Shown in pieces: positions 1-47,525 of a stretch of DNA of 47,525 nucleotides; within the stretch, counting starts at the first letter, position 1, and every line of letters begins with the position of its first letter. This DNA is from Candidatus Avelusimicrobium vaccinum. Its GTDB lineage: Bacteria > Elusimicrobiota > Elusimicrobia > Elusimicrobiales > Elusimicrobiaceae. The translations under genes and the position numbers were made by a program. Where the stretch lies: assembly GCA_902794895.1 (NCBI GenBank), contig CADBIY010000010.1:1-47525 (forward strand), read 5' to 3'. Under the pieces are notes generated by a model. That model was not told where the DNA came from. It searched no databases and saw nothing but the letters and a program-made list of their open reading frames with translations.

Positions 1-2
1 GA

Positions 3-1514
3 TGTGCGTTGGATAAACCGTACATAGGGAATATTAATAAGTTAGTAACGGCGGAAGTATTGCCGCAGACGGATACGAAGAATTACAGATACCGTTTAGA
101 AAGTACGGGGATGTTGGCAAGCAGTAAAGGGATGTCGTATGAGTTAAAGATGCCGTCGTATGCGGACGGGCGCATATGTTGTGAAGGGGCGGATTGCGGA
201 AAACTCAATAAAGATTATCCCACGTGTAATGATTTAGTACAACAAGCGGATTATCAACAAGCGACCGGATGTACAGCCACCCTGGAGGAACCGTCCGGAT
301 CGGAACCGGAACCGGTGTATTTTGAATGTCCAACTGATGAACCGAGCACAGAGCCGTGCGGTTGCGAAAATAAGGGAAAACGAACACGTGCTTGTAATCA
401 TGAGACGGGCGAATGGGGTGCGTGGTCTGAGTGTACCATATCGGAATGTTCGGAAACAATTTCTTGTGATGAGTGGTGGAGGAGTAAGAATGAATTTGAC
501 CCCAACGGTGCAATACAGTTCTGTCTGGGATACGGCAACCTCGGCGGACTAAGATATAAAGGTGGAAACATGCTTGAAACGAATGCTGACAAAGATGCGT
601 TCAGAGAAAGTTGTTGTGTGGAACCCTATTGTTCAGAAGACGATCAGTATAGTGTGGTTGAGAAGGACTCAGGTAAATTGCTAGGGTGTTGTCAAGAAAG
701 TGAGGAGTTAATTTTAAAGGAAAAAGGGGAGTACGCTTGTGGTACATGTTCTGACGGAAAAAGGCACCCCCTCGATTCTCAAAATAGAAGATATTTTAAG
801 GGTGGTAATCTTGTGGCCTGTTCCGACGGATCATGGGCTGCAGAACCAATTGCCTTGACAGCAGTTTACGACTCGGGGGTGTATGCGGATTATAATATAA
901 GCATCCCACGGCAGAAGAATACGGGAGACTGTCGCGCCGGTTTCACTGGTACGCAGGCTACGCGGTATGCTCTGTGTACCGATGAAGTATCAGCCGGAAA
1001 TTGGTGTAATACGCAATGTAACGATGAGGAAATTTGTTATGCGGTTTGTTATTCACAAGACCCGGTTTGGGAAAGAACAGGAACCGTCAAGGAGACTGTG
1101 GAAACTGGAACACTGTGTAATGACCAAACATTTTGTGTTGTGCTTCAAAATCAAGATGCTTCTTATTCTTTGCCTGGCGGATACACATTTGTTGGTTGGA
1201 CTTCGCAGCAAATAACAACTCTGCTGGAGGATAGTTTCTTCTCCTCCGGTCCTGGCCGCTCACCCACCTACAGCGGGCAAGTTACTTGCACTTCTTGCAG
1301 AATCGGAGAGGGTGTTGCGTATCCGTTAACTGAGGAAAAAAATCTTAGTAGCGTTGGTTCTTGGGGGGTAACCTCAGCAGGAACAGCCTGTTTAAAGCGT
1401 AAGACGACGTCGGTATCTGGGTATGCTTGCGTGCAACGTGGATTGAGCAGGAAAAAACCAACTTACTGTCAGAGTGGTGATCAGACTGCGGATGGAGGGT
1501 GCTTCATTGACTAA
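3..1514 (+). CDS. Cys-rich secreted/surface protein, 5' end cut off
   Basis: The reading frame is open from the first bases, so the true start probably lies upstream. A TTG at position 9 could be a start but cannot be tested here. About 500 residues are visible and they are very rich in cysteine, often paired or spaced by two residues, which suggests a disulphide-bonded exported protein. Around residues 115-145 the pattern CGCENKGKRTRAC followed by GEWGAWSEC resembles a thrombospondin type 1 repeat. No other domain is recognised. No membrane segment is seen in the visible part, and the signal peptide would be in the missing part. Cys-rich secreted proteins also occur in the pilin cluster near 35500, so a surface or pilus-associated role is possible but is only inferred. 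Confidence 0.75.
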   Translation, partial: CALDKPYIGNINKLVTAEVLPQTDTKNYRYRLESTGMLASSKGMSYELKMPSYADGRICCEGADCGKLNKDYPTCNDLVQQADYQQATGCTATLEEPSGSEPEPVYFECPTDEPSTEPCGCENKGKRTRACNHETGEWGAWSECTISECSETISCDEWWRSKNEFDPNGAIQFCLGYGNLGGLRYKGGNMLETNADKDAFRESCCVEPYCSEDDQYSVVEKDSGKLLGCCQESEELILKEKGEYACGTCSDGKRHPLDSQNRRYFKGGNLVACSDGSWAAEPIALTAVYDSGVYADYNISIPRQKNTGDCRAGFTGTQATRYALCTDEVSAGNWCNTQCNDEEICYAVCYSQDPVWERTGTVKETVETGTLCNDQTFCVVLQNQDASYSLPGGYTFVGWTSQQITTLLEDSFFSSGPGRSPTYSGQVTCTSCRIGEGVAYPLTEEKNLSSVGSWGVTSAGTACLKRKTTSVSGYACVQRGLSRKKPTYCQSGDQTADGGCFID

Positions 1515-1529
1515 AATCCTTACAGAATA

Positions 1530-1558
1530 CCCCGGGCTTTACGCCCGGGGATAAATAA
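1530..1558 (+). terminator. GC-rich hairpin terminator of the Cys-rich gene
   Basis: CCCCGGGC (1530-1537) pairs perfectly with GCCCGGGG (1543-1550) across a TTTAC loop, just after the stop codon. The tail is AT-rich but not pure T. The same hairpin design recurs at 1645 and 26114. Confidence 0.7.
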
Positions 1559-1562
1559 AAAC

Positions 1563-1606
1563 CCTAGCGCAAGAAAACGGAGTTTTCTTACAAGTTGTAC
1601 GCTAGG
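1563..1606. other. Nested hairpin between convergent genes
   Basis: CCTAGCG (1563-1569) pairs with CGCTAGG (1600-1606). Inside it AAGAAAAC (1571-1578) pairs with GTTTTCTT (1582-1589) around GGA. No T-tract follows on either strand, so this is not a simple terminator. It may be a processed RNA stem or a small repeat; the function is unknown. Confidence 0.5.
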
Positions 1607-1637
1607 TAAAATCAAACGAAGTGGAGATGTTGGAGCA

Positions 1638-1666
1638 AAAGAAACCCCGGGCTTTACACCCGGGGA
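1638..1666 (-). terminator. GC-rich hairpin terminator of the DksA-type gene
   Basis: CCCCGGG (1645-1651) pairs with CCCGGGG (1659-1665). Read on the minus strand the hairpin is followed by TTTCTTTTG and lies just past the minus-strand zinc-finger gene. Confidence 0.7.
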
Positions 1667-1687
1667 GTTTCATGTTATCTAAAGAAT

Positions 1688-2065
1688 TTATCCGTGGCTG
1701 TGCTCTGTGGAGTGTTGGCAGTTGATGCAATACCGTGCAAACGGTAATGCTTTAATACGCTTTTTGGGAATCGGCTGGCGGCAGATCTCACAGGTGCCGT
1801 AAATGCCTTTATCCATTTTGCGCAAGGCTGCTTCAATCTGTTCAATGGTATTATGCGCGTTTCCGGAAAGTTCAAATAAAATTTCTTTATCTAAACTACG
1901 GGTAGCATTATCAATGTCATCACCCACTTCCGCTTCCGGCATATCCATATCTTTTTTGTCTTTTAAGCGTGCGGCGGCTTCTTCTTTGAGAGTAAGCAAG
2001 TGTTTTTTTATTTCTTTCAGTTCAGTAGCCGTCAAAGCATCTTTGGTCGTTTTTTTAATAGCCAT
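1688..2065 (-). CDS. dksA: DksA/TraR-family zinc-finger transcription regulator
   Basis: The 125-residue protein has an N-terminal coiled coil and a C4 zinc finger with Cys92, Cys95, Cys113 and Cys116. The coiled-coil tip carries the family signature DxxDxA as D49, D52 and A54 (GDDIDNA). Proteins of this family insert the coiled coil into the RNA polymerase secondary channel and modulate promoters, often together with ppGpp. The start was set at 2065 because AAGGGG precedes that ATG, while the longer reading has no support. The gene is divergent from the ABC exporter and ends at its own hairpin terminator. True DksA and shorter DksA-like proteins cannot be separated by eye, although the intact acidic tip favours an active regulator. 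Confidence 0.9.
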   Translation of the reverse strand: MAIKKTTKDALTATELKEIKKHLLTLKEEAAARLKDKKDMDMPEAEVGDDIDNATRSLDKEILFELSGNAHNTIEQIEAALRKMDKGIYGTCEICRQPIPKKRIKALPFARYCINCQHSTEHSHG

Positions 2066-2229
2066 AAATCGGTGTCCCCTTCTAAAAAATAAGTATTGGG
2101 TTCCATTCCAACAGACTCCCAAATACTGTTTGATTAGTGTAGCATAGTCTGCTTTTGTTTTGCAACTCTTTTTTTAAGGACATGATACAGTGTAAACTGT
2201 TATAATAAAATAAAGCAGTAGGAGGATTT

Positions 2230-4017
2230 ATGAAAAATATACTCACCCGTCCGATTGGCGAACTGGTGGCGGCGAATCCGATTGTAGCGAACTACAAAAA
2301 GATGTGGCCGTTTGTGAAACCCTATTGGTTCCGTGCTGTGCTGAGTTTATTATTAACGTTGCCGGCCGGCGCGTTGGATTCTGCCATTGCGTTGTTTATG
2401 AAATCATTTACAGATGATGTATTGGTCGCCAAGGATGCCAAATTTGCCACGTTTATCCCGCTTTTAATTGTTGGCTTTGTGTTGGTGCAAAGCAGTTTGA
2501 CGTATGCTGTAAAATACCTCAACACCTGGGTTGGCGGTAAGATTACAATTACTTTACGCAAAAAATTATTTCATAAATTAATGACTATGCATAGCGGCTA
2601 TTTTGATACGACCAACTCCGGGTATATTATGATGCGCTATAATAACGATGCGGATGCTGCCAGTTCCGGGTTGATTGATAACTTGCGCAAAATGGTTACG
2701 CGTACTTGTTCTGCGATTGCATTAATTTGCGTCCTGTTGTATAACTCGTGGCAATTAACGGTTATTGCGGTAGGTGCCTTTGCGGTAGCCGGCGGACTGA
2801 TTTTTGTGGTACGCAAATCGTTGGAAGATCTCGTCCGGAAGACGGTTGTGGTGGGTTCGGTTGCCATGCGGGCCTATAACGAAGCATTTAACGGAAACCG
2901 CACGATTGCTGCGTATAATTTACAGGAAGATCAAGAACAACGCTTTTCTAACCTGATGAATAATATTTTCTCGTTAAATATGGGGATTGTGAAGCATACG
3001 GGTTGGCTTTCGCCGGTAATGCATTTTATCGTTTCCTTAGGGTTAGCCCTTGTGTTTTGGCTGAGTAGTGCGTTAATTGTTAAAGGAACAATTACCAGTG
3101 GAAATTTTACCTCGTTTGTAACCGCACTGTTGCTTCTCTATCATCCGGTCAAAAGCATGGGCGATACGTATATTGCTATTAAAACGGCTTTCCTGGCAAT
3201 TGAACGTATCTTTGAAATTTTTGATTTACCGGTACAAATTGCTGACAAACCGGAAGTCAAGTCTCTTAACCGGGTCTCTAAAGAAATTTGTTTTAATCAT
3301 GTTTCTTTTTCGTACAAGCCGGATGTGCCGGTATTAAAAGATTTTAATTTGAAGGTGCCGGTAGGGTCGACTGTGGCTTTAGTAGGAAATTCCGGCGGTG
3401 GAAAATCGACGGTAGTCAGTTTGCTGCCTCGTTTTTATGAAGTAGGAAAAGGCTCAATTACCATTGACGGCATTGATATTAAAGATTACTCCTTGCATTC
3501 ATTGCGAGATCACATGGCCGTTGTGTTTCAGGATAATTTTTTATTTACGGGAACTATTCGTGAAAATATTTTAATTGGCCGTCCCGGTGCTAGCGAATCT
3601 GACCTGAAGCAGGCTATTAAAAGTGCTCACTTGGAGGAGTTTGTAGACTCATTACCCAAAGGACTGGATACTGAACTGGGCGAACGCGGACTCAATTTAT
3701 CCGGCGGACAACGTCAACGTGTCGCTATTGCACGTGCATTCATCCGTAATGCGGAGATTGTTATTTTAGACGAGGCAACCAGTGCTCTGGATAACAAATC
3801 CGAAGCGGTTGTGCAAAAAGCGTTGGATAATTTGATGAAAAATCGCACCGTGTTTGTGATTGCGCACCGCTTATCAACCGTGGTAAATGCTGATAAAATT
3901 GTAGTTCTTAATGAAGGGCAAATTGTAGAAGAAGGAACGCATGCAGAATTGCTAGCCATTCCAAACGGTGCCTATGCGGCTCTATACAATGCCCAATTTA
4001 AGAAAAAACAAGCATAA
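2230..4017 (+). CDS. msbA: MsbA-type ABC exporter (lipid flippase), fused membrane and ATPase domains
   Basis: This 595-residue protein has a six-helix exporter domain (about residues 25-330) and a C-terminal ATPase domain. Walker A is GNSGGGKST near residue 388, the ABC signature LSGGQ is near 490, Walker B ILDEATSALD is near 512 and the switch histidine is in IAHRLS near 544. This architecture and length match MsbA/LmrA-type homodimeric half-transporters. In MsbA the substrate is lipid A core, flipped across the inner membrane. A strong ribosome site, AGGAGG, precedes the ATG and a TATAAT box lies at 2201-2206. An intrinsic terminator follows at once, so it is probably monocistronic. The family call is secure; the lipid substrate is inferred. 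Confidence 0.9.
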   Translation: MKNILTRPIGELVAANPIVANYKKMWPFVKPYWFRAVLSLLLTLPAGALDSAIALFMKSFTDDVLVAKDAKFATFIPLLIVGFVLVQSSLTYAVKYLNTWVGGKITITLRKKLFHKLMTMHSGYFDTTNSGYIMMRYNNDADAASSGLIDNLRKMVTRTCSAIALICVLLYNSWQLTVIAVGAFAVAGGLIFVVRKSLEDLVRKTVVVGSVAMRAYNEAFNGNRTIAAYNLQEDQEQRFSNLMNNIFSLNMGIVKHTGWLSPVMHFIVSLGLALVFWLSSALIVKGTITSGNFTSFVTALLLLYHPVKSMGDTYIAIKTAFLAIERIFEIFDLPVQIADKPEVKSLNRVSKEICFNHVSFSYKPDVPVLKDFNLKVPVGSTVALVGNSGGGKSTVVSLLPRFYEVGKGSITIDGIDIKDYSLHSLRDHMAVVFQDNFLFTGTIRENILIGRPGASESDLKQAIKSAHLEEFVDSLPKGLDTELGERGLNLSGGQRQRVAIARAFIRNAEIVILDEATSALDNKSEAVVQKALDNLMKNRTVFVIAHRLSTVVNADKIVVLNEGQIVEEGTHAELLAIPNGAYAALYNAQFKKKQA

Positions 4018-4034
4018 GGTAGGCTCTTTTGACA

Positions 4035-4066
4035 AAGAATCCCTGATTCCAGGGATTCTTTTTTTA
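4035..4066 (+). terminator. Intrinsic terminator after the ABC exporter
   Basis: An 11-bp stem (4035-4045 with 4050-4060, loop ATTC) is followed by a run of T, 18 bases past the stop codon. Confidence 0.9.
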
Positions 4067-4079
4067 TTGGCAAACAAAT

Positions 4080-4482
4080 AGAAAAGGCCCTCTGCATTTA
4101 TTCAACACAGAGGACCTAGTTATACGGCCTTTCCATTTTCACTCTCCAACTCAGAGGTTTGTTCCACAGATCAGAACCTTATTCTAACTCCCCAGTACCA
4201 GTAATCAGTTGCGCATACCCATATCTCCGGAATTCCCGCCTATCCTCAAATAAGCGGCCCACAGCTTGTGAATATGCCTTCGCACCTCAATTCCCAGCAC
4301 TGAAGTACAAATAAAGAACTCTTATTTTCTGTTCAGAACCCAAGAAATATCACGTTCTTCACGTCTCTACTTCCTACATTCTCAACAGCCGCTCTTATCT
4401 TAGAAAAATGTCTAAACGTCATTAGGTTTAGATCCTCTGTCTTAAATAAGAGCAATTCTGCCTCACAACCTCTAACGAGGAT
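4080..4482 (-). ncRNA. Orphan structured RNA of about 400 nt, family not recognised
   Basis: The region has no plausible coding frame but looks like a stand-alone RNA gene. On the minus strand it starts about 7 bases after a consensus promoter and ends in a 9-bp hairpin (4087-4116) with a short T-rich tail. Predicted stems include CCTC/GAGG near the 5' end, GCTCTTAT/ATAAGAGC enclosing TCTAAAC/GTTTAGA, an 8-bp stem in CCGCTTAT..ATAGGCGG, and a pairing of GAGGTT near the 5' end with AACCTC near the 3' end. I looked for RNase P signatures (GAAAGUCC, ACAGA), the tmRNA tRNA-like end, the SRP tetraloop domain and a 6S-type bubble and found none. The neighbour is an XRE-type regulator transcribed in the same direction from further upstream. 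Confidence 0.65.
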
Positions 4483-4488
4483 ACTCTA

Positions 4489-4516
4489 AGTATAATGGAA
4501 AAGAAATAATTGTCAA
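4489..4516 (-). promoter_or_regulatory. Consensus sigma70 promoter of the 4080-4482 RNA
   Basis: On the minus strand TTGACA (4511-4516) and TATACT (4489-4494) are separated by 16 bp. The -35 is perfect and the -10 matches five of six bases. The predicted RNA start is near 4482. Confidence 0.85.
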
Positions 4517-4524
4517 GGGGGAAT

Positions 4525-5214
4525 TTAAAAAATCGTATTTGTAATTCGTCTGACGACGATCCCGATAGGTTTTGCTGAAGCCGATACAGACGTATATTCC
4601 TGCTCGTGTTTTTTCCATTTTAGACCGTTCGCCTGTTTTTTTATTTGTCGTACAAGGTATTTTTCTCCTTTGCGTACTAACATCGTGCAACCTGAAATCC
4701 ATTCAAAAGTCGGCGCGATAAATAAAACATCTTCTGCTTGGGGAGCCGGCAAATCGGTTTCCCCTGCGCGTATGAGAAATTGTGCTCCTTGCGCTGCCCG
4801 TCTGGGAAGTGCCCACCATTCGGACACTTGGGTTTCTTGATATAGCGGCAATTGGGGAGGTAAGTGAATAAAGAAGGGAAGCATCACGCTGTTAATAGTT
4901 TGAAAATTATATGATTTTCTGTCAGTAGAGTAAGTATTTTGCGCATTAATGGAATCGTGTAGCCCTTGGGTTTTTTCTATAAAGTTAGTTTGTATATAAG
5001 AAGACGGAATGAATAAACGAGATACTTCGTAGGTATCTAAATTGAAAATATGCTCAAGTTGGTTGAGGTACCCTTTGGATGGGTGGCGTTTTCCGGTTGC
5101 CCAAAGGGCTACGGTAGCGGTGGATACATGTAGTCTTTTTGCTAACTTTGCCTGTGCTCCGCGCAAAACACCATTATTCCATTTTTCTAGTTGTTTTTCA
5201 AATTTATTCATCAT
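4525..5214 (-). CDS. XRE/CI-like regulator with a degenerate S24 (LexA-fold) domain
   Basis: The 229-residue protein begins with a helix-turn-helix (about residues 19-58, ...KLAKRLHVSTATVALWATG...). After a linker, the C-terminal half (about 115-225) has the shape of an S24/LexA peptidase domain, including the late hydrophobic stretch PIGIVVRRI. The place of the usual catalytic serine motif (GDSM) reads GETD at 151-154, and the lysine of the dyad appears to be replaced in LVRQI (187-191), so self-cleavage looks lost. GGAG seven bases before the ATG at 5214 fixes the start. It is divergent from a promoter containing 9-bp iterated repeats, a likely operator. It may control the leader/transporter unit, the phage-derived cassette downstream, or both. 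The fold call is moderate and the targets are inferred. Confidence 0.75.
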   Translation of the reverse strand: MMNKFEKQLEKWNNGVLRGAQAKLAKRLHVSTATVALWATGKRHPSKGYLNQLEHIFNLDTYEVSRLFIPSSYIQTNFIEKTQGLHDSINAQNTYSTDRKSYNFQTINSVMLPFFIHLPPQLPLYQETQVSEWWALPRRAAQGAQFLIRAGETDLPAPQAEDVLFIAPTFEWISGCTMLVRKGEKYLVRQIKKQANGLKWKKHEQEYTSVSASAKPIGIVVRRITNTIF

Positions 5215-5259
5215 ATTTATTCTCCTAAAATATGGAAAATAGTTGGAACAAAAAAATAC

Positions 5260-5295
5260 TTGACAAATACTTACAATACTTACTATACTAACAAT
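5260..5295 (+). promoter_or_regulatory. Divergent promoter with iterated 9-bp operator-like repeats
   Basis: TTGACA (5260-5265) and TATACT (5284-5289) are 18 bp apart. Within and just after the spacer, three 9-bp units occur in direct order: AATACTTAC, AATACTTAC and TATACTAAC, followed by AATATGG. Such phased repeats over a promoter are typical of repressor sites. The regulator gene starts 46 bases away on the other strand. Confidence 0.7.
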
Positions 5296-5624
5296 ATGGA
5301 AGAGGAAATAAAGCCTCTTTCGCTTGCCGGCGTTTTCGTTTCCTATCAATGGCAAAAAGAATACGAAGAATCGGAGGGCCTTTCCTCAAGGCCAATGCTG
5401 CGCCTGTAGTATGTCTGCTCTGATACGCCGCCGCTACATCATTCTGCCAGGAATCATGTAGTGATATTGTAGCAAATAAAAGACCGTTTGGGTTAGCAAA
5501 GTTAATAGGTCCTCTACAATGGATTACAGGATCTTATCCATTAACTTTGCAACCCGGCGGGTTGTGTTGTATGTTATGACACGGAAAATAAGTAATTTAT
5601 TTTTTAATTATCTATAATATACTA
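5296..5624 (+). other. Structured 5' leader upstream of the YfcC-type gene
   Basis: No convincing gene lies here; a 37-codon frame beginning at 5296 sits right at the predicted transcript start and has no ribosome site. Three structures stand out. CTACAT/ATGTAG with an inner ATTC/GAAT forms a stem at 5434-5461. GGGTTAGCAAAGTTAAT (5490-5506) pairs with ATTAACTTTGCAACCC (5540-5555) over 16 bp with one bulge. AACCC (5551-5555) can instead pair with GGGTT (5559-5563). The last two are mutually exclusive, as in a switch. A TATAAT at 5613-5618 sits just before the next ATG, so a second, leaderless transcript is also possible. Confidence 0.5.
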
Positions 5625-7013
5625 ATGAAAAACAATTTTTCCTTAAATATTTACGGCCTTATATTTTCAATTTTAATATTAGTAGCCGCTTTAACTTATA
5701 TTCTTCCTGCCGGTCAATACGACACTTTTGAAAAAGATGGGCGTACCTATACTGTTGCAGGTTCTTATCACGCGGTCTCCTCCAATCCGCAAGGGCTGAG
5801 TGCCGTTTTGACGGCTCCTGCTAAAGGCTTTGAGAAATGTGCTGACATTATTGTGTTTATTTTTATTACAGGTGCGGTATTTACCATTTTAGAGAAAACC
5901 GGCACGGTGAACGCCTTTATTGTCGGAACAAGTTACTTATTTTCCCGGCGTGAAAAGTTAAAAAAATTTTTCATCCCGGTATCTATGCTTTTGTTTTCTT
6001 TAGGCGGTGCCGTATTTGGCATGGAAGAGGAGACATTAATTTTTATTCCGTTATTTATTCCGCTTGCACTTTCTTTGGGATATGATAGTGTAGTGGGGGT
6101 AAGTATTCCTTTTTTGGGGGCTTGGGTCGGCTTCGGTTCTGCCTTTATGAATCCGTTTACTGTCGGGATTTCCCAAGGGATCGCCCAATTACCGCTTTAT
6201 TCCGGAATGGGGTATCGGCTTATTGTGTGGGGAATTTGTACCGCGGTTGTGATTGGATTTGTGATGTGGTATGGTGAAAAAATTCGTAAAAATCCGTCAA
6301 AAAGTATTACTTATCACGCAGATAGAAAACGGTTGGAGAATCTAAAATTGGATAGTTTAACAAAGCCTGAATTTAAAACCTCTCACTGGATGATTGCATT
6401 TCTTTTTGCAGCGGGCATGTTGTTTTTAGTTTATGGGGTGGCAAAATTAGGATGGTATATTATTGAAATTTCAGGACTCTTTTTAGGAATTGGAATTGTA
6501 TGCGCATTGGTTGGACGGTTGCGCCTTCAGCAAACAACGGATGCAATTATTGACGGTGCCCGCAGTATGGTTAGTGTAGCCGTGATGTTGGCTTTGGCAC
6601 GCGGTATTGTCGTGATTGCGGGCGATGGCCGTATTTTAGACACTGTTTTATTTGCCATTACCAAAAGTATCGGAGGATTTCACCCGTTGCTGGCGGCGGA
6701 GGGGATGTTTTGGGCTCATTCATTTATTAATTTCTTTGTAGCCTCGGGTTCTGGTCAGGCAGTGCTTACCATGCCGGTCATGATTCCATTAAGTGATCTG
6801 ATTGGCATCAATCCGCAACTTTCTATTTTGGCATATCAATTTGGGGAAGGTTGGTCAAATGCCATTATCCCCACCGCTCCGGTTACTATGGCCGCCATTG
6901 GTATTGCCAAAATTCCATGGATAGAGTGGGCTAAATGGAATTTGCCTCTTCAAATTATCTTGGCCGTACTATCTATGCTTTTATTAATTCCTGCTTACTT
7001 AATGAATTGGTAA
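5625..7013 (+). CDS. yfcC: YfcC/DcuC-type membrane carrier
   Basis: The 462-residue protein is strongly hydrophobic, with about 12 membrane segments, and begins with a helix (about 8-28) followed by the PAGQYD motif typical of the YfcC family (pfam03606, C4-dicarboxylate anaerobic carrier group). Other conserved stretches include GMEEETLIFIPLFIPL (about 126-141) and the glycine-rich FVASGSGQAVLTMPVMIPL near residue 370. Members are inner-membrane carriers proposed to move dicarboxylates or basic amino acids, sometimes as antiporters; the substrate here is unknown. No Shine-Dalgarno sequence precedes the ATG and a TATAAT ends only six bases before it, so translation may be leaderless or depend on the structured leader upstream. 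Confidence 0.85.
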   Translation: MKNNFSLNIYGLIFSILILVAALTYILPAGQYDTFEKDGRTYTVAGSYHAVSSNPQGLSAVLTAPAKGFEKCADIIVFIFITGAVFTILEKTGTVNAFIVGTSYLFSRREKLKKFFIPVSMLLFSLGGAVFGMEEETLIFIPLFIPLALSLGYDSVVGVSIPFLGAWVGFGSAFMNPFTVGISQGIAQLPLYSGMGYRLIVWGICTAVVIGFVMWYGEKIRKNPSKSITYHADRKRLENLKLDSLTKPEFKTSHWMIAFLFAAGMLFLVYGVAKLGWYIIEISGLFLGIGIVCALVGRLRLQQTTDAIIDGARSMVSVAVMLALARGIVVIAGDGRILDTVLFAITKSIGGFHPLLAAEGMFWAHSFINFFVASGSGQAVLTMPVMIPLSDLIGINPQLSILAYQFGEGWSNAIIPTAPVTMAAIGIAKIPWIEWAKWNLPLQIILAVLSMLLLIPAYLMNW

Positions 7014-7065
7014 CATCCTTTTTTTATAAATTAGAACCACTTCTATTGGTTTTTGGTCCTATTTT

Positions 7066-7389
7066 ATGTCTTCACGTTTAAAATTGGAAAACTTAATTTT
7101 TTACCGGGCTGCCTATTTAGATACCTTGGTAGAGGCAAATAATGGTTTTTTGGTGACCCGGTGTCCCGATCCCCTGTTGCGGGCATATATCTTGTTATAT
7201 AACCAATTTTTTGCATTAGAAAACAGACGGGAATTGGCGAGTGAACAAGAATCGGTTTGGAACCTGGAATTCCGTGGTAACGGGTTTTTTGCAAGCCCCT
7301 GTTTCTCTGCAGATTATCCGACTCAATTATTTTATGAAATTTATTTTAATTGCTTGTCGGCTTTAAAAAATAACTTGACAAAAAAATAA
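7066..7389 (+). CDS. Unknown 107-residue protein at the left edge of the phage cassette
   Basis: I do not recognise this protein. It is soluble, with mixed charge, and has many aromatic residues (LIFYRAAYLD, YILLYNQFF). There is no signal peptide, membrane segment or clear DNA-binding motif. The ribosome site is weak. The last codons overlap the -35 region of the strong promoter that opens the phage-derived operon. It could be a host gene or a small regulator belonging to that element. The length and clean frame favour a real gene, but the evidence is limited. Confidence 0.5.
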   Translation: MSSRLKLENLIFYRAAYLDTLVEANNGFLVTRCPDPLLRAYILLYNQFFALENRRELASEQESVWNLEFRGNGFFASPCFSADYPTQLFYEIYFNCLSALKNNLTKK

Positions 7390-7403
7390 TATTATGATAT
7401 AAT
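7375..7403 (+). promoter_or_regulatory. Perfect sigma70 promoter of the phage-derived cassette
   Basis: TTGACA (7375-7380) and TATAAT (7398-7403) are separated by exactly 17 bp, a full consensus match. The predicted start is near 7410, about 75 bases before the small terminase gene. Confidence 0.9.
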
Positions 7404-7412
7404 ATTAATATT

Positions 7413-7453
7413 ACAAAACGCAAAAAGCGGTTTGTATTTTTTTATCTTTTTTC
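7413..7453 (+). terminator. Leader terminator directly downstream of the cassette promoter
   Basis: ACAAAACGC (7413-7421) pairs with GCGGTTTGT (7427-7435) with one mismatch, loop AAAAA, followed by a T-rich run (7437-7453). It begins only a few bases after the predicted transcript start and precedes the first gene, so most transcripts should stop here unless an antitermination event occurs. Confidence 0.65.
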
Positions 7454-7484
7454 TTCTTTTTTCTTCCTCTTATTTTAAAAACAT

Positions 7485-7922
7485 ATGCCTAATTCTCCTA
7501 AGAGATACAAACGTGCTTCCAGCGCGTTTGCGTCGAAATCTTCTTTACGTTATCAACCGGAGTTTTGTGAACGATTGCTTCAGTTTTTTGATGTTTCTCC
7601 TTTTACTATTACCGAAGTTGCCAAAAAAGACGGTTCTATTAGTCTTGTTGAGACAGCCGCCGAATTGCCGACGTTTGCCGCATTTGCTAAACAGTTAGGA
7701 ACCACTTGTGAAGTGTTAAGCAATTGGGAGAAGACACACCCTGCTTTTCATGAAGCCGCGCAAAAGGCGAGAGATTTACAAAGTAATATCTTGATTCAAA
7801 ATAGTTTGCGTGGTAATTATTCGGCCTCCTTTGCGGTATTTACCGCTAAAAATTTATTGGGATGGAAAGACGGCAAAGAAGAGGGGGCCGCACAACAAAT
7901 TCAAATACGTTGGGAGAACTGA
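7485..7922 (+). CDS. Phage terminase small subunit (DNA-packaging recognition)
   Basis: The 145-residue protein has a basic N-terminus and a helix-turn-helix-like segment at about residues 55-85 (LPTFAAFAKQLGTTCEVLSNW). It ends with the pattern SASFAVFTAKNLLGWKD that is typical of small terminases of podo- and siphophages. Small terminases bind the packaging site on DNA and hand it to the large subunit. The stop is two bases before the large terminase ATG, so the two are co-translated. The ribosome site is weak. Its presence implies that some specific or headful packaging start was used by the ancestral phage; whether it still selects a site is unknown. Confidence 0.85.
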   Translation: MPNSPKRYKRASSAFASKSSLRYQPEFCERLLQFFDVSPFTITEVAKKDGSISLVETAAELPTFAAFAKQLGTTCEVLSNWEKTHPAFHEAAQKARDLQSNILIQNSLRGNYSASFAVFTAKNLLGWKDGKEEGAAQQIQIRWEN

Positions 7923-7924
7923 GA

Positions 7925-9232
7925 ATGAAAACGCAATCCGTGGTAATTCCATATAAACCTCGTGCTGTTCAGCAAACGATACATACGGCTTTGGAATCAC
8001 ACCGCTTTTGTGTGTTGGTTACGCACCGTCAACTTGGAAAAACCGTTTGTGCTATCAACCATTTGCTAAAAAAATCAATTCAAACCTCGCGTAAATATGC
8101 ACGTTATTTTTACGTTGCGCCCTTCTTAAAACAAGCCAAAATGATTGCGTGGGATTATTTAAAACGTTATAGTGCGCCTATCCCGGGAGTGCAAGTACAT
8201 GAAACAGAACTGTGTATTAAACTCCCCAATGGCTCTCGAATTTGGATTGCCGGGGCAGATAATCCGGATGCGCTGCGGGGAACCTACGCGGATGGGGTTG
8301 TGTTGGATGAATATGCCCAGATTAAGCCGGATGTTTTTACGGAAATTATCCGCCCTATGCTGCTTTCCCGCGAAGGATGGGCCGTTTTTATGGGGACCCC
8401 TAAAGGCCAAAATGCATTTTATGAATTATTTAATCGTGCACAAAAATTGGCAAAGCGTGATCCCTCCGGTTGGTGGACCGGGGTATTTCGGGCCGATGAA
8501 TCGGGGGTAATAACCGGTGAAGAACTTGCCCATATCCGGCAAGAAACTCCAGACCTGATTTTTCGTCAGGAATATTTATGCGATTTTACCGCCAGTGCGG
8601 AGAATATTTTAATTCCGATTGTGGATGTTCTGCAATCCTGTTCACGCAGTTATACCTCCGGCGATCTTCGCGGAAGTGCCAAAATTTTAGGGGTAGATCC
8701 CGCCCGTTTTGGAGATGACCGCAGCGTGATTTTCTTCCGCCAAGGCGTGAAGGCATTTGAGCCCATGGTGTTTAAGCGGCTGGATAATATGACCTTGGCC
8801 GGACACGTAGCCCGGCAAATTGAACAAACACGTCCGGACGGCGTTTTTATTGATGCCGGTTGCGGAGGAGGGGTCATTGATCGGTTAAGACAGTTGGGCT
8901 TTACGGTTACAGAAATAGCGTTTGGAGCAACGGCTTCCCAACCGGGGCAGTATGCCAATAAACGTGCTGAAATGTGGGGACTGATGGCGCAATGGATTAA
9001 AACCGTCGGGCAACTGCCTCCTTCAGCCGATTTAAAGGCGGATTTGACTCAAGTCGCATACGATTATGATGTTGCCGGGCGACTTCGTTTGGAATCAAAA
9101 GAAAAAATTAAAGCGCGTTGTGGAAAAAGCCCGGATTTGGCAGATGCGTTGGCTTTAACGTTTGCGTTACCTGTCGCAGTACGCAATGGGCATGGGATCG
9201 AATTTGCACGCAGTGAATATGAGATTATCTGA
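7925..9232 (+). CDS. Phage terminase large subunit (packaging ATPase/nuclease)
   Basis: The 435-residue protein has both expected domains. The ATPase domain shows a Walker A-type THRQLGKT at 33-40 and Walker B VVLDEY at 125-130, with the motif III-like GTPKG near 158. The RNase H-fold nuclease domain shows acidic residues D258 (LGVDPARFGDD), D310 (VFIDAGCGGG) and the late PDLADALAL motif near residue 415. All catalytic acids appear intact, so the enzyme looks functional. It powers DNA translocation into the procapsid and cuts the concatemer. The start at 7925 follows the small subunit stop; the longer frame upstream overlaps that gene and was rejected. It is of the Terminase_6 type by appearance. 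Confidence 0.93.
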   Translation: MKTQSVVIPYKPRAVQQTIHTALESHRFCVLVTHRQLGKTVCAINHLLKKSIQTSRKYARYFYVAPFLKQAKMIAWDYLKRYSAPIPGVQVHETELCIKLPNGSRIWIAGADNPDALRGTYADGVVLDEYAQIKPDVFTEIIRPMLLSREGWAVFMGTPKGQNAFYELFNRAQKLAKRDPSGWWTGVFRADESGVITGEELAHIRQETPDLIFRQEYLCDFTASAENILIPIVDVLQSCSRSYTSGDLRGSAKILGVDPARFGDDRSVIFFRQGVKAFEPMVFKRLDNMTLAGHVARQIEQTRPDGVFIDAGCGGGVIDRLRQLGFTVTEIAFGATASQPGQYANKRAEMWGLMAQWIKTVGQLPPSADLKADLTQVAYDYDVAGRLRLESKEKIKARCGKSPDLADALALTFALPVAVRNGHGIEFARSEYEII

Positions 9233-9255
9233 TCGACGTAAATTTAAAAAAATAC

Positions 9256-9284
9256 TTGACAAAATAGATTATATTTTGTATAAT
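9256..9284 (+). promoter_or_regulatory. Second perfect sigma70 promoter inside the cassette
   Basis: TTGACA (9256-9261) and TATAAT (9279-9284) are 17 bp apart. The upstream flank AATACTTGACAAA is shared with the promoter at 5260 and nearly with that at 7375. The transcript would run across the opposing small gene towards the portal gene. Confidence 0.85.
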
Positions 9285-9326
9285 TATATTATATTAGATA
9301 TAACTAATTTTCTTCTTTTATATATG

Positions 9327-9357
9327 TAAAAAAAACCGCCTGCTAGGCAAGCGGTTC
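9327..9357 (-). terminator. Terminator of the minus-strand small membrane gene
   Basis: AACCGC (9334-9339) pairs with GCGGTT (9351-9356). On the minus strand the stem is followed by a run of T. It lies just past the stop of the small gene. Confidence 0.75.
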
Positions 9358-9378
9358 TCTATCAAAAAATCCTTCTGT

Positions 9379-9552
9379 TTAGGCGCTCCACACCATTAAA
9401 CTCAGCGCGGCTACCAATAAAACAGTCAATAAACAAGTAATCCACCCGGCAGTACGTTTACTCATCTTCGGAAACATTTTCCGTGTAATTATATAAAATC
9501 CCGGTACAGCCATTAATACGACAAATAAGAAAATTACAAAAAGTCCCGTCAT
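9379..9552 (-). CDS. Small two-helix membrane protein, antisense within the phage cassette
   Basis: The 57-residue protein consists of a hydrophobic helix (about 3-22), a short basic loop (TRKMFPKMSKR) and a second helix (about 37-55). GGAGGG five bases before the ATG supports the start at 9552; the longer frame has no such site. It is the only minus-strand gene in the cassette, lies between large terminase and portal, and has its own terminator. Lone oppositely oriented genes in phage operons are often morons, such as superinfection-exclusion or toxin-like membrane peptides, but nothing in the sequence identifies the role. A host gene inserted here is also possible. Confidence 0.65.
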   Translation of the reverse strand: MTGLFVIFLFVVLMAVPGFYIITRKMFPKMSKRTAGWITCLLTVLLVAALSLMVWSA

Positions 9553-9621
9553 AATACCCTCCATTACTTTATAGTAGTAAATTTTTCTCACTTCTGCAGT
9601 TTTTCTTTTAATTACACTTTT

Positions 9622-11145
9622 ATGAAACATACACCAATTGATTATATGCGTCTGTATGACGAACTTAAAAACGGGCAGACTTCTTGGACGCCTGTTTGGA
9701 AAGAACTCAGCGCTTATTTAGCGCCTACACGTGGTTTCTTTGACGGGCAACAACCCGGACAAGGCCGCCGCATTGACCATAAAACATTGTTGGACTCCAA
9801 TCCCTGCTTAGCGGTAGAAATATTGGCCGCGGGCATGATGTCCGGCTTAACCAGTCCGGCGCGAAGTTGGTTTAATTTGAGTATTTCTCCGGCAGAAATC
9901 GAGGAAGCACCCGGTGCGCGGGAATGGATATTTGATGTAAAAAAATGTTTGGAAAAAACATTTGCCAAAAGTAATGTGTACGGCGTCTTGCATGGGTTTT
10001 ATCAAGAGATTGCTGTATTTGGCACTGCGGCCTTTTTGTTGGAAGAAGACCGTGAAAGAGGAATTTTCTGCCGGCCGTTTACGGTAGGGGAATATTGTCT
10101 GGGCGTGGATGAAAAAGGGAAAGTCAATCAATTTGCCCGCGGCTTTTTTATGACGGGCTCACAATTAAAAGAAACATTCGGCATGCAGGTACTTCCGCCG
10201 CAAATCCGTCAGGAAATCGAACGCGGAAATACAGCGCGTTTTTACCGGGTGTATCATATGATTTTTCCAAATCCTGCTTATACGCCGGATAAACAAGACT
10301 GTTTGCATATGCCTTTTAGTAGCGTGTATTTTATGGAAAAAAATCAGGTGCTTCGTCAAAGCGGATACCGAAGTTTCCCGGTGATTGCGGCGCGTTGGGA
10401 AGTGAAAAACAGTTCAGACGTTTATGGTAAAGGCCCGGGTTGGAAATGCCTGGGAGACGTGAAAATGTTACAAAAAATGCAAAAGACGAAATTAGTTGCA
10501 TTAGACAAAAGTACGAATCCGCCGGTAATGGTTTCTACCAGTGTGCAAGGAGAGGTTAATTTACTGCCGGGGGGAATTACCCGTTATAACGGATCCACCG
10601 ACGGGGCTGTCAAACCTGCCTATCAAGTGCAACCGGATTTGGCTGCGTTAGAAAATGCAATTCTTTCTGTCCGTGATACGATACGCTCCCAATTTTTTGC
10701 GGATATATTTTTAGCACTTTCTTCTCAAGATTATTCAAATAAAACAGCAGCGGAAGTGGCGGAGCGCCACCAGGAAAAAATGATTGTATTAGGGCCTGTA
10801 CTTGAACGGTTAAAAAACGAACTGTTAGATCCGTTAATTTCCAGGACGTTTGAGATCTTGGCACATCAGGGGCGGTTACCTGATCCGCCTCAAAGCATAC
10901 AAGGCCAATCGGTGCAGGTAGATTATATTTCTATGATTGCGCAAGCACAAAAAAGTACCGAAGTGTCGGCGTTGATACAAGGGGTTCAATATGCCTCTGC
11001 GCTTGCCCAAACCAAGCCGGAAATTTTGGAACAAGTTGATTATCAATGTGCGTTGGAAGAAGGATTGGAAGCCCTTGGAGTAGCCCCTGCGTTATTAAAA
11101 ACAAAACACACTGTTTCCGACGGAGACGGGCTTTCAAAAGAATAA
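9622..11145 (+). CDS. Podovirus portal (head-to-tail connecting) protein
   Basis: The 507-residue protein matches the head-tail connector family of T7-, epsilon15- and BPP-1-like phages (PF12236) in length and pattern. The N-terminal segment has LDSNPCLAVEILAAGMMSGL (about 56-75) followed by TSPARSWF, and later GKGPGW (about 271) and the helical SSQDYSNKTAAEVAER (about 371-386). Twelve copies form the ring at the capsid vertex through which DNA passes. The ribosome site is weak. The gene starts 70 bases from the divergent small membrane gene. No frameshift or truncation is seen. Confidence 0.92.
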   Translation: MKHTPIDYMRLYDELKNGQTSWTPVWKELSAYLAPTRGFFDGQQPGQGRRIDHKTLLDSNPCLAVEILAAGMMSGLTSPARSWFNLSISPAEIEEAPGAREWIFDVKKCLEKTFAKSNVYGVLHGFYQEIAVFGTAAFLLEEDRERGIFCRPFTVGEYCLGVDEKGKVNQFARGFFMTGSQLKETFGMQVLPPQIRQEIERGNTARFYRVYHMIFPNPAYTPDKQDCLHMPFSSVYFMEKNQVLRQSGYRSFPVIAARWEVKNSSDVYGKGPGWKCLGDVKMLQKMQKTKLVALDKSTNPPVMVSTSVQGEVNLLPGGITRYNGSTDGAVKPAYQVQPDLAALENAILSVRDTIRSQFFADIFLALSSQDYSNKTAAEVAERHQEKMIVLGPVLERLKNELLDPLISRTFEILAHQGRLPDPPQSIQGQSVQVDYISMIAQAQKSTEVSALIQGVQYASALAQTKPEILEQVDYQCALEEGLEALGVAPALLKTKHTVSDGDGLSKE

Positions 11146-11298
11146 AGAAAAATCCGTATGCGGACGCGTCCTTATAAGCGTTACGGTCCGCAACGGTGCG
11201 AAAGGAAGTAACGGGGCCGGGCCCGCCCTTTCGGATTCTGTCATAGACCGGGATAAACAAGCGTCTAAAATTAACGAACGTTGTTTATCTTTTGGTAA

Positions 11299-11328
11299 GG
11301 GAAAAGTTTTCCCGGTAAAACTTTTCCC
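11299..11328. other. Perfect 12-bp hairpin between portal and Bbp19-like gene
   Basis: GGGAAAAGTTTT (11299-11310) and AAAACTTTTCCC (11317-11328) form a perfect stem with loop CCCGGT, ending 11 bases before the next start codon. No T-tract follows. It may be an RNA processing or translation-control element. The rest of the 194-base gap holds no evident gene. Confidence 0.6.
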
Positions 11329-11339
11329 ATGCTAATCTT

Positions 11340-11648
11340 ATGCAAGAAAAACAACTAAAAAAACGTAATAACTATGATTTACAAACCGTTTTAAAAACGG
11401 TACAAGGCCGCCGTTTGCTCTGGCGGATTTTACAGGCGGCACGTGTGCATGAGCACGCATTTGTGCCCGGGGATGCCGGCGCAACGGCTTTTCATTGCGG
11501 ACAGCAGAGTATCGGGTTATTCCTTTTACGCGAAATTGAAGCCGCTTCCCCGGGTGCATATATGCAAATGCGGGGGGAATATATGTCGGAAGTTACGTCT
11601 AAACAACATGAAATTGACCAACAAACGGAGGAAATGACGCATGAATGA
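11340..11648 (+). CDS. Bbp19-family phage protein
   Basis: The 102-residue protein shows the pattern of the Bbp19-like family: an early DLQTVLKTVQGRRLLWRIL segment (about 13-31), a CGQQSIGLFLLREI segment (about 53-66) and an acidic tail. In Bordetella phage BPP-1 the homologue lies between the portal and scaffold genes, exactly as here. Its role is not well defined; a head-assembly function is inferred from position. The stop overlaps the scaffold start by eight bases. Confidence 0.75.
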   Translation: MQEKQLKKRNNYDLQTVLKTVQGRRLLWRILQAARVHEHAFVPGDAGATAFHCGQQSIGLFLLREIEAASPGAYMQMRGEYMSEVTSKQHEIDQQTEEMTHE

Positions 11649-12246
11649 GCAGGCGCAAGTAGCGGCTTGTAATGAAGCCGAAAATAACCTTTTACAAGAA
11701 GTGCAAATTCCGGCGGAAAAAACGGAAAATAGGGGCCCAAAAACACCCGTTGATTTGCGGGACTCTATCACGGAATCGGCAACAGAACAACAAGCACAAG
11801 TATTATATCCGGACGTAAAGTGGCCGGAAGATATGTTGACAGAACCGGAGCAGGTAAATGCATTTAAAACACTGGCCGGGGAACTTAAATTATCTTCTGA
11901 GCAAGTACAACAATTGGTGGATTTTGAAAGAAAGGCTGCCCAGCATAATGCTGCTGTTATGGCTGAGGAAAAGCGGGAAATAATTTCCCGCTGGGCTCAA
12001 GAAACCAAAAAAATGTACGGGGCTAAATTAGAAGAAGAAATTTCCTTCGCTTTGCGTGCCGCCAATACATTTGGAGGGCCGGATTTACGTGCCCTATTGG
12101 AAGATACCGGGCTTGGAAACCATCCCGTCATTATTCGTACATTAAGCGGGATTGGTCGCAGTATCAGTGAAGATGCTTGTCCCGGAGGGCAGCCGTCTGC
12201 CCCACAGGATAAAACCTTTGCTGAAGCATTGTACGGAAAACGATAA
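11641..12246 (+). CDS. Phage scaffold / capsid-assembly protein
   Basis: The 201-residue protein is acidic and largely helical, with a disordered N-terminus and a central coiled-coil region (about 85-140). The GNHPVIIRTLSGIGRSISED segment (about 159-178) is typical of scaffold proteins in podo- and siphophages. Scaffold proteins fill the procapsid and leave or are degraded before packaging. The start lies within the end of the previous gene, and the capsid gene follows after a clear AAGGAG site. The assignment rests on composition, the C-terminal motif and its place immediately before the capsid gene. Confidence 0.8.
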   Translation: MNEQAQVAACNEAENNLLQEVQIPAEKTENRGPKTPVDLRDSITESATEQQAQVLYPDVKWPEDMLTEPEQVNAFKTLAGELKLSSEQVQQLVDFERKAAQHNAAVMAEEKREIISRWAQETKKMYGAKLEEEISFALRAANTFGGPDLRALLEDTGLGNHPVIIRTLSGIGRSISEDACPGGQPSAPQDKTFAEALYGKR

Positions 12247-12262
12247 TTAAGGAGACTTATAT

Positions 12263-13240
12263 ATGGCAATTATTGCTGACAAACAGTATAGTTTAATTGA
12301 CTATGCAAAACAATTTGATCCGTCCGGTCAAGAACTGGCTATTGCGGAAGTACTCAGCCAATCCAATGATATTATTGGAGATGCTCTTGTGTGCGAAAGT
12401 TCGCTTGATAGCGGCCATGAATATGCCGTTCGTACCGGTATTCCCGAAGGAACCTGGAGACGGGCCTATCAAGGCATTGAACCGGCTAAAGCCACTACAA
12501 AAGTGGTGGTGGAATCTTACGGTACCTTGTCCGCTTATTCGGTAGTAGATAAATTAGTGGCCGAAAAAGGCGGGCATGTCGAAGCCGTACGTACCGGACA
12601 ATCGCGTGCAATTATCGCCGGTATGTCCAACACAATGGCCAGTAATTTAATTTACGGCAATGTGGGTACGAATCCGGAACGTTTTACCGGGCTTGCCGCG
12701 CGTTATTGTGAATTGTCCGGTGCGGAAAGTTCCCGCAATGTTATTGATGGGGGCAGTGTTACCGCCAACAAAAACTCGTCTATTTACTTAGTTGTGTGGG
12801 ATACCGATAAAGTATTTACGTTCTTTCCCAAAGGATCTAAAGCAGGGATTCAACGCGTAGATCACGGCCTGGTCAATCATGTGGATGCTTCCGGTAATGA
12901 GTATCCGGCATATAAAGAATATTTTGAATGGAAACTTGGCTTAGCCGTGCAAGATTGGCGCTTCGCCGGACGTATTTGCAATATTGATACGACGAATATT
13001 CCGTCCGACTTAATTGACAAAATGTGTGAATTGGAAGAACGCATTCAAAGCCTTTCCATGGGCAAACCGGTTTGGTATATGAACCGTACCGTCAAGGCGG
13101 CTTTGCGTAAACTGACTAGCAACCGCACGAATGTTCAATATACACCGGACCAAATTACATCCAGACCACTCATGACGTTTAATGAAATTCCGGTACATAT
13201 CTGTGATGCTATTACCGATACGGAAGCGTTAGTCGCTTAG
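12263..13240 (+). CDS. Major capsid protein (epsilon15 GP7 / BPP-1 Bbp17 type)
   Basis: The 325-residue protein resembles the GP7-type major capsid family (HK97 fold). It starts with a helical ASLIDYAK-like segment (YSLIDYAKQFDPSG), then GTWRRAYQGI near 74, VESYGTLSAYSVVDK near 94, the SNLIYGN motif near 127 and a C-terminal YMNRTVKAALRKL segment near 273. No N-terminal delta domain is present, as expected when scaffold is a separate gene. AAGGAG precedes the ATG and the cement gene follows nine bases after the stop. The complete frame suggests that particles could still be built. Confidence 0.9.
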   Translation: MAIIADKQYSLIDYAKQFDPSGQELAIAEVLSQSNDIIGDALVCESSLDSGHEYAVRTGIPEGTWRRAYQGIEPAKATTKVVVESYGTLSAYSVVDKLVAEKGGHVEAVRTGQSRAIIAGMSNTMASNLIYGNVGTNPERFTGLAARYCELSGAESSRNVIDGGSVTANKNSSIYLVVWDTDKVFTFFPKGSKAGIQRVDHGLVNHVDASGNEYPAYKEYFEWKLGLAVQDWRFAGRICNIDTTNIPSDLIDKMCELEERIQSLSMGKPVWYMNRTVKAALRKLTSNRTNVQYTPDQITSRPLMTFNEIPVHICDAITDTEALVA

Positions 13241-13248
13241 GAGGAAAT

Positions 13249-13635
13249 ATGTTGTTAGATCAAAATACGGTTCTTTCCGATAAACAAACAATTACTACCA
13301 GTGCAGCCTCTACCCATACGATAGATGCAACGGCAGCCGGCAATGTAGTACCCGGCGGTTTATTTGCCGTCTTGCGTAATGAGGCCGCCTTTGCCGGTGC
13401 GACCAGTGTTGCCTTTTCTTTGCAAACTTCTGATCAAGATTCATTTGCCACATTGGACACTTTAGTATCGGCCACGTTTACAGCAGCGCAGTTGGCAAAT
13501 GCCAATCAACTGTTGCTAGCGTTGCCTATCCCGGCCAAAATAAAACGCTATATTCGGGCTTATTATACCGTAACAGGGACTGCCACTGCCGGTTCCGTTA
13601 CTTGCTTCTTAACGGACCTGGTAGACCAAAAATAG
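13249..13635 (+). CDS. Bbp16-like capsid cement (stabilisation) protein
   Basis: The 128-residue protein is a small beta-rich protein dominated by alternating Thr, Ala, Val and Ser, without charged helices. It sits directly after the capsid gene, as the BPP-1 Bbp16 cement gene does, and shares the ending pattern IPAKIKRYIRAYYTVTG...TCFLTD. Cement proteins bind the outside of the shell at symmetry axes. GGAGG precedes the ATG. Confidence 0.8.
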   Translation: MLLDQNTVLSDKQTITTSAASTHTIDATAAGNVVPGGLFAVLRNEAAFAGATSVAFSLQTSDQDSFATLDTLVSATFTAAQLANANQLLLALPIPAKIKRYIRAYYTVTGTATAGSVTCFLTDLVDQK

Positions 13636-14112
13636 CCCCCTGAAAAACTAGCCGTCCGCGGGGAAAAAATATTCCTGCTTCTGGGAATCCTAGCGGACCG
13701 CAATCCCGGAGCCGGGGAATTGGCATCTCCGGCTCCGTAAACACTCCTTTATTAAGGCCTGTATCAATTGCTGCCTTGAGAATTGCTTTTATGGCTTAGG
13801 TTTTATCCAAATAAAACTAAAAATGAAAATTAGGCCCGGTTTTGGCTAAAATAGGTTAAAAATGAAGCAGAATAAGCACTTTTCTAGCATTTTTGTCTAT
13901 TAATATACTAAAAACCTTAATTTCTTTGCAAAATATCTTCCTGTAAACTATAAAAATATCATAATTAAAATAATATATAAATTTAAAAATCATTAAAAAA
14001 TAAGTATTTTTAAAAATACATCTAATATTTTATAAATAAATTATAAAAATAAAAGAATATCAAAATTTAAAATATATTAAAAAATAATAATAATTTTAAA
14101 AGGAGATTATGC
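13636..14112. other. 477-base gap: GC-rich hairpins, then an extremely AT-rich tract
   Basis: No gene is seen. GTCCGC (13654-13659) pairs with GCGGAC (13693-13698), and CGGAGCCGG (13707-13715) pairs perfectly with CCGGCTCCG (13729-13737); the second may terminate the head-gene transcript. From about 13780 to 14100 the sequence is nearly all A and T with many A- and T-tracts, unlike anything else in the cassette. A promoter for the tail genes, a packaging or nucleoid-protein site, or a relic of deleted genes are all possible. Confidence 0.6.
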
Positions 14113-14697
14113 ATGGTAACAAAATTAAATATTTGTAATTTGGCTTTAGCCCAATTAGGCCAATCACCATTAACGGCATTAAATGAAGATACTGAGCGGG
14201 CGCGAAGACTGAATCTATTTTATGAACCTGTTCGGGATGAACTCCTTCGGACACATAATTGGCGTTTTGCCAGTGCAGAAAATGCGCTCATTCGGGTAGA
14301 TATTCCTGCTCCTGCACCTGATTTTGTTTATAAATATCCGGCTCAGGCTTTATTTGTTCGCCGCGTATTTCATGCAAATGCAGTGCAACAGTCGCTTCCT
14401 TTTAGCGAGTTTTTTGATGAATCTACCCAACAACGTGTGTTGCGGGTACCTGCTGCTGCAGCCAGGGCTCAATATACGCGTCGTATTACAGATGAAAGCA
14501 TTTTTGATCCGGGGTTTGTAAAGGCTTTTTCTTTAGCATTGGCTTGTGATCTGGCGGTTACTTTAACGGCAGATTCTCAATTAGCGGGGCAATTATGGAC
14601 AAAATACCAACTAGCCCTGGAAGAAGCCCGGCGGAGTAATATGATGGAAAACTTTCAACAGATTTCTTCGCATGATGCGTTTACGGAGGTGCGCTAA
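14113..14697 (+). CDS. Podovirus tail adaptor (T7 gp11-like tubular protein A)
   Basis: The 194-residue protein begins with LNICNLALAQLGQSPLTAL and then DETERARRLNLFYEPVRDELL-like sequence, which is the standard opening of T7 gp11-type tail tubular proteins and related adaptors. Such proteins form a twelve-fold ring under the portal. The central part is beta-rich and the C-terminal helix ends in EEARRSNMMEN, also typical. AGGAG precedes two overlapping ATGs; the one at 14113 is in frame. The stop overlaps the nozzle start as TAATG. Confidence 0.85.
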   Translation: MVTKLNICNLALAQLGQSPLTALNEDTERARRLNLFYEPVRDELLRTHNWRFASAENALIRVDIPAPAPDFVYKYPAQALFVRRVFHANAVQQSLPFSEFFDESTQQRVLRVPAAAARAQYTRRITDESIFDPGFVKAFSLALACDLAVTLTADSQLAGQLWTKYQLALEEARRSNMMENFQQISSHDAFTEVR

Positions 14698-17294
14698 TGG
14701 CTTTTTCACATTTACAACCTTCTTTTAGCGGCGGTGAGATTAGTCCCTCTTTGCAAGCACGGACCGACAGTCCTGCTTATAATACGTGGTTGCATACGGC
14801 ACGCAATTTCTATGTACATCCCCAGGGAGGTGCCTCCAACCGTCCGGGAACGTTATTTGTTGCAAAGGGGAAATTTGCGGATAAAGCCTGTCGTGTGATT
14901 CCTTTTGTTTGCTCGGAACGAGAGGCGTATGTATTGGAATTGGGAGAACACTATATACGCTTTTACACGCCGGCCGGACGGGTCGTAAACGATCAAGGGA
15001 ATGTTTACGAGTTGACGACGGTATTTTCGGCGGCAGAACTTGCTTCTGTACAATATGCCCAATATCAACAAATGATTATTTTTACACATCCGGGTCATGC
15101 TCCGCAACGCTTGACACGTATCGCCCCCGGGCGTTTTTCATTGGAAACACTACCGGTATGTTTCGGCCCTTTTCAACCGTTGAATACCGACTCCGGAAAA
15201 AAATTGCGCGTGCGTCAATTCCAGCAGACGGTAACAACGGAAGGGGTTGCGGCCAGTGTATCGTTTCTACCGACCGTCGACGCGAATTATTTTGTATGGG
15301 GATATTTCAACGGAGAACATTTTTTTTATGCGCATGATTATGGATTGGATTTAAACTTTCTGGTCAGCGAATTTAACCGTGTTTACGGAGGTGCAGGCTT
15401 TACTGCGTATAATTTAGGCGGCGTGCTGAAAATAGATTCTCCGCAAGCCACCGGAGGCGATTGCAATGGAATGACTCTCACCCTGGAATACAGAAATAGT
15501 TTTACCGCTCCGGCGGTATTTACAATATCACAATCGCTAGGCGGAGGTTCGAATGCCGGAGAAATCCCGGTAGAAGGTGGCGACCAATTTTTATTGGAAA
15601 GTGATTTTGATTTATTTCAACCGGGGCATGTGGGTGCTCTTTTTAGTGTTACGCATACGGTGGAAAATCCCTGCCAACAAGGAACGCTAGGATATGATGG
15701 TGTTTCTAAAGTGCTTCAAACGGGAAGCGATTTCCAACTGATTCTTAGCGGTTCTTGGACCGGGCAAATTGTATTGGAAAAATCAACCGATCTGGGAATT
15801 ACTTGGGAAACTTACCGTACGTTTTCCCGCCAGGACGGAGAGGACCCTATTTTAATTCAGGAGGTACTGGAAGATACCGGCGGACTTTATTACATTCGGT
15901 TGCGTGGTCTGAATATTACCGCAGAGGCCGGATACGAACTTTCCGCTCAATCCTTTGTGCAGGAAGGAATTGTGCGGGTAACCGGTTATGTGAATGCAAG
16001 GCAGGCAGAGGTGTCTGTGGAGCAACCGTTTGGATCGGCCGATTGGACCAGTAAATGGGCGGCAGGATCGTTTTGTGATAAAAACGGATTTCCCGCTTGT
16101 GTATTTTTCTATCAAGACCGATTAGGTTTTGGCGGCACTTTGGCCGAACCGCAAACTTTGTGGTTTTCGAAGACCGGAAACTATACGCATTTTGGACACG
16201 CACGTCACGCAGCCACGGATGATAGTTTGAGCCTGCATCTTTCCGGCAAGCAATTAAACACGATTCGTTCGGTTGTTGTTGCGGGCCGGCTTTTAGTGTT
16301 TACGGCCGGTAGCGAATGGAGTATTGCGTGCAATGGTATTTTTGCACTGGAAAATTTGGAAATTACCCAACAAGGCGAACGCGGCGCGGGGGCGGTATCC
16401 CCTGTGATGGTGGGAAACCATGTGTTGTTTGTGCAGGCGCGTGCAGGTACTTTGCGTGATTTTTATTATGACTATTCCTCCGCTTCATTTACCGGGGAGG
16501 ATTTGACCTTATGTGCCAAACATTTATTTTTTAATCAGGAAATCAAAGATTTGTGTTATCAGCAGGAGCCGGATCATTTAATTTGGTGTGTATTGTCGAA
16601 TGGACAATTGGCATCACTTACTTATTTGGCAGAACAAGAGGTTTGCGCGTGGACACATCATGATACACAAGGGGCTTTTCGAAGTGTATGCACCATTCCC
16701 AATAACGGTTTTGATGAAGTATGGATGAGTGTAGAGCGGGAAAATGGCTGGAATATTGAAAAAATGAGCCGCCGGCTGGCCAGTAAAGACCCAGCCGCAC
16801 AGATATTTGTGGATGCGGCTGTCTATGTGAAATCCGAGGAGGGAATGAGTGTGCTATCAGGGTTGGAACATTTAGAAGGACAAACCGTAACAGTTCTTGC
16901 GGAGGGAAATATTTATCCCGAACAAGCGGTTACACAAGGTCAAATTTCTCTCTCCCGTCCTATGAAAGAAATTGTCGTAGGGTTGGGATATACTTCAGAG
17001 ATTAAAACATTGCCATTGTCCTCCGAATATATTTTGGGAAATAAATTGCGGCGGTTTGTATCTGCCTGTGTGCGGTTATTGGATTCCCGCGGAGGAGAAA
17101 TAGGCGTTTTGCCGGAAGAAACGGAACCGATTCCTTTTCCTGCCTGTGCGGCTTATAACGGGTCCGTCCCTTTACAAAGTGGTTATTTTCCGGTTTTGTT
17201 ACGTTCCAATCATGAATTGGGGGCTGGAATCTGGATTCGGCAACAAGCACCGTTTCCCTTTACGTTGATTTCTCTTTATGTACAAGCCGCCTAG
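14697..17294 (+). CDS. Large tail nozzle protein (podovirus tubular protein B-like)
   Basis: At 865 residues this is the largest cassette protein. It opens with the conserved pattern FSGGEISPSLQARTD and then ARNFYVHPQGGASNRPGT (about 35-52), which marks the nozzle/tail-tubular family in epsilon15-, BPP-1- and T7-like phages. The rest is almost entirely beta-strand, consistent with stacked propeller-like domains forming the distal tail tube. It follows the adaptor gene with a four-base overlap, in the order seen in podoviruses. No gap or frameshift is seen. Confidence 0.85.
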   Translation: MAFSHLQPSFSGGEISPSLQARTDSPAYNTWLHTARNFYVHPQGGASNRPGTLFVAKGKFADKACRVIPFVCSEREAYVLELGEHYIRFYTPAGRVVNDQGNVYELTTVFSAAELASVQYAQYQQMIIFTHPGHAPQRLTRIAPGRFSLETLPVCFGPFQPLNTDSGKKLRVRQFQQTVTTEGVAASVSFLPTVDANYFVWGYFNGEHFFYAHDYGLDLNFLVSEFNRVYGGAGFTAYNLGGVLKIDSPQATGGDCNGMTLTLEYRNSFTAPAVFTISQSLGGGSNAGEIPVEGGDQFLLESDFDLFQPGHVGALFSVTHTVENPCQQGTLGYDGVSKVLQTGSDFQLILSGSWTGQIVLEKSTDLGITWETYRTFSRQDGEDPILIQEVLEDTGGLYYIRLRGLNITAEAGYELSAQSFVQEGIVRVTGYVNARQAEVSVEQPFGSADWTSKWAAGSFCDKNGFPACVFFYQDRLGFGGTLAEPQTLWFSKTGNYTHFGHARHAATDDSLSLHLSGKQLNTIRSVVVAGRLLVFTAGSEWSIACNGIFALENLEITQQGERGAGAVSPVMVGNHVLFVQARAGTLRDFYYDYSSASFTGEDLTLCAKHLFFNQEIKDLCYQQEPDHLIWCVLSNGQLASLTYLAEQEVCAWTHHDTQGAFRSVCTIPNNGFDEVWMSVERENGWNIEKMSRRLASKDPAAQIFVDAAVYVKSEEGMSVLSGLEHLEGQTVTVLAEGNIYPEQAVTQGQISLSRPMKEIVVGLGYTSEIKTLPLSSEYILGNKLRRFVSACVRLLDSRGGEIGVLPEETEPIPFPACAAYNGSVPLQSGYFPVLLRSNHELGAGIWIRQQAPFPFTLISLYVQAA

Positions 17295-17302
17295 GGGGAC
17301 TT

Positions 17303-17797
17303 ATGAAAAAGTTTAATTGGATGTATCGCTTTGAGGTACGGACCGCGTACCCGGGAGATGGGAAAAAATTAGCCCGGCAATTACGCCCGAAAGACCGGGC
17401 TGAATTAGCCGCTACACACCCCGGGCAGAATCCGGGGCAATGCTTGGAAAAATTTATTTCTGTATCGGATGTAAGCATTTGTGTACTCTATCGGGGAAAA
17501 CCTTTATTGCTAGCCGGTATCTACCGGGATGATACTTTTTCCACCCCGGCTTTAGTATGGATGCTCACCGGTAAAGAAGTAGACAAACATCCGGTTAGTT
17601 TTGTGAAAATGGTTTCTTTCTTCCTAACACAGTGGCACGCCTATTACGGGGAACTGTTTAACTATATTGATTTTCGGTATTGGCAGGCCTGTAAACTGGC
17701 TAAAAAACTAGGGGCTGTTTTGGAAGACGACGGAACTTATTATCAGGGAAAACTGTTTTTAAAATGTATATTTAGGAGGAATTTATGGGGGGAATAG
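17303..17797 (+). CDS. T7 gp13-like (GNAT-fold) virion-associated protein
   Basis: The 164-residue protein matches the Gp13/DUF2833 pattern: an N-terminal VRTAYPGDGKKLARQLRP segment, a Cys-Leu-Glu helix, the ICVLYRGKPLLLAGI strand pair (about 57-71) and an aromatic tail. T7 gp13 has an acetyltransferase-like fold and is needed for internal-core assembly. GGGG lies a few bases before the ATG. The end overlaps the next gene by 13 bases. Confidence 0.75.
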   Translation: MKKFNWMYRFEVRTAYPGDGKKLARQLRPKDRAELAATHPGQNPGQCLEKFISVSDVSICVLYRGKPLLLAGIYRDDTFSTPALVWMLTGKEVDKHPVSFVKMVSFFLTQWHAYYGELFNYIDFRYWQACKLAKKLGAVLEDDGTYYQGKLFLKCIFRRNLWGE

Positions 17798-18273
17798 TCA
17801 CCGGCGGAGGCGTTAAAATCGCCTCTGCATTAAATGAAATTGCACAACAAAAAAAGATGAAAAATTCATATCGCTCTTTAGTGAATCAAGCAGATAAACA
17901 GGCGCGTGAATTAAAATTGGAACAACAGGAAGAACAGATTAATTTATTACGCACGGCAGCGGAAAAAAACCGGATGCGTTTGAAGCAATATTATCAGCAA
18001 ATAAGCGACCGGAAGGCTTCTTTGGCTGCCGCAGGGTTGGATGCTAACTCAGCAACGGTTCGGCAATTATTGCAGCAACATTCTTTGGAAAATAGTTTAG
18101 CCGTACAAGAAAACCAGCAGGAATTGGAAGATTCCTTGGAGGCGAACCGCCAGCACGCGGCCCAACGTATCCGTCAATTACAGGAAAAAGTACAAAGCGG
18201 CCGTCAGTTATACCGTCAATCACGTAACGGTTGGAAATTGGGTGCTAAATTCTTTTCCTTTTTATCCCGGTGA
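17785..18273 (+). CDS. Internal-virion/core protein, coiled coil (T7 gp14-like)
   Basis: The 162-residue protein starts with a small Gly/Ala-rich segment and then forms a long coiled coil rich in Gln, Glu, Lys and Arg (about 20-145), containing KASLAAAGLDANSATVRQLL (about 73-92). That motif, with a helix after an Ala/Gly turn, is common in internal core proteins such as T7 gp14 and P22-type ejection proteins. These proteins are ejected into the cell envelope to make a DNA channel. The ribosome site GGAGG is strong. The assignment depends on position and composition. Confidence 0.65.
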   Translation: MGGIVTGGGVKIASALNEIAQQKKMKNSYRSLVNQADKQARELKLEQQEEQINLLRTAAEKNRMRLKQYYQQISDRKASLAAAGLDANSATVRQLLQQHSLENSLAVQENQQELEDSLEANRQHAAQRIRQLQEKVQSGRQLYRQSRNGWKLGAKFFSFLSR

Positions 18274-19490
18274 TGATTATGTTACAAATACCAACTTCTA
18301 CATTTATTAAGCAACAAGCAGTACAACAACGTGCTCCGGTGTTATTGCCGACGACGCACGTACAAGTAATGAAAGCCCGTCAGCAATTAAAACACATGAT
18401 GCTAGAATGTAAGACAACGGAGGAAATGTTACAACGTTTGTCTAATTGGCAAGGTACGCAAGAGACCGTTCTCCACGAATCTGAGGAATCAGCGGCGGAT
18501 TTTGTCGTCTGGGAACAAGTGTTACAGGCTAAAGAAAAACAGAACCAAAAAAGATATTTTCAAAATCAATTACAGGAAGAATTTGATTTGATTATCGAGG
18601 TGGGTTCGCACGTAGAAACCAGCGAACAACTGAGAGACTATCTGGCGAAACAGATACCGGCTTATGTAAATCATTGGCAGAAATATACAAAAGGAAGTGC
18701 AAAAGAGAAGAATCAACAGGCCGAAAACTTAAAATCCCAAACGCTGCAAGCCGCATTATTGCGCGCCATCTGTCATGAAAATTTAACGTTGGCAAGTGAA
18801 TTATTAACGAGTGAAAAAAATATCCTGCCGGAGGATTTTATTCATGCGTGTAGTGCAAAGTTGAACTGGATTTTTGCCAAACAGGAATCTGACAAATACT
18901 GGGAAGAAGCCACGCAAAAAAATCCGCAAAATCTTACACAGGCGGCCCGGTATGCACGTGATCTGAATAATGAAAAAAATGAAGTTTTGCATCGACTGAT
19001 TGAGGATATGATTTATGCCAAAGAACAATCGGTTTTGTGCGAACAATATAAACAACGTGCGTTATTGGTATCAGCGCTTTACACGCTTTCTTCAAGAGAG
19101 GCCCTGCGCTTGCTTCACGAACAGACGGATTTATCGTCTAATGATTTAGAACAGTATTATCAAATGGCAAAAGATTTAGATAATCCGGCAAAACCGCATA
19201 CGGCAGAATCATTTATCAAATTATATTTTACAGGAAATACCGGAGATATTTTTCGCGCTTATAAACAAAAACAACTATCCGCACAAGATGTATTCCGGTT
19301 GCTGGAACAATATTATCTGCGTCTCTGCGGAAAACAAAATCTTGAAATGAACATCCGTTGCAAAAAAATTGCCCATGCGGGTGAAAAACTAGAGTTTCCC
19401 CAAGAACTCATCATGCAAACCCAATATGAATTACTGAGTGCAGATGATCCCTCGGTTGAGTGGGGTCGTATTGAAAATTTAATCAAATAG
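18273..19490 (+). CDS. Probable internal-virion (ejection) protein, all-helical
   Basis: The protein is about 405 residues, almost entirely helical, and rich in Gln, Glu and Lys. No enzymatic motif is visible; in particular there is no lytic transglycosylase glutamate motif of the T7 gp16 kind. Its position after two internal-core-like genes and before the fibre gene suggests the last ejection protein, in a shorter form than T7 gp15 or gp16. The start is taken at the ATG overlapping the previous stop (TGATG); a GTG three bases earlier and an ATG six bases later are alternatives. The family is not recognised. Confidence 0.55.
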   Translation: MIMLQIPTSTFIKQQAVQQRAPVLLPTTHVQVMKARQQLKHMMLECKTTEEMLQRLSNWQGTQETVLHESEESAADFVVWEQVLQAKEKQNQKRYFQNQLQEEFDLIIEVGSHVETSEQLRDYLAKQIPAYVNHWQKYTKGSAKEKNQQAENLKSQTLQAALLRAICHENLTLASELLTSEKNILPEDFIHACSAKLNWIFAKQESDKYWEEATQKNPQNLTQAARYARDLNNEKNEVLHRLIEDMIYAKEQSVLCEQYKQRALLVSALYTLSSREALRLLHEQTDLSSNDLEQYYQMAKDLDNPAKPHTAESFIKLYFTGNTGDIFRAYKQKQLSAQDVFRLLEQYYLRLCGKQNLEMNIRCKKIAHAGEKLEFPQELIMQTQYELLSADDPSVEWGRIENLIK

Positions 19491-19498
19491 GAGTTTTT

Positions 19499-21208
19499 AT
19501 GACTGTGTCAACATCAATTATCAAACGCATCTATCAAGGAAACGGAGAAACCCGCCTGTGGGATGTGGATTTCCCGTTATTTTCCCGGGAAGATTTGCAG
19601 GTATGGATTACTTCGCCGCAAGGGGAGCAAGAACAAATTTATGATTTTACTTTAAATGCAGCGTTGACTTCGGTGGAATATCCATTGGCAGAAAGTGAAA
19701 AAGCGGCGTTACCTCTAAACTGGCAGATCACCTTGTTGCGTAAAACTCCCATTACGCAAGAGATGAATTTAATCCGCCACGGAGAATTAGATGCCGAATT
19801 ATTAGAAACCGGATACGATAAATTAACCTTTATCAGTCAAGAACTTGCTGGCAAACAACTGCAACAAGATGCCGATATTTCGGCCCAGGTGCAAGCATTA
19901 TCCCAAGAAACCCACACCCGTGAACAGGCAGATGAGTTATTACAAGAAAAATTAAATACGCACATTGCCGCCTATACACAGGCAGATGCTTCGTTGCAAA
20001 ATCAGTTACTTGCCGAAACCAGTGCCCGGAGTCAAAAAGATTTGCAACTCCAACAAAATCTGCAAACAGAGGTTTCCGCACGTTTGGCGGCCGAACAGGT
20101 TTTTCAACAATCTTTAGATGCTAAACAACCTGTGGGTGATTACGTTACTGCCACTCAATTAAGTACCGGACTTTCCGGTAAACAAGATCAATTGACCCTT
20201 GTTCAACAAGCGGCAATTAATTCGGGGGTAACATTGTCTACGGTTTCTCAAGTATCTTTCAATTCATCACGCTTAACTGCTTTTGCGCCCTATATTCAAA
20301 GCGCGGCAGTACGGGATATGAATGAGCAAGAAACGGTCAATACAACCGATTTGTTATCTGCTACGGGGGATTTACATGCGCTTAATTTAGATTTATCGCA
20401 AAATACCGTTCTTAAAAAACTGACTGCCGCAGGAATAAGCGGTTCGTTAGCCAATTTGTCCGGCGTTTTGGTTTCTAAATCGGCTCCGTTTGATCATTCA
20501 CTCAGCCCGCAGTTAGATGTTTCTTATAGTACCCTAAACCGTGCGGCACTCGTTAATTTGTTTAACTCTATGCCTTATAACGTGGGATATAACGTGATTG
20601 GCAATCCGACTATTGTGGATGGAATTGTTACTGATTTTACGAGAACATCTTATTTAAGAACGAATCTTCAATTTGATTTTTCACAGACGGACTATGAGTT
20701 TGTAATCCGGGCGACTCCACACGCAGTATCTACCCGTAATGCGGCTATTGTAGGGACGCAGCCTGCCGGGCTTCGGATATATTTTATGCAGGATAAAATT
20801 GAGTGTATTCCAGCAACAGGAGGGGCTACGCCTCTTGCGGTACGCGGTACATTTGATGTGTCTAGTTTTTATTATGTTAGATTGATACGCAAAGGAAATG
20901 TTTATACGTTGGATTATTCTTCAGACGGAATAAACTATACCGGTACTGTGTCCGTAACAAACCAACAACATCTGAGTAGCAATTTATTTCTCCAATTTGG
21001 GTATTACGGAGGTGATGGTTGGGACCCGCTTGACGGAAGTATTGATATTGCACACAGTTATATCAAGGGAAACGGGGCTATTTGGTTCCGCGGTACGGCC
21101 ACGATGAGCAAAACGTGCGACGTGCGGGGATGTTCCGGTACGGCAGACTTAACTGCAGAAGATAAAGCCATTGTAACGGATAAAGGTTGGAGTTTAACAG
21201 TAGCCTAG
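19499..21208 (+). CDS. Tail fibre / receptor-binding protein
   Basis: The 569-residue protein has three parts. The N-terminus (about 1-115) is like the virion-attachment domain of T7-type fibres (IIKRIYQGNGETRLWDVDFP). A coiled-coil stalk follows (about 118-215; repeated Glu/Gln/Leu, as in TSARSQKDLQLQQNLQTEV). The C-terminal part (about 330-545) looks like a beta-sandwich, possibly concanavalin-type, and ends in LTAEDKAIVTDKGWSLTVA. That last motif is shared with bacterial BspA-type surface proteins and some gut phage fibres. The protein should determine host binding. It looks intact, and no diversity-generating retroelement is present next to it. Confidence 0.82.
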   Translation: MTVSTSIIKRIYQGNGETRLWDVDFPLFSREDLQVWITSPQGEQEQIYDFTLNAALTSVEYPLAESEKAALPLNWQITLLRKTPITQEMNLIRHGELDAELLETGYDKLTFISQELAGKQLQQDADISAQVQALSQETHTREQADELLQEKLNTHIAAYTQADASLQNQLLAETSARSQKDLQLQQNLQTEVSARLAAEQVFQQSLDAKQPVGDYVTATQLSTGLSGKQDQLTLVQQAAINSGVTLSTVSQVSFNSSRLTAFAPYIQSAAVRDMNEQETVNTTDLLSATGDLHALNLDLSQNTVLKKLTAAGISGSLANLSGVLVSKSAPFDHSLSPQLDVSYSTLNRAALVNLFNSMPYNVGYNVIGNPTIVDGIVTDFTRTSYLRTNLQFDFSQTDYEFVIRATPHAVSTRNAAIVGTQPAGLRIYFMQDKIECIPATGGATPLAVRGTFDVSSFYYVRLIRKGNVYTLDYSSDGINYTGTVSVTNQQHLSSNLFLQFGYYGGDGWDPLDGSIDIAHSYIKGNGAIWFRGTATMSKTCDVRGCSGTADLTAEDKAIVTDKGWSLTVA

Positions 21209-21217
21209 GGGGAATTT

Positions 21218-21469
21218 ATGGTATTTAGAAAACAGAAAAATGAAGAAGGTAAATATATAGACCAAAACGGCGTGCGGTTTGACGTACTCTGCTGTGAGCG
21301 TACGGAAAGTAAGGAATATGTGCAAACCGGAACAGACACGCAAATCATTGACGGGAAAACAGTAGAAATCCCTATATTGGAAGTGCGTCTTGTCATCAAT
21401 AAGGGCTGGGACTATTTTGAAAGCCTGGAGCAGGCGGTAGAAGCGTATAAACTCAAGGAGAACGTATGA
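21218..21469 (+). CDS. Unknown 83-residue protein after the fibre gene
   Basis: I do not recognise this protein. It is soluble and charged, with a beta-rich middle (GVRFDVLCC, PILEVRLVI) and a helical end. GGGGG lies close before the ATG. It overlaps the next start by four bases (ATGA type). Its position after a fibre gene is where fibre chaperones or fibre-tip proteins often lie, but no motif supports that. Confidence 0.65.
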   Translation: MVFRKQKNEEGKYIDQNGVRFDVLCCERTESKEYVQTGTDTQIIDGKTVEIPILEVRLVINKGWDYFESLEQAVEAYKLKENV

Positions 21470-21681
21470 CCCCGGAACAATTTGAAATTGCTTGGAAGGT
21501 GGCTGGATTAATATTTTTTGCAGGTATGTTTTGGGGGGAACTCAAGGCCATACGCAAAGACATCAAACGGCTAGAACTCAAGCAAGATAAATACAACACG
21601 CTCCAAGAACGTACCCTTAAATTAGAAATATGGAAGGAGGCGCTATGCCGAAATTCGGGAACGCAAGCAAACAAAGATTAG
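21466..21681 (+). CDS. Small membrane protein with coiled coil, lysis module
   Basis: The 71-residue protein has one membrane segment (about 10-25, VAGLIFFAGMFWGEL) followed by a basic coiled coil (IRKDIKRLELKQDKYNTL). This arrangement resembles XhlA-type and other small phage membrane proteins that assist holins. Its end overlaps the endolysin start by 37 bases. The lysis role is inferred from position. Confidence 0.6.
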   Translation: MTPEQFEIAWKVAGLIFFAGMFWGELKAIRKDIKRLELKQDKYNTLQERTLKLEIWKEALCRNSGTQANKD

Positions 21682-22034
21682 CCACCTGCCACCCTGATTT
21701 ACAGGCAGTTTGTAACGAGTTAATCAAATATATGGATTTCAGTATTCTCTGCGGGCACCGGGGACAAACGGAACAAAATACAGCATTTAGAGAAGGAACC
21801 TCTAATTTATCGTTTCCAAAATCAGCGCATAATTCGTTTCCGAGTCATGCGGTCGATTTGGTGCCTTATCCGGTTGATTGGAGTAATTTGGCCCGCTTCC
21901 ACCAGTTACATGGAGCCTTTGTTGTGGTTGCAGCGCAATTAAAGGAACGTGGGCAAATCAAAAGTGAATTTAATTGGGGGGGAGAATGGAAAAATTTTCC
22001 AGATTATCCTCATTATGAAATCAAGGAGAAATAA
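21645..22034 (+). CDS. Phage endolysin, M15-type L,D/D,D-peptidase
   Basis: The 129-residue protein matches short phage endolysins of the VanY/M15 group. The core SAHNSFPSHAVDLVP (60-74) supplies zinc ligands H62 and D71, and the end WGGEWKNFPDYPHYEI supplies H123 after the usual W-rich strand. The preceding CGHRGQTEQNTAFREG segment is also standard for the family. Such enzymes cut the peptide side chains of peptidoglycan. GGAGG five bases before the ATG at 21645 decides the start over an upstream in-frame ATG. There is no signal peptide, so it needs the adjacent holin-like proteins for release. All catalytic residues appear intact. Confidence 0.88.
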   Translation: MPKFGNASKQRLATCHPDLQAVCNELIKYMDFSILCGHRGQTEQNTAFREGTSNLSFPKSAHNSFPSHAVDLVPYPVDWSNLARFHQLHGAFVVVAAQLKERGQIKSEFNWGGEWKNFPDYPHYEIKEK

Positions 22035-22035
22035 T

Positions 22036-22215
22036 ATGGAATGGATTACAGCACATTGGAAAGATATTTTGGCAATTATCGGGGGAGTGGTAACGGTATC
22101 ATCTATTATCGTCAAACTTACTCCCACGCAAAAAGATGATACGGTGCTTGGTAAAATCATTAAGATTTTAGCGGCATTAGGTCTTTTTAACCCCGATGGG
22201 AGTATCGTTAAATAA
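22036..22215 (+). CDS. Holin-like small membrane protein
   Basis: The 59-residue protein begins MEWITAHWKDILAII, has one clear hydrophobic helix (about 10-27), then a polar turn (PTQKDD) and a second weaker hydrophobic stretch (LGKIIKILAALGLF). Similar short proteins sit beside M15 endolysins in gut phages and are thought to act as holins or antiholins. AAGGAG precedes the ATG. The next gene starts at its stop codon. Confidence 0.65.
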   Translation: MEWITAHWKDILAIIGGVVTVSSIIVKLTPTQKDDTVLGKIIKILAALGLFNPDGSIVK

Positions 22216-22439
22216 TGTGGACACAAGTTATTTTAATCGGTGGCTTTCTCTCTCTTTTGGGGCTAGTCGTGTTACTGGCTTCCAAAAGCGGAAGCAAGGC
22301 CGCAAAATTGGAAGTGCTAAAGCAAGAACTTAAAAGGCAAGCCAAGGAGCAAGCACATGCACAAAAACTACTTAATCATGTGGCTCATATGCCTAGTGAT
22401 GATGTTCGCAAACGGTTGCAAGACATGGACGGTAAGTAA
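22215..22439 (+). CDS. Rz-like inner-membrane spanin
   Basis: The 74-residue protein has an N-terminal membrane anchor (about 4-22, VILIGGFLSLLGLVVLLA) followed by a periplasmic coiled coil rich in Lys, Glu and Gln. That is the standard form of an i-spanin. A lipoprotein gene begins inside it in another frame, as with lambda Rz/Rz1. Spanin pairs fuse inner and outer membranes in the last step of lysis of Gram-negative hosts. Confidence 0.72.
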   Translation: MWTQVILIGGFLSLLGLVVLLASKSGSKAAKLEVLKQELKRQAKEQAHAQKLLNHVAHMPSDDVRKRLQDMDGK

Positions 22440-22554
22440 CGCAAGTGCCTGCAAAGTAGGTTTTGACTACAAAGACCCGGGTGTAAATAACCAAAATGCC
22501 CGGGCCTTACTGGTACATTATTGCTTATGTGTGGACGAGAGATTGTGCAAATGA
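22357..22554 (+). CDS. Rz1-like outer-membrane spanin lipoprotein, overlapping Rz
   Basis: The 65-residue product starts with a lipoprotein signal, MHKNYLIMWLICLVMMFANG, followed by the lipobox cysteine C21. It begins within the Rz-like gene in the +1 frame relative to it and runs 115 bases beyond its stop. The mature part is short (44 residues) with several cysteines, and not Pro-rich like lambda Rz1. GCCAAGGAG precedes the ATG by about ten bases. The overlap and lipobox together make a true o-spanin likely. Confidence 0.7.
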   Translation: MHKNYLIMWLICLVMMFANGCKTWTVSNASACKVGFDYKDPGVNNQNARALLVHYCLCVDERLCK

Positions 22555-22702
22555 GATGTAAACACGCAGAGCCCGACCGATACGCAAGCGAAAGTTTGTG
22601 TAAAATTTACGGTTTACCGTGCGCCGGGTTGTATGCAAGAGTTGTGCGAGAAAAGAGAATAACTGATTTATCCGGGCAACCTAAAACCTCCCACGCAAGC
22701 CC

Positions 22703-22732
22703 ACCCGCCGCGCTACTTCCGGCGGGTTTATT
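22703..22732 (+). terminator. Terminator at the end of the phage cassette
   Basis: CCCGCCG (22704-22710) pairs with CGGCGGG (22720-22726) and is followed by TTTATTA. It is the first good terminator after the spanin genes. Confidence 0.7.
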
Positions 22733-22815
22733 ATGCCAAACTCTGCCAAAACTCTGCCAACCCTACTCTCTTATAGTTTGCATTGTTTGCAATTTAGAAC
22801 AATGCTTCCACCGAC

Positions 22816-22861
22816 GTAAAAAAGGGGCGTTTTCAAGGTTTCTCGCCCTAAAAACGCCCCT
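22816..22861 (-). terminator. Long-stem terminator facing the cassette
   Basis: AGGGGCGTTTT (22823-22833) and AAAACGCCCCT (22851-22861) form an 11-bp stem. On the minus strand it is followed by TTTTTT. It would stop transcripts coming from the tRNA side. Confidence 0.75.
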
Positions 22862-22869
22862 CGTCTAAA

Positions 22870-23022
22870 AGAGGCAAGACGGGTGTCGCCTTACGGTCAT
22901 TTTCCTGACGGAAAATGCCTGAAGTCCGGGCTCGCGGTTTTTGCCTTTCAGGGTGCTACCCTTCAAACAAAAACACCGCTCCGCCTTTCGATCCCCCTCG
23001 CACACCAAGCAGTTGGTGTGCT
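22870..23022. other. Hairpin-rich non-coding stretch between cassette and tRNA-Thr
   Basis: No convincing gene is present; the open frames here run through palindromes and the antisense of the tRNA. Perfect hairpins include CATTTTCC/GGAAAATG (22898-22917) and CACACCAA/TTGGTGTG (23001-23020). AGGGT/ACCCT nests inside a longer pairing of GCGGTTTTTG with CAAAAACACCGC. With the terminator at 22816 this may be one minus-strand structured RNA, or an old recombination region. Confidence 0.45.
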
Positions 23023-23032
23023 GGACTGCCTA

Positions 23033-23062
23033 AAATTCAAAAACCCCGCTTTTGCGGGGTTT
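23033..23062 (-). terminator. Terminator of tRNA-Thr
   Basis: AACCCCGC (23042-23049) and GCGGGGTT (23054-23061) with a TTTT loop on the + strand. On the minus strand the stem is followed by TTT and an AT-rich tail, just past the tRNA 3' end. Confidence 0.85.
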
Positions 23063-23070
23063 CAAATTTT

Positions 23071-23143
23071 AGCCAAGACGGGGGATCGAACCCCGGACCT
23101 ATCGCTTACGAAGCGATTGCTCTACCAGCTGAGCTATCTTGGC
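23071..23143 (-). tRNA. tRNA-Thr (anticodon CGT)
   Basis: The minus strand reads as a complete 73-nt tRNA. The acceptor stem is GCCAAGA paired with TCTTGGC, with discriminator T. The D arm contains GCTCAGCTGGTAGAGC. The anticodon stem is ATCGC/GCGAT with loop TTCGTAA, so the anticodon is CGT (Thr, codon ACG). The T arm is CCGGGGTTCGATCCCCCG. CCA is not encoded. A terminator follows at once. Confidence 0.95.
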
Positions 23144-23195
23144 AATAAATCTTTACTATTTATATTCTACCAAAAAAACTGTTTTTTTGCACGAA

Positions 23196-25445
23196 TCACC
23201 GATTGCTCCCCTGAGCCCGCCGCGCGATAATTTGTTGTTGCAATAGTTGCATACGTGGATTCTGTTTTAGCGGATCCAGAAATTCGGATTCTGTAACTCC
23301 GTCCGGTCCTTGATAATACCGGTCGATCCATGTTTGTGCTTCGTCTAAATTATTTTCCAGTAAACCGATTTGTATTAAAAACGCATAGGTTTCTTCATTT
23401 ACCGGATCTGATTTAAGTGCACGTTGAAATGATTTTTTGGCTTGTGCCATGTAGGACAAGGCTTCTGTTTTCAGCCAATTATATTCGCCGTCATTACGGG
23501 CATGGGTGGCTTCATCTGAACGACGCAGTGCCATGACGTAATATAATTGCCCGCGGTTATGATGTAATAGCGGATGATTGGGAGATGCTTTTTCTACCGC
23601 TTCAAAATCACGCAGCGCCCGTTCAAAATCGTTGGAAGCCGTTTTCGTATCACCGCGGTTGGGGGCAAAGGTTTGCGTAAGTTGCAGCGTGGCGGCCAAT
23701 AAATTAGCACGGAACTGACGGTATTCCACTTGGAACGGGTTTCCTTGAATGGCCCGCGTAAAATAAATAATGGCTCCGTCATTTTTACGCAATTGGGTAA
23801 ACGTAATGGCTAAACTGTAATAATGGTTGGCACGAAACATGGTAAACGAACCGTATAACAAAGGTGGAACTAAACACAGTAAACAAATGGGCAACACGTG
23901 TTTCATTAGGCAGGCACTACGGATGGAAATATAACCGGCTCCGAGTAATGCACCGCACAGCACCAGCCATGAAATCCCCAGTAATACAATTTCCGACCAA
24001 GTATGTAATACAAGCGGGGCGGTAATTTCACGAAATTGGAGTATAATTAATATGGCCACGGTCAGCCACAATCCTGCCAACACAAATTGGCAAAGATGTG
24101 CGTACCAGGGAGTAGGAGTTTCTGTGTGCGGAATATCTTTTTGCGTGGAAACCGGCATGACCAACGCCAAGATCATACCCATAAATAAGGCAAAGAAAAA
24201 GCCGCTAGACGTAAACCGAATACTTACATCTACTAAACTGTGTATAAACATAGCGGCAAAAGCCGTGGTATAACCGAGTAAATAGAGCCGGACATCCGGA
24301 GATGTTGCCGAGGATGACATCTCCTTTAAGCGTTTCCAGGCCGCGTACAGCAAAAAGCCCACGAGCCACAGAAAGATTGCCAAGCCTAAAATGCCGGAAA
24401 CTGCCGCTTGTTCCAATAATTCATTTTCGGGGTGTTGTGTTTCCACGTTATGGGCTTGTTCAATATAGAAAATTTGCGGACGTTTATAGGCCGAGTAAAT
24501 GACCTTAAAATTGCCGGTTCCTATCCCAAAGATGGGGGAATCTTTAATCATTTCGACGGTTGCCAGCCAGGTATGCATACGGAAACTGACGGATTGGAAA
24601 CGTTTCGTTGTAAAATAACTCACCAGCAGTGCGGCCGTCAGCACCCCGGCAAGGGCTGCAAGATTAATTTTTTTGAGATGTTTTTTAAAGGAAAGGGCTT
24701 GCGTATTGGTGTAGGTAAATACCGCAAATGCGGCGGCTAATGCATACGCGCCCCATGCTCCTTTGCTTTCGGTAAAAAATAAGCACACAGCGCCTAATAC
24801 AAGTAAAACCAGTAACGATTTTTTACGTGAAATTGCAAACGCAGCCCCAATAATACAGGAAGAAAATACCACAAAATCTGCAAAGAAGTTCGGATTAGCA
24901 TGGGTGGCAAATACACGCTTGGTAAAAAAACCATGCCAGTTGACAGGATCGGCTCCGGGCCAAAAAATGTTAACAACCTGTAGCCCGGCATATAAAAAGG
25001 AGATCCAAGCGGCCACAATAATATATTTCGTTAAAATAGGCAAATCTTCCGCTTTCAATTCAGTGGCGGCGAGTAACGTAATTGCGCCATAGATCATAAA
25101 GCGGGTAAATTCTTCGGCGGCTTCTAAATGGTAAGGGGCTACCGTATAGCATAAGAGGTTCCACCCTATATATATCAATACCGGCAGTAAAAATGGAAGC
25201 CGTTCTTTTGTAAACGGATTTTTCTTAAGTGCCATTTTAACCGTACCCCACAGAAAAATCAAGGTAATGGCACCCATTTGTAGCAGGGTTAATTTTACTT
25301 GGGCCGAATCATAAGTGGCTGTAAAAAAACAAAGGGTAATCAATAAGCCCAACAATCCTAAACCATGGATTAGGGCTCGGTGAGTAAATGTTTCTAAAGA
25401 GGATGATACCGTATTGGAAAGCGTTTTTTTTGTTGTTTTTGTCAT
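23196..25445 (-). CDS. O-antigen-ligase/PglL-like membrane protein with TPR tail
   Basis: The 749-residue protein has about 12-14 membrane helices in the first 540 residues and a soluble C-terminal part (about 560-740) with TPR-like helical pairs. Between helices lies the ligase-type region with ATHANPNFFADF (about 180-191), ESKGAWGAY (about 227) and, further on, IFGIGTGNFK and the conserved HPENELLEQAA (about 334-344). This is the Wzy_C/WaaL/PglL superfamily (PF04932), which moves lipid-linked glycans to lipid A core or, in PglL, to pilin. The gene is divergent from a prepilin gene 100 bases away, so pilin or surface-protein glycosylation is a reasonable inference. A paralogue lies at 44790. 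The product and substrate are not proven. Confidence 0.82.
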   Translation of the reverse strand: MTKTTKKTLSNTVSSSLETFTHRALIHGLGLLGLLITLCFFTATYDSAQVKLTLLQMGAITLIFLWGTVKMALKKNPFTKERLPFLLPVLIYIGWNLLCYTVAPYHLEAAEEFTRFMIYGAITLLAATELKAEDLPILTKYIIVAAWISFLYAGLQVVNIFWPGADPVNWHGFFTKRVFATHANPNFFADFVVFSSCIIGAAFAISRKKSLLVLLVLGAVCLFFTESKGAWGAYALAAAFAVFTYTNTQALSFKKHLKKINLAALAGVLTAALLVSYFTTKRFQSVSFRMHTWLATVEMIKDSPIFGIGTGNFKVIYSAYKRPQIFYIEQAHNVETQHPENELLEQAAVSGILGLAIFLWLVGFLLYAAWKRLKEMSSSATSPDVRLYLLGYTTAFAAMFIHSLVDVSIRFTSSGFFFALFMGMILALVMPVSTQKDIPHTETPTPWYAHLCQFVLAGLWLTVAILIILQFREITAPLVLHTWSEIVLLGISWLVLCGALLGAGYISIRSACLMKHVLPICLLCLVPPLLYGSFTMFRANHYYSLAITFTQLRKNDGAIIYFTRAIQGNPFQVEYRQFRANLLAATLQLTQTFAPNRGDTKTASNDFERALRDFEAVEKASPNHPLLHHNRGQLYYVMALRRSDEATHARNDGEYNWLKTEALSYMAQAKKSFQRALKSDPVNEETYAFLIQIGLLENNLDEAQTWIDRYYQGPDGVTESEFLDPLKQNPRMQLLQQQIIARRAQGSNR

Positions 25446-25546
25446 ATATATATCGTAACAAATTTGTAACAGATGTAAAAAGTGCTTGACTTGCGTTTTT
25501 TTGATATACTAGTTATATTATGACTATTAAAACACAAGGAGCAAGT

Positions 25547-26104
25547 ATGAAAAATCAAAATACGGGCGGTTTGGGTTTTACTCTTATTGAATTATTAGTG
25601 GTCGTGCTGATTATCGGGATATTGGCAAGTGTTGCCTTGCCGCAGTATCAACGTGCAGTGGAAAAATCACGCGTGGCAGAAGCAAAACAAATGATAGCCA
25701 GCATCATCACGGCTTACCGGGTATATCAAATGGAGAATGATGGAGCAAATCCTACTTCTTTTGCGGATCTTTCTCTTACGTTTACCGATGAAAGTGGGAA
25801 CAAGGCAAGCGGAAAAACATTCAATACAAAAGATTTTATTTACCAAATAGAGAACGGCGGAGGCGGAGGCGGTTCGCAACCTTATTTGTATTGTGATAAT
25901 GGTATCTATACGATATCCGCAACTCGTAGAGATGCCACCCACAAATATTCCATCATGCGATGCCCCAATCAAGAATTAACATTTTGCCAAGATACTCTAA
26001 GTGGAGGAGGATCATGGAATCTTGTTTCCGGAAGTTGTAAAAGAGCCGGCTTTGCAAACAATATCGGTAATTGTTTATCCGATTATACTTGTTGGACAGA
26101 TTAG
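25547..26104 (+). CDS. Type IV prepilin / pseudopilin
   Basis: The 185-residue protein has a short leader MKNQNTGGLG followed by the class III cleavage site and FTLIELLVVVLIIGILASVA, with Glu at mature position 5. It continues with the LPQYQRAVEKSRVAEAKQ segment common to all pilins of this window. The C-terminal half has a Gly-rich loop and several cysteines (CP..ELTFCQD, SGSCKRAG, NCLSDYTCW) that probably form disulphides. AAGGAG precedes the ATG at 25547; the earlier in-frame ATG would put extra residues before the leader and was rejected. A GC-rich terminator follows. It may be a major or minor pilin; no assembly ATPase is nearby. Confidence 0.92.
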   Translation: MKNQNTGGLGFTLIELLVVVLIIGILASVALPQYQRAVEKSRVAEAKQMIASIITAYRVYQMENDGANPTSFADLSLTFTDESGNKASGKTFNTKDFIYQIENGGGGGGSQPYLYCDNGIYTISATRRDATHKYSIMRCPNQELTFCQDTLSGGGSWNLVSGSCKRAGFANNIGNCLSDYTCWTD

Positions 26105-26113
26105 TTCCCATTT

Positions 26114-26140
26114 CCCCGGGTTTAAAGCCCGGGGTTTTTT
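26114..26140 (+). terminator. GC-rich hairpin terminator shared by pilin and uvrA
   Basis: CCCCGGG (26114-26120) pairs with CCCGGGG (26128-26134), followed by TTTTTT on the + strand and preceded by A-rich sequence. It is the same hairpin type as at 1530 and 1645. Confidence 0.88.
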
Positions 26141-29048
26141 ATTTCTTTTTTGATTTTGTGGAAATTTGGTGCAATTTCCGTTCCGGATGTTTCTTAAGGA
26201 ATTGATCCACCGCATCCAACTCCGGTTTTAAATATTTGCCGGTATACGACGTTTTACACGCGGCTACTTGGCGGGGAGTACCTTCGCAGACAATTTGTCC
26301 GCCTTTGTCGCCGCCTTCCGGTCCTAAATCAATTAGCCAATCGGCTGTTTTGATCACGTCCAAATTGTGCTCAATAATAAGAACGGTGTTTCCCTTATCG
26401 GCCAACCCATGCAACACATGCAGGAGTTTATCAATGTCGGCAAAGTGAAGGCCGGTGGTCGGCTCGTCCAAAATATAAAGGGTATTTCCGGTGCCTTTGC
26501 GGGAAAGTTCGTCCGCCAGTTTAACGCGTTGCGCTTCTCCGCCCGATAACGTGGTAGCCGCTTGGCCCAGTTTAATGTATCCAAGCCCCACGTCGTTGAG
26601 AGTTTGTAAGTAGCGTTTGATTTTGGGAATAGCATCAAAAAATTCCAAGGCCTGCGATACGCTTAAATCTAATACTTCGGCAATATTTTTACCTTTGAAT
26701 TTTACTTGCAACGTATCTTCGTTAAAACGCATGCCGTTACATTCTTCACATTTGACGTAAATATCCGGCAAGAACTGCATTTGAATTTTTAAAATACCGT
26801 CTCCCTGGCATTTCTCGCACCGTCCGCCCTTGACGTTAAAAGAAAACCGTCCGGGTTTATAACCGCGGCGTTTGGCTTCCGGCATTTGGGCAAACAAGTC
26901 GCGGATGTGTGAAAATACGCCCGTATAGGTTGCCGGGTTACTGCGCGGTGTTTTACCGATCGGGCTTTGGTCCACGATAATCACTTTGTCGATATTGTCC
27001 AATCCTTTGATAATTTCGTGATCGCCGGGTACCTCTTTGGCTCCGTAAAATTTACGGGCCAATGCTTTATACAAAATTTGGTGAACAAGGGTGCTTTTGC
27101 CGGAACCGGATACCCCGGTTACGCAGACGAACTTTCCGAGCGGAATTTTGACGTTGATGTCTTTTAGGTTAAATTGTCGCGCGCCGTAAATAGTTAAAAA
27201 TTTACCGTTTCCGTTTCGTAACTGTTCGCGCGGCAAAATAATTTCCCGTCCGTTTAAGTACGAGGCCGTCAGTGAATTTTTATTTTTTAAAAAATCTTGG
27301 GTGGACTGCGAGGCTACAATTTCGCCGCCATGTTCCCCGGCGGCCGGGCCTAGTTCTACCACGTAATCAGCGGCTAAAATCGTATCTTTATCATGTTCTA
27401 CGATAATAAGCGTATTATCTAAATCACGCAGGTTTTTGAGTGTTTCAATAAGACGGTCATTATCGCGGGAATGTAACCCAATGGTGGGTTCATCTAATAC
27501 ATATAACACTCCGGTTAAGCCCGAGCCAATTTGGGTGGCTAAATGGATACGTTGTGCTTCCCCGCCGGAAAGGGTTTGGCTTTTGCGGTTTAAGGTTAAG
27601 TACGATAAGCCAACGCTATTCAAAAATTCCAACCGGGCGCGGATTTCTTTCAGCACGTCTTTAGCAATAATTTTTTCTTTGTCGCTAAGTTCTATTTTTT
27701 CAAAGAAATCTTTGGCGGCGGAAACTTGCATTTGTGTAATTTCATCAATGTTTTTGCCGTTAATTCTAACGGAAAGTGCCTCGGGTTTTAAGCGTTTGCC
27801 TTGGCAGGTGGGACAGGTAATTTCGCGCATAAAACGCTGGGTGACTTCCTCTTTTACAAAATCACTTTCACTTTCGGCCACCCGGCGTTTTAAATTGGTG
27901 ATCACCCCTTCAAAATCGGTTTCTCCGCCGGAAATCAGCGAGGTGTATGTAGCACCGCCTGTCCCGTATAAGAGTAAATCCCGTTGGGCTTTGGAAAGTT
28001 TACGCCAAGGGGTAGTCATACTGATTTTATTTTGGCGGCAAACTTGTTTTAAAATATCGTAATAGTAGCCGCTCCACGAAGTTTTCCAACGGTGGGTACG
28101 GGTGGTTACCGGGTTATCCCAGGCTTCAATGGCTCCTTCGTTGATAGATAAATTAGGATTTGGCACGACCAACGCTTCATCTACTTCTATTTTAACCCCT
28201 AAACCGTTACATTCCGGGCAGGCTCCATAGGGGGAATTGAACGAAAACAACCGCGGTTCCAGTTCACTAAATCCAATACCACAATGGGCGCATGCGTTGC
28301 TCTCACTATAAGTAAAATCAACCGGATTTTTACCGCTTGTCTCCAAAATATGTACAAGCCCTTTAGCATATTTTAAGGCGGCTTCTAAACTTTCCACCAA
28401 CCGTTCGCGGTCAAATTCATCTACATAAAATTCGTCTACCACCAGTTCAATGGTATGTTTTTTATAACGTTCCAAGGTGGGGGTATGGTCCAACGTAATG
28501 ACGGAACCGTTCACGCGCGCTTTCACGTAACCTTCTTTCTTAAATTTAGCAAACAATTCTTCGTACGTTCCGGCGCGTCCGCGAATCACGGGGGATAAAA
28601 TGTAGAGGGTTTTATCCGGAAATTTTTTTAAAATGTCTTGCGCTATTCCCTGCACACTCCAAGTTTCTACCGGGCGGCCGCATTGCGGGCAGTAACGGTG
28701 CCCGATACGTGCAAAAAGTAAACGTAAATAATCGTAAATTTCCGTTACAGTAGCAACGGTAGAACGCGGATTTTTAGAAGGATTGCGTTGTTCTATGGAA
28801 ATAGCGGGGGAAAGTCCTTCAATATGTTCTACGTCCGGTTTTTCCATCAGTTCCAAAAATTGCCGTGCATACGCAGACATGCTTTCCACATAGCGACGTT
28901 GGCCTTCTGCGTAAATGGTATCAAATGCAAGCGAACTTTTGCCGGAGCCGGAGAGTCCGGTTACAACGGTCATTTTGTCTTTTGGAATTTCTACGGTAAT
29001 GTTTTTTAAATTGTGGCCTTTGGCACCAATGACTTTAATACTTTTCAT
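26139..29048 (-). CDS. uvrA: UvrA, excinuclease ABC damage-recognition ATPase
   Basis: The 969-residue protein shows the full UvrA layout. The first Walker A is GLSGSGKSS at 31-39, followed by the [20 protein letters not shown] segment. A CPQCGRPV sequence lies near residue 121, a zinc site contains CAHCGIGF near 253, and an [12 protein letters not shown] signature lies near 490. The second ATPase has GVSGSGKST and a second [12 protein letters not shown], and the C-terminal zinc module has CEKCQGDG and CEECNGMRF. UvrA dimers find bulky DNA lesions and load UvrB in nucleotide excision repair. The end touches the shared terminator. The length is slightly above that of E. coli UvrA because of a Lys-rich tail. 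No SOS box was identified. Confidence 0.98.
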
Positions 29049-29142
29049 AATCTGTTTTCCTGCTCCCGAAAGTGGGCAAAAATATGTTTTTTCACTGAAT
29101 AAATTATATAATTTATGGAGTTAAAAGTTGAAGGATAGGCTT

Positions 29143-30192
29143 GTGAAAAAAACAACTAAATACCTGCTATATGCGTTAGGAATTGTTTTGTCTCTGGGAT
29201 TGTTGGCCTTTTTGGTGTACCAATCGAAGGGCAGTTTTGTCAAAATATGGCAGACCGTGCAAACCCGGTATTTATTTTTATCGGTATTGTCCTCGGCGCT
29301 AATTTATGTGGCAATGGGTATGAGTTTGTATGAAGTGTTGCGGGTGATGGGGCGTAGGATCAGTAAAAGTGCCGCTATTGGGATTGCGTTGGTATCTACT
29401 ACAGTCAATTATGTGGTTTCGTCTTTAGGGGCCAGCGGATTTGCCTTGCGGGCCCACTTGCTTAATCGCCGCCGGATCCCTTTTGGAACCTGTGTTACCG
29501 CCAGTATTGTGATTACGGTGTTATTATATTTTGTACTAGCGGTTATTATTTTGCAGGGTTCTATTTTGATGTTGTTTAGTTCTTCGGCGACCACCTTGCA
29601 ACTGTTAAAAAATTTCTTACTGATTATTGTCATGTGTGCGGTTTGTGCGGTGATTACGGCTTTCTTATTTAATGATGAATGGCGGTTTAAAGGGGTACGC
29701 CGCATCTTCCAACTGATCAATAAGGTGTTATTCCATGTATTTGGTGCCTTAATTAAAAAAGGGCATTATGATGAGTTTATGGATCAGTTGGATGAAGGAA
29801 TTGCACTGATTCACAAGAAAAAGAAAAAAATGACTTGGACGATTGTTTATGTCTGCGCCGATTGGTTATTTACGATTTTTGTACTTTATTTTGCATTCCG
29901 CGCAGTGGGGGTTCATATCACGGCCGGTGTATTGGTAGCCGGGTTTGCGGTGGGAATGGTAACTACATTGATCCCGATTTTACCCGGCGGTTTGGGGGCT
30001 ATGGAACTAGCCATGACGGCTGTGTATGCGCAAATGGGTATCGATTGGGATGCCGCGCTAATGGCAACGCTTATTTACCGGGTAGTTTACTATATTTTAC
30101 CCGGAATTATCAGTATTTTTATCTACTGGGGATTGCAACTTTCTAGCCCGGTAAAACGAAAACAAGGAGTTCCCTATGAAAGAACGAATTAA
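29143..30192 (+). CDS. UPF0104 / MprF-type membrane protein (LPG-synthase TM domain family)
   Basis: The protein has about 349 residues and 8 membrane helices and matches the AglD/MprF flippase-domain family (PF03706). Typical stretches are VSSLGASGFALRAHLLNRR (about 91-110) and the late PILPGGLGAMELAMTAVY. These proteins are related to the lipid-flipping half of MprF and to glycosylation-linked membrane proteins; no aminoacyl-transfer domain is present. Two starts are equally well served: TTG 29128 after GGAG and GTG 29143 after AAGGA. GTG is chosen because TTG is rarer. It heads an operon with the three following genes and overlaps the next by 17 bases. Confidence 0.82.
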   Translation: MKKTTKYLLYALGIVLSLGLLAFLVYQSKGSFVKIWQTVQTRYLFLSVLSSALIYVAMGMSLYEVLRVMGRRISKSAAIGIALVSTTVNYVVSSLGASGFALRAHLLNRRRIPFGTCVTASIVITVLLYFVLAVIILQGSILMLFSSSATTLQLLKNFLLIIVMCAVCAVITAFLFNDEWRFKGVRRIFQLINKVLFHVFGALIKKGHYDEFMDQLDEGIALIHKKKKKMTWTIVYVCADWLFTIFVLYFAFRAVGVHITAGVLVAGFAVGMVTTLIPILPGGLGAMELAMTAVYAQMGIDWDAALMATLIYRVVYYILPGIISIFIYWGLQLSSPVKRKQGVPYERTN

Positions 30193-30691
30193 CGAACAGG
30201 TTCCGGTGGTTCATCCTACTTGCTATATCCATAAATCCGCAATTCTTATCGGGGATGTTGCGTTAGGGGAAAATGTTTCGGTGTGGCCTTGTGCGGTACT
30301 GCGCGGGGATATTGCGCCCATTACGGTGGGGGAGAATTCCAATATTCAGGAAAATGCTTGTATCCACGTGAATTACGACTGCCCCGCTGTTATTGGTAAA
30401 GGAGTAAGTATCGGTCACGGGGCTGTAGTGCATGGGAGTAAAATAGGGGATAATTGTTTGGTTGGTATGAACGCCGTTGTTATGGAAAGTGAAATCGGCC
30501 CCAATTGCATTGTGGGTGCTGGCGCAGTAGTGCCGGCCGGAAAAAATATTCCGGCAGGGTCATTGGTGATGGGGATCCCGGCCAAAGTAGTGCGAAAATT
30601 GGAAGAAGATGAAGTGAACGGAATTTTAAAAAATGCGCGTGATTATACGCAGTCCATTCGCACGTATAAAGATCATTGTGAAGAGATTTAA
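30176..30691 (+). CDS. Gamma-class carbonic anhydrase-like hexapeptide protein
   Basis: The 171-residue protein is a left-handed beta-helix of hexapeptide repeats. The three zinc histidines of the gamma-carbonic anhydrase family are at H64 (CIHVN), H81 and H86 (IGHGAVVHG), with the conserved R43-G-D45 and NIQENA before them. The C-terminal helix KLEEDEVNGILKNARDY is also typical of the YrdA/PaaY group. The enzyme would interconvert carbon dioxide and bicarbonate, although many members have little activity. AAGGAG lies just before the ATG, inside the end of the membrane gene. The link with the receiver and TPR genes downstream is positional only. Confidence 0.9.
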   Translation: MKERINEQVPVVHPTCYIHKSAILIGDVALGENVSVWPCAVLRGDIAPITVGENSNIQENACIHVNYDCPAVIGKGVSIGHGAVVHGSKIGDNCLVGMNAVVMESEIGPNCIVGAGAVVPAGKNIPAGSLVMGIPAKVVRKLEEDEVNGILKNARDYTQSIRTYKDHCEEI

Positions 30692-30693
30692 CG

Positions 30694-31059
30694 ATGAAAA
30701 AAGTAGTTATGATTGAAGATTCAAAAGTATTGGGAACTGCCCTTTCCGGTGCCTTGAAAGTAGAAGGCATTGAAGTCCATTGGGCGGAAAACGGGGTAAC
30801 CGGGGTCGCGCTGGCGAAACAAATTAAACCCGATCTGGTTTTACTGGATTTAATGCTTCCCAAATTGAGCGGGTTTGAAGTGTGCAAACTGTTAAAAACG
30901 GATAATGCCACGTGGCGGATTCCGGTGGTCATTATGTCTACCTTGACGGACACGGAATCCCGTACCCGGGCGCAAGAGTGCGGGGCGGACCACTTTATTG
31001 CCAAACCCTATGATTTAGCGGCTACATTGGCCGAAGTAAAACGATATTTAAACATGTAA
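30694..31059 (+). CDS. Single-domain response regulator (CheY-like receiver)
   Basis: The 121-residue protein is a receiver domain alone. The acidic pocket E8/D9, phosphoacceptor D52 (VLLDLMLP), switch residue S82 or T83 and K104 (AKP) are all present. No output domain follows, so it acts by protein-protein contact or as a phosphate relay. No histidine kinase is in the window. It starts two bases after the gamma-carbonic anhydrase stop and ten bases before the TPR gene, which makes the TPR protein a plausible partner. Confidence 0.93.
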   Translation: MKKVVMIEDSKVLGTALSGALKVEGIEVHWAENGVTGVALAKQIKPDLVLLDLMLPKLSGFEVCKLLKTDNATWRIPVVIMSTLTDTESRTRAQECGADHFIAKPYDLAATLAEVKRYLNM

Positions 31060-31068
31060 GGAGCAAGT

Positions 31069-32145
31069 ATGCCTGCTGCCAAAAAAACAAAATTAGATTT
31101 ACAAGTTGTTGAGGATTTATTAGAAAATAATCAGCCTTCCCGGGCATTAGCCCTTCTGTCTGCTTCCCGTACTAAAGATGCGAAAGTCTGGTTTTTGATG
31201 GGAGAAGCCCAACGTCAATTGGGCTCGTTTGAAACGGCTCTTAAAAGTTATGCCCGCGCATTATCCGGTGCGGAGGAAGCAGAGTTGCGTATGGATACGT
31301 TATTGGCCATGGCCTCCTGTTACCGGACGTTGGGCCATTCTGCCGCGGCCTATGAACTGGCGGATGAAACCTTAGAAATTGCCAAAGAATTGGAGTATGA
31401 TGAATATGCGGTGCGTGCTATGCAGGAAATGGGTATGGCTTTACGCGCGTGGGGGCGGTTGGAGGAAGCCTTGGAATTGTTGGATGCGGTGCTTGCCGCT
31501 TATACGCAAGAAAAGGATTATGCCGGAATGAGTTTTATTCATTGGGCAAAAGGGGGGATTTTCCGCTTGCAAGGGTTGTTTGAAGAAGGTATATTTCAAT
31601 TTAAGCAAGCCATTAAATGGGCTAAAAAATCAGGCGATTTGATTAGCGAAGCATACGGATATTGCGGATTAGCCGGTATCAGCCGGATTTGCGGGAAGGT
31701 AGATGATTGCGTAAAAAATTATAAATTAGCCGAAAAGATTTTCAAAAAGACGGAAGATTTGTTTGGAAAAGCGTATACGAACTGCGGAATGGCAAACGGT
31801 TTAAGACAACAAGGAAAATACGATGAGGCTTTGCGGCATTATAACGTAGCCGATAAATTATATTCTTCGATTCACGATACGGTTGATTTAGGCTTTGTGA
31901 AATGGGGCCGCGCAGATATTTTACGGCGAAAAAATAAAATGCAGGCGGCTTTAAAAGATTTGGAAGAGGCCAAGGCCCTGTTTGATAATAGTGATGAAAT
32001 GCGCGGACAAATTCTTACTAAACTGTCGTTAGCGCAAGTGCTTTATGCCTTAGGCCGGACCGAAGAAGCAGAAGCATTATATGAAACGGGTGTAAAACAA
32101 GCCAAAGCGGAAAAATTGCACACGTATTTGGAAAGTTATACGTAA
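31069..32145 (+). CDS. TPR-repeat protein
   Basis: The 358-residue protein is built almost wholly of tetratricopeptide helices, with about eight to nine repeats recognisable from the W/L-G-A/Y-A-P-like spacing (for example VWFLMGEAQRQLGSFETAL near 44 and YTNCGMANGLRQQGKYDEAL near 240). There is no signal peptide, so it is probably a cytoplasmic scaffold. AAGGAG precedes the ATG. It is the last gene of the operon and is followed by a bidirectional terminator. It may assemble partners of the lone receiver encoded just upstream; this is inferred. Confidence 0.88.
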   Translation: MPAAKKTKLDLQVVEDLLENNQPSRALALLSASRTKDAKVWFLMGEAQRQLGSFETALKSYARALSGAEEAELRMDTLLAMASCYRTLGHSAAAYELADETLEIAKELEYDEYAVRAMQEMGMALRAWGRLEEALELLDAVLAAYTQEKDYAGMSFIHWAKGGIFRLQGLFEEGIFQFKQAIKWAKKSGDLISEAYGYCGLAGISRICGKVDDCVKNYKLAEKIFKKTEDLFGKAYTNCGMANGLRQQGKYDEALRHYNVADKLYSSIHDTVDLGFVKWGRADILRRKNKMQAALKDLEEAKALFDNSDEMRGQILTKLSLAQVLYALGRTEEAEALYETGVKQAKAEKLHTYLESYT

Positions 32146-32160
32146 CCTTTTTATCCGTAA

Positions 32161-32190
32161 AAAAAGCCGCCCTAACCGGGCGGCTTTTTT
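32161..32190. terminator. Bidirectional terminator between TPR and FKBP genes
   Basis: GCCGCCC (32166-32172) pairs with GGGCGGC (32178-32184), flanked by A and T runs, so it works for both convergent genes. Confidence 0.93.
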
Positions 32191-32200
32191 GTGATGAATC

Positions 32201-32617
32201 TTAGTTAATTTCTTTGATTTCCACATCAAAATGAAGGTTTTTTCCGGCTAAAGGGTGGTTGAAATCCAGTACCACTTCTTTATCGGTAATTTCTTTGACT
32301 ACCGCACGGAAAGTATGCCCGGCATTGCTGGCCCCCACCATATCGCCGACTTTTAAGTGTTCGGCCCCGCCGATTGCTTCTTTCGGTACGCGGCGGATGG
32401 CTTCTTCCAACACGTTGCCGTATCCTTCTTCGGGCGCAATATCTACGGATTTTTTATCGCCTACTTTCATGCCTAATAATTCTTTTTCCAAGCCCGGAAT
32501 AATGTGCCCGGCCCCGTGGGTATATTCCAACGGGCCGCGTCCGGCGGAAGTATCGGTTACTTTACCGTCCACCGTCAAGGTGTAATCAAACTTTACTTTA
32601 GATCCTTCTTTAATCAT
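32201..32617 (-). CDS. FKBP-type peptidyl-prolyl isomerase (SlyD-like)
   Basis: The 138-residue protein has the SlyD-type split FKBP domain with an inserted IF chaperone domain. The FKBP strands appear as VKFDYTLTVDGKVTDTS and GPLEYTHGAGHIIPGLEKELLGM (about 28-50), and the insert from about residue 65 (EEGYGNVLEEAIRRVPKEAI) to about 110. The domain closes with FNHPLAGKNLHFDVEI. The His-rich metal tail of E. coli SlyD is missing. It catalyses proline isomerisation and prevents aggregation in the cytoplasm. GGAG lies close before the ATG. Confidence 0.93.
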   Translation of the reverse strand: MIKEGSKVKFDYTLTVDGKVTDTSAGRGPLEYTHGAGHIIPGLEKELLGMKVGDKKSVDIAPEEGYGNVLEEAIRRVPKEAIGGAEHLKVGDMVGASNAGHTFRAVVKEITDKEVVLDFNHPLAGKNLHFDVEIKEIN

Positions 32618-32645
32618 GTTTTTCTCCTTTGCCCGTTAGACGGGA

Positions 32646-33752
32646 TTATAATTCATTGCCGAAAATGGTGTTGAGTTGGCGGTTGACGCGGTAGAAAGTA
32701 GCACACTTAGGCATATCTTTCAAGCGTTTGGCACCGATATACGTCATACAACTGCGGATACCGCCCAAAATCGCCAGTAACGTCGGTTCAATGGGTCCCC
32801 GGTAGGGAATTTCCACCACTTTCCCTTCGCTGGCGCGGTACTTTTTCATGCCGCCGTAATGTTTTTCTTGTGCAAAGGCGGAACTCATGCCGTAAAATGT
32901 TTTGTATTGTTTTTCTTCAATCTTAAAGGCACAGGTTTTATCGTCTAATAAATTCAGTTCTCCGGTTTGGATATGCTTGGTGCATAGTTCGCCGCCGCTT
33001 TCTTCGTGGCCGGCCAGCATACCGCCTAACATCACAAAGTCTGCCCCGGCGCATAAACTTTTGCATACGTCTCCGGGAACGGTACATCCGCCGTCGGCAC
33101 ATACCATACCGCCCACGCCGTGTGCGGCATCCGCACATTCAATAACTGTGGAAAATTGCGGTCGGCCTACCCCGGTTAATTTGCGGGTCGTGCAAACGGA
33201 ACCGGGCCCAATGCCAACTTTTACAATATCGGCTCCGTTCAAAATTAAATCTTCACACATGTCGCCCGTTACTACGTTGCCGGCCATAATTAAAATGTCC
33301 GGGAAGGCTGCACGTACTTTGCGTACATAATTGATGAGGTAGGGGGAATATCCGTTTGCTACATCAATGCACAAGTTATAAATGAGCCCGGTTTTTAAAA
33401 CAGTACTTATTTTTTCATAGTCTGCATCAGATACACCCGAACTGATAAATAAAAGGTCATTATTGCCGGTTTGTTTTTGATTGTTTTCTAAAAAACGGAT
33501 TAATTCCTGTGCGGTATAATGTTTGTGCAAGGCACATAATAATTGTTGTTTTTGCATTTCGCGTGCGATTTCAAAAGTACCGGTAGTGGCCATGTTGGCG
33601 GCTATAATTCCGGTAGCATGAATAGAGCGCGGACACCATTTAAAGGTATATTCCCGCAAAACCTCCACTTCACTGCGCGAGGCCAACCGGGACCGTTTAG
33701 GGCGCAGTAATACGTCGCAATAATCTAATTGGATATCATCATAAATTCGCAT
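32646..33752 (-). CDS. guaC: GMP reductase
   Basis: The 368-residue protein is of the IMPDH/GMPR family without CBS domains. It opens with LDYCDVLLRPKRS, has the GNVVTGDM loop, the substrate-loop cysteine in GIGPGSVCTTRKLTGVG (near residue 185), the ADGGC flavin-independent phosphate site and a FYGMSS segment near 295. These features and the length point to GMP reductase, not to IMP dehydrogenase or a bare IMPDH fragment. It converts GMP to IMP with NADPH. It starts 29 bases upstream of the FKBP gene on the same strand with no clear terminator between, so the two may be co-transcribed. Confidence 0.93.
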   Translation of the reverse strand: MRIYDDIQLDYCDVLLRPKRSRLASRSEVEVLREYTFKWCPRSIHATGIIAANMATTGTFEIAREMQKQQLLCALHKHYTAQELIRFLENNQKQTGNNDLLFISSGVSDADYEKISTVLKTGLIYNLCIDVANGYSPYLINYVRKVRAAFPDILIMAGNVVTGDMCEDLILNGADIVKVGIGPGSVCTTRKLTGVGRPQFSTVIECADAAHGVGGMVCADGGCTVPGDVCKSLCAGADFVMLGGMLAGHEESGGELCTKHIQTGELNLLDDKTCAFKIEEKQYKTFYGMSSAFAQEKHYGGMKKYRASEGKVVEIPYRGPIEPTLLAILGGIRSCMTYIGAKRLKDMPKCATFYRVNRQLNTIFGNEL

Positions 33753-33926
33753 AGAATTTCTCCGTAATGCGTATGTTTAGGGCATAGAGTATAAGGCCCG
33801 ATAGATATGATATAAAATTTAATTGGTTTCTGGACAGAAAAAAACTTTTCTAAACGGCTATTTTTAGATATAATGGGTATTGTAAAACAGGAAAAAACGT
33901 CTTATACTATATAAGATGGAGGGTTT

Positions 33927-34388
33927 ATGTTGAAAGGATTTACATTAATTGAACTATTGGTGGTAGTGTTAATTGTGGCGGTATTAACGTCGGTGGCAAT
34001 GCCGCAGTACCGCAAAAGTGTGGAGCGTACCCGTTTGGCAGAAGCGCGCCAGATGTTGCCGGCTATTTATGATTCGGTGGACCGGTTGGTGGTAGAATCA
34101 TTATGTAATGGTTCCTGGTTTGATTGCAGGTCAAAAATTTCATTTGCTAAATTGGATGTGGAAATGAAGGGTACGCAGGATCCGGATTCTTCATTACGGT
34201 GGAAGACAAAAAATTTTACGTATGTTATTCAACCCGATAGCAAGCGAGTGTATGCGAAAAGCACGCGCGGGCGGTGGACCGACGTAAAAATTTTTTACAA
34301 TGGAGACAAGTTTACTTGTAATAGTGCTGAGATTGAAAATGCTGCTCGTAAATCGGAAGCCTGTAAAATGTTGGATTTGGACAAGTAA
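33927..34388 (+). CDS. Type IV pseudopilin, cluster member 1
   Basis: The 153-residue protein has a minimal leader MLKG followed by FTLIELLVVVLIVAVLTSVA and MPQYRKSVERTRLAEARQM. Glu is at mature position 5. The soluble head has few cysteines (LCNGSWFDC, and CKMLDLDK at the end). GGAGG precedes the ATG and a TATAAT lies at 33869-33874. It opens a run of four pseudopilins and one secreted protein on the same strand, a layout typical of minor-pilin operons. The similar C-terminal ending C.MLGLD/CKMLDLD in member 2 suggests a recent duplication of the pair. Confidence 0.92.
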   Translation: MLKGFTLIELLVVVLIVAVLTSVAMPQYRKSVERTRLAEARQMLPAIYDSVDRLVVESLCNGSWFDCRSKISFAKLDVEMKGTQDPDSSLRWKTKNFTYVIQPDSKRVYAKSTRGRWTDVKIFYNGDKFTCNSAEIENAARKSEACKMLDLDK

Positions 34389-34441
34389 ATTCTGTAAAAT
34401 GTGGGCGTGTAAATTTTTGCCCAAGGGAGAAAATGTCAGTG

Positions 34442-34969
34442 ATGAAACGAGGTTTTACATTAGTTGAATTATTAGCCGTTGTATTGATTGTAGCGATTTT
34501 GACAGGGGTAGGCGTGCCGCAATACCGCAAAGCGGTGGATAAAGCCCGTGTAACGGAAGCGGAAGCCATGCTCCGTACCCTATATGATGCCAGCGAACGG
34601 TTGGCGGGAGAGTTTGGCTACCGTTCGTATGTGGAATTAGTAAACCAAAAAGGGGAAGCCGGCTACTCGGTAGAGCGGTTTGACCGCTTTGATGCCAGCC
34701 GTCTCCCGGCGGGTTGTACGTTGGGGAGCGGGGGGATATCTGTTACAGGTGTATTAAATTGCAGCCGTTTTCTGTACCGTATCCTGGTGCGCGGTAGTAA
34801 CGAGCGCAGTTATGTGGCGGCTAAATTATTAACCGGAACCTATAAAGATACCTATGTGATGCTAGACCGGGATACGTTAGAGTTATATTGCCAGCCCAAA
34901 ACAGCCGGAGATACCGATTTTTGTGATATGTTAGGGTTAGATGTGGTCAATGCAGGTTTTGATTTTTAA
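34442..34969 (+). CDS. Type IV pseudopilin, cluster member 2
   Basis: The 175-residue protein starts MKRG|FTLVELLAVVLIVAILTG and goes on with VGVPQYRKAVDKARVTEAEAML. Start choice: the ATG at 34442 gives the same four-residue leader as its neighbours; an upstream in-frame ATG at 34433 lies only three bases from GGGAG. The head domain contains a glycine-rich turn (GCTLGSGGISVTG) and ends FCDMLGLDVVNAGFDF. The gene follows member 1 after 53 bases, and member 3 starts 12 bases past its stop. Confidence 0.9.
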   Translation: MKRGFTLVELLAVVLIVAILTGVGVPQYRKAVDKARVTEAEAMLRTLYDASERLAGEFGYRSYVELVNQKGEAGYSVERFDRFDASRLPAGCTLGSGGISVTGVLNCSRFLYRILVRGSNERSYVAAKLLTGTYKDTYVMLDRDTLELYCQPKTAGDTDFCDMLGLDVVNAGFDF

Positions 34970-34981
34970 GGAGAAAATCAG

Positions 34982-35485
34982 ATGAAACAAGGTTTTACTT
35001 TGCCGGAAATTTTAGTAGCGGTAATGATTGTGGCAATTTTGGCGGCCATGGCCGTTCCGCAATACGAAAAAGCCGTGGAAAAAAGCCGTAAAGCGGAAGT
35101 GCTTGCTACGCTCAAAAAACTACATGAATCCAAAATGCGGATGTTGGATAGCGCGGATATGCCGGTATATGAGGCGGGTACATTTGGTTTAGAAAATTTG
35201 GACTATACGTTGCAATGTAAAACTTCCTACTCTTCGGGCGGGCACCGTGTTGCGTGCGTTACGAAGGATTTCCTGTATCGGTTAGCACCGGATTTGACCG
35301 CTTCTTCTACGGATAAAAGAAAAAATGCGGTTTGTGCCAAACGGGAAGGCGGTGATTATACAGGAACTGTTTTTGTATACTATGGAGAGATGGAAGAAGA
35401 TGCAGACAAACGGTTTGTCTGCAAAGGATCGTATTGTGAAATATATGGGATGAACAGCACAACAGATGCCATTGCTTGTCCATAA
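34982..35485 (+). CDS. Type IV pseudopilin, cluster member 3
   Basis: The 167-residue protein starts MKQG|FTLPEILVAVMIVAILA. Unusually a proline sits at mature position 4, with Glu at position 5 still present. The PQYEKAVEKSRKAEVLATL segment follows. Cys residues in the head (LQCKTS, VACVTKD, FVCKGSYCEIYG) could form two disulphides. AAGGAG precedes the ATG. The divergent leader suggests a specialised minor pilin, perhaps an initiator at the tip, but this is inferred. Confidence 0.9.
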   Translation: MKQGFTLPEILVAVMIVAILAAMAVPQYEKAVEKSRKAEVLATLKKLHESKMRMLDSADMPVYEAGTFGLENLDYTLQCKTSYSSGGHRVACVTKDFLYRLAPDLTASSTDKRKNAVCAKREGGDYTGTVFVYYGEMEEDADKRFVCKGSYCEIYGMNSTTDAIACP

Positions 35486-35495
35486 GGAGAAAATT

Positions 35496-36386
35496 ATGAA
35501 AAAAATCGGAATGAGTTTTATCTTATCGGTCTTTTTAGCCGGTTGGAGCATGGCGGAAACTCCGACGGTTAAAAAGGTTACGTATTTCCCGCTGCCTTAT
35601 GCGGCGTATCATACCGTAGAAGCAAAGAATATGGATCTTGGGGTAGGACGAAATCCTGCTACGGGTTACTTAGGCAACGCAGGTACGTCCTTGCAGGCGA
35701 CTAGCACCTCGCTAACGGGCAACAGTTCAACACTCTCTTTAAATGGGGGAAAGGCGGTATTTGTGCCAAATGACAAAATGGCTGAAATCGGAACGGGGTC
35801 GTCGACGGAGAACTCTAAGGTTGATTTTGACCAGAATTTACGGATCGGCAGTAATAATGCAAGCATGAACACTTTAAATACGGACCAGATGAACATAAAA
35901 GGACTCTCTTTATTTAATCGTGCGTTTCCAAAATGTGAGAAAGCAGGCAATACGATGAAATGGGTTCGTCTAAAATTAGGACCCACGGATTGCTGTTCCT
36001 GGTATTTGGCGTGTGTGGGTTCGGATTGGGATAGCAGCAATGAGTGTACTGAAAATGGTAGTGCGTCGTGTACGTCTTCTGGTTCTTCCGGACACTCTAG
36101 TGGCGATTTGGAAGTGACGTATCAGTGGAAATTGATAGACTCCTCAACCAGTCAGTATGCCAGTATGTCTAATTGCTATATAAACACCGTAGAAGACAAA
36201 GGGAACATGTCAACGAATCTCGGAAACGATACGTTATCGGCAAGTTATTTTGCATCGACCCCGTGTGATGCGGCTCACGTAAACGAATATTGTCAAGGCT
36301 CGCGCTCCCTTGATCAAGGCTTGGGGGGAGGTATCATAACGAAGTTGTTGTGGTATAAATACCAGTGTCAGGAGAAAATACAATAA
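35496..36386 (+). CDS. Exported protein within the pilin cluster, Cys- and Ser-rich
   Basis: The 296-residue protein has a classical signal peptide (MKKIGMSFILSVFLAGWSMA, cleavage before ETP), not a prepilin leader. The mature part starts VKKVTYFPLPYAAYHTV, followed by a Ser/Thr/Asn-rich region and a C-terminal domain with many cysteines (CEKAGN, DCCSWYLAC, ECTENGSASCTSSG, and CQGSR near the end). No known domain is recognised. AAGGAG before the ATG at 35496 overrides the longer frame. Being embedded between pseudopilins with short spacing, it is a candidate pilus-associated adhesin or tip protein, similar in style to the truncated gene at the window start. Confidence 0.8.
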   Translation: MKKIGMSFILSVFLAGWSMAETPTVKKVTYFPLPYAAYHTVEAKNMDLGVGRNPATGYLGNAGTSLQATSTSLTGNSSTLSLNGGKAVFVPNDKMAEIGTGSSTENSKVDFDQNLRIGSNNASMNTLNTDQMNIKGLSLFNRAFPKCEKAGNTMKWVRLKLGPTDCCSWYLACVGSDWDSSNECTENGSASCTSSGSSGHSSGDLEVTYQWKLIDSSTSQYASMSNCYINTVEDKGNMSTNLGNDTLSASYFASTPCDAAHVNEYCQGSRSLDQGLGGGIITKLLWYKYQCQEKIQ

Positions 36387-36403
36387 TTTTAGGAGGCTTT
36401 CAA

Positions 36404-36892
36404 ATGAAACAGGGTTTTACATTAATCGAATTATTAGTAGTTGTTTTAATTATTGGGATATTGTCGTCTGCGGCACTCCCGCAATATACACGGGCGATAG
36501 AAAAAGCCCGGGCCGCCGAAGCCAAACAGATGATGGCGGATATTTATAATGCGGCTAAAATTGCCAAAGTAGCCAATAGAACACGCCCTAACAATTTTAG
36601 CGAATTGGATGTAAAATTTGTGGGGACGAACGGATCGGCGGCTACGGGTGCAACGCTTTCCACGAAGAATTTCACCTATTATATATATGGCATGGCGGTG
36701 GAGGATAATTCCAATCCGTGCGGTGCGCGTGAGCCGGCCCCGGTGCGTGCGGAATCCGCCAAAGGATACCGTTTCATATTTTGCCCCGGACGGCTGGAAT
36801 GTGAAGACGTGGTAACCGGAAAATGCAAAGATTTGGGATTTAGCAGATCAAAAACTTCCTGCATATATGGCGGTAATTGTTTTGCTGAGTAA
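36404..36892 (+). CDS. Type IV pseudopilin, cluster member 4
   Basis: The 162-residue protein starts MKQG|FTLIELLVVVLIIGILSS with Glu at mature position 5 and continues LPQYTRAIEKARAAEAKQMM. The head has three visible cysteine groups (NPCGARE, FCPGRLEC, SCIYGGNC). GGAGG seven bases before the ATG at 36404 supports this start over the longer frame. It closes the cluster: an intrinsic terminator lies 18 bases past the stop. Its closest relative by eye in the window is the solitary pilin at 25547. Confidence 0.92.
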   Translation: MKQGFTLIELLVVVLIIGILSSAALPQYTRAIEKARAAEAKQMMADIYNAAKIAKVANRTRPNNFSELDVKFVGTNGSAATGATLSTKNFTYYIYGMAVEDNSNPCGAREPAPVRAESAKGYRFIFCPGRLECEDVVTGKCKDLGFSRSKTSCIYGGNCFAE

Positions 36893-36909
36893 AATCTGTT
36901 GTTCTTGTA

Positions 36910-36946
36910 AATCCCTGGTTTCAAGCAGAAATCAGGGATTTTTTTG
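36910..36946 (+). terminator. Terminator of the pseudopilin cluster
   Basis: AATCCCTG (36910-36917) pairs with CAGGGATT (36933-36940), extended by TTTC/GAAA, then a run of T. Confidence 0.9.
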
Positions 36947-36996
36947 TGTAAGAAAGCGTTACGGTTCTACCAATGAACCAGTTGTTAAGATAAATC

Positions 36997-37107
36997 ATAA
37001 AGTCATCCTGAACTTGATTCAGGATCTTCAATGTATGTTGTGGTAATTACGAAACAACAACGGCAAGCGTGGAAGATTCCAAATCAAGTTTGGAATGACG
37101 CTTTGTT
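36997..37107. repeat. BIME-like pair of inverted palindromic units
   Basis: Two related units face each other at 36999-37029 and 37071-37104. Each is itself a perfect 7-bp hairpin: TCCTGAA/TTCAGGA with loop CTTGA, and TTCCAAA/TTTGGAA with loop TCAAG. The flanks AAAGTCAT and ATGACGCTTT are also inverted copies. This is the form of REP/BIME or small MITE-like intergenic elements. It lies between the pilin terminator and the lemA promoter, and the rest of this gap holds no gene. Confidence 0.75.
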
Positions 37108-37144
37108 TAAAAACAGCAAGAACAAAGCGTGAGAATATTTTTTC

Positions 37145-37174
37145 TTTACAAAACTGTTCAATTAATTTTATAAT
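37145..37174 (+). promoter_or_regulatory. Promoter of lemA-htpX
   Basis: TTTACA (37145-37150) and TATAAT (37169-37174) are 18 bp apart, about 28 bases before the lemA ATG. Confidence 0.7.
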
Positions 37175-37202
37175 AAAATAAATTTATCTTAGGAGGATTA
37201 GA

Positions 37203-37769
37203 ATGGGCGGACTTTGGATAGTTGTATTGATACTGGTTGTGTTCGGCGTGTATGCGGTCATTACGTATAACGGGTTTGTGGTGCTTAAAAACCGGGTAAA
37301 TGAAGCATGGAGCGATATTGAAGTACAATTAAAACGCCGCTATGATATGATCCCGAACTTGGTGGAAACCGTCAAGGGGTATGCCCAACACGAAAGTCAA
37401 ACCTTAGAACGCGTGATTCAGGCCCGCAACATGGCTATGGGCGTTAAAAATGAAAATGTAAAAGAAATGGCCGCGAATGAAAATGTGTTGTCCGGGGCGC
37501 TTAAATCCTTATTTGCCTTAAGTGAAAATTATCCGCAGTTGCAAGCCAATGCGAATTTTTTAGAATTACAACGCGAACTGCGTGATACGGAAGATAAATT
37601 ACAGGCTGCCCGCCGGTTTTACAACGGAAACGTCATGGCGTTAAATACCAAAACGGAATTATTCCCCAGCAACATAGTGGCCGCCTTGTTCCATTTTGGA
37701 AAACGCGATTTCTTTGAACTTGCCGACGACGAAGCGGCTGCCAAACAACCTGTACAAGTAAAATTCTAA
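37203..37769 (+). CDS. lemA: LemA family membrane-anchored protein
   Basis: The 188-residue protein has an N-terminal membrane helix (about 4-22) with a short outside segment, then the LemA helical bundle. Family motifs are YNGFVVLKNRVNEAWSDIEVQLKRRYDMIPNLVETVKGY (in parts, about 22-60), the VIQARNMA segment and the LQRELRDTEDKLQAARRFYN helix (about 121-140). LemA proteins are often encoded beside HtpX and their exact job is unclear, although roles in membrane protein quality control are proposed. AGGAGG precedes the ATG. HtpX follows ten bases after the stop, so the pair is co-transcribed. Confidence 0.95.
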   Translation: MGGLWIVVLILVVFGVYAVITYNGFVVLKNRVNEAWSDIEVQLKRRYDMIPNLVETVKGYAQHESQTLERVIQARNMAMGVKNENVKEMAANENVLSGALKSLFALSENYPQLQANANFLELQRELRDTEDKLQAARRFYNGNVMALNTKTELFPSNIVAALFHFGKRDFFELADDEAAAKQPVQVKF

Positions 37770-37779
37770 CGGAGTAGTT

Positions 37780-38784
37780 GTGGCTACCGTTTACGAGCAT
37801 ATTTCCCAAAACAAGCGGCGCACAGTGCTGCTTGTTTTATTATTTCCGCTTGTTTTTGCGCTTTTGTGCGGACTCACGTTTTTTGTTGTTTTTTTGCTTG
37901 CGGGAAATGGGGAACCTTGCGCTACTTGGAACGGGAGTGTGCTTTCTTGTGCGCAGGTGCATGCGGCAGGATCGCTGTTTCTTACGGTGCCTTTTGCCTG
38001 GCTGGCGGCAGTTGTATGGATGGTGATTGCTTTTTTTTCCGGTGATAAATGGCTGATGAGCGGGGCCGGAGCGATTGCCGTTACCCGCCAAGACCAACCG
38101 GAAATTTACCGCCTGGTAGAGAATCTGTGTATCACGCGCGGGTTACCGGTTCCGCGGATTTACATCATGGATGATGAGTCGTTAAATGCGTTTGCTACCG
38201 GGCGCGATCCGCAACATGCTTCGGTGGCCTTGACGAAAGGAATTGTTAAAAAATTAGAACGGGCCGAATTGGAAGGGGTCATTGCGCATGAACTAGCCCA
38301 TGTGGAAAACCGGGATATCCGGTTAATGCTTTTGACCATTGCCGGAATTTCTTTTTTTACATTTGCCGGAGAATGGTGCCTGCGTATGGCTTTATCTTCC
38401 GGTCGTTCCCGTAATTCCAAAGAAGGGGGAAGCGGCGCACTGGTTTGGTTGGTGTTGGGCCTGGTTTGTTTGGTATATGGCTATTTAATTGCACCGTTGA
38501 TTCGGTTGGCGGTATCACGCCAGCGGGAATATCAAGCGGATGCAACGGCTGCACTCACCACGCGTAATCCGCGTGCCTTAGCCCGGGCGCTTGCCAAAAT
38601 ATCCGCTGATCCGCGCGTAGAAGCGCTGGATCGTCGCGAAAGTATGGCGGCTATGTGTATTGCAAATCCGTTGGCGAAAGCCGGATTGTTTTCCGGTTTG
38701 TCGGGTTTATTTGCCACGCACCCACCCATTGAAAAAAGAATTGCCGTCTTATTAGATATGGATAGAGAAGTTTCTGGTGATTAG
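37780..38784 (+). CDS. htpX: HtpX-type M48 membrane metalloprotease
   Basis: The 334-residue protein has two N-terminal membrane helices (about 17-42 and 65-87), then the M48 catalytic domain. The zinc motif H170-E171-L-A-H174 is intact and the third ligand is E250 in REYQADATAAL. Two further hydrophobic stretches (about 185-205 and 220-245) fit the HtpX topology. HtpX degrades misfolded inner-membrane proteins. The start is GTG, supported by GGAG upstream and by the matching start of its paralogue at 43684 (MATxYxxIxxNKRR). It overlaps nothing and ends four bases before the convergent SpoIID gene. Confidence 0.95.
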   Translation: MATVYEHISQNKRRTVLLVLLFPLVFALLCGLTFFVVFLLAGNGEPCATWNGSVLSCAQVHAAGSLFLTVPFAWLAAVVWMVIAFFSGDKWLMSGAGAIAVTRQDQPEIYRLVENLCITRGLPVPRIYIMDDESLNAFATGRDPQHASVALTKGIVKKLERAELEGVIAHELAHVENRDIRLMLLTIAGISFFTFAGEWCLRMALSSGRSRNSKEGGSGALVWLVLGLVCLVYGYLIAPLIRLAVSRQREYQADATAALTTRNPRALARALAKISADPRVEALDRRESMAAMCIANPLAKAGLFSGLSGLFATHPPIEKRIAVLLDMDREVSGD

Positions 38785-38787
38785 CAT

Positions 38788-40875
38788 TTAGCGGGGGAAG
38801 GCATCCGTTAATTCGGCTAGCGGGAAATAGTGTTTTAAAATGGTTTTGTAATCCTGCCCGGCTTCCGCCCGTCCGGCGGCACCGGTTTGGTCAAATCCGA
38901 CTCCATGCCCCCAGCCTCCGCCGTAAAATACAAAATATTTCAATTGCCTTTTTTCATAATGAGGCTCTACAATAAAATAACTGCTGCGCAACATTCCTAA
39001 ACTCAAATTGTTACGGATGACATTTTCTTTGTTCAAAATTACTTCGCCTTTCGTTCCTTTTACCCGCAGTTGGCTTACGTAACCGGACCGCCCGCGTTTA
39101 AGCGGTATGAGCGCGGTGATTTTACCAATGTCTTTTTTTCGCTGTTTAATAATTTCCCGTAATTCCGGCTCGTCTACGACACGCGTCCACCGGAAAGCCG
39201 CTAAACTGACTTGTTTGTTATATTGGCTGTATGCTTGGTGCGGATATTGCAGTAATTCGCGGAAATGGTACGGTTGTAACGTAGTGAAATCAAAGTCCTG
39301 ATAGTCGGACACGGGTTGTAAATAGGGGGTTTCGCTCCAGCCGGCATCTTTGGAACTTTGGGTAATCCCGCCGCAGTTAGCAGAAAATACACTTTCTATT
39401 GGTTTATTTTGGTACTGTAAAATCTTACCCATGGTAGATTCTACCGCCGCGTTGGCACGCTCGCTTTCGGCACTTACTCCGCCGTATACTTGGCAGTTTT
39501 GCGTGTCGCATACATCATATCCGTAGGCGCGGTGTTTGCCCAAATGTTTGCTGGCATAGGTGCGCGCCAGTACGGCTTGGGCACGCAAGGCATCCATGGG
39601 AAATAAAGTAGGCATTTCCGACGATATGACGCCTTGCAGGTATTCTTCCAAATTCACAATATTGATTGGGATGAGCGTATTTAATTGCGTGTTATGTAAA
39701 ATTTGTAATTTGCCGCGGTATTCTTTATCGTCCATGCTGGCCCACGTCATGCCGGCACCGCTTAAAATATGTTTAACTAAAATGGTGTGCCCTTCCCCTT
39801 CGGTGCGGGAAGTGGGGGAAACCAAAATGGATCCGGTAAATCCTGTTTTTTTGCCGTCAGGCGCAATGAGTTGAGGGGTTTTTCCGAACAGTTCTACTTT
39901 CCATATTTGTTTGGCTTTTCCCTGGGCCAAAGTTTTGCCTTGGGCATTTTGAATAATAAAATCATGCGAGGGAATAAATACCACCTCTTTACGCTCTGCC
40001 GGTTTCCCGTTGGAACGGACGCCTAAGCCGATTTTAATTTCTTGTACCGGTTTGCCGGTAAGCGGAATAACGGGTTTAACCAGGGTATGTTCCCGCAGGG
40101 GTTTATGCGAAGAGAGTTCTTTTTCGGGGCGTGTGATTTTAGCGCGTAACCGTTGCAATGCTTGGTTAACAGCTCCGTTTTTTTTATCCGCCGAGTAAAG
40201 CATGCGGTATTGGCGGTATGCTTCGTTAAAATTGCCTGTTTTTTCTAAAACGGAGGCATAGTGTTTTTTGGCTTCAATGAATTGGTGATCATAAGTGGAT
40301 GCTTGCTTAAACGGTTCCAGGGCCTCTTCGTATTTTTTTTCATCTTCCAAGATACGCCCTAACAGATAGTTGGCCAAAGCCGTATGTGTTTGGCTGCGTG
40401 CGGCCAAACGCAAATTATATTTTGCTAAATTTGTTTCGCCTAATCCGATTTGTGCCCTTGCTAAATTAATATAAGTAAACCCGTCGCGTTTCGGATCCGG
40501 GGAGAGTTGGGAAAGTAATTTTTCAGCAGTCGCGTATTGTCCGTCAGCCAAATATGCTTCCGCGGCTGCTTCAATTACTTCGCGGTCTTGCGGATAAAGT
40601 TGGTAAGCGGCCGCCGCTGTATCTACCGCTAAACGGGGATTGTTTTGTTCCAACGCAATAAACGAAGCGTTTAAAAAAGATTGTTTGTTTTTAGTTTCTT
40701 TGGAAATTTGCAAATAGGCTTGCAACGCTTCTTGCGGTTTGTGTGCAAAATATAATTCGGTGGCTTTTGTTAACTGTTCTTCAACCGGGGGCTGCACGGT
40801 TTGCGCGAAAACCATTCCGGCTGTAAAACACAGGTTAAGTCCTACGGAAGTTATTTTTGAAGATAAATAATTCAT
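38788..40875 (-). CDS. SpoIID/LytB-domain protein with N-terminal TPR repeats, exported
   Basis: The 695-residue protein begins with a signal peptide (about 1-25, ending VFAQ). About ten residues further, TPR-like repeats run to about 250 (for example YLLGRILEDEKKYEEALEPF). The C-terminal part (about 355-690) is a SpoIID domain: LEEYLQGVISSEMP, then ALRAQAVLARTYA, SANCGG and the closing GWGHGVGFDQTGAAGRA. In sporulating bacteria SpoIID is a lytic transglycosylase, and LytB is an amidase enhancer. In this non-sporulating host a peptidoglycan-remodelling role is likely. GGAG six bases before the ATG at 40875 fixes the start. The fusion with TPR suggests binding to an envelope partner. Confidence 0.88.
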   Translation of the reverse strand: MNYLSSKITSVGLNLCFTAGMVFAQTVQPPVEEQLTKATELYFAHKPQEALQAYLQISKETKNKQSFLNASFIALEQNNPRLAVDTAAAAYQLYPQDREVIEAAAEAYLADGQYATAEKLLSQLSPDPKRDGFTYINLARAQIGLGETNLAKYNLRLAARSQTHTALANYLLGRILEDEKKYEEALEPFKQASTYDHQFIEAKKHYASVLEKTGNFNEAYRQYRMLYSADKKNGAVNQALQRLRAKITRPEKELSSHKPLREHTLVKPVIPLTGKPVQEIKIGLGVRSNGKPAERKEVVFIPSHDFIIQNAQGKTLAQGKAKQIWKVELFGKTPQLIAPDGKKTGFTGSILVSPTSRTEGEGHTILVKHILSGAGMTWASMDDKEYRGKLQILHNTQLNTLIPINIVNLEEYLQGVISSEMPTLFPMDALRAQAVLARTYASKHLGKHRAYGYDVCDTQNCQVYGGVSAESERANAAVESTMGKILQYQNKPIESVFSANCGGITQSSKDAGWSETPYLQPVSDYQDFDFTTLQPYHFRELLQYPHQAYSQYNKQVSLAAFRWTRVVDEPELREIIKQRKKDIGKITALIPLKRGRSGYVSQLRVKGTKGEVILNKENVIRNNLSLGMLRSSYFIVEPHYEKRQLKYFVFYGGGWGHGVGFDQTGAAGRAEAGQDYKTILKHYFPLAELTDAFPR

Positions 40876-40939
40876 GCAATTCTCCGCGTGTTTGTATTTT
40901 ATCATATTCCGGTTGCTTCTGTTTTAGTATAATAAATCT

Positions 40940-41848
40940 ATGGATACCCTTCCCGTTCCGTCTTGGTTAAAACAATTAGTCGGTCAAAAAAAAGCCGCGT
41001 TGCGTAACGAAGCGGTTCTTTCCGTACGTGCTTCGATTGCAGCCCATGCCCTTCACACGGTATGTCAAGCGGCCCAATGCCCGAATCAGGGCGAATGTTT
41101 CAACAGCGCGGAAGCAACATTTATGGTGTTGGGGGACCGTTGTACACGGGGATGTCGGTTTTGTGCCGTGGAACGCCAACGACCCTTGCCGCCGGATGAG
41201 ACAGAACCGATACGTGTGGCGCAGGCCGTGAAAGAATGGGGATTGCGTTATGCGGTACTTACCATGCCCACCCGCGACGATTTGCCGGATGGCGGAGCCG
41301 CGCATTTTGCCCGTGTGATAGAAGCCATCCATGCCGCTACCCCAAATGTAAAAGTGGAGCCGTTAATCTCGGATTTGGGCGGACGGGAAACTGCATTGCA
41401 AACGATACTCGCTTCCAGGCCGGATGTATTAGCACACAATGTGGAAACGGTACCGCAGTTATATAGTGCTGTGCGAATCGGTGCAGATTTTAAACGTTCG
41501 CTTGCCGTATTGGAACGGGCTAAGAAAATAGCCCCTTCGGTATTAACTAAAAGCGGTTTTATGGTGGGGCTTGGTGAAACAGATGCACAAATCCGGCAAT
41601 TATTGCGTAGTTTACGTGAGGTCGCGGTCGATTTAGTAACGATCGGGCAATATTTAGCCCCTTCTAAAGCGCATTATCCGGTAGTCAGTTATCCGGAGCC
41701 GATCGCGTATCGGGAGTGGGAACAATATGCACTTTCGATCGGTTTTAAAGCAGTTGCCAGCGGTCCGTTGGTACGCAGCAGTTACCGGGCCGGGGCATTA
41801 TATGCCCGTGCAAAAGGATTTCAGGGCTGCCAAACTTCGCTGGGATAA
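40940..41848 (+). CDS. lipA: Lipoyl synthase (radical SAM)
   Basis: The 302-residue enzyme carries both iron-sulphur clusters. The auxiliary-cluster cysteines are C42, C47 and C53 (VCQAAQCPNQGEC) and the radical-SAM cysteines are C68, C72 and C75 (CTRGCRFC). The C-terminal RSSYRAG motif that ligates the auxiliary cluster is present near 283. It inserts two sulphur atoms into octanoyl groups on E2 or H proteins. It starts 65 bases from the divergent SpoIID gene. No lipB or lipoate-dependent enzyme is within the window, so the target cannot be seen here. Confidence 0.97.
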   Translation: MDTLPVPSWLKQLVGQKKAALRNEAVLSVRASIAAHALHTVCQAAQCPNQGECFNSAEATFMVLGDRCTRGCRFCAVERQRPLPPDETEPIRVAQAVKEWGLRYAVLTMPTRDDLPDGGAAHFARVIEAIHAATPNVKVEPLISDLGGRETALQTILASRPDVLAHNVETVPQLYSAVRIGADFKRSLAVLERAKKIAPSVLTKSGFMVGLGETDAQIRQLLRSLREVAVDLVTIGQYLAPSKAHYPVVSYPEPIAYREWEQYALSIGFKAVASGPLVRSSYRAGALYARAKGFQGCQTSLG

Positions 41849-41864
41849 AGGTATAATAATAAAG

Positions 41865-42194
41865 ATGAAAAAAACAGTTTTGTTGGGAGTCGTGAGCAGT
41901 TTACTGATGGCTTGTGCAGGCAACCCGCCTGCTTGGTGGAATCCGCGTCATATGCAAACCGGTCCAACCGATTTGCAAAAACAGACCGTTGCCAAAACAA
42001 AGGAAGCGGAATCCCGGTCGGCTCTTGCAGAGCCTATGGATACCGAGGAGTTGATTGGTGTTACGGAAGAAAGTTACGAGGAAATGCCATTGACTCCGTT
42101 ACAAGATGAAGAGCAGGAAAATGATTCGGGAGAGTCCACCTCCCAACTTATGGATGAACCGGAAGAGTTAATCCCCAGTATTTTGGAAGATTAA
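41865..42194 (+). CDS. Small acidic lipoprotein of unknown function
   Basis: The 109-residue protein starts MKKTVLLGVVSSLLMAC with a lipobox cysteine at residue 17. The mature part is short, disordered by composition and strongly acidic towards the end (many Glu and Asp). There are no known domains. It starts 16 bases after the lipA stop, but the ribosome site is weak. The longer frame overlapping lipA was rejected because the lipoprotein signal defines the start. A terminator follows directly. Confidence 0.78.
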   Translation: MKKTVLLGVVSSLLMACAGNPPAWWNPRHMQTGPTDLQKQTVAKTKEAESRSALAEPMDTEELIGVTEESYEEMPLTPLQDEEQENDSGESTSQLMDEPEELIPSILED

Positions 42195-42203
42195 AAGAGA
42201 AGC

Positions 42204-42236
42204 AAAAACCCTCCGTATGAAACGGAGGGTTTTTTG
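42204..42236. terminator. Bidirectional terminator between convergent genes
   Basis: AAACCCTCCG (42206-42215) pairs with CGGAGGGTTT (42223-42232), with T-rich ends on both strands. Confidence 0.92.
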
Positions 42237-42249
42237 ACAGATCTTTTTG

Positions 42250-42921
42250 CTAGAAAGACGGAACTAAATGCCCGTTTATCACACGCCCATGGGAAGCGGG
42301 CGAATTCGTGCTGCGTTTGACTGTTGTTTTACCGGGAACGCTACCCGTGAAGAAATAGATCTTTTTTTCTTCCGGACGGCTATTGATTAATAAAATCAAT
42401 TTTTTCCCTTCTACCGTAAAAGATAATTCCGTTTCCGCGGCTTTTGGATGTGAAATAGCAGGGGTGTAACGGGTATTAAATCCTTTTTTAGTCATAGGTT
42501 GTGTAAAAAAGCGCGTTAAAAACAAGACTTGTCCCGAGGTTAAAGAGATTAAATTCTCCGGTCGAGTCGCGTGAAAAGTATATCCTTGTAACGTATGGTT
42601 ATTTTTTGTTAACGCCTGAAACGCATGCAACCGTTGTGTGTAAAGGGCAGATTGCGATTGAACGGGCGCTTGTTCAAATTTACGGGCTGGAAACCCGTGG
42701 AAAGAAGTTCCTAACGCTCCGTTTGAATTAGCCATGTGTTCTTCTTTTTTAACAGCATTAATCCAAGGGGCTTTTTCTTCCGGTATCACGCGGGAAATGG
42801 CACGTTGAAGGCTACGAAACAATGGCGTAGCCGATGGTATGAACCCTTCATAAAATGTTTGTTGTGCAAAGAGAGGCGCACTAACCGCAAACAAAGCAGT
42901 GATTAAGATTAATTTTTTCAT
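42250..42921 (-). CDS. Unknown exported protein, 223 residues
   Basis: The protein has a clear signal peptide (MKKLILITALFAVSAPLFAQ) and no further membrane segment, so it is probably periplasmic or outer-membrane associated. The mature part is basic, without cysteines, and no domain is recognised. GGAGG precedes the ATG. It is followed by the shared terminator at 42204 and preceded by the terminators of the orphan RNA gene, so it appears to be a separate unit. Confidence 0.75.
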   Translation of the reverse strand: MKKLILITALFAVSAPLFAQQTFYEGFIPSATPLFRSLQRAISRVIPEEKAPWINAVKKEEHMANSNGALGTSFHGFPARKFEQAPVQSQSALYTQRLHAFQALTKNNHTLQGYTFHATRPENLISLTSGQVLFLTRFFTQPMTKKGFNTRYTPAISHPKAAETELSFTVEGKKLILLINSRPEEKKIYFFTGSVPGKTTVKRSTNSPASHGRVINGHLVPSF

Positions 42922-42999
42922 TATTTCCTCCGTTTCCTATTTATTTTAAAAAACTAGGAACAGGAAAAACAGGGTCTTTAGTCCTAAGATTCGCGAAAA

Positions 43000-43025
43000 A
43001 AGGACCTATGTTATAGTAGGTCCTT
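43000..43025. terminator. Second terminator below the orphan RNA
   Basis: AGGACCTA (43001-43008) pairs with TAGGTCCT (43017-43024), with A-rich and T-rich flanks on both sides, so it can act in either direction. Confidence 0.8.
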
Positions 43026-43035
43026 TTAAAAATAT

Positions 43036-43457
43036 AAAACCCCCCGGTTTATCCAACCGAGGGATTATGTGTGACTTCTCATGTTTACTCCTTATACGTC
43101 GGACACTTGTGGACGAACGCATCAGGATTTTCCAACCGCACCTGTTTCCCGGATAAAGGCCGAAGCAATTTATCAACCTCCCGGTATTTAGGACCGTCCC
43201 ACAGGCTGCTTCACAGCAACCACATTCACGAGACGGGACGCCTCTTGCCTGATTCACCCGCTCCACAGATTAATTGCGGTTTCGGTGAATAGAAGTCCAG
43301 TCATGCTAAGCGGCAATCCTGTCAAGAGAAGAACCTTTCTTCTGCTTGCATTCCAAGCCCGCTTGCCAACAGAACTTATACGGCGTGCCTGCACCCTGCC
43401 CTAACGGTGCTTTTCCTTTCGGCCGCGGCCCTGATGTGCCCACGGATAAAGGGATGT
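43036..43457 (-). ncRNA. Second orphan structured RNA (about 380-420 nt), family not recognised
   Basis: No credible coding frame exists, yet the sequence folds very richly on the minus strand. The two ends close on each other: the 5' segment near 43440-43460 is complementary to GTGTCCGACG..TAAGGAGTAA near the 3' end (about 43083-43112). CATCAGG/CCTGATG and GGCCGC/GCGGTT stack inside. Internal hairpins include GCACC/GGGTGC, GCTTG/CAAGC, AGAAG/CTTCT, ATTCACC/GGGTGAAT, CTCTTG/CAAGAG and GGTTGCT/AGCAGCC. The RNA ends in an intrinsic terminator (43034-43064). AGGGCAGGGTGC recalls RNase P RNA, but GAAAGUCC, ACAGA and GGCUUA are absent. No tmRNA ends are seen. It is as complex as known ribozymes. 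Confidence 0.65.
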
Positions 43458-43463
43458 AATCTT

Positions 43464-43491
43464 AGTTTAATATAAAAGTAAAAAAAATCAA
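43464..43491 (-). promoter_or_regulatory. Probable promoter of the 43036-43457 RNA
   Basis: On the minus strand TTGATT (43486-43491) and TAAACT (43464-43469) are 16 bp apart, embedded in an AT-rich stretch that holds no gene (43465-43585). Confidence 0.55.
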
Positions 43492-43587
43492 GGGGTATTT
43501 TGAAATTTAAAAAAAAACAGAATAATCCTTTTATTTTTTTTAAAACATTATCCGAAAATACCTTTGCCAATTTAGTTCAATGAATAG

Positions 43588-43620
43588 AAAAAACCGGCCC
43601 TTGAATGAGCCAGGTTTTTG
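43588..43620 (+). terminator. Intrinsic terminator upstream of the HtpX paralogue
   Basis: AAAAACC (43589-43595) plus GGC pairs with GCC plus GGTTTTT (43613-43619). No + strand gene precedes it, so it may act as a leader attenuator for the following gene or as an insulator. Confidence 0.6.
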
Positions 43621-43683
43621 CGTTATCGGACAGAAAAAACTACAATATATCCGGAGTTCTATCTTGGTCGGGAATATAAATCG

Positions 43684-44730
43684 ATGGCAACCGCATACGA
43701 CTATATTGCAAAAAACAAACGCCGCAGTATGCTTTTAATACTGCTATTTCCCATTTCTTCCGTGGTATTTGCTTATATTGCGGTGATGCTTTTTTTCTTC
43801 TTGTGGAGCGGATTGGATTATTTGCGTCCTACTTCTTATCTTACATTTAGCAGTACCTTGTCTGTTTTTCATGCAAAAGCACTGCGGGTGTGTTCTCTCT
43901 TGTTACCGCTTTGTTTTTTAACGGGAGCCTTTTGGGCTATGATTGCCGTTAAAGAAGGAGATAAAATTTTACTCAACCGGATTCGTGGCGTGCGGGAACT
44001 GTTTTATTTTGAAGCGGAAGAGGCTCATGATTTATTGGAAAATTTATGTATTGCTACCGGTATGCCGATGCCCCAAGTATATGTATTAGAGGATTCTTCC
44101 TTGAATGCATTTGCGGTGGGAGTTCGGCCGGAGGATTCCAGCATTGTTTTATCCCGGGGATTACTTGAAAAGTTAGAGCGCACCCAATTAGAAGGGGTCC
44201 TGGCCCAGCAACTGGCCCATATCCGCGCGTATGATGTGCGCATGATGAGCATGATTATTATGTGCTTGGCCTTTTTTACATTTGCCGGGGAAATTCTTGT
44301 TTATGGTACGGAGCGGGAAAATGTAGACTCGTGGCAAGAGGTGGTTCATCCAAACCGGATATCGGTACGCGTGCCCCTTTTAATGTATGTGGGAGTTGTC
44401 CTAATCGGATATGGCTATTTACTGGCACCACTCATACGTTTTGCGTTATCCCGCAATTATCAGTTTTTGGCGGATGCGCAAGCCGCTTTAATGACCCGCT
44501 ATCCCAAAGGATTATCCAAGGCTTTGTGGAAAATTAGCGAAGATAGCCGGCTGGAAGCACTCGACCATACCGACTTGCTTGGCATGTTGTGCGTGGATAA
44601 TCCGCATGCCAAGAAAACCTTATTTAACCGGTTGAGCGGTTTATGGGCTTCGCATCCGCCGGTAGAAGACCGCATTCGTGCCTTGAACGATATGGACGGC
44701 CTCTTTTTGCACTTGGAACGGCCTAAATAA
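43684..44730 (+). CDS. HtpX-like M48 paralogue with lost zinc site (pseudoprotease)
   Basis: The 348-residue protein is a paralogue of the HtpX at 37780, with the same start (MATAYDYIAKNKRRS), the same membrane helices and the same PPVEDRI ending. The catalytic HExxH is replaced: where HtpX has AHELAH this protein has AQQLAH (Q175, Q176, H179), and the third ligand Glu is Q260. Zinc binding and peptide cleavage are therefore not expected, although the frame is complete and the fold conserved. Inactive rhomboid and M48 relatives often act as regulators or adaptors. The start at 43684 is set by similarity to the paralogue; the upstream extension has none. No LemA gene accompanies it. Confidence 0.88.
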   Translation: MATAYDYIAKNKRRSMLLILLFPISSVVFAYIAVMLFFFLWSGLDYLRPTSYLTFSSTLSVFHAKALRVCSLLLPLCFLTGAFWAMIAVKEGDKILLNRIRGVRELFYFEAEEAHDLLENLCIATGMPMPQVYVLEDSSLNAFAVGVRPEDSSIVLSRGLLEKLERTQLEGVLAQQLAHIRAYDVRMMSMIIMCLAFFTFAGEILVYGTERENVDSWQEVVHPNRISVRVPLLMYVGVVLIGYGYLLAPLIRFALSRNYQFLADAQAALMTRYPKGLSKALWKISEDSRLEALDHTDLLGMLCVDNPHAKKTLFNRLSGLWASHPPVEDRIRALNDMDGLFLHLERPK

Positions 44731-44789
44731 ATCTTTTCGAACGCGTATAAAAAAAATAAAATATAATAAATGAATTCCGGAACTTAATT

Positions 44790-47402
44790 ATGCTGAATTT
44801 AACAAAACCTGCCAAAGAAACTATTTATATGAAAATTATCCGGGTACTGTTAGCCATGTGCTTCTTAATAGTGCCTTTAATCTTTTTTACCAATTTAACC
44901 GCAAATCCGTTTTTTATCCAAAACAGTTTGTTGTATGTGTTACTGGCTTTAATTTATGCTACGTTAGCCATCAAATTTTTACGTACACAAAGTATTGATT
45001 TTACAAAAACTTTTTTTGATTTAGCATTCTTTATTTATGTGTTGGCTTGCTTGGTGGGCTGGTTATCGGCGGTATCATCTGCTTCTCAAGTGTTGCGGCA
45101 AACCATGTTTTATGGTCTTTTAAACTACGGGAGTTTGCTTTTTGTGGTAGCGGTCGGCGCGTATGTGATGAGTAAAAATATTGTTTGTTCCGGCGTCATT
45201 GAAAGTAAAACTAATTATATTTTGTTGTTTTTTGTGTGGGGGGGCTTGTGGTATCTTTTTCCGCATATCAAAACACATCTGTCTGCGGGCGGCCTTTTTG
45301 CACAACTTTTTGATTGGTATGCGCTGTTTTTATGGGTATTAGGGGTATGGCTGGCCGTGCGGGTGCTTCGTAAATTAGTGCAAGAAAATATTTTAGTGCT
45401 GATGTTTATCGCGGTTACGTTAGCCTGTTGCTACGGTGTGTTTCAAGCCCTGGGACTTGAGTTTTTATGGCCGTTTGAAATAAATCAATTCGCTACGAAA
45501 GCATTTTCTACGTTCGGGAATCCTAACTTTTTATCTTCCGCCGTTGTCATGTTACTTCCGGCATTATTGGTGTATTACATGCGTACCGAAAGTAAAAAAG
45601 ACTTGTTTGTTTATGGATTACTGGTACTTATTTATATTTTATTCTTATCGTTTGGTTTAGCCCGTTCGTGTTGGTTGGGGGCGATTGCCGCCTTAATCAT
45701 GATGTGGATGTTTGGTACGTTACGTTCGCTTATTTGGAAACGGAAAGGGCGGGTATTTTTGCTGGCAGTGTTGGCCGTTGGCGTGGGATGGGGATCGGTG
45801 TATGTAGATGGAAAAAATGAGCCCAGCCCGGTAGCCAAACGTGCTATGGAAGTAGCCCAAGTGACTCCTTCTTCCGTGACACTTAAAGTAAACCGTGATC
45901 AAATTTTCCAGTCCTTACACCAACGGTTATTTATGTGGGATGTTTCGAAAGAAATTTTCTTATCTAAACCAGTGCTGGGAAGCGGCCTCGGGAATTTTCA
46001 AATGGCTTTTGAACAAAACCAACCGAAAACATTGTTGCATTATCCCAACTTGCGCGAATTAAAAACGATTACGCATGCCCCACATAACGAATTGTTTTTT
46101 CAATTAGCGCAGGGAGGAATTGTAGGGTTGGGGATTTTCTTGTTTATGTTTATGGTGCTATTTTTGGAAGTACGCGATTTTGCCGCCCATAAAAAAGAAG
46201 GGGATAAAAAACAATTATTACAAGCATTTTTCTGCGGTATTTTGGGAATGTTAGTAGATAATATGCTTAATATATCCTTGCATGCGGTGGTGCCTGCTTT
46301 CATTTTTTGGTGGTTGGTGGGGGCTGAAGTAAGCGGAGTAGGAAAGGAAGAAGGAAAAATTGTAGTTACTGCAAACCCGGTTACTAAAACTATTGCACTG
46401 GCGGTTGTTGCCGGAAGTGTGGCTTTGATTGCTTGGCAGTTGTTATGGTTGAATAGCGAATACCGTTTTTTTATGGGGCAAAAAGAAATTGCTACTAAAA
46501 ATTATCCGGCAGCAGAACGTGATTTATCGGCTGCACTAAATCTGTATCCGGCCAATACGGAAGCAGGCTTTCGTTTAGGTAATGTATTATTGGCACAAGG
46601 AAAATATAAAGAGGCTTTAAGTGCATTTGAAAAAACGATTTCGGCCGCTTCGTATTATGAAGAAGTATATTATCATGCCGCATTGGCTGCTTTAGGCGTA
46701 AAAGATGAAAAAAAAGCCGTCCGGTATTTGATGGAAAATTTACGTTTGCACCCATATCACTTGCAAGCGTATCAATTATTAACGCAGTTGCTACATGAAG
46801 ATGTTATTTATGCATCAAATGATGAATTAGCCATGGTTGAACGGGCCTTGCGTTTATTCCCGTACGAAACGAATCTATGGCGCTTAGCCGGAGAAATTTA
46901 TTACAAATTGGGCGAAACGGAGTATGCGAAAAACACGTATAAACGTGGACTTATGGTGGATACGTTAGACCGGGAATTATTAAAACGTTTGAATGCCTTA
47001 TATTCGGGAAAAGACAACGAAAAACCGGCGGTTATTGCCCAAGCCACCCGGTTACAGCAATATCAAACGAAAGCAGATGCTTTTAAAAAAATGTCCGTGC
47101 GCAACCAACACCAGTTGCGGGCTGATATTGAAGCGTATATCCAAGAGTATCCGGAGGATACCAACGGACCCATTCTACTGGCGCGCGTACTATCTTTAGG
47201 AGGAAATGATATCAAATCAAAAGAGGTGTTGGAGCGTGTGCTGGACCAATACCCGGATGATTTATGGGCGAATTTAGCCCTTTCCACTTTATTTTATAAA
47301 GCGGAAGATGTATCCAGCGCAAAGCAAGTGTTAAAAGATGCACTGTTCTATTATCCGGGAAATGAAATCGCTACGGCCCGTTTAAAAGCGTTGGATAAAT
47401 AA
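44790..47402 (+). CDS. Second large O-antigen-ligase/PglL-like protein with TPR tail
   Basis: The 870-residue protein has about 12 membrane helices (about 15-560) and a long C-terminal TPR region (about 560-870, for example AGFRLGNVLLAQGKYKEALSAF). The ligase-type loop has TFGNPNFLSSAVV (about 240), GLARSCWLGA and VLGSGLGNFQ (about 396), then HAPHNELFFQLAQGG (about 430). This is the same superfamily and layout as the protein at 23196, with a longer TPR part. It may glycosylate another acceptor or polymerise glycans. The ribosome site is weak and an in-frame ATG at 44829 is an alternative start. It stands alone on the + strand. Confidence 0.85.
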   Translation: MLNLTKPAKETIYMKIIRVLLAMCFLIVPLIFFTNLTANPFFIQNSLLYVLLALIYATLAIKFLRTQSIDFTKTFFDLAFFIYVLACLVGWLSAVSSASQVLRQTMFYGLLNYGSLLFVVAVGAYVMSKNIVCSGVIESKTNYILLFFVWGGLWYLFPHIKTHLSAGGLFAQLFDWYALFLWVLGVWLAVRVLRKLVQENILVLMFIAVTLACCYGVFQALGLEFLWPFEINQFATKAFSTFGNPNFLSSAVVMLLPALLVYYMRTESKKDLFVYGLLVLIYILFLSFGLARSCWLGAIAALIMMWMFGTLRSLIWKRKGRVFLLAVLAVGVGWGSVYVDGKNEPSPVAKRAMEVAQVTPSSVTLKVNRDQIFQSLHQRLFMWDVSKEIFLSKPVLGSGLGNFQMAFEQNQPKTLLHYPNLRELKTITHAPHNELFFQLAQGGIVGLGIFLFMFMVLFLEVRDFAAHKKEGDKKQLLQAFFCGILGMLVDNMLNISLHAVVPAFIFWWLVGAEVSGVGKEEGKIVVTANPVTKTIALAVVAGSVALIAWQLLWLNSEYRFFMGQKEIATKNYPAAERDLSAALNLYPANTEAGFRLGNVLLAQGKYKEALSAFEKTISAASYYEEVYYHAALAALGVKDEKKAVRYLMENLRLHPYHLQAYQLLTQLLHEDVIYASNDELAMVERALRLFPYETNLWRLAGEIYYKLGETEYAKNTYKRGLMVDTLDRELLKRLNALYSGKDNEKPAVIAQATRLQQYQTKADAFKKMSVRNQHQLRADIEAYIQEYPEDTNGPILLARVLSLGGNDIKSKEVLERVLDQYPDDLWANLALSTLFYKAEDVSSAKQVLKDALFYYPGNEIATARLKALDK

Positions 47403-47430
47403 ACTAAAACCGGCAATTTAAAAAATATGC

Positions 47431-47458
47431 TTTACAAAACGTGTTAAATTGCTATAAT
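47431..47458 (+). promoter_or_regulatory. Promoter of the gene leaving the window
   Basis: TTTACA (47431-47436) and TATAAT (47453-47458) are separated by 16 bp. The region up to the next ATG is about 50 bases. Confidence 0.8.
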
Positions 47459-47516
47459 TCTAGTATCTGTGCATCTTAGGGTTTAGGACGGATGCCGGGA
47501 ATAAACAGGATTATCT

Positions 47517-47525
47517 ATGATTAAA
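47517..47525 (+). CDS. First three codons of a truncated gene
   Basis: ATGATTAAA at the edge is preceded by AGGA six bases upstream and by a good promoter. The product cannot be judged. Confidence 0.5.

Follow-up and report, generated by a model that had tools for sequence, protein, structure and literature searches.

Large structured RNAs encoded at phage-derived loci are already known as a kind from GOLLD and ROOL (PMC12286853). GOLLD is often longer than 800 nt and the ROOL RNA which has been studied is 659 nt; both are often found near tRNA islands, in phages and prophages (PMC12286853). The locus described here lies in a stretch of 47,525 nucleotides from Candidatus Avelusimicrobium vaccinum (contig CADBIY010000010.1), in the following called the window, and is built around an RNA which we call RNA-A. 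It resembles GOLLD and ROOL in being large and highly structured, in its orphan function and in its association with phage genes (PMC12286853). It differs from them in that it is about 400 nt, is core to one genus, is accompanied by a repressor gene and by RNA-B, another structured RNA, carries a micro-ORF at its end and matches no Rfam model.

The tisB/istR-1 system of E. coli, which is LexA-controlled, shares with our locus a LexA-type repressor, divergent transcripts and, in many genomes, a small hydrophobic peptide behind a structured leader. The locus departs from it by having no detectable antisense complementarity, by having two large covarying RNAs and the repressor gene inside the locus, and by lacking the peptide in the window and in clade g3. 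In a lambda-like lysogeny region, too, a repressor of CI/LexA fold adjoins a divergent promoter overlaid by operator-like repeats, where a cluster of virion genes ends. Unlike in lambda, we identified no Cro-like gene opposing the repressor, the PHROGs scans gave no integrase or replication match in the cluster, structured RNAs are the products on both sides, and repressors of the window's clade have lost the self-cleavage site. Gene transfer agents such as RcGTA (reviewed in PMC11841831) resemble the neighbouring gene cluster in being vertically inherited phage-derived structural clusters with lysis genes and possibly unlinked regulators. The cluster differs from the known ones in being a podovirus-like set in Elusimicrobiota with an RNA-rich control locus; particles that package host DNA would be a prediction here. 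In the literature searched no paper came up that connects Elusimicrobiota with gene transfer agents.

The arrangement of RNA-A, a gene for a repressor of LexA/CI fold and the divergent RNA-B is kept in at least 60 of the 66 genomes of the genus (GTDB Avelusimicrobium/UBA1436-type Elusimicrobiaceae; genomes from the rumen, the rectum and the gut of chickens). In this way one repressor is tied, in nearly every species of a widespread gut genus, to two covarying RNA families which Rfam lacks, and the locus draws attention to a podovirus-like cluster that Elusimicrobiota have kept by vertical descent. We know of no counterpart to a terminal micro-ORF combined with a divergent RNA pair around a LexA-descended repressor. 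The reading towards which we lean, with modest confidence and from sequence comparison, is that RNA-A is a regulatory RNA of the phage-derived element.

The original prediction was of an orphan structured RNA of about 400 nt, suggested to be abundant and transcribed on the minus strand from a TTGACA-16-TATACT promoter. This promoter is found at 4489..4516(-), with the -35 hexamer TTGACA at 4516-4511(-), a spacer of 16 nt and the -10 hexamer TATACT at 4494-4489(-), which together give 11 of 12 matches to the consensus. A lone match of this quality is weak by itself (11 such sites were found against 7.1±2.7 in shuffles), and it is the conservation in the homologues which is decisive: the spacing is 16 nt in all 60 homologous loci where a -35 was found, and the -10 is TATACT in 59 of 61. 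With its ends placed from promoter and terminator, RNA-A spans 4078..4483(-). The minimum free energy of these 406 nt is -154 kcal/mol compared to -103.8±5.3 for dinucleotide shuffles (z -9.5), none of 100 shuffles being as good, which bears out the many strong stems that had been noticed. The most conserved core, CAGAAAATAAGAGTTCTTT at 4313..4331(-), pairs through its 3' part with the strand UUCUUAACUG about 150 nt downstream, forming helices 2 and 3. A terminal hairpin had been expected as well and is present; its stem is of 14 pairs and not of 9. It extends over 4117-4085(-), is followed by the U-rich tail TTTTCTATTTG, and together they make up an intrinsic terminator (4075..4117(-)), whose stem is helix 9 of the consensus with 97.4% of cells paired. 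We infer transcription, presumably constitutive, from these signals, and RNA-A is almost certainly a conserved, transcribed structured RNA.

It should be noted that the promoters of RNA-A and RNA-B (window 4480-4494 and 5284-5295) both have TATACT and not TATAAT. A similar AGTAT/AATAT stretch often follows TATACT in both, and the two promoters may share a repressor site.

Using BLAST and nhmmer, RNA-A was found in 17 genomes of the genus in a form which can be aligned from end to end. A covariance model of its core (R1) matches in 50 of the 66 genomes; it was built from one clade, and diverged clades are missed. The consensus for the window's clade (30 sequences) has 58 pairs, 37 of which show changes on both sides. 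Standard pairs occupy 94.8% of the cells compared to 83.0±0.5% after shuffling, the covariation score is 0.492 compared to 0.258, and pairing falls to 41-50% when the partners are slid. With a phylogeny-aware null 7 pairs are significant in the window's clade and 2-3 in other sets. An unrestricted scan of all 56 dereplicated RNA-A sequences with no given structure yielded zero pairs below E 0.05, probably because the deep clades align poorly; significance appears once the analysis is restricted to the structure and to one clade. Homologues thus occur across the genus, with compensatory base changes beyond both the shuffled and the slid controls, as expected of a structured RNA under selection. 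At the curated cut-offs of Rfam the sole match in the whole window is a tRNA. Permissive scans of the RNA-A stretch gave chance-level, sub-threshold matches only, and scans of eight further loci at E<=0.05 gave nothing above threshold. RNA-A therefore keeps the orphan status first given to it, and RNA-A and RNA-B are two RNA families new to Rfam.

The regulator next to RNA-A, which the original prediction called phage-like, is encoded at 4525..5214(-). The protein of about 225 amino acids consists of an XRE helix-turn-helix and a degenerate S24/LexA-like domain. An AlphaFold2 model (pLDDT 87) gave LexA and the lambda repressor as structural matches, and the protein thus combines the helix-turn-helix with the S24/LexA fold as members of the LexA/CI repressor family do. 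The gene is present in 63 of 66 genomes; in every intact locus it ends just upstream of the RNA-A promoter and separates RNA-A from RNA-B. The window's protein no longer has the Ala-Gly cleavage site with its Ser-Lys dyad, and neither do the repressors of clades g1 and g2. Repressors of clade g3 and of one further locus (L123) keep a VPAGYP-type cleavage site, the GDSM serine and the IKRI lysine, and the two g3 repressors scanned score 50-51 bits for Peptidase_S24. Since this early-branching clade has both the A-G/Ser/Lys autoproteolysis motif and the Peptidase_S24 match, the locus descends from an inducible phage repressor. The missing cleavage site and serine in the window would fit a loss of damage-induced self-cleavage during domestication. 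Paralogues of the repressor (L225-L236) are found elsewhere in several genomes and in sister genera, where they stand without RNA-A or RNA-B matches.

Between the repressor gene and RNA-B is a near-invariant element, TTAGTATAG-TAAGTATTG-TTAGCATTTGTCAAG in minus-strand reading (5259..5292(+)), which is a putative operator of the repressor. It consists of tandem repeats of about 9 bp lying over the RNA-B promoter (TTGACA at 5260-5265, TATACT at 5284-5289).

RNA-B, the second conserved structured RNA, is found at 5293..5566(+), divergent from the repressor gene. It would start from the promoter under the tandem repeats and be about 290 nt long; the fold has a z of -4.96. Its consensus from 29 sequences has 50 pairs, 30 with changes on both sides, standard pairs in 88.8% of cells compared to 80.2±0.5% in shuffled alignments and a covariation score of 0.368 compared to 0.206, so that RNA-B too has compensatory changes of the kind seen in structured RNAs under selection. 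Its covariance model (R2) matches in 62 of 66 genomes and in 35 of the 36 of good quality, mostly as a single copy some 1.2 kb from RNA-A. In the remaining genera of the order one weak match was seen, in a sister genus (G114); the score is low, the repressor is absent and from the sequence context we judged it a chance match. That RNA-B might be a tmRNA-like tag or encode a protein was also considered and rejected, since the frame GCAAAUAAA... is broken in two loci (L007 and L018).

At a fixed distance 3' of RNA-B a hydrophobic ORF of 20-45 amino acids, for example MDILLRVVLTLLLAVAVWGFASEWYHMK, is found in 35 of 58 loci (17/18 in clade g2, 18/33 in g1 and 0/7 in g3), and there is none in the window. 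Searches of these micropeptides against Pfam and PHROGs gave no significant match. In clade g2 (L099, L105, L117) RNA-B has a long stem whose 3' strand could alternatively fold on itself as ACUAAC-UCU-GUUAGU followed by a U-run. This alternative hairpin sits directly before the AUG of the micropeptide and is a possible switch.

The micropeptide, the LexA-like repressor and the divergent arrangement are what a type I toxin-antitoxin system similar to tisB/istR-1 would have. This model postulates that RNA-B is the leader of a membrane peptide of about 28 amino acids under control of the repressor, and that RNA-A silences it. RNA-A is, however, no more complementary to its own RNA-B than to those of mismatched genomes. 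In g1 crude full-length duplex energies are -171 for native and -168 for non-native combinations and recurrent complementary stretches number 7 in both, on which an antisense pairing of the two was rejected; in g2 there is one weak native excess, which does not covary. The peptide is absent from the window and from all 7 testable g3 loci though both RNAs persist there, and in one genome (G060) RNA-A survives without RNA-B. To our knowledge the known type I antitoxins are also far smaller than RNA-A. We consider a toxin-antitoxin function unlikely, and retain a regulatory role of RNA-A in the phage-derived element as the preferred reading.

The element itself is seen at 7485..22439(+), where PHROGs matches delineate a podovirus-like virion gene cluster of about 15 kb whose order is conserved in other genomes. 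It contains TerS, TerL, portal, protease/scaffold, major head protein, tail tubular proteins A and B, internal virion protein, tail fibre, endolysin and an Rz-like spanin; several small ORFs gave no match at all, and the PHROGs scans of 7485-22439 detected virion genes without replication or integration genes, as in gene transfer agents. TerL orthologues are present in 58 of 66 genomes at 64-81% identity with no internal stops; the nearest viral contig is at 53% identity. The TerL tree follows that of UvrA (Mantel r 0.85, p 0.0005, 10 of 18 splits shared), and dN/dS is 0.04-0.10 in the pairs where it could be measured. The structural genes, as represented by TerL, are thus vertically inherited under purifying selection, as also described for gene transfer agents, and therefore the cluster is probably a domesticated phage or a relative of gene transfer agents. 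In many genomes the cluster is unlinked, being about 72 kb distant from the RNA locus or on a different contig, and its gene order is kept there too. The RNA locus appears to be the control end of the virion cluster, which is a candidate gene transfer agent. The major head protein (L238, L240, L241, L244) is 85-93% identical to that of the window in genomes whose TerL is only 66-74% identical, an unusually strong constraint.

Because large structured RNAs here adjoin virion genes, and because GOLLD and ROOL, which are large phage-borne RNAs, form cages (PMC12286853), a model can be set up in which RNA-A and/or RNA-B are inside the particle or the packaging motor, or form cages of the GOLLD/ROOL type. 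RNA-A persists, however, in genomes where TerL was not detected (G030 and G060) and where the cluster is unlinked, and in Rfam neither GOLLD, ROOL nor any other phage RNA is matched. Covariance models found neither RNA on viral contigs with a related TerL or beside the repressor paralogues; pattern searches for true phages carrying RNA-A or RNA-B gave no matches in IMG/VR and none of note in the phage collection. A particle-associated RNA is therefore distinctly unlikely.

A control function of RNA-A need not be confined to the element. In G060 an RNA-A with promoter, micro-ORF (MEKAIS*) and terminator adjoins dcuC (L155 3250-2900(-)), and the repressor, RNA-B and TerL were looked for in this genome and not found, making it a natural deletion. 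As RNA-A here outlasts both the repressor and RNA-B, it may have a role outside the element, for which this genome is the strongest argument. Which gene lies downstream of RNA-A depends on the clade, and it often runs in the opposite direction, as the ABC transporter gene at 2230-4017(+) does in the window; since this gene is not conserved no cis target of RNA-A is visible, and no trans target was found.

The region had originally been described as gene-free. This holds apart from a conserved ORF of six codons near the 3' end of RNA-A, AUG GAA AGG CCG UAU AAC UAG (MERPYN*) at 4116..4136(-), which is preceded by a Shine-Dalgarno-like GGAGAG at 4142..4147(-) and whose stop codon abuts the terminator stem. 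In 60 of 61 loci, from all three clades, a Shine-Dalgarno-like stretch precedes an AUG which is followed by 4-5 codons and a stop codon ending only a few nucleotides from the stem. At random anchors in the same loci an AUG frame of 5-6 codons with a stop occurs in 1.1%, and in 0.4% when a Shine-Dalgarno-like stretch is included. The peptide drifts (MERPYN in the window, elsewhere MEESTR, MNMSAN, MNECT and MEKAIS) while frame and stop are maintained; UGA, UAG and UAA are all represented, and an in-frame deletion has removed one codon in two loci (L124 and L137). The region of the micro-ORF is unpaired in the consensus structure. We conclude that it is very probably a real ORF and, as we infer from its conservation, translated. 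Lying against the terminator it is a clean feature, accessible to point changes in a laboratory strain.

In nearly all loci the stop codon is placed directly at the terminator stem, which is the geometry of ribosome-mediated attenuation, and it could be hypothesized that a ribosome at the stop of this leader peptide blocks the terminator and allows read-through into the next gene. That gene, however, varies between clades and often lies on the opposite strand, as in the window, which makes an attenuator improbable. The conserved AUG, frame, length and stop with the Shine-Dalgarno-like stretch upstream could also mean that RNA-A is mainly a minigene, producing a signal peptide of 5-6 amino acids or drawing tRNA and ribosomes into futile rounds; since the peptide sequence drifts, and since a covarying body of 340 nt would be superfluous for a minigene, we give this very little weight. 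The size, promoter strength and genus-wide presence of RNA-A might suggest a housekeeping RNA that has diverged, be it RNase P, tmRNA, 6S or SRP RNA. This can practically be dismissed: RNA-A has no Rfam match, and a genome-wide search for RNase P and tmRNA located both on other contigs with normal scores (217.6 bits on C21 and 124.3 bits on C2), in keeping with the original prediction, which could assign RNA-A to neither of these two.

The regulatory reading of RNA-A can be formulated as a model for the working of the locus. RNA-A would be the non-protein product of a control locus which is inherited vertically and belongs to a domesticated element of podovirus-like type. The LexA/CI-type repressor most likely binds the tandem repeats and represses the divergent RNA-B promoter. 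RNA-A itself most likely acts as a regulatory RNA which engages ribosomes. Its transcription would begin at the fixed promoter just behind the repressor gene and end at the strong terminator, giving a folded body of about 340 nt followed by an open ribosome-binding site and a frame of 5-6 codons. A ribosome on the micro-ORF would sit flush against the terminator hairpin, and translation could thereby set the state or the stability of the RNA-A 3' end. We offer ribosome occupancy at this end as a working step only tentatively. The target of RNA-A would presumably be the expression of the phage-derived genes or the response of the cell to them. More speculative still is the proposal that RNA-A represents a new class of bacterial RNA, a folded body which carries a ribosome-docking micro-ORF against its own terminator and is governed by the state of the ribosome. 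Partnered by RNA-B and the repressor of LexA descent, such an RNA would run an element akin to a gene transfer agent throughout the genus.

Between RNA-B and the phage-derived genes the window has, as do some of the other genomes only, a gene for a DcuC-family transporter (5625..7013(+)), in which a TATAAT-like sequence is found directly before the start codon, so that its message is possibly leaderless. It is followed by F0 (7066..7389(+)), a protein of 107 amino acids without known family, whose gene in 49 of 61 loci is the next one after RNA-B or dcuC. A tRNA-Thr gene (23071-23143(-)) lies beside ftsK where the virion cluster ends on the right, and is a possible relic of the original attachment site. 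Further along the window, at 33927-36892, there are tandem type IV pilin-like genes with prepilin N-termini.

Follow-up and report, generated by a model that had tools for sequence, protein, structure and literature searches.

In bacteria, large structured RNAs without an assigned function are uncommon, and a family confined to gut phyla that have received little study can easily escape notice. In dual-function small RNAs such as SgrS and RNAIII, a structured or regulatory part is combined with an ORF in one molecule, and the encoded peptide is functional, conserved, and tens of residues long. OLE, GOLLD, and ROOL are large ornate bacterial RNAs whose function is unclear (PMC12286853). Additionally, ORFs of very few codons, with a strong Shine-Dalgarno (SD) sequence and a free peptide sequence, are found inside the leaders of protein-coding mRNAs: in axe-txe, a minigene of two codons exerts its effect on txe in cis, and ribosome binding to the six-codon mini-ORF of the LEE4 esp mRNA of EHEC has been reported to protect from RNase E, in-cis protection by the ribosome having been proposed there (PMC8708949).

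The locus described here, RNA-1, lies within a window of 47,525 nt (the whole stretch of DNA analysed). Similar to OLE, GOLLD, and ROOL, RNA-1 is long, stand-alone, and elaborately folded, with a conserved multi-helix structure supported by covariation. Unlike them, it lacks an Rfam match, is a chromosomal single-copy RNA of one bacterial genus, varies more than twofold in length via an expandable arm, and carries a mini-ORF in its 3′ tail. This mini-ORF has the strong SD, the few codons, and the free peptide of the axe-txe and LEE4 esp minigenes (57 of 57 homologues, with near-neutral codons), but it is located at the end of a structured RNA rather than ahead of a gene. Compared with SgrS and RNAIII, RNA-1 likewise joins a structured part to an ORF, but the latter consists of 4-8 drifting codons fused to the terminator.

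On the minus strand, positions 43491-43036 comprise a sigma-70-type promoter, an RNA of about 400 nt, and a terminator stem (43063-43040). The individual parts are as follows:

43486-43491, minus: −35 element TTGATT, matching TTGACA/TTGATT upstream of TATACT in homologues
43464-43469, minus: −10 element TAAACT (TATACT in relatives), from the sequence and homologues
43030-43457, minus: predicted RNA-1 transcript of ~430 nt, from fold stability (z -2.64) and a covariance-model match
43436-43449, minus: 5′ strand of closing helix P1, pairing with 43092-43106; compensatory changes occur in the closing helices of relatives
43158-43178, minus: conserved 3′ hairpin GGUUGAU-AAAUU-GCUUCGGCC, near-invariant among 40 aligned homologues
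43092-43106, minus: 3′ strand of P1, partner of 43436-43449
43088-43093, minus: SD-like AAGGAG, from the sequence and homologues
43065-43082, minus: mini-ORF ATG AGA AGT CAC ACA TAA (MRSHT); a mini-ORF lies here in 57 of 57 homologues
43040-43063, minus: terminator 1 stem-loop CCCTCGGTT-GGATA-AACCGGGGGG, abutting the mini-ORF stop, from the sequence and homologues
43001-43027, minus: terminator 2 (AAAAGGACCTA...TAGGTCCTTTT), a hairpin plus T-run, from the sequence

The two promoter elements are separated by a 16-nt spacer, and transcription is predicted to start about 7 nt past the −10 box and to end in the U-tract of terminator 1 (43039-43028). The minus strand is more stably folded than 100 of 100 dinucleotide shuffles, and the plus strand does not stand out against such shuffles (z -1.15). 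The 3′ part of RNA-1 (43030-43194, minus) is matched at E 4.4e-20 by a covariance model derived from the 26-row alignment A2, in which the window copy is one row. The initial annotation had described a multi-stem RNA of about 400 nt with a promoter, paired ends, and a double terminator, and this description holds for the minus strand: 43449-43436 pairs with 43106-43092 at probabilities of ~0.4-0.55 in the single-sequence fold of the window RNA, and both terminators are present, the second (about 43027-43001) falling just outside the annotated interval of 43036-43491. A similar second hairpin lies 3′ of terminator 1 in a relative (G038). The mini-ORF at 43082-43065 had been overlooked.

A very divergent RNase P RNA had also been suggested, with the string AGGGCAGGGTGC as a hint, and RNA-1 does resemble RNase P RNA (RF00010) in its similar size, its closed ends, and this one short identical string. 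However, the search for another rnpB that the annotation had called for found a canonical, full-length gene elsewhere in the same genome of 1.45 Mb and 98.9% completeness (G000:C21:22209-22550, RF00010, 217.6 bits, E 1.7e-71). RNase P families give no match at the RNA-1 locus at E-values up to 10, and the string (AGGGCAGGGTGC / AGGGTGC) is not kept in relatives; the probability that RNA-1 is a divergent RNase P RNA is negligible. A tmRNA identity was rejected as well, given that ssrA sits elsewhere in the genome (G000:C2:107330-107675, 124.3 bits) and that ARAGORN recognizes tRNA-Thr alone, and no tmRNA, in the window. With all models of Rfam 15 (cmscan), nothing reached the gathering score at the RNA-1 locus, matches up to E 10 were terminator-like scraps only, and no homology to OLE, GOLLD, or ROOL was detected; Rfam searches at weak E-values with diverged homologues, the sister-genus short form, and RNA-2, a second large RNA of the window, likewise returned only terminator-like chance matches. 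A protein-coding gene was rejected on the basis of gap and ORF lengths: no independent coding signal was found over the RNA body, where, across 11 relatives, 159 of 170 gap runs have a length not divisible by three and the longest ORFs do not exceed those of shuffled sequence.

When the window RNA was used as a plain blastn query, relatives yielded little besides promoter and terminator pieces. The family was found by pairing such pieces that shared an orientation and had a spacing of ~450 nt; the sequence between them was a diverged RNA-1 homologue each time, the closest (in G039) showing 65% identity over 150 nt. The 3′-part covariance model, trained on 26 homologues, one of which is the window copy, gave one strong match per genome. 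With a model from 40 homologues, RNA-1 was detected, as one copy per genome, in 56 of the 66 genomes of its genus, gut Elusimicrobiaceae with UBA1436-type names, and in one genome of a sister genus (G066), whose copy had scored E 4.2e-5 with the first model, built without G066. Since the homologues share ancestry, these 57 copies do not represent 57 independent events. A scan for the hairpin pattern over the GTDB collection (85,000 species) identified 47 matching stretches, including 40 from Elusimicrobia-named (including UBA1436) or 'uncultured bacterium' records, among which the promoter is present in 39 and the mini-ORF in 39; in all seven stretches from other named taxa, both are absent. 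A phage origin was considered and rejected, as phage records gave no match; seven pattern matches in IMG/VR had neither promoter nor mini-ORF.

RNA-1 homologues range in length from ~215 to ~560 nt, the shortest (~215-225 nt) being those of G066, G003, and G027. Whatever their length, homologues keep the promoter, the 3′ tail, the closing helix, and one 3′ hairpin. The short forms display the core, which is made up of the closing helix, an inner helix, a single arm, expanded in other members, and the conserved hairpin GUUGAU-N5-7-G-N-UUCGGC with a UAAGUCC-like strand after it. Among the 145 base pairs of an alignment of 11 related long forms, pairing is maintained at 98.0%, and 29 of these pairs show compensatory changes, compared with 10.5 in shuffles; none of 500 shuffles reached 29, and a control with slid partners yielded at most 8 compensated pairs. 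In a second subgroup, 19 of 60 pairs are compensated, the closing helix included. The covariation check across relatives proposed in the initial annotation thus came out positive, and its other suggestion, a new large RNA class, is upheld by one copy per genome across the genus, covariation, and the lack of an Rfam match. No Elusimicrobia RNA of this kind was found in the open-access literature. We therefore hold with high confidence that RNA-1 represents a real, conserved, and previously undescribed RNA family with a kept mini-ORF.

Near-universal single-copy occurrence and core versions of ~215-225 nt would also suit a housekeeping RNA in disguise, that is, a very derived SRP RNA or 6S RNA missed by the models. 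Neither RF00169 (small bacterial SRP) nor RF00013 (6S) has a match at E 0.001 in the whole 98.9% complete genome, which leaves room for a housekeeping job for an RNA here. However, RF00013 recovers just 5 of 14 control genomes, and the genome-wide search with an SRP model covered RF00169, so that the absence of the usual SRP and 6S genes is not proven. Furthermore, the SRP and 6S models match neither the locus (E up to 10) nor a short homologue (E up to 5), the SRP helix-8 motif is not seen, and the short forms are predicted to fold into a branched closed structure rather than a 6S bubble, which makes this explanation improbable. An SRP-like hairpin regex run over the whole genome returned matches that resemble secA, 23S rRNA, or other unrelated sequence, and one candidate from this search was rejected because cmscan did not recognize it as SRP.

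Just outside the closing helix, all 57 homologues possess an SD-like site followed by an AUG-initiated ORF of 4-8 codons (exactly five in 53 of 57). The offset between its stop and the terminator stem is -3 to +2 nt; TAA, TAG, and TGA are all used, UGA being the commonest. No such tail of SD, mini-ORF, and terminator is attached to rnpB or tmRNA. In five-codon members, the stem begins ~16-21 nt past the A of the AUG, which is about where the leading edge of an initiating ribosome lies according to the established toeprint distance. Judged from this arrangement, the mini-ORF is probably translated, and its position suggests a tail made for ribosome occupancy in an otherwise non-coding RNA.

Start, stop, and spacing of the mini-ORF are kept while the peptide drifts (MRSHT in the window; METSR, MKEST, MKVQN, MHSCN, MTPSN, MNETK, MSNS, and MSSCKIEQ among the homologues). 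In codons 2-5, 43 synonymous and 140 non-synonymous differences were counted, i.e., 23.5% synonymous versus 19.2% expected; these differences are close to random, and the peptide is thus not conserved. This near-neutral drift of codons 2-5 suggests that selection acts on translation as such rather than on the peptide. That the penta-peptide is itself the product, as a signal or effector, is very unlikely: METSR and MKEST do persist within subgroups, but peptides of different subgroups are unrelated (MRSHT, MKVQN, MHSCC, MTPSN, MNETK) and their drift is near-neutral. Another explanation is a growth-regulating minigene, in which peptidyl-tRNA drop-off would drain tRNA or ribosomes and the folded domain would set the timing. 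Although ORFs of 4-8 codons with a strong SD fall within the sizes known for minigenes (PMC8708949), drop-off is set by the last sense codon, and this codon varies (AGA, AAC, AGT, CAG, ACA, ACG, AAG, and others), five codons are less toxic than two, and the commonest stop is UGA, not UAA, so we consider such a role unlikely.

The stop codon touches or overlaps the terminator stem in all homologues, an arrangement that would also be expected of an attenuator or leader, where a ribosome on the mini-ORF melts the stem and permits read-through downstream, with the folded domain acting as a sensor; in the window, a co-directional gene (42921-42250) indeed lies downstream. However, of the 52 loci with a downstream gene, 43 have the nearest one in convergent orientation, so that a regulated same-strand gene, as for a leader or riboswitch, is generally not found directly downstream, and there is not one constant gene, the downstream gene differing among RNA-1 loci. 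Terminator 2 intervenes in the window, and the form of RNA-1 is unchanged at loci where lipA and the lipoprotein gene point toward it. Since downstream genes are mostly convergent, a leader is an unlikely interpretation, and RNA-1, a stand-alone structured RNA, very probably works in trans.

With regard to the surroundings, lipA and/or the neighbouring lipoprotein gene are near RNA-1 in 42 of 54 loci. The co-directional downstream gene of the window (42250-42921, minus) encodes a fast-evolving protein that has no match in Pfam and is probably secreted; at 10 of the 54 loci examined, RNA-1 has a relative of it as a close neighbour, in varying orientation. Two M48 peptidase genes (37780-38784 and 43684-44730), which are adjacent in several relatives, are split in the window by the SpoIID-like, lipA, lipoprotein, and RNA-1 genes.

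The reading that we favour, with a probability of roughly 0.4, is that RNA-1 acts in trans and that its 3′ tail recruits ribosomes, which would protect or tether the RNA. At the sequence level, its basis consists of an own promoter, a closed domain with covarying helices, a variable arm, and a tail outside the closing helix. Ribosomes would initiate at the mini-AUG, with their leading edge approximately flush with the terminator hairpin, make and drop a meaningless peptide, and then re-initiate. The occupying ribosome would shield the single-stranded tail from nucleases and/or tether the folded domain to the translation machinery, and the level or action of RNA-1 would thereby track ribosome availability. 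However, an A-rich unstructured constraint between domain and terminator could mimic part of the codon pattern, and initiation so near a stable hairpin might be rare. RNA-1 is near-universal in its genus, with an unusual, easily mutated mini-ORF fused to the terminator; if ribosomes do sit on this tail, translation could protect, localise, or meter a non-coding RNA.

The combination of SD, mini-ORF, and abutting terminator occurs at exactly two places in the window, namely RNA-1 and 4136 on the minus strand. The latter belongs to RNA-2, whose parts are the following:

4516-4511 / 4494-4489, minus: RNA-2 promoter, TTGACA / TATACT, from the sequence
4086-4482, minus: RNA-2, a second large structured RNA, from its promoter, the same tail, and its own model
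4136-4116, minus: mini-ORF MERPYN, from the tail scan
4115-4086, minus: terminator, from the tail scan

RNA-2 contains the conserved blocks ACAGAAAATAAGAGTTCTTT and CACAAGC..GGGCC and, by its own model, was detected in 39 of the 90 genomes of the family, once in each. Among 30 RNA-2 loci examined, 22 could be located and read, and 20 of these have the mini-ORF, mostly of six codons. RNA-2 is apparently non-homologous to RNA-1, and the mini-ORF-terminator fusion is common to RNA-1 and at least one apparently non-homologous RNA. In a strict tail scan over 1.3 Mb of related loci, RNA-1 was matched 56 times (55 sorted automatically plus MVSTK) and RNA-2 22 times (21 plus MNKPVR), the remainder being a weakly model-scored copy in G009 and two unrelated places.

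A ribosome-loading mini-ORF may be a 3′-end architecture of several unrelated structured RNAs in one bacterial genus, an extension that we put forward tentatively and regard as somewhat doubtful. Under such an architecture, the distance from the mini-ORF to the downstream terminator hairpin would equal half a ribosome footprint, and the ribosome would serve as a removable cap or tether coupling these RNAs to translation capacity. The tail module could in that case be used to find more such RNAs, and a scan of the 1.446 Mb of the window's genome for promoter plus tail has already yielded a candidate third: five places were found, comprising RNA-1, RNA-2, candidate RNA-3, and two others that are probably due to chance. 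RNA-3, a candidate of ~105 nt with its own promoter (G000:C4 (L338), 17564-17420, minus), has a fold z of -2.98 and a tail ORF, MMMTLMS, that abuts the terminator; under this reading, it would probably share the architecture of RNA-1 and RNA-2.
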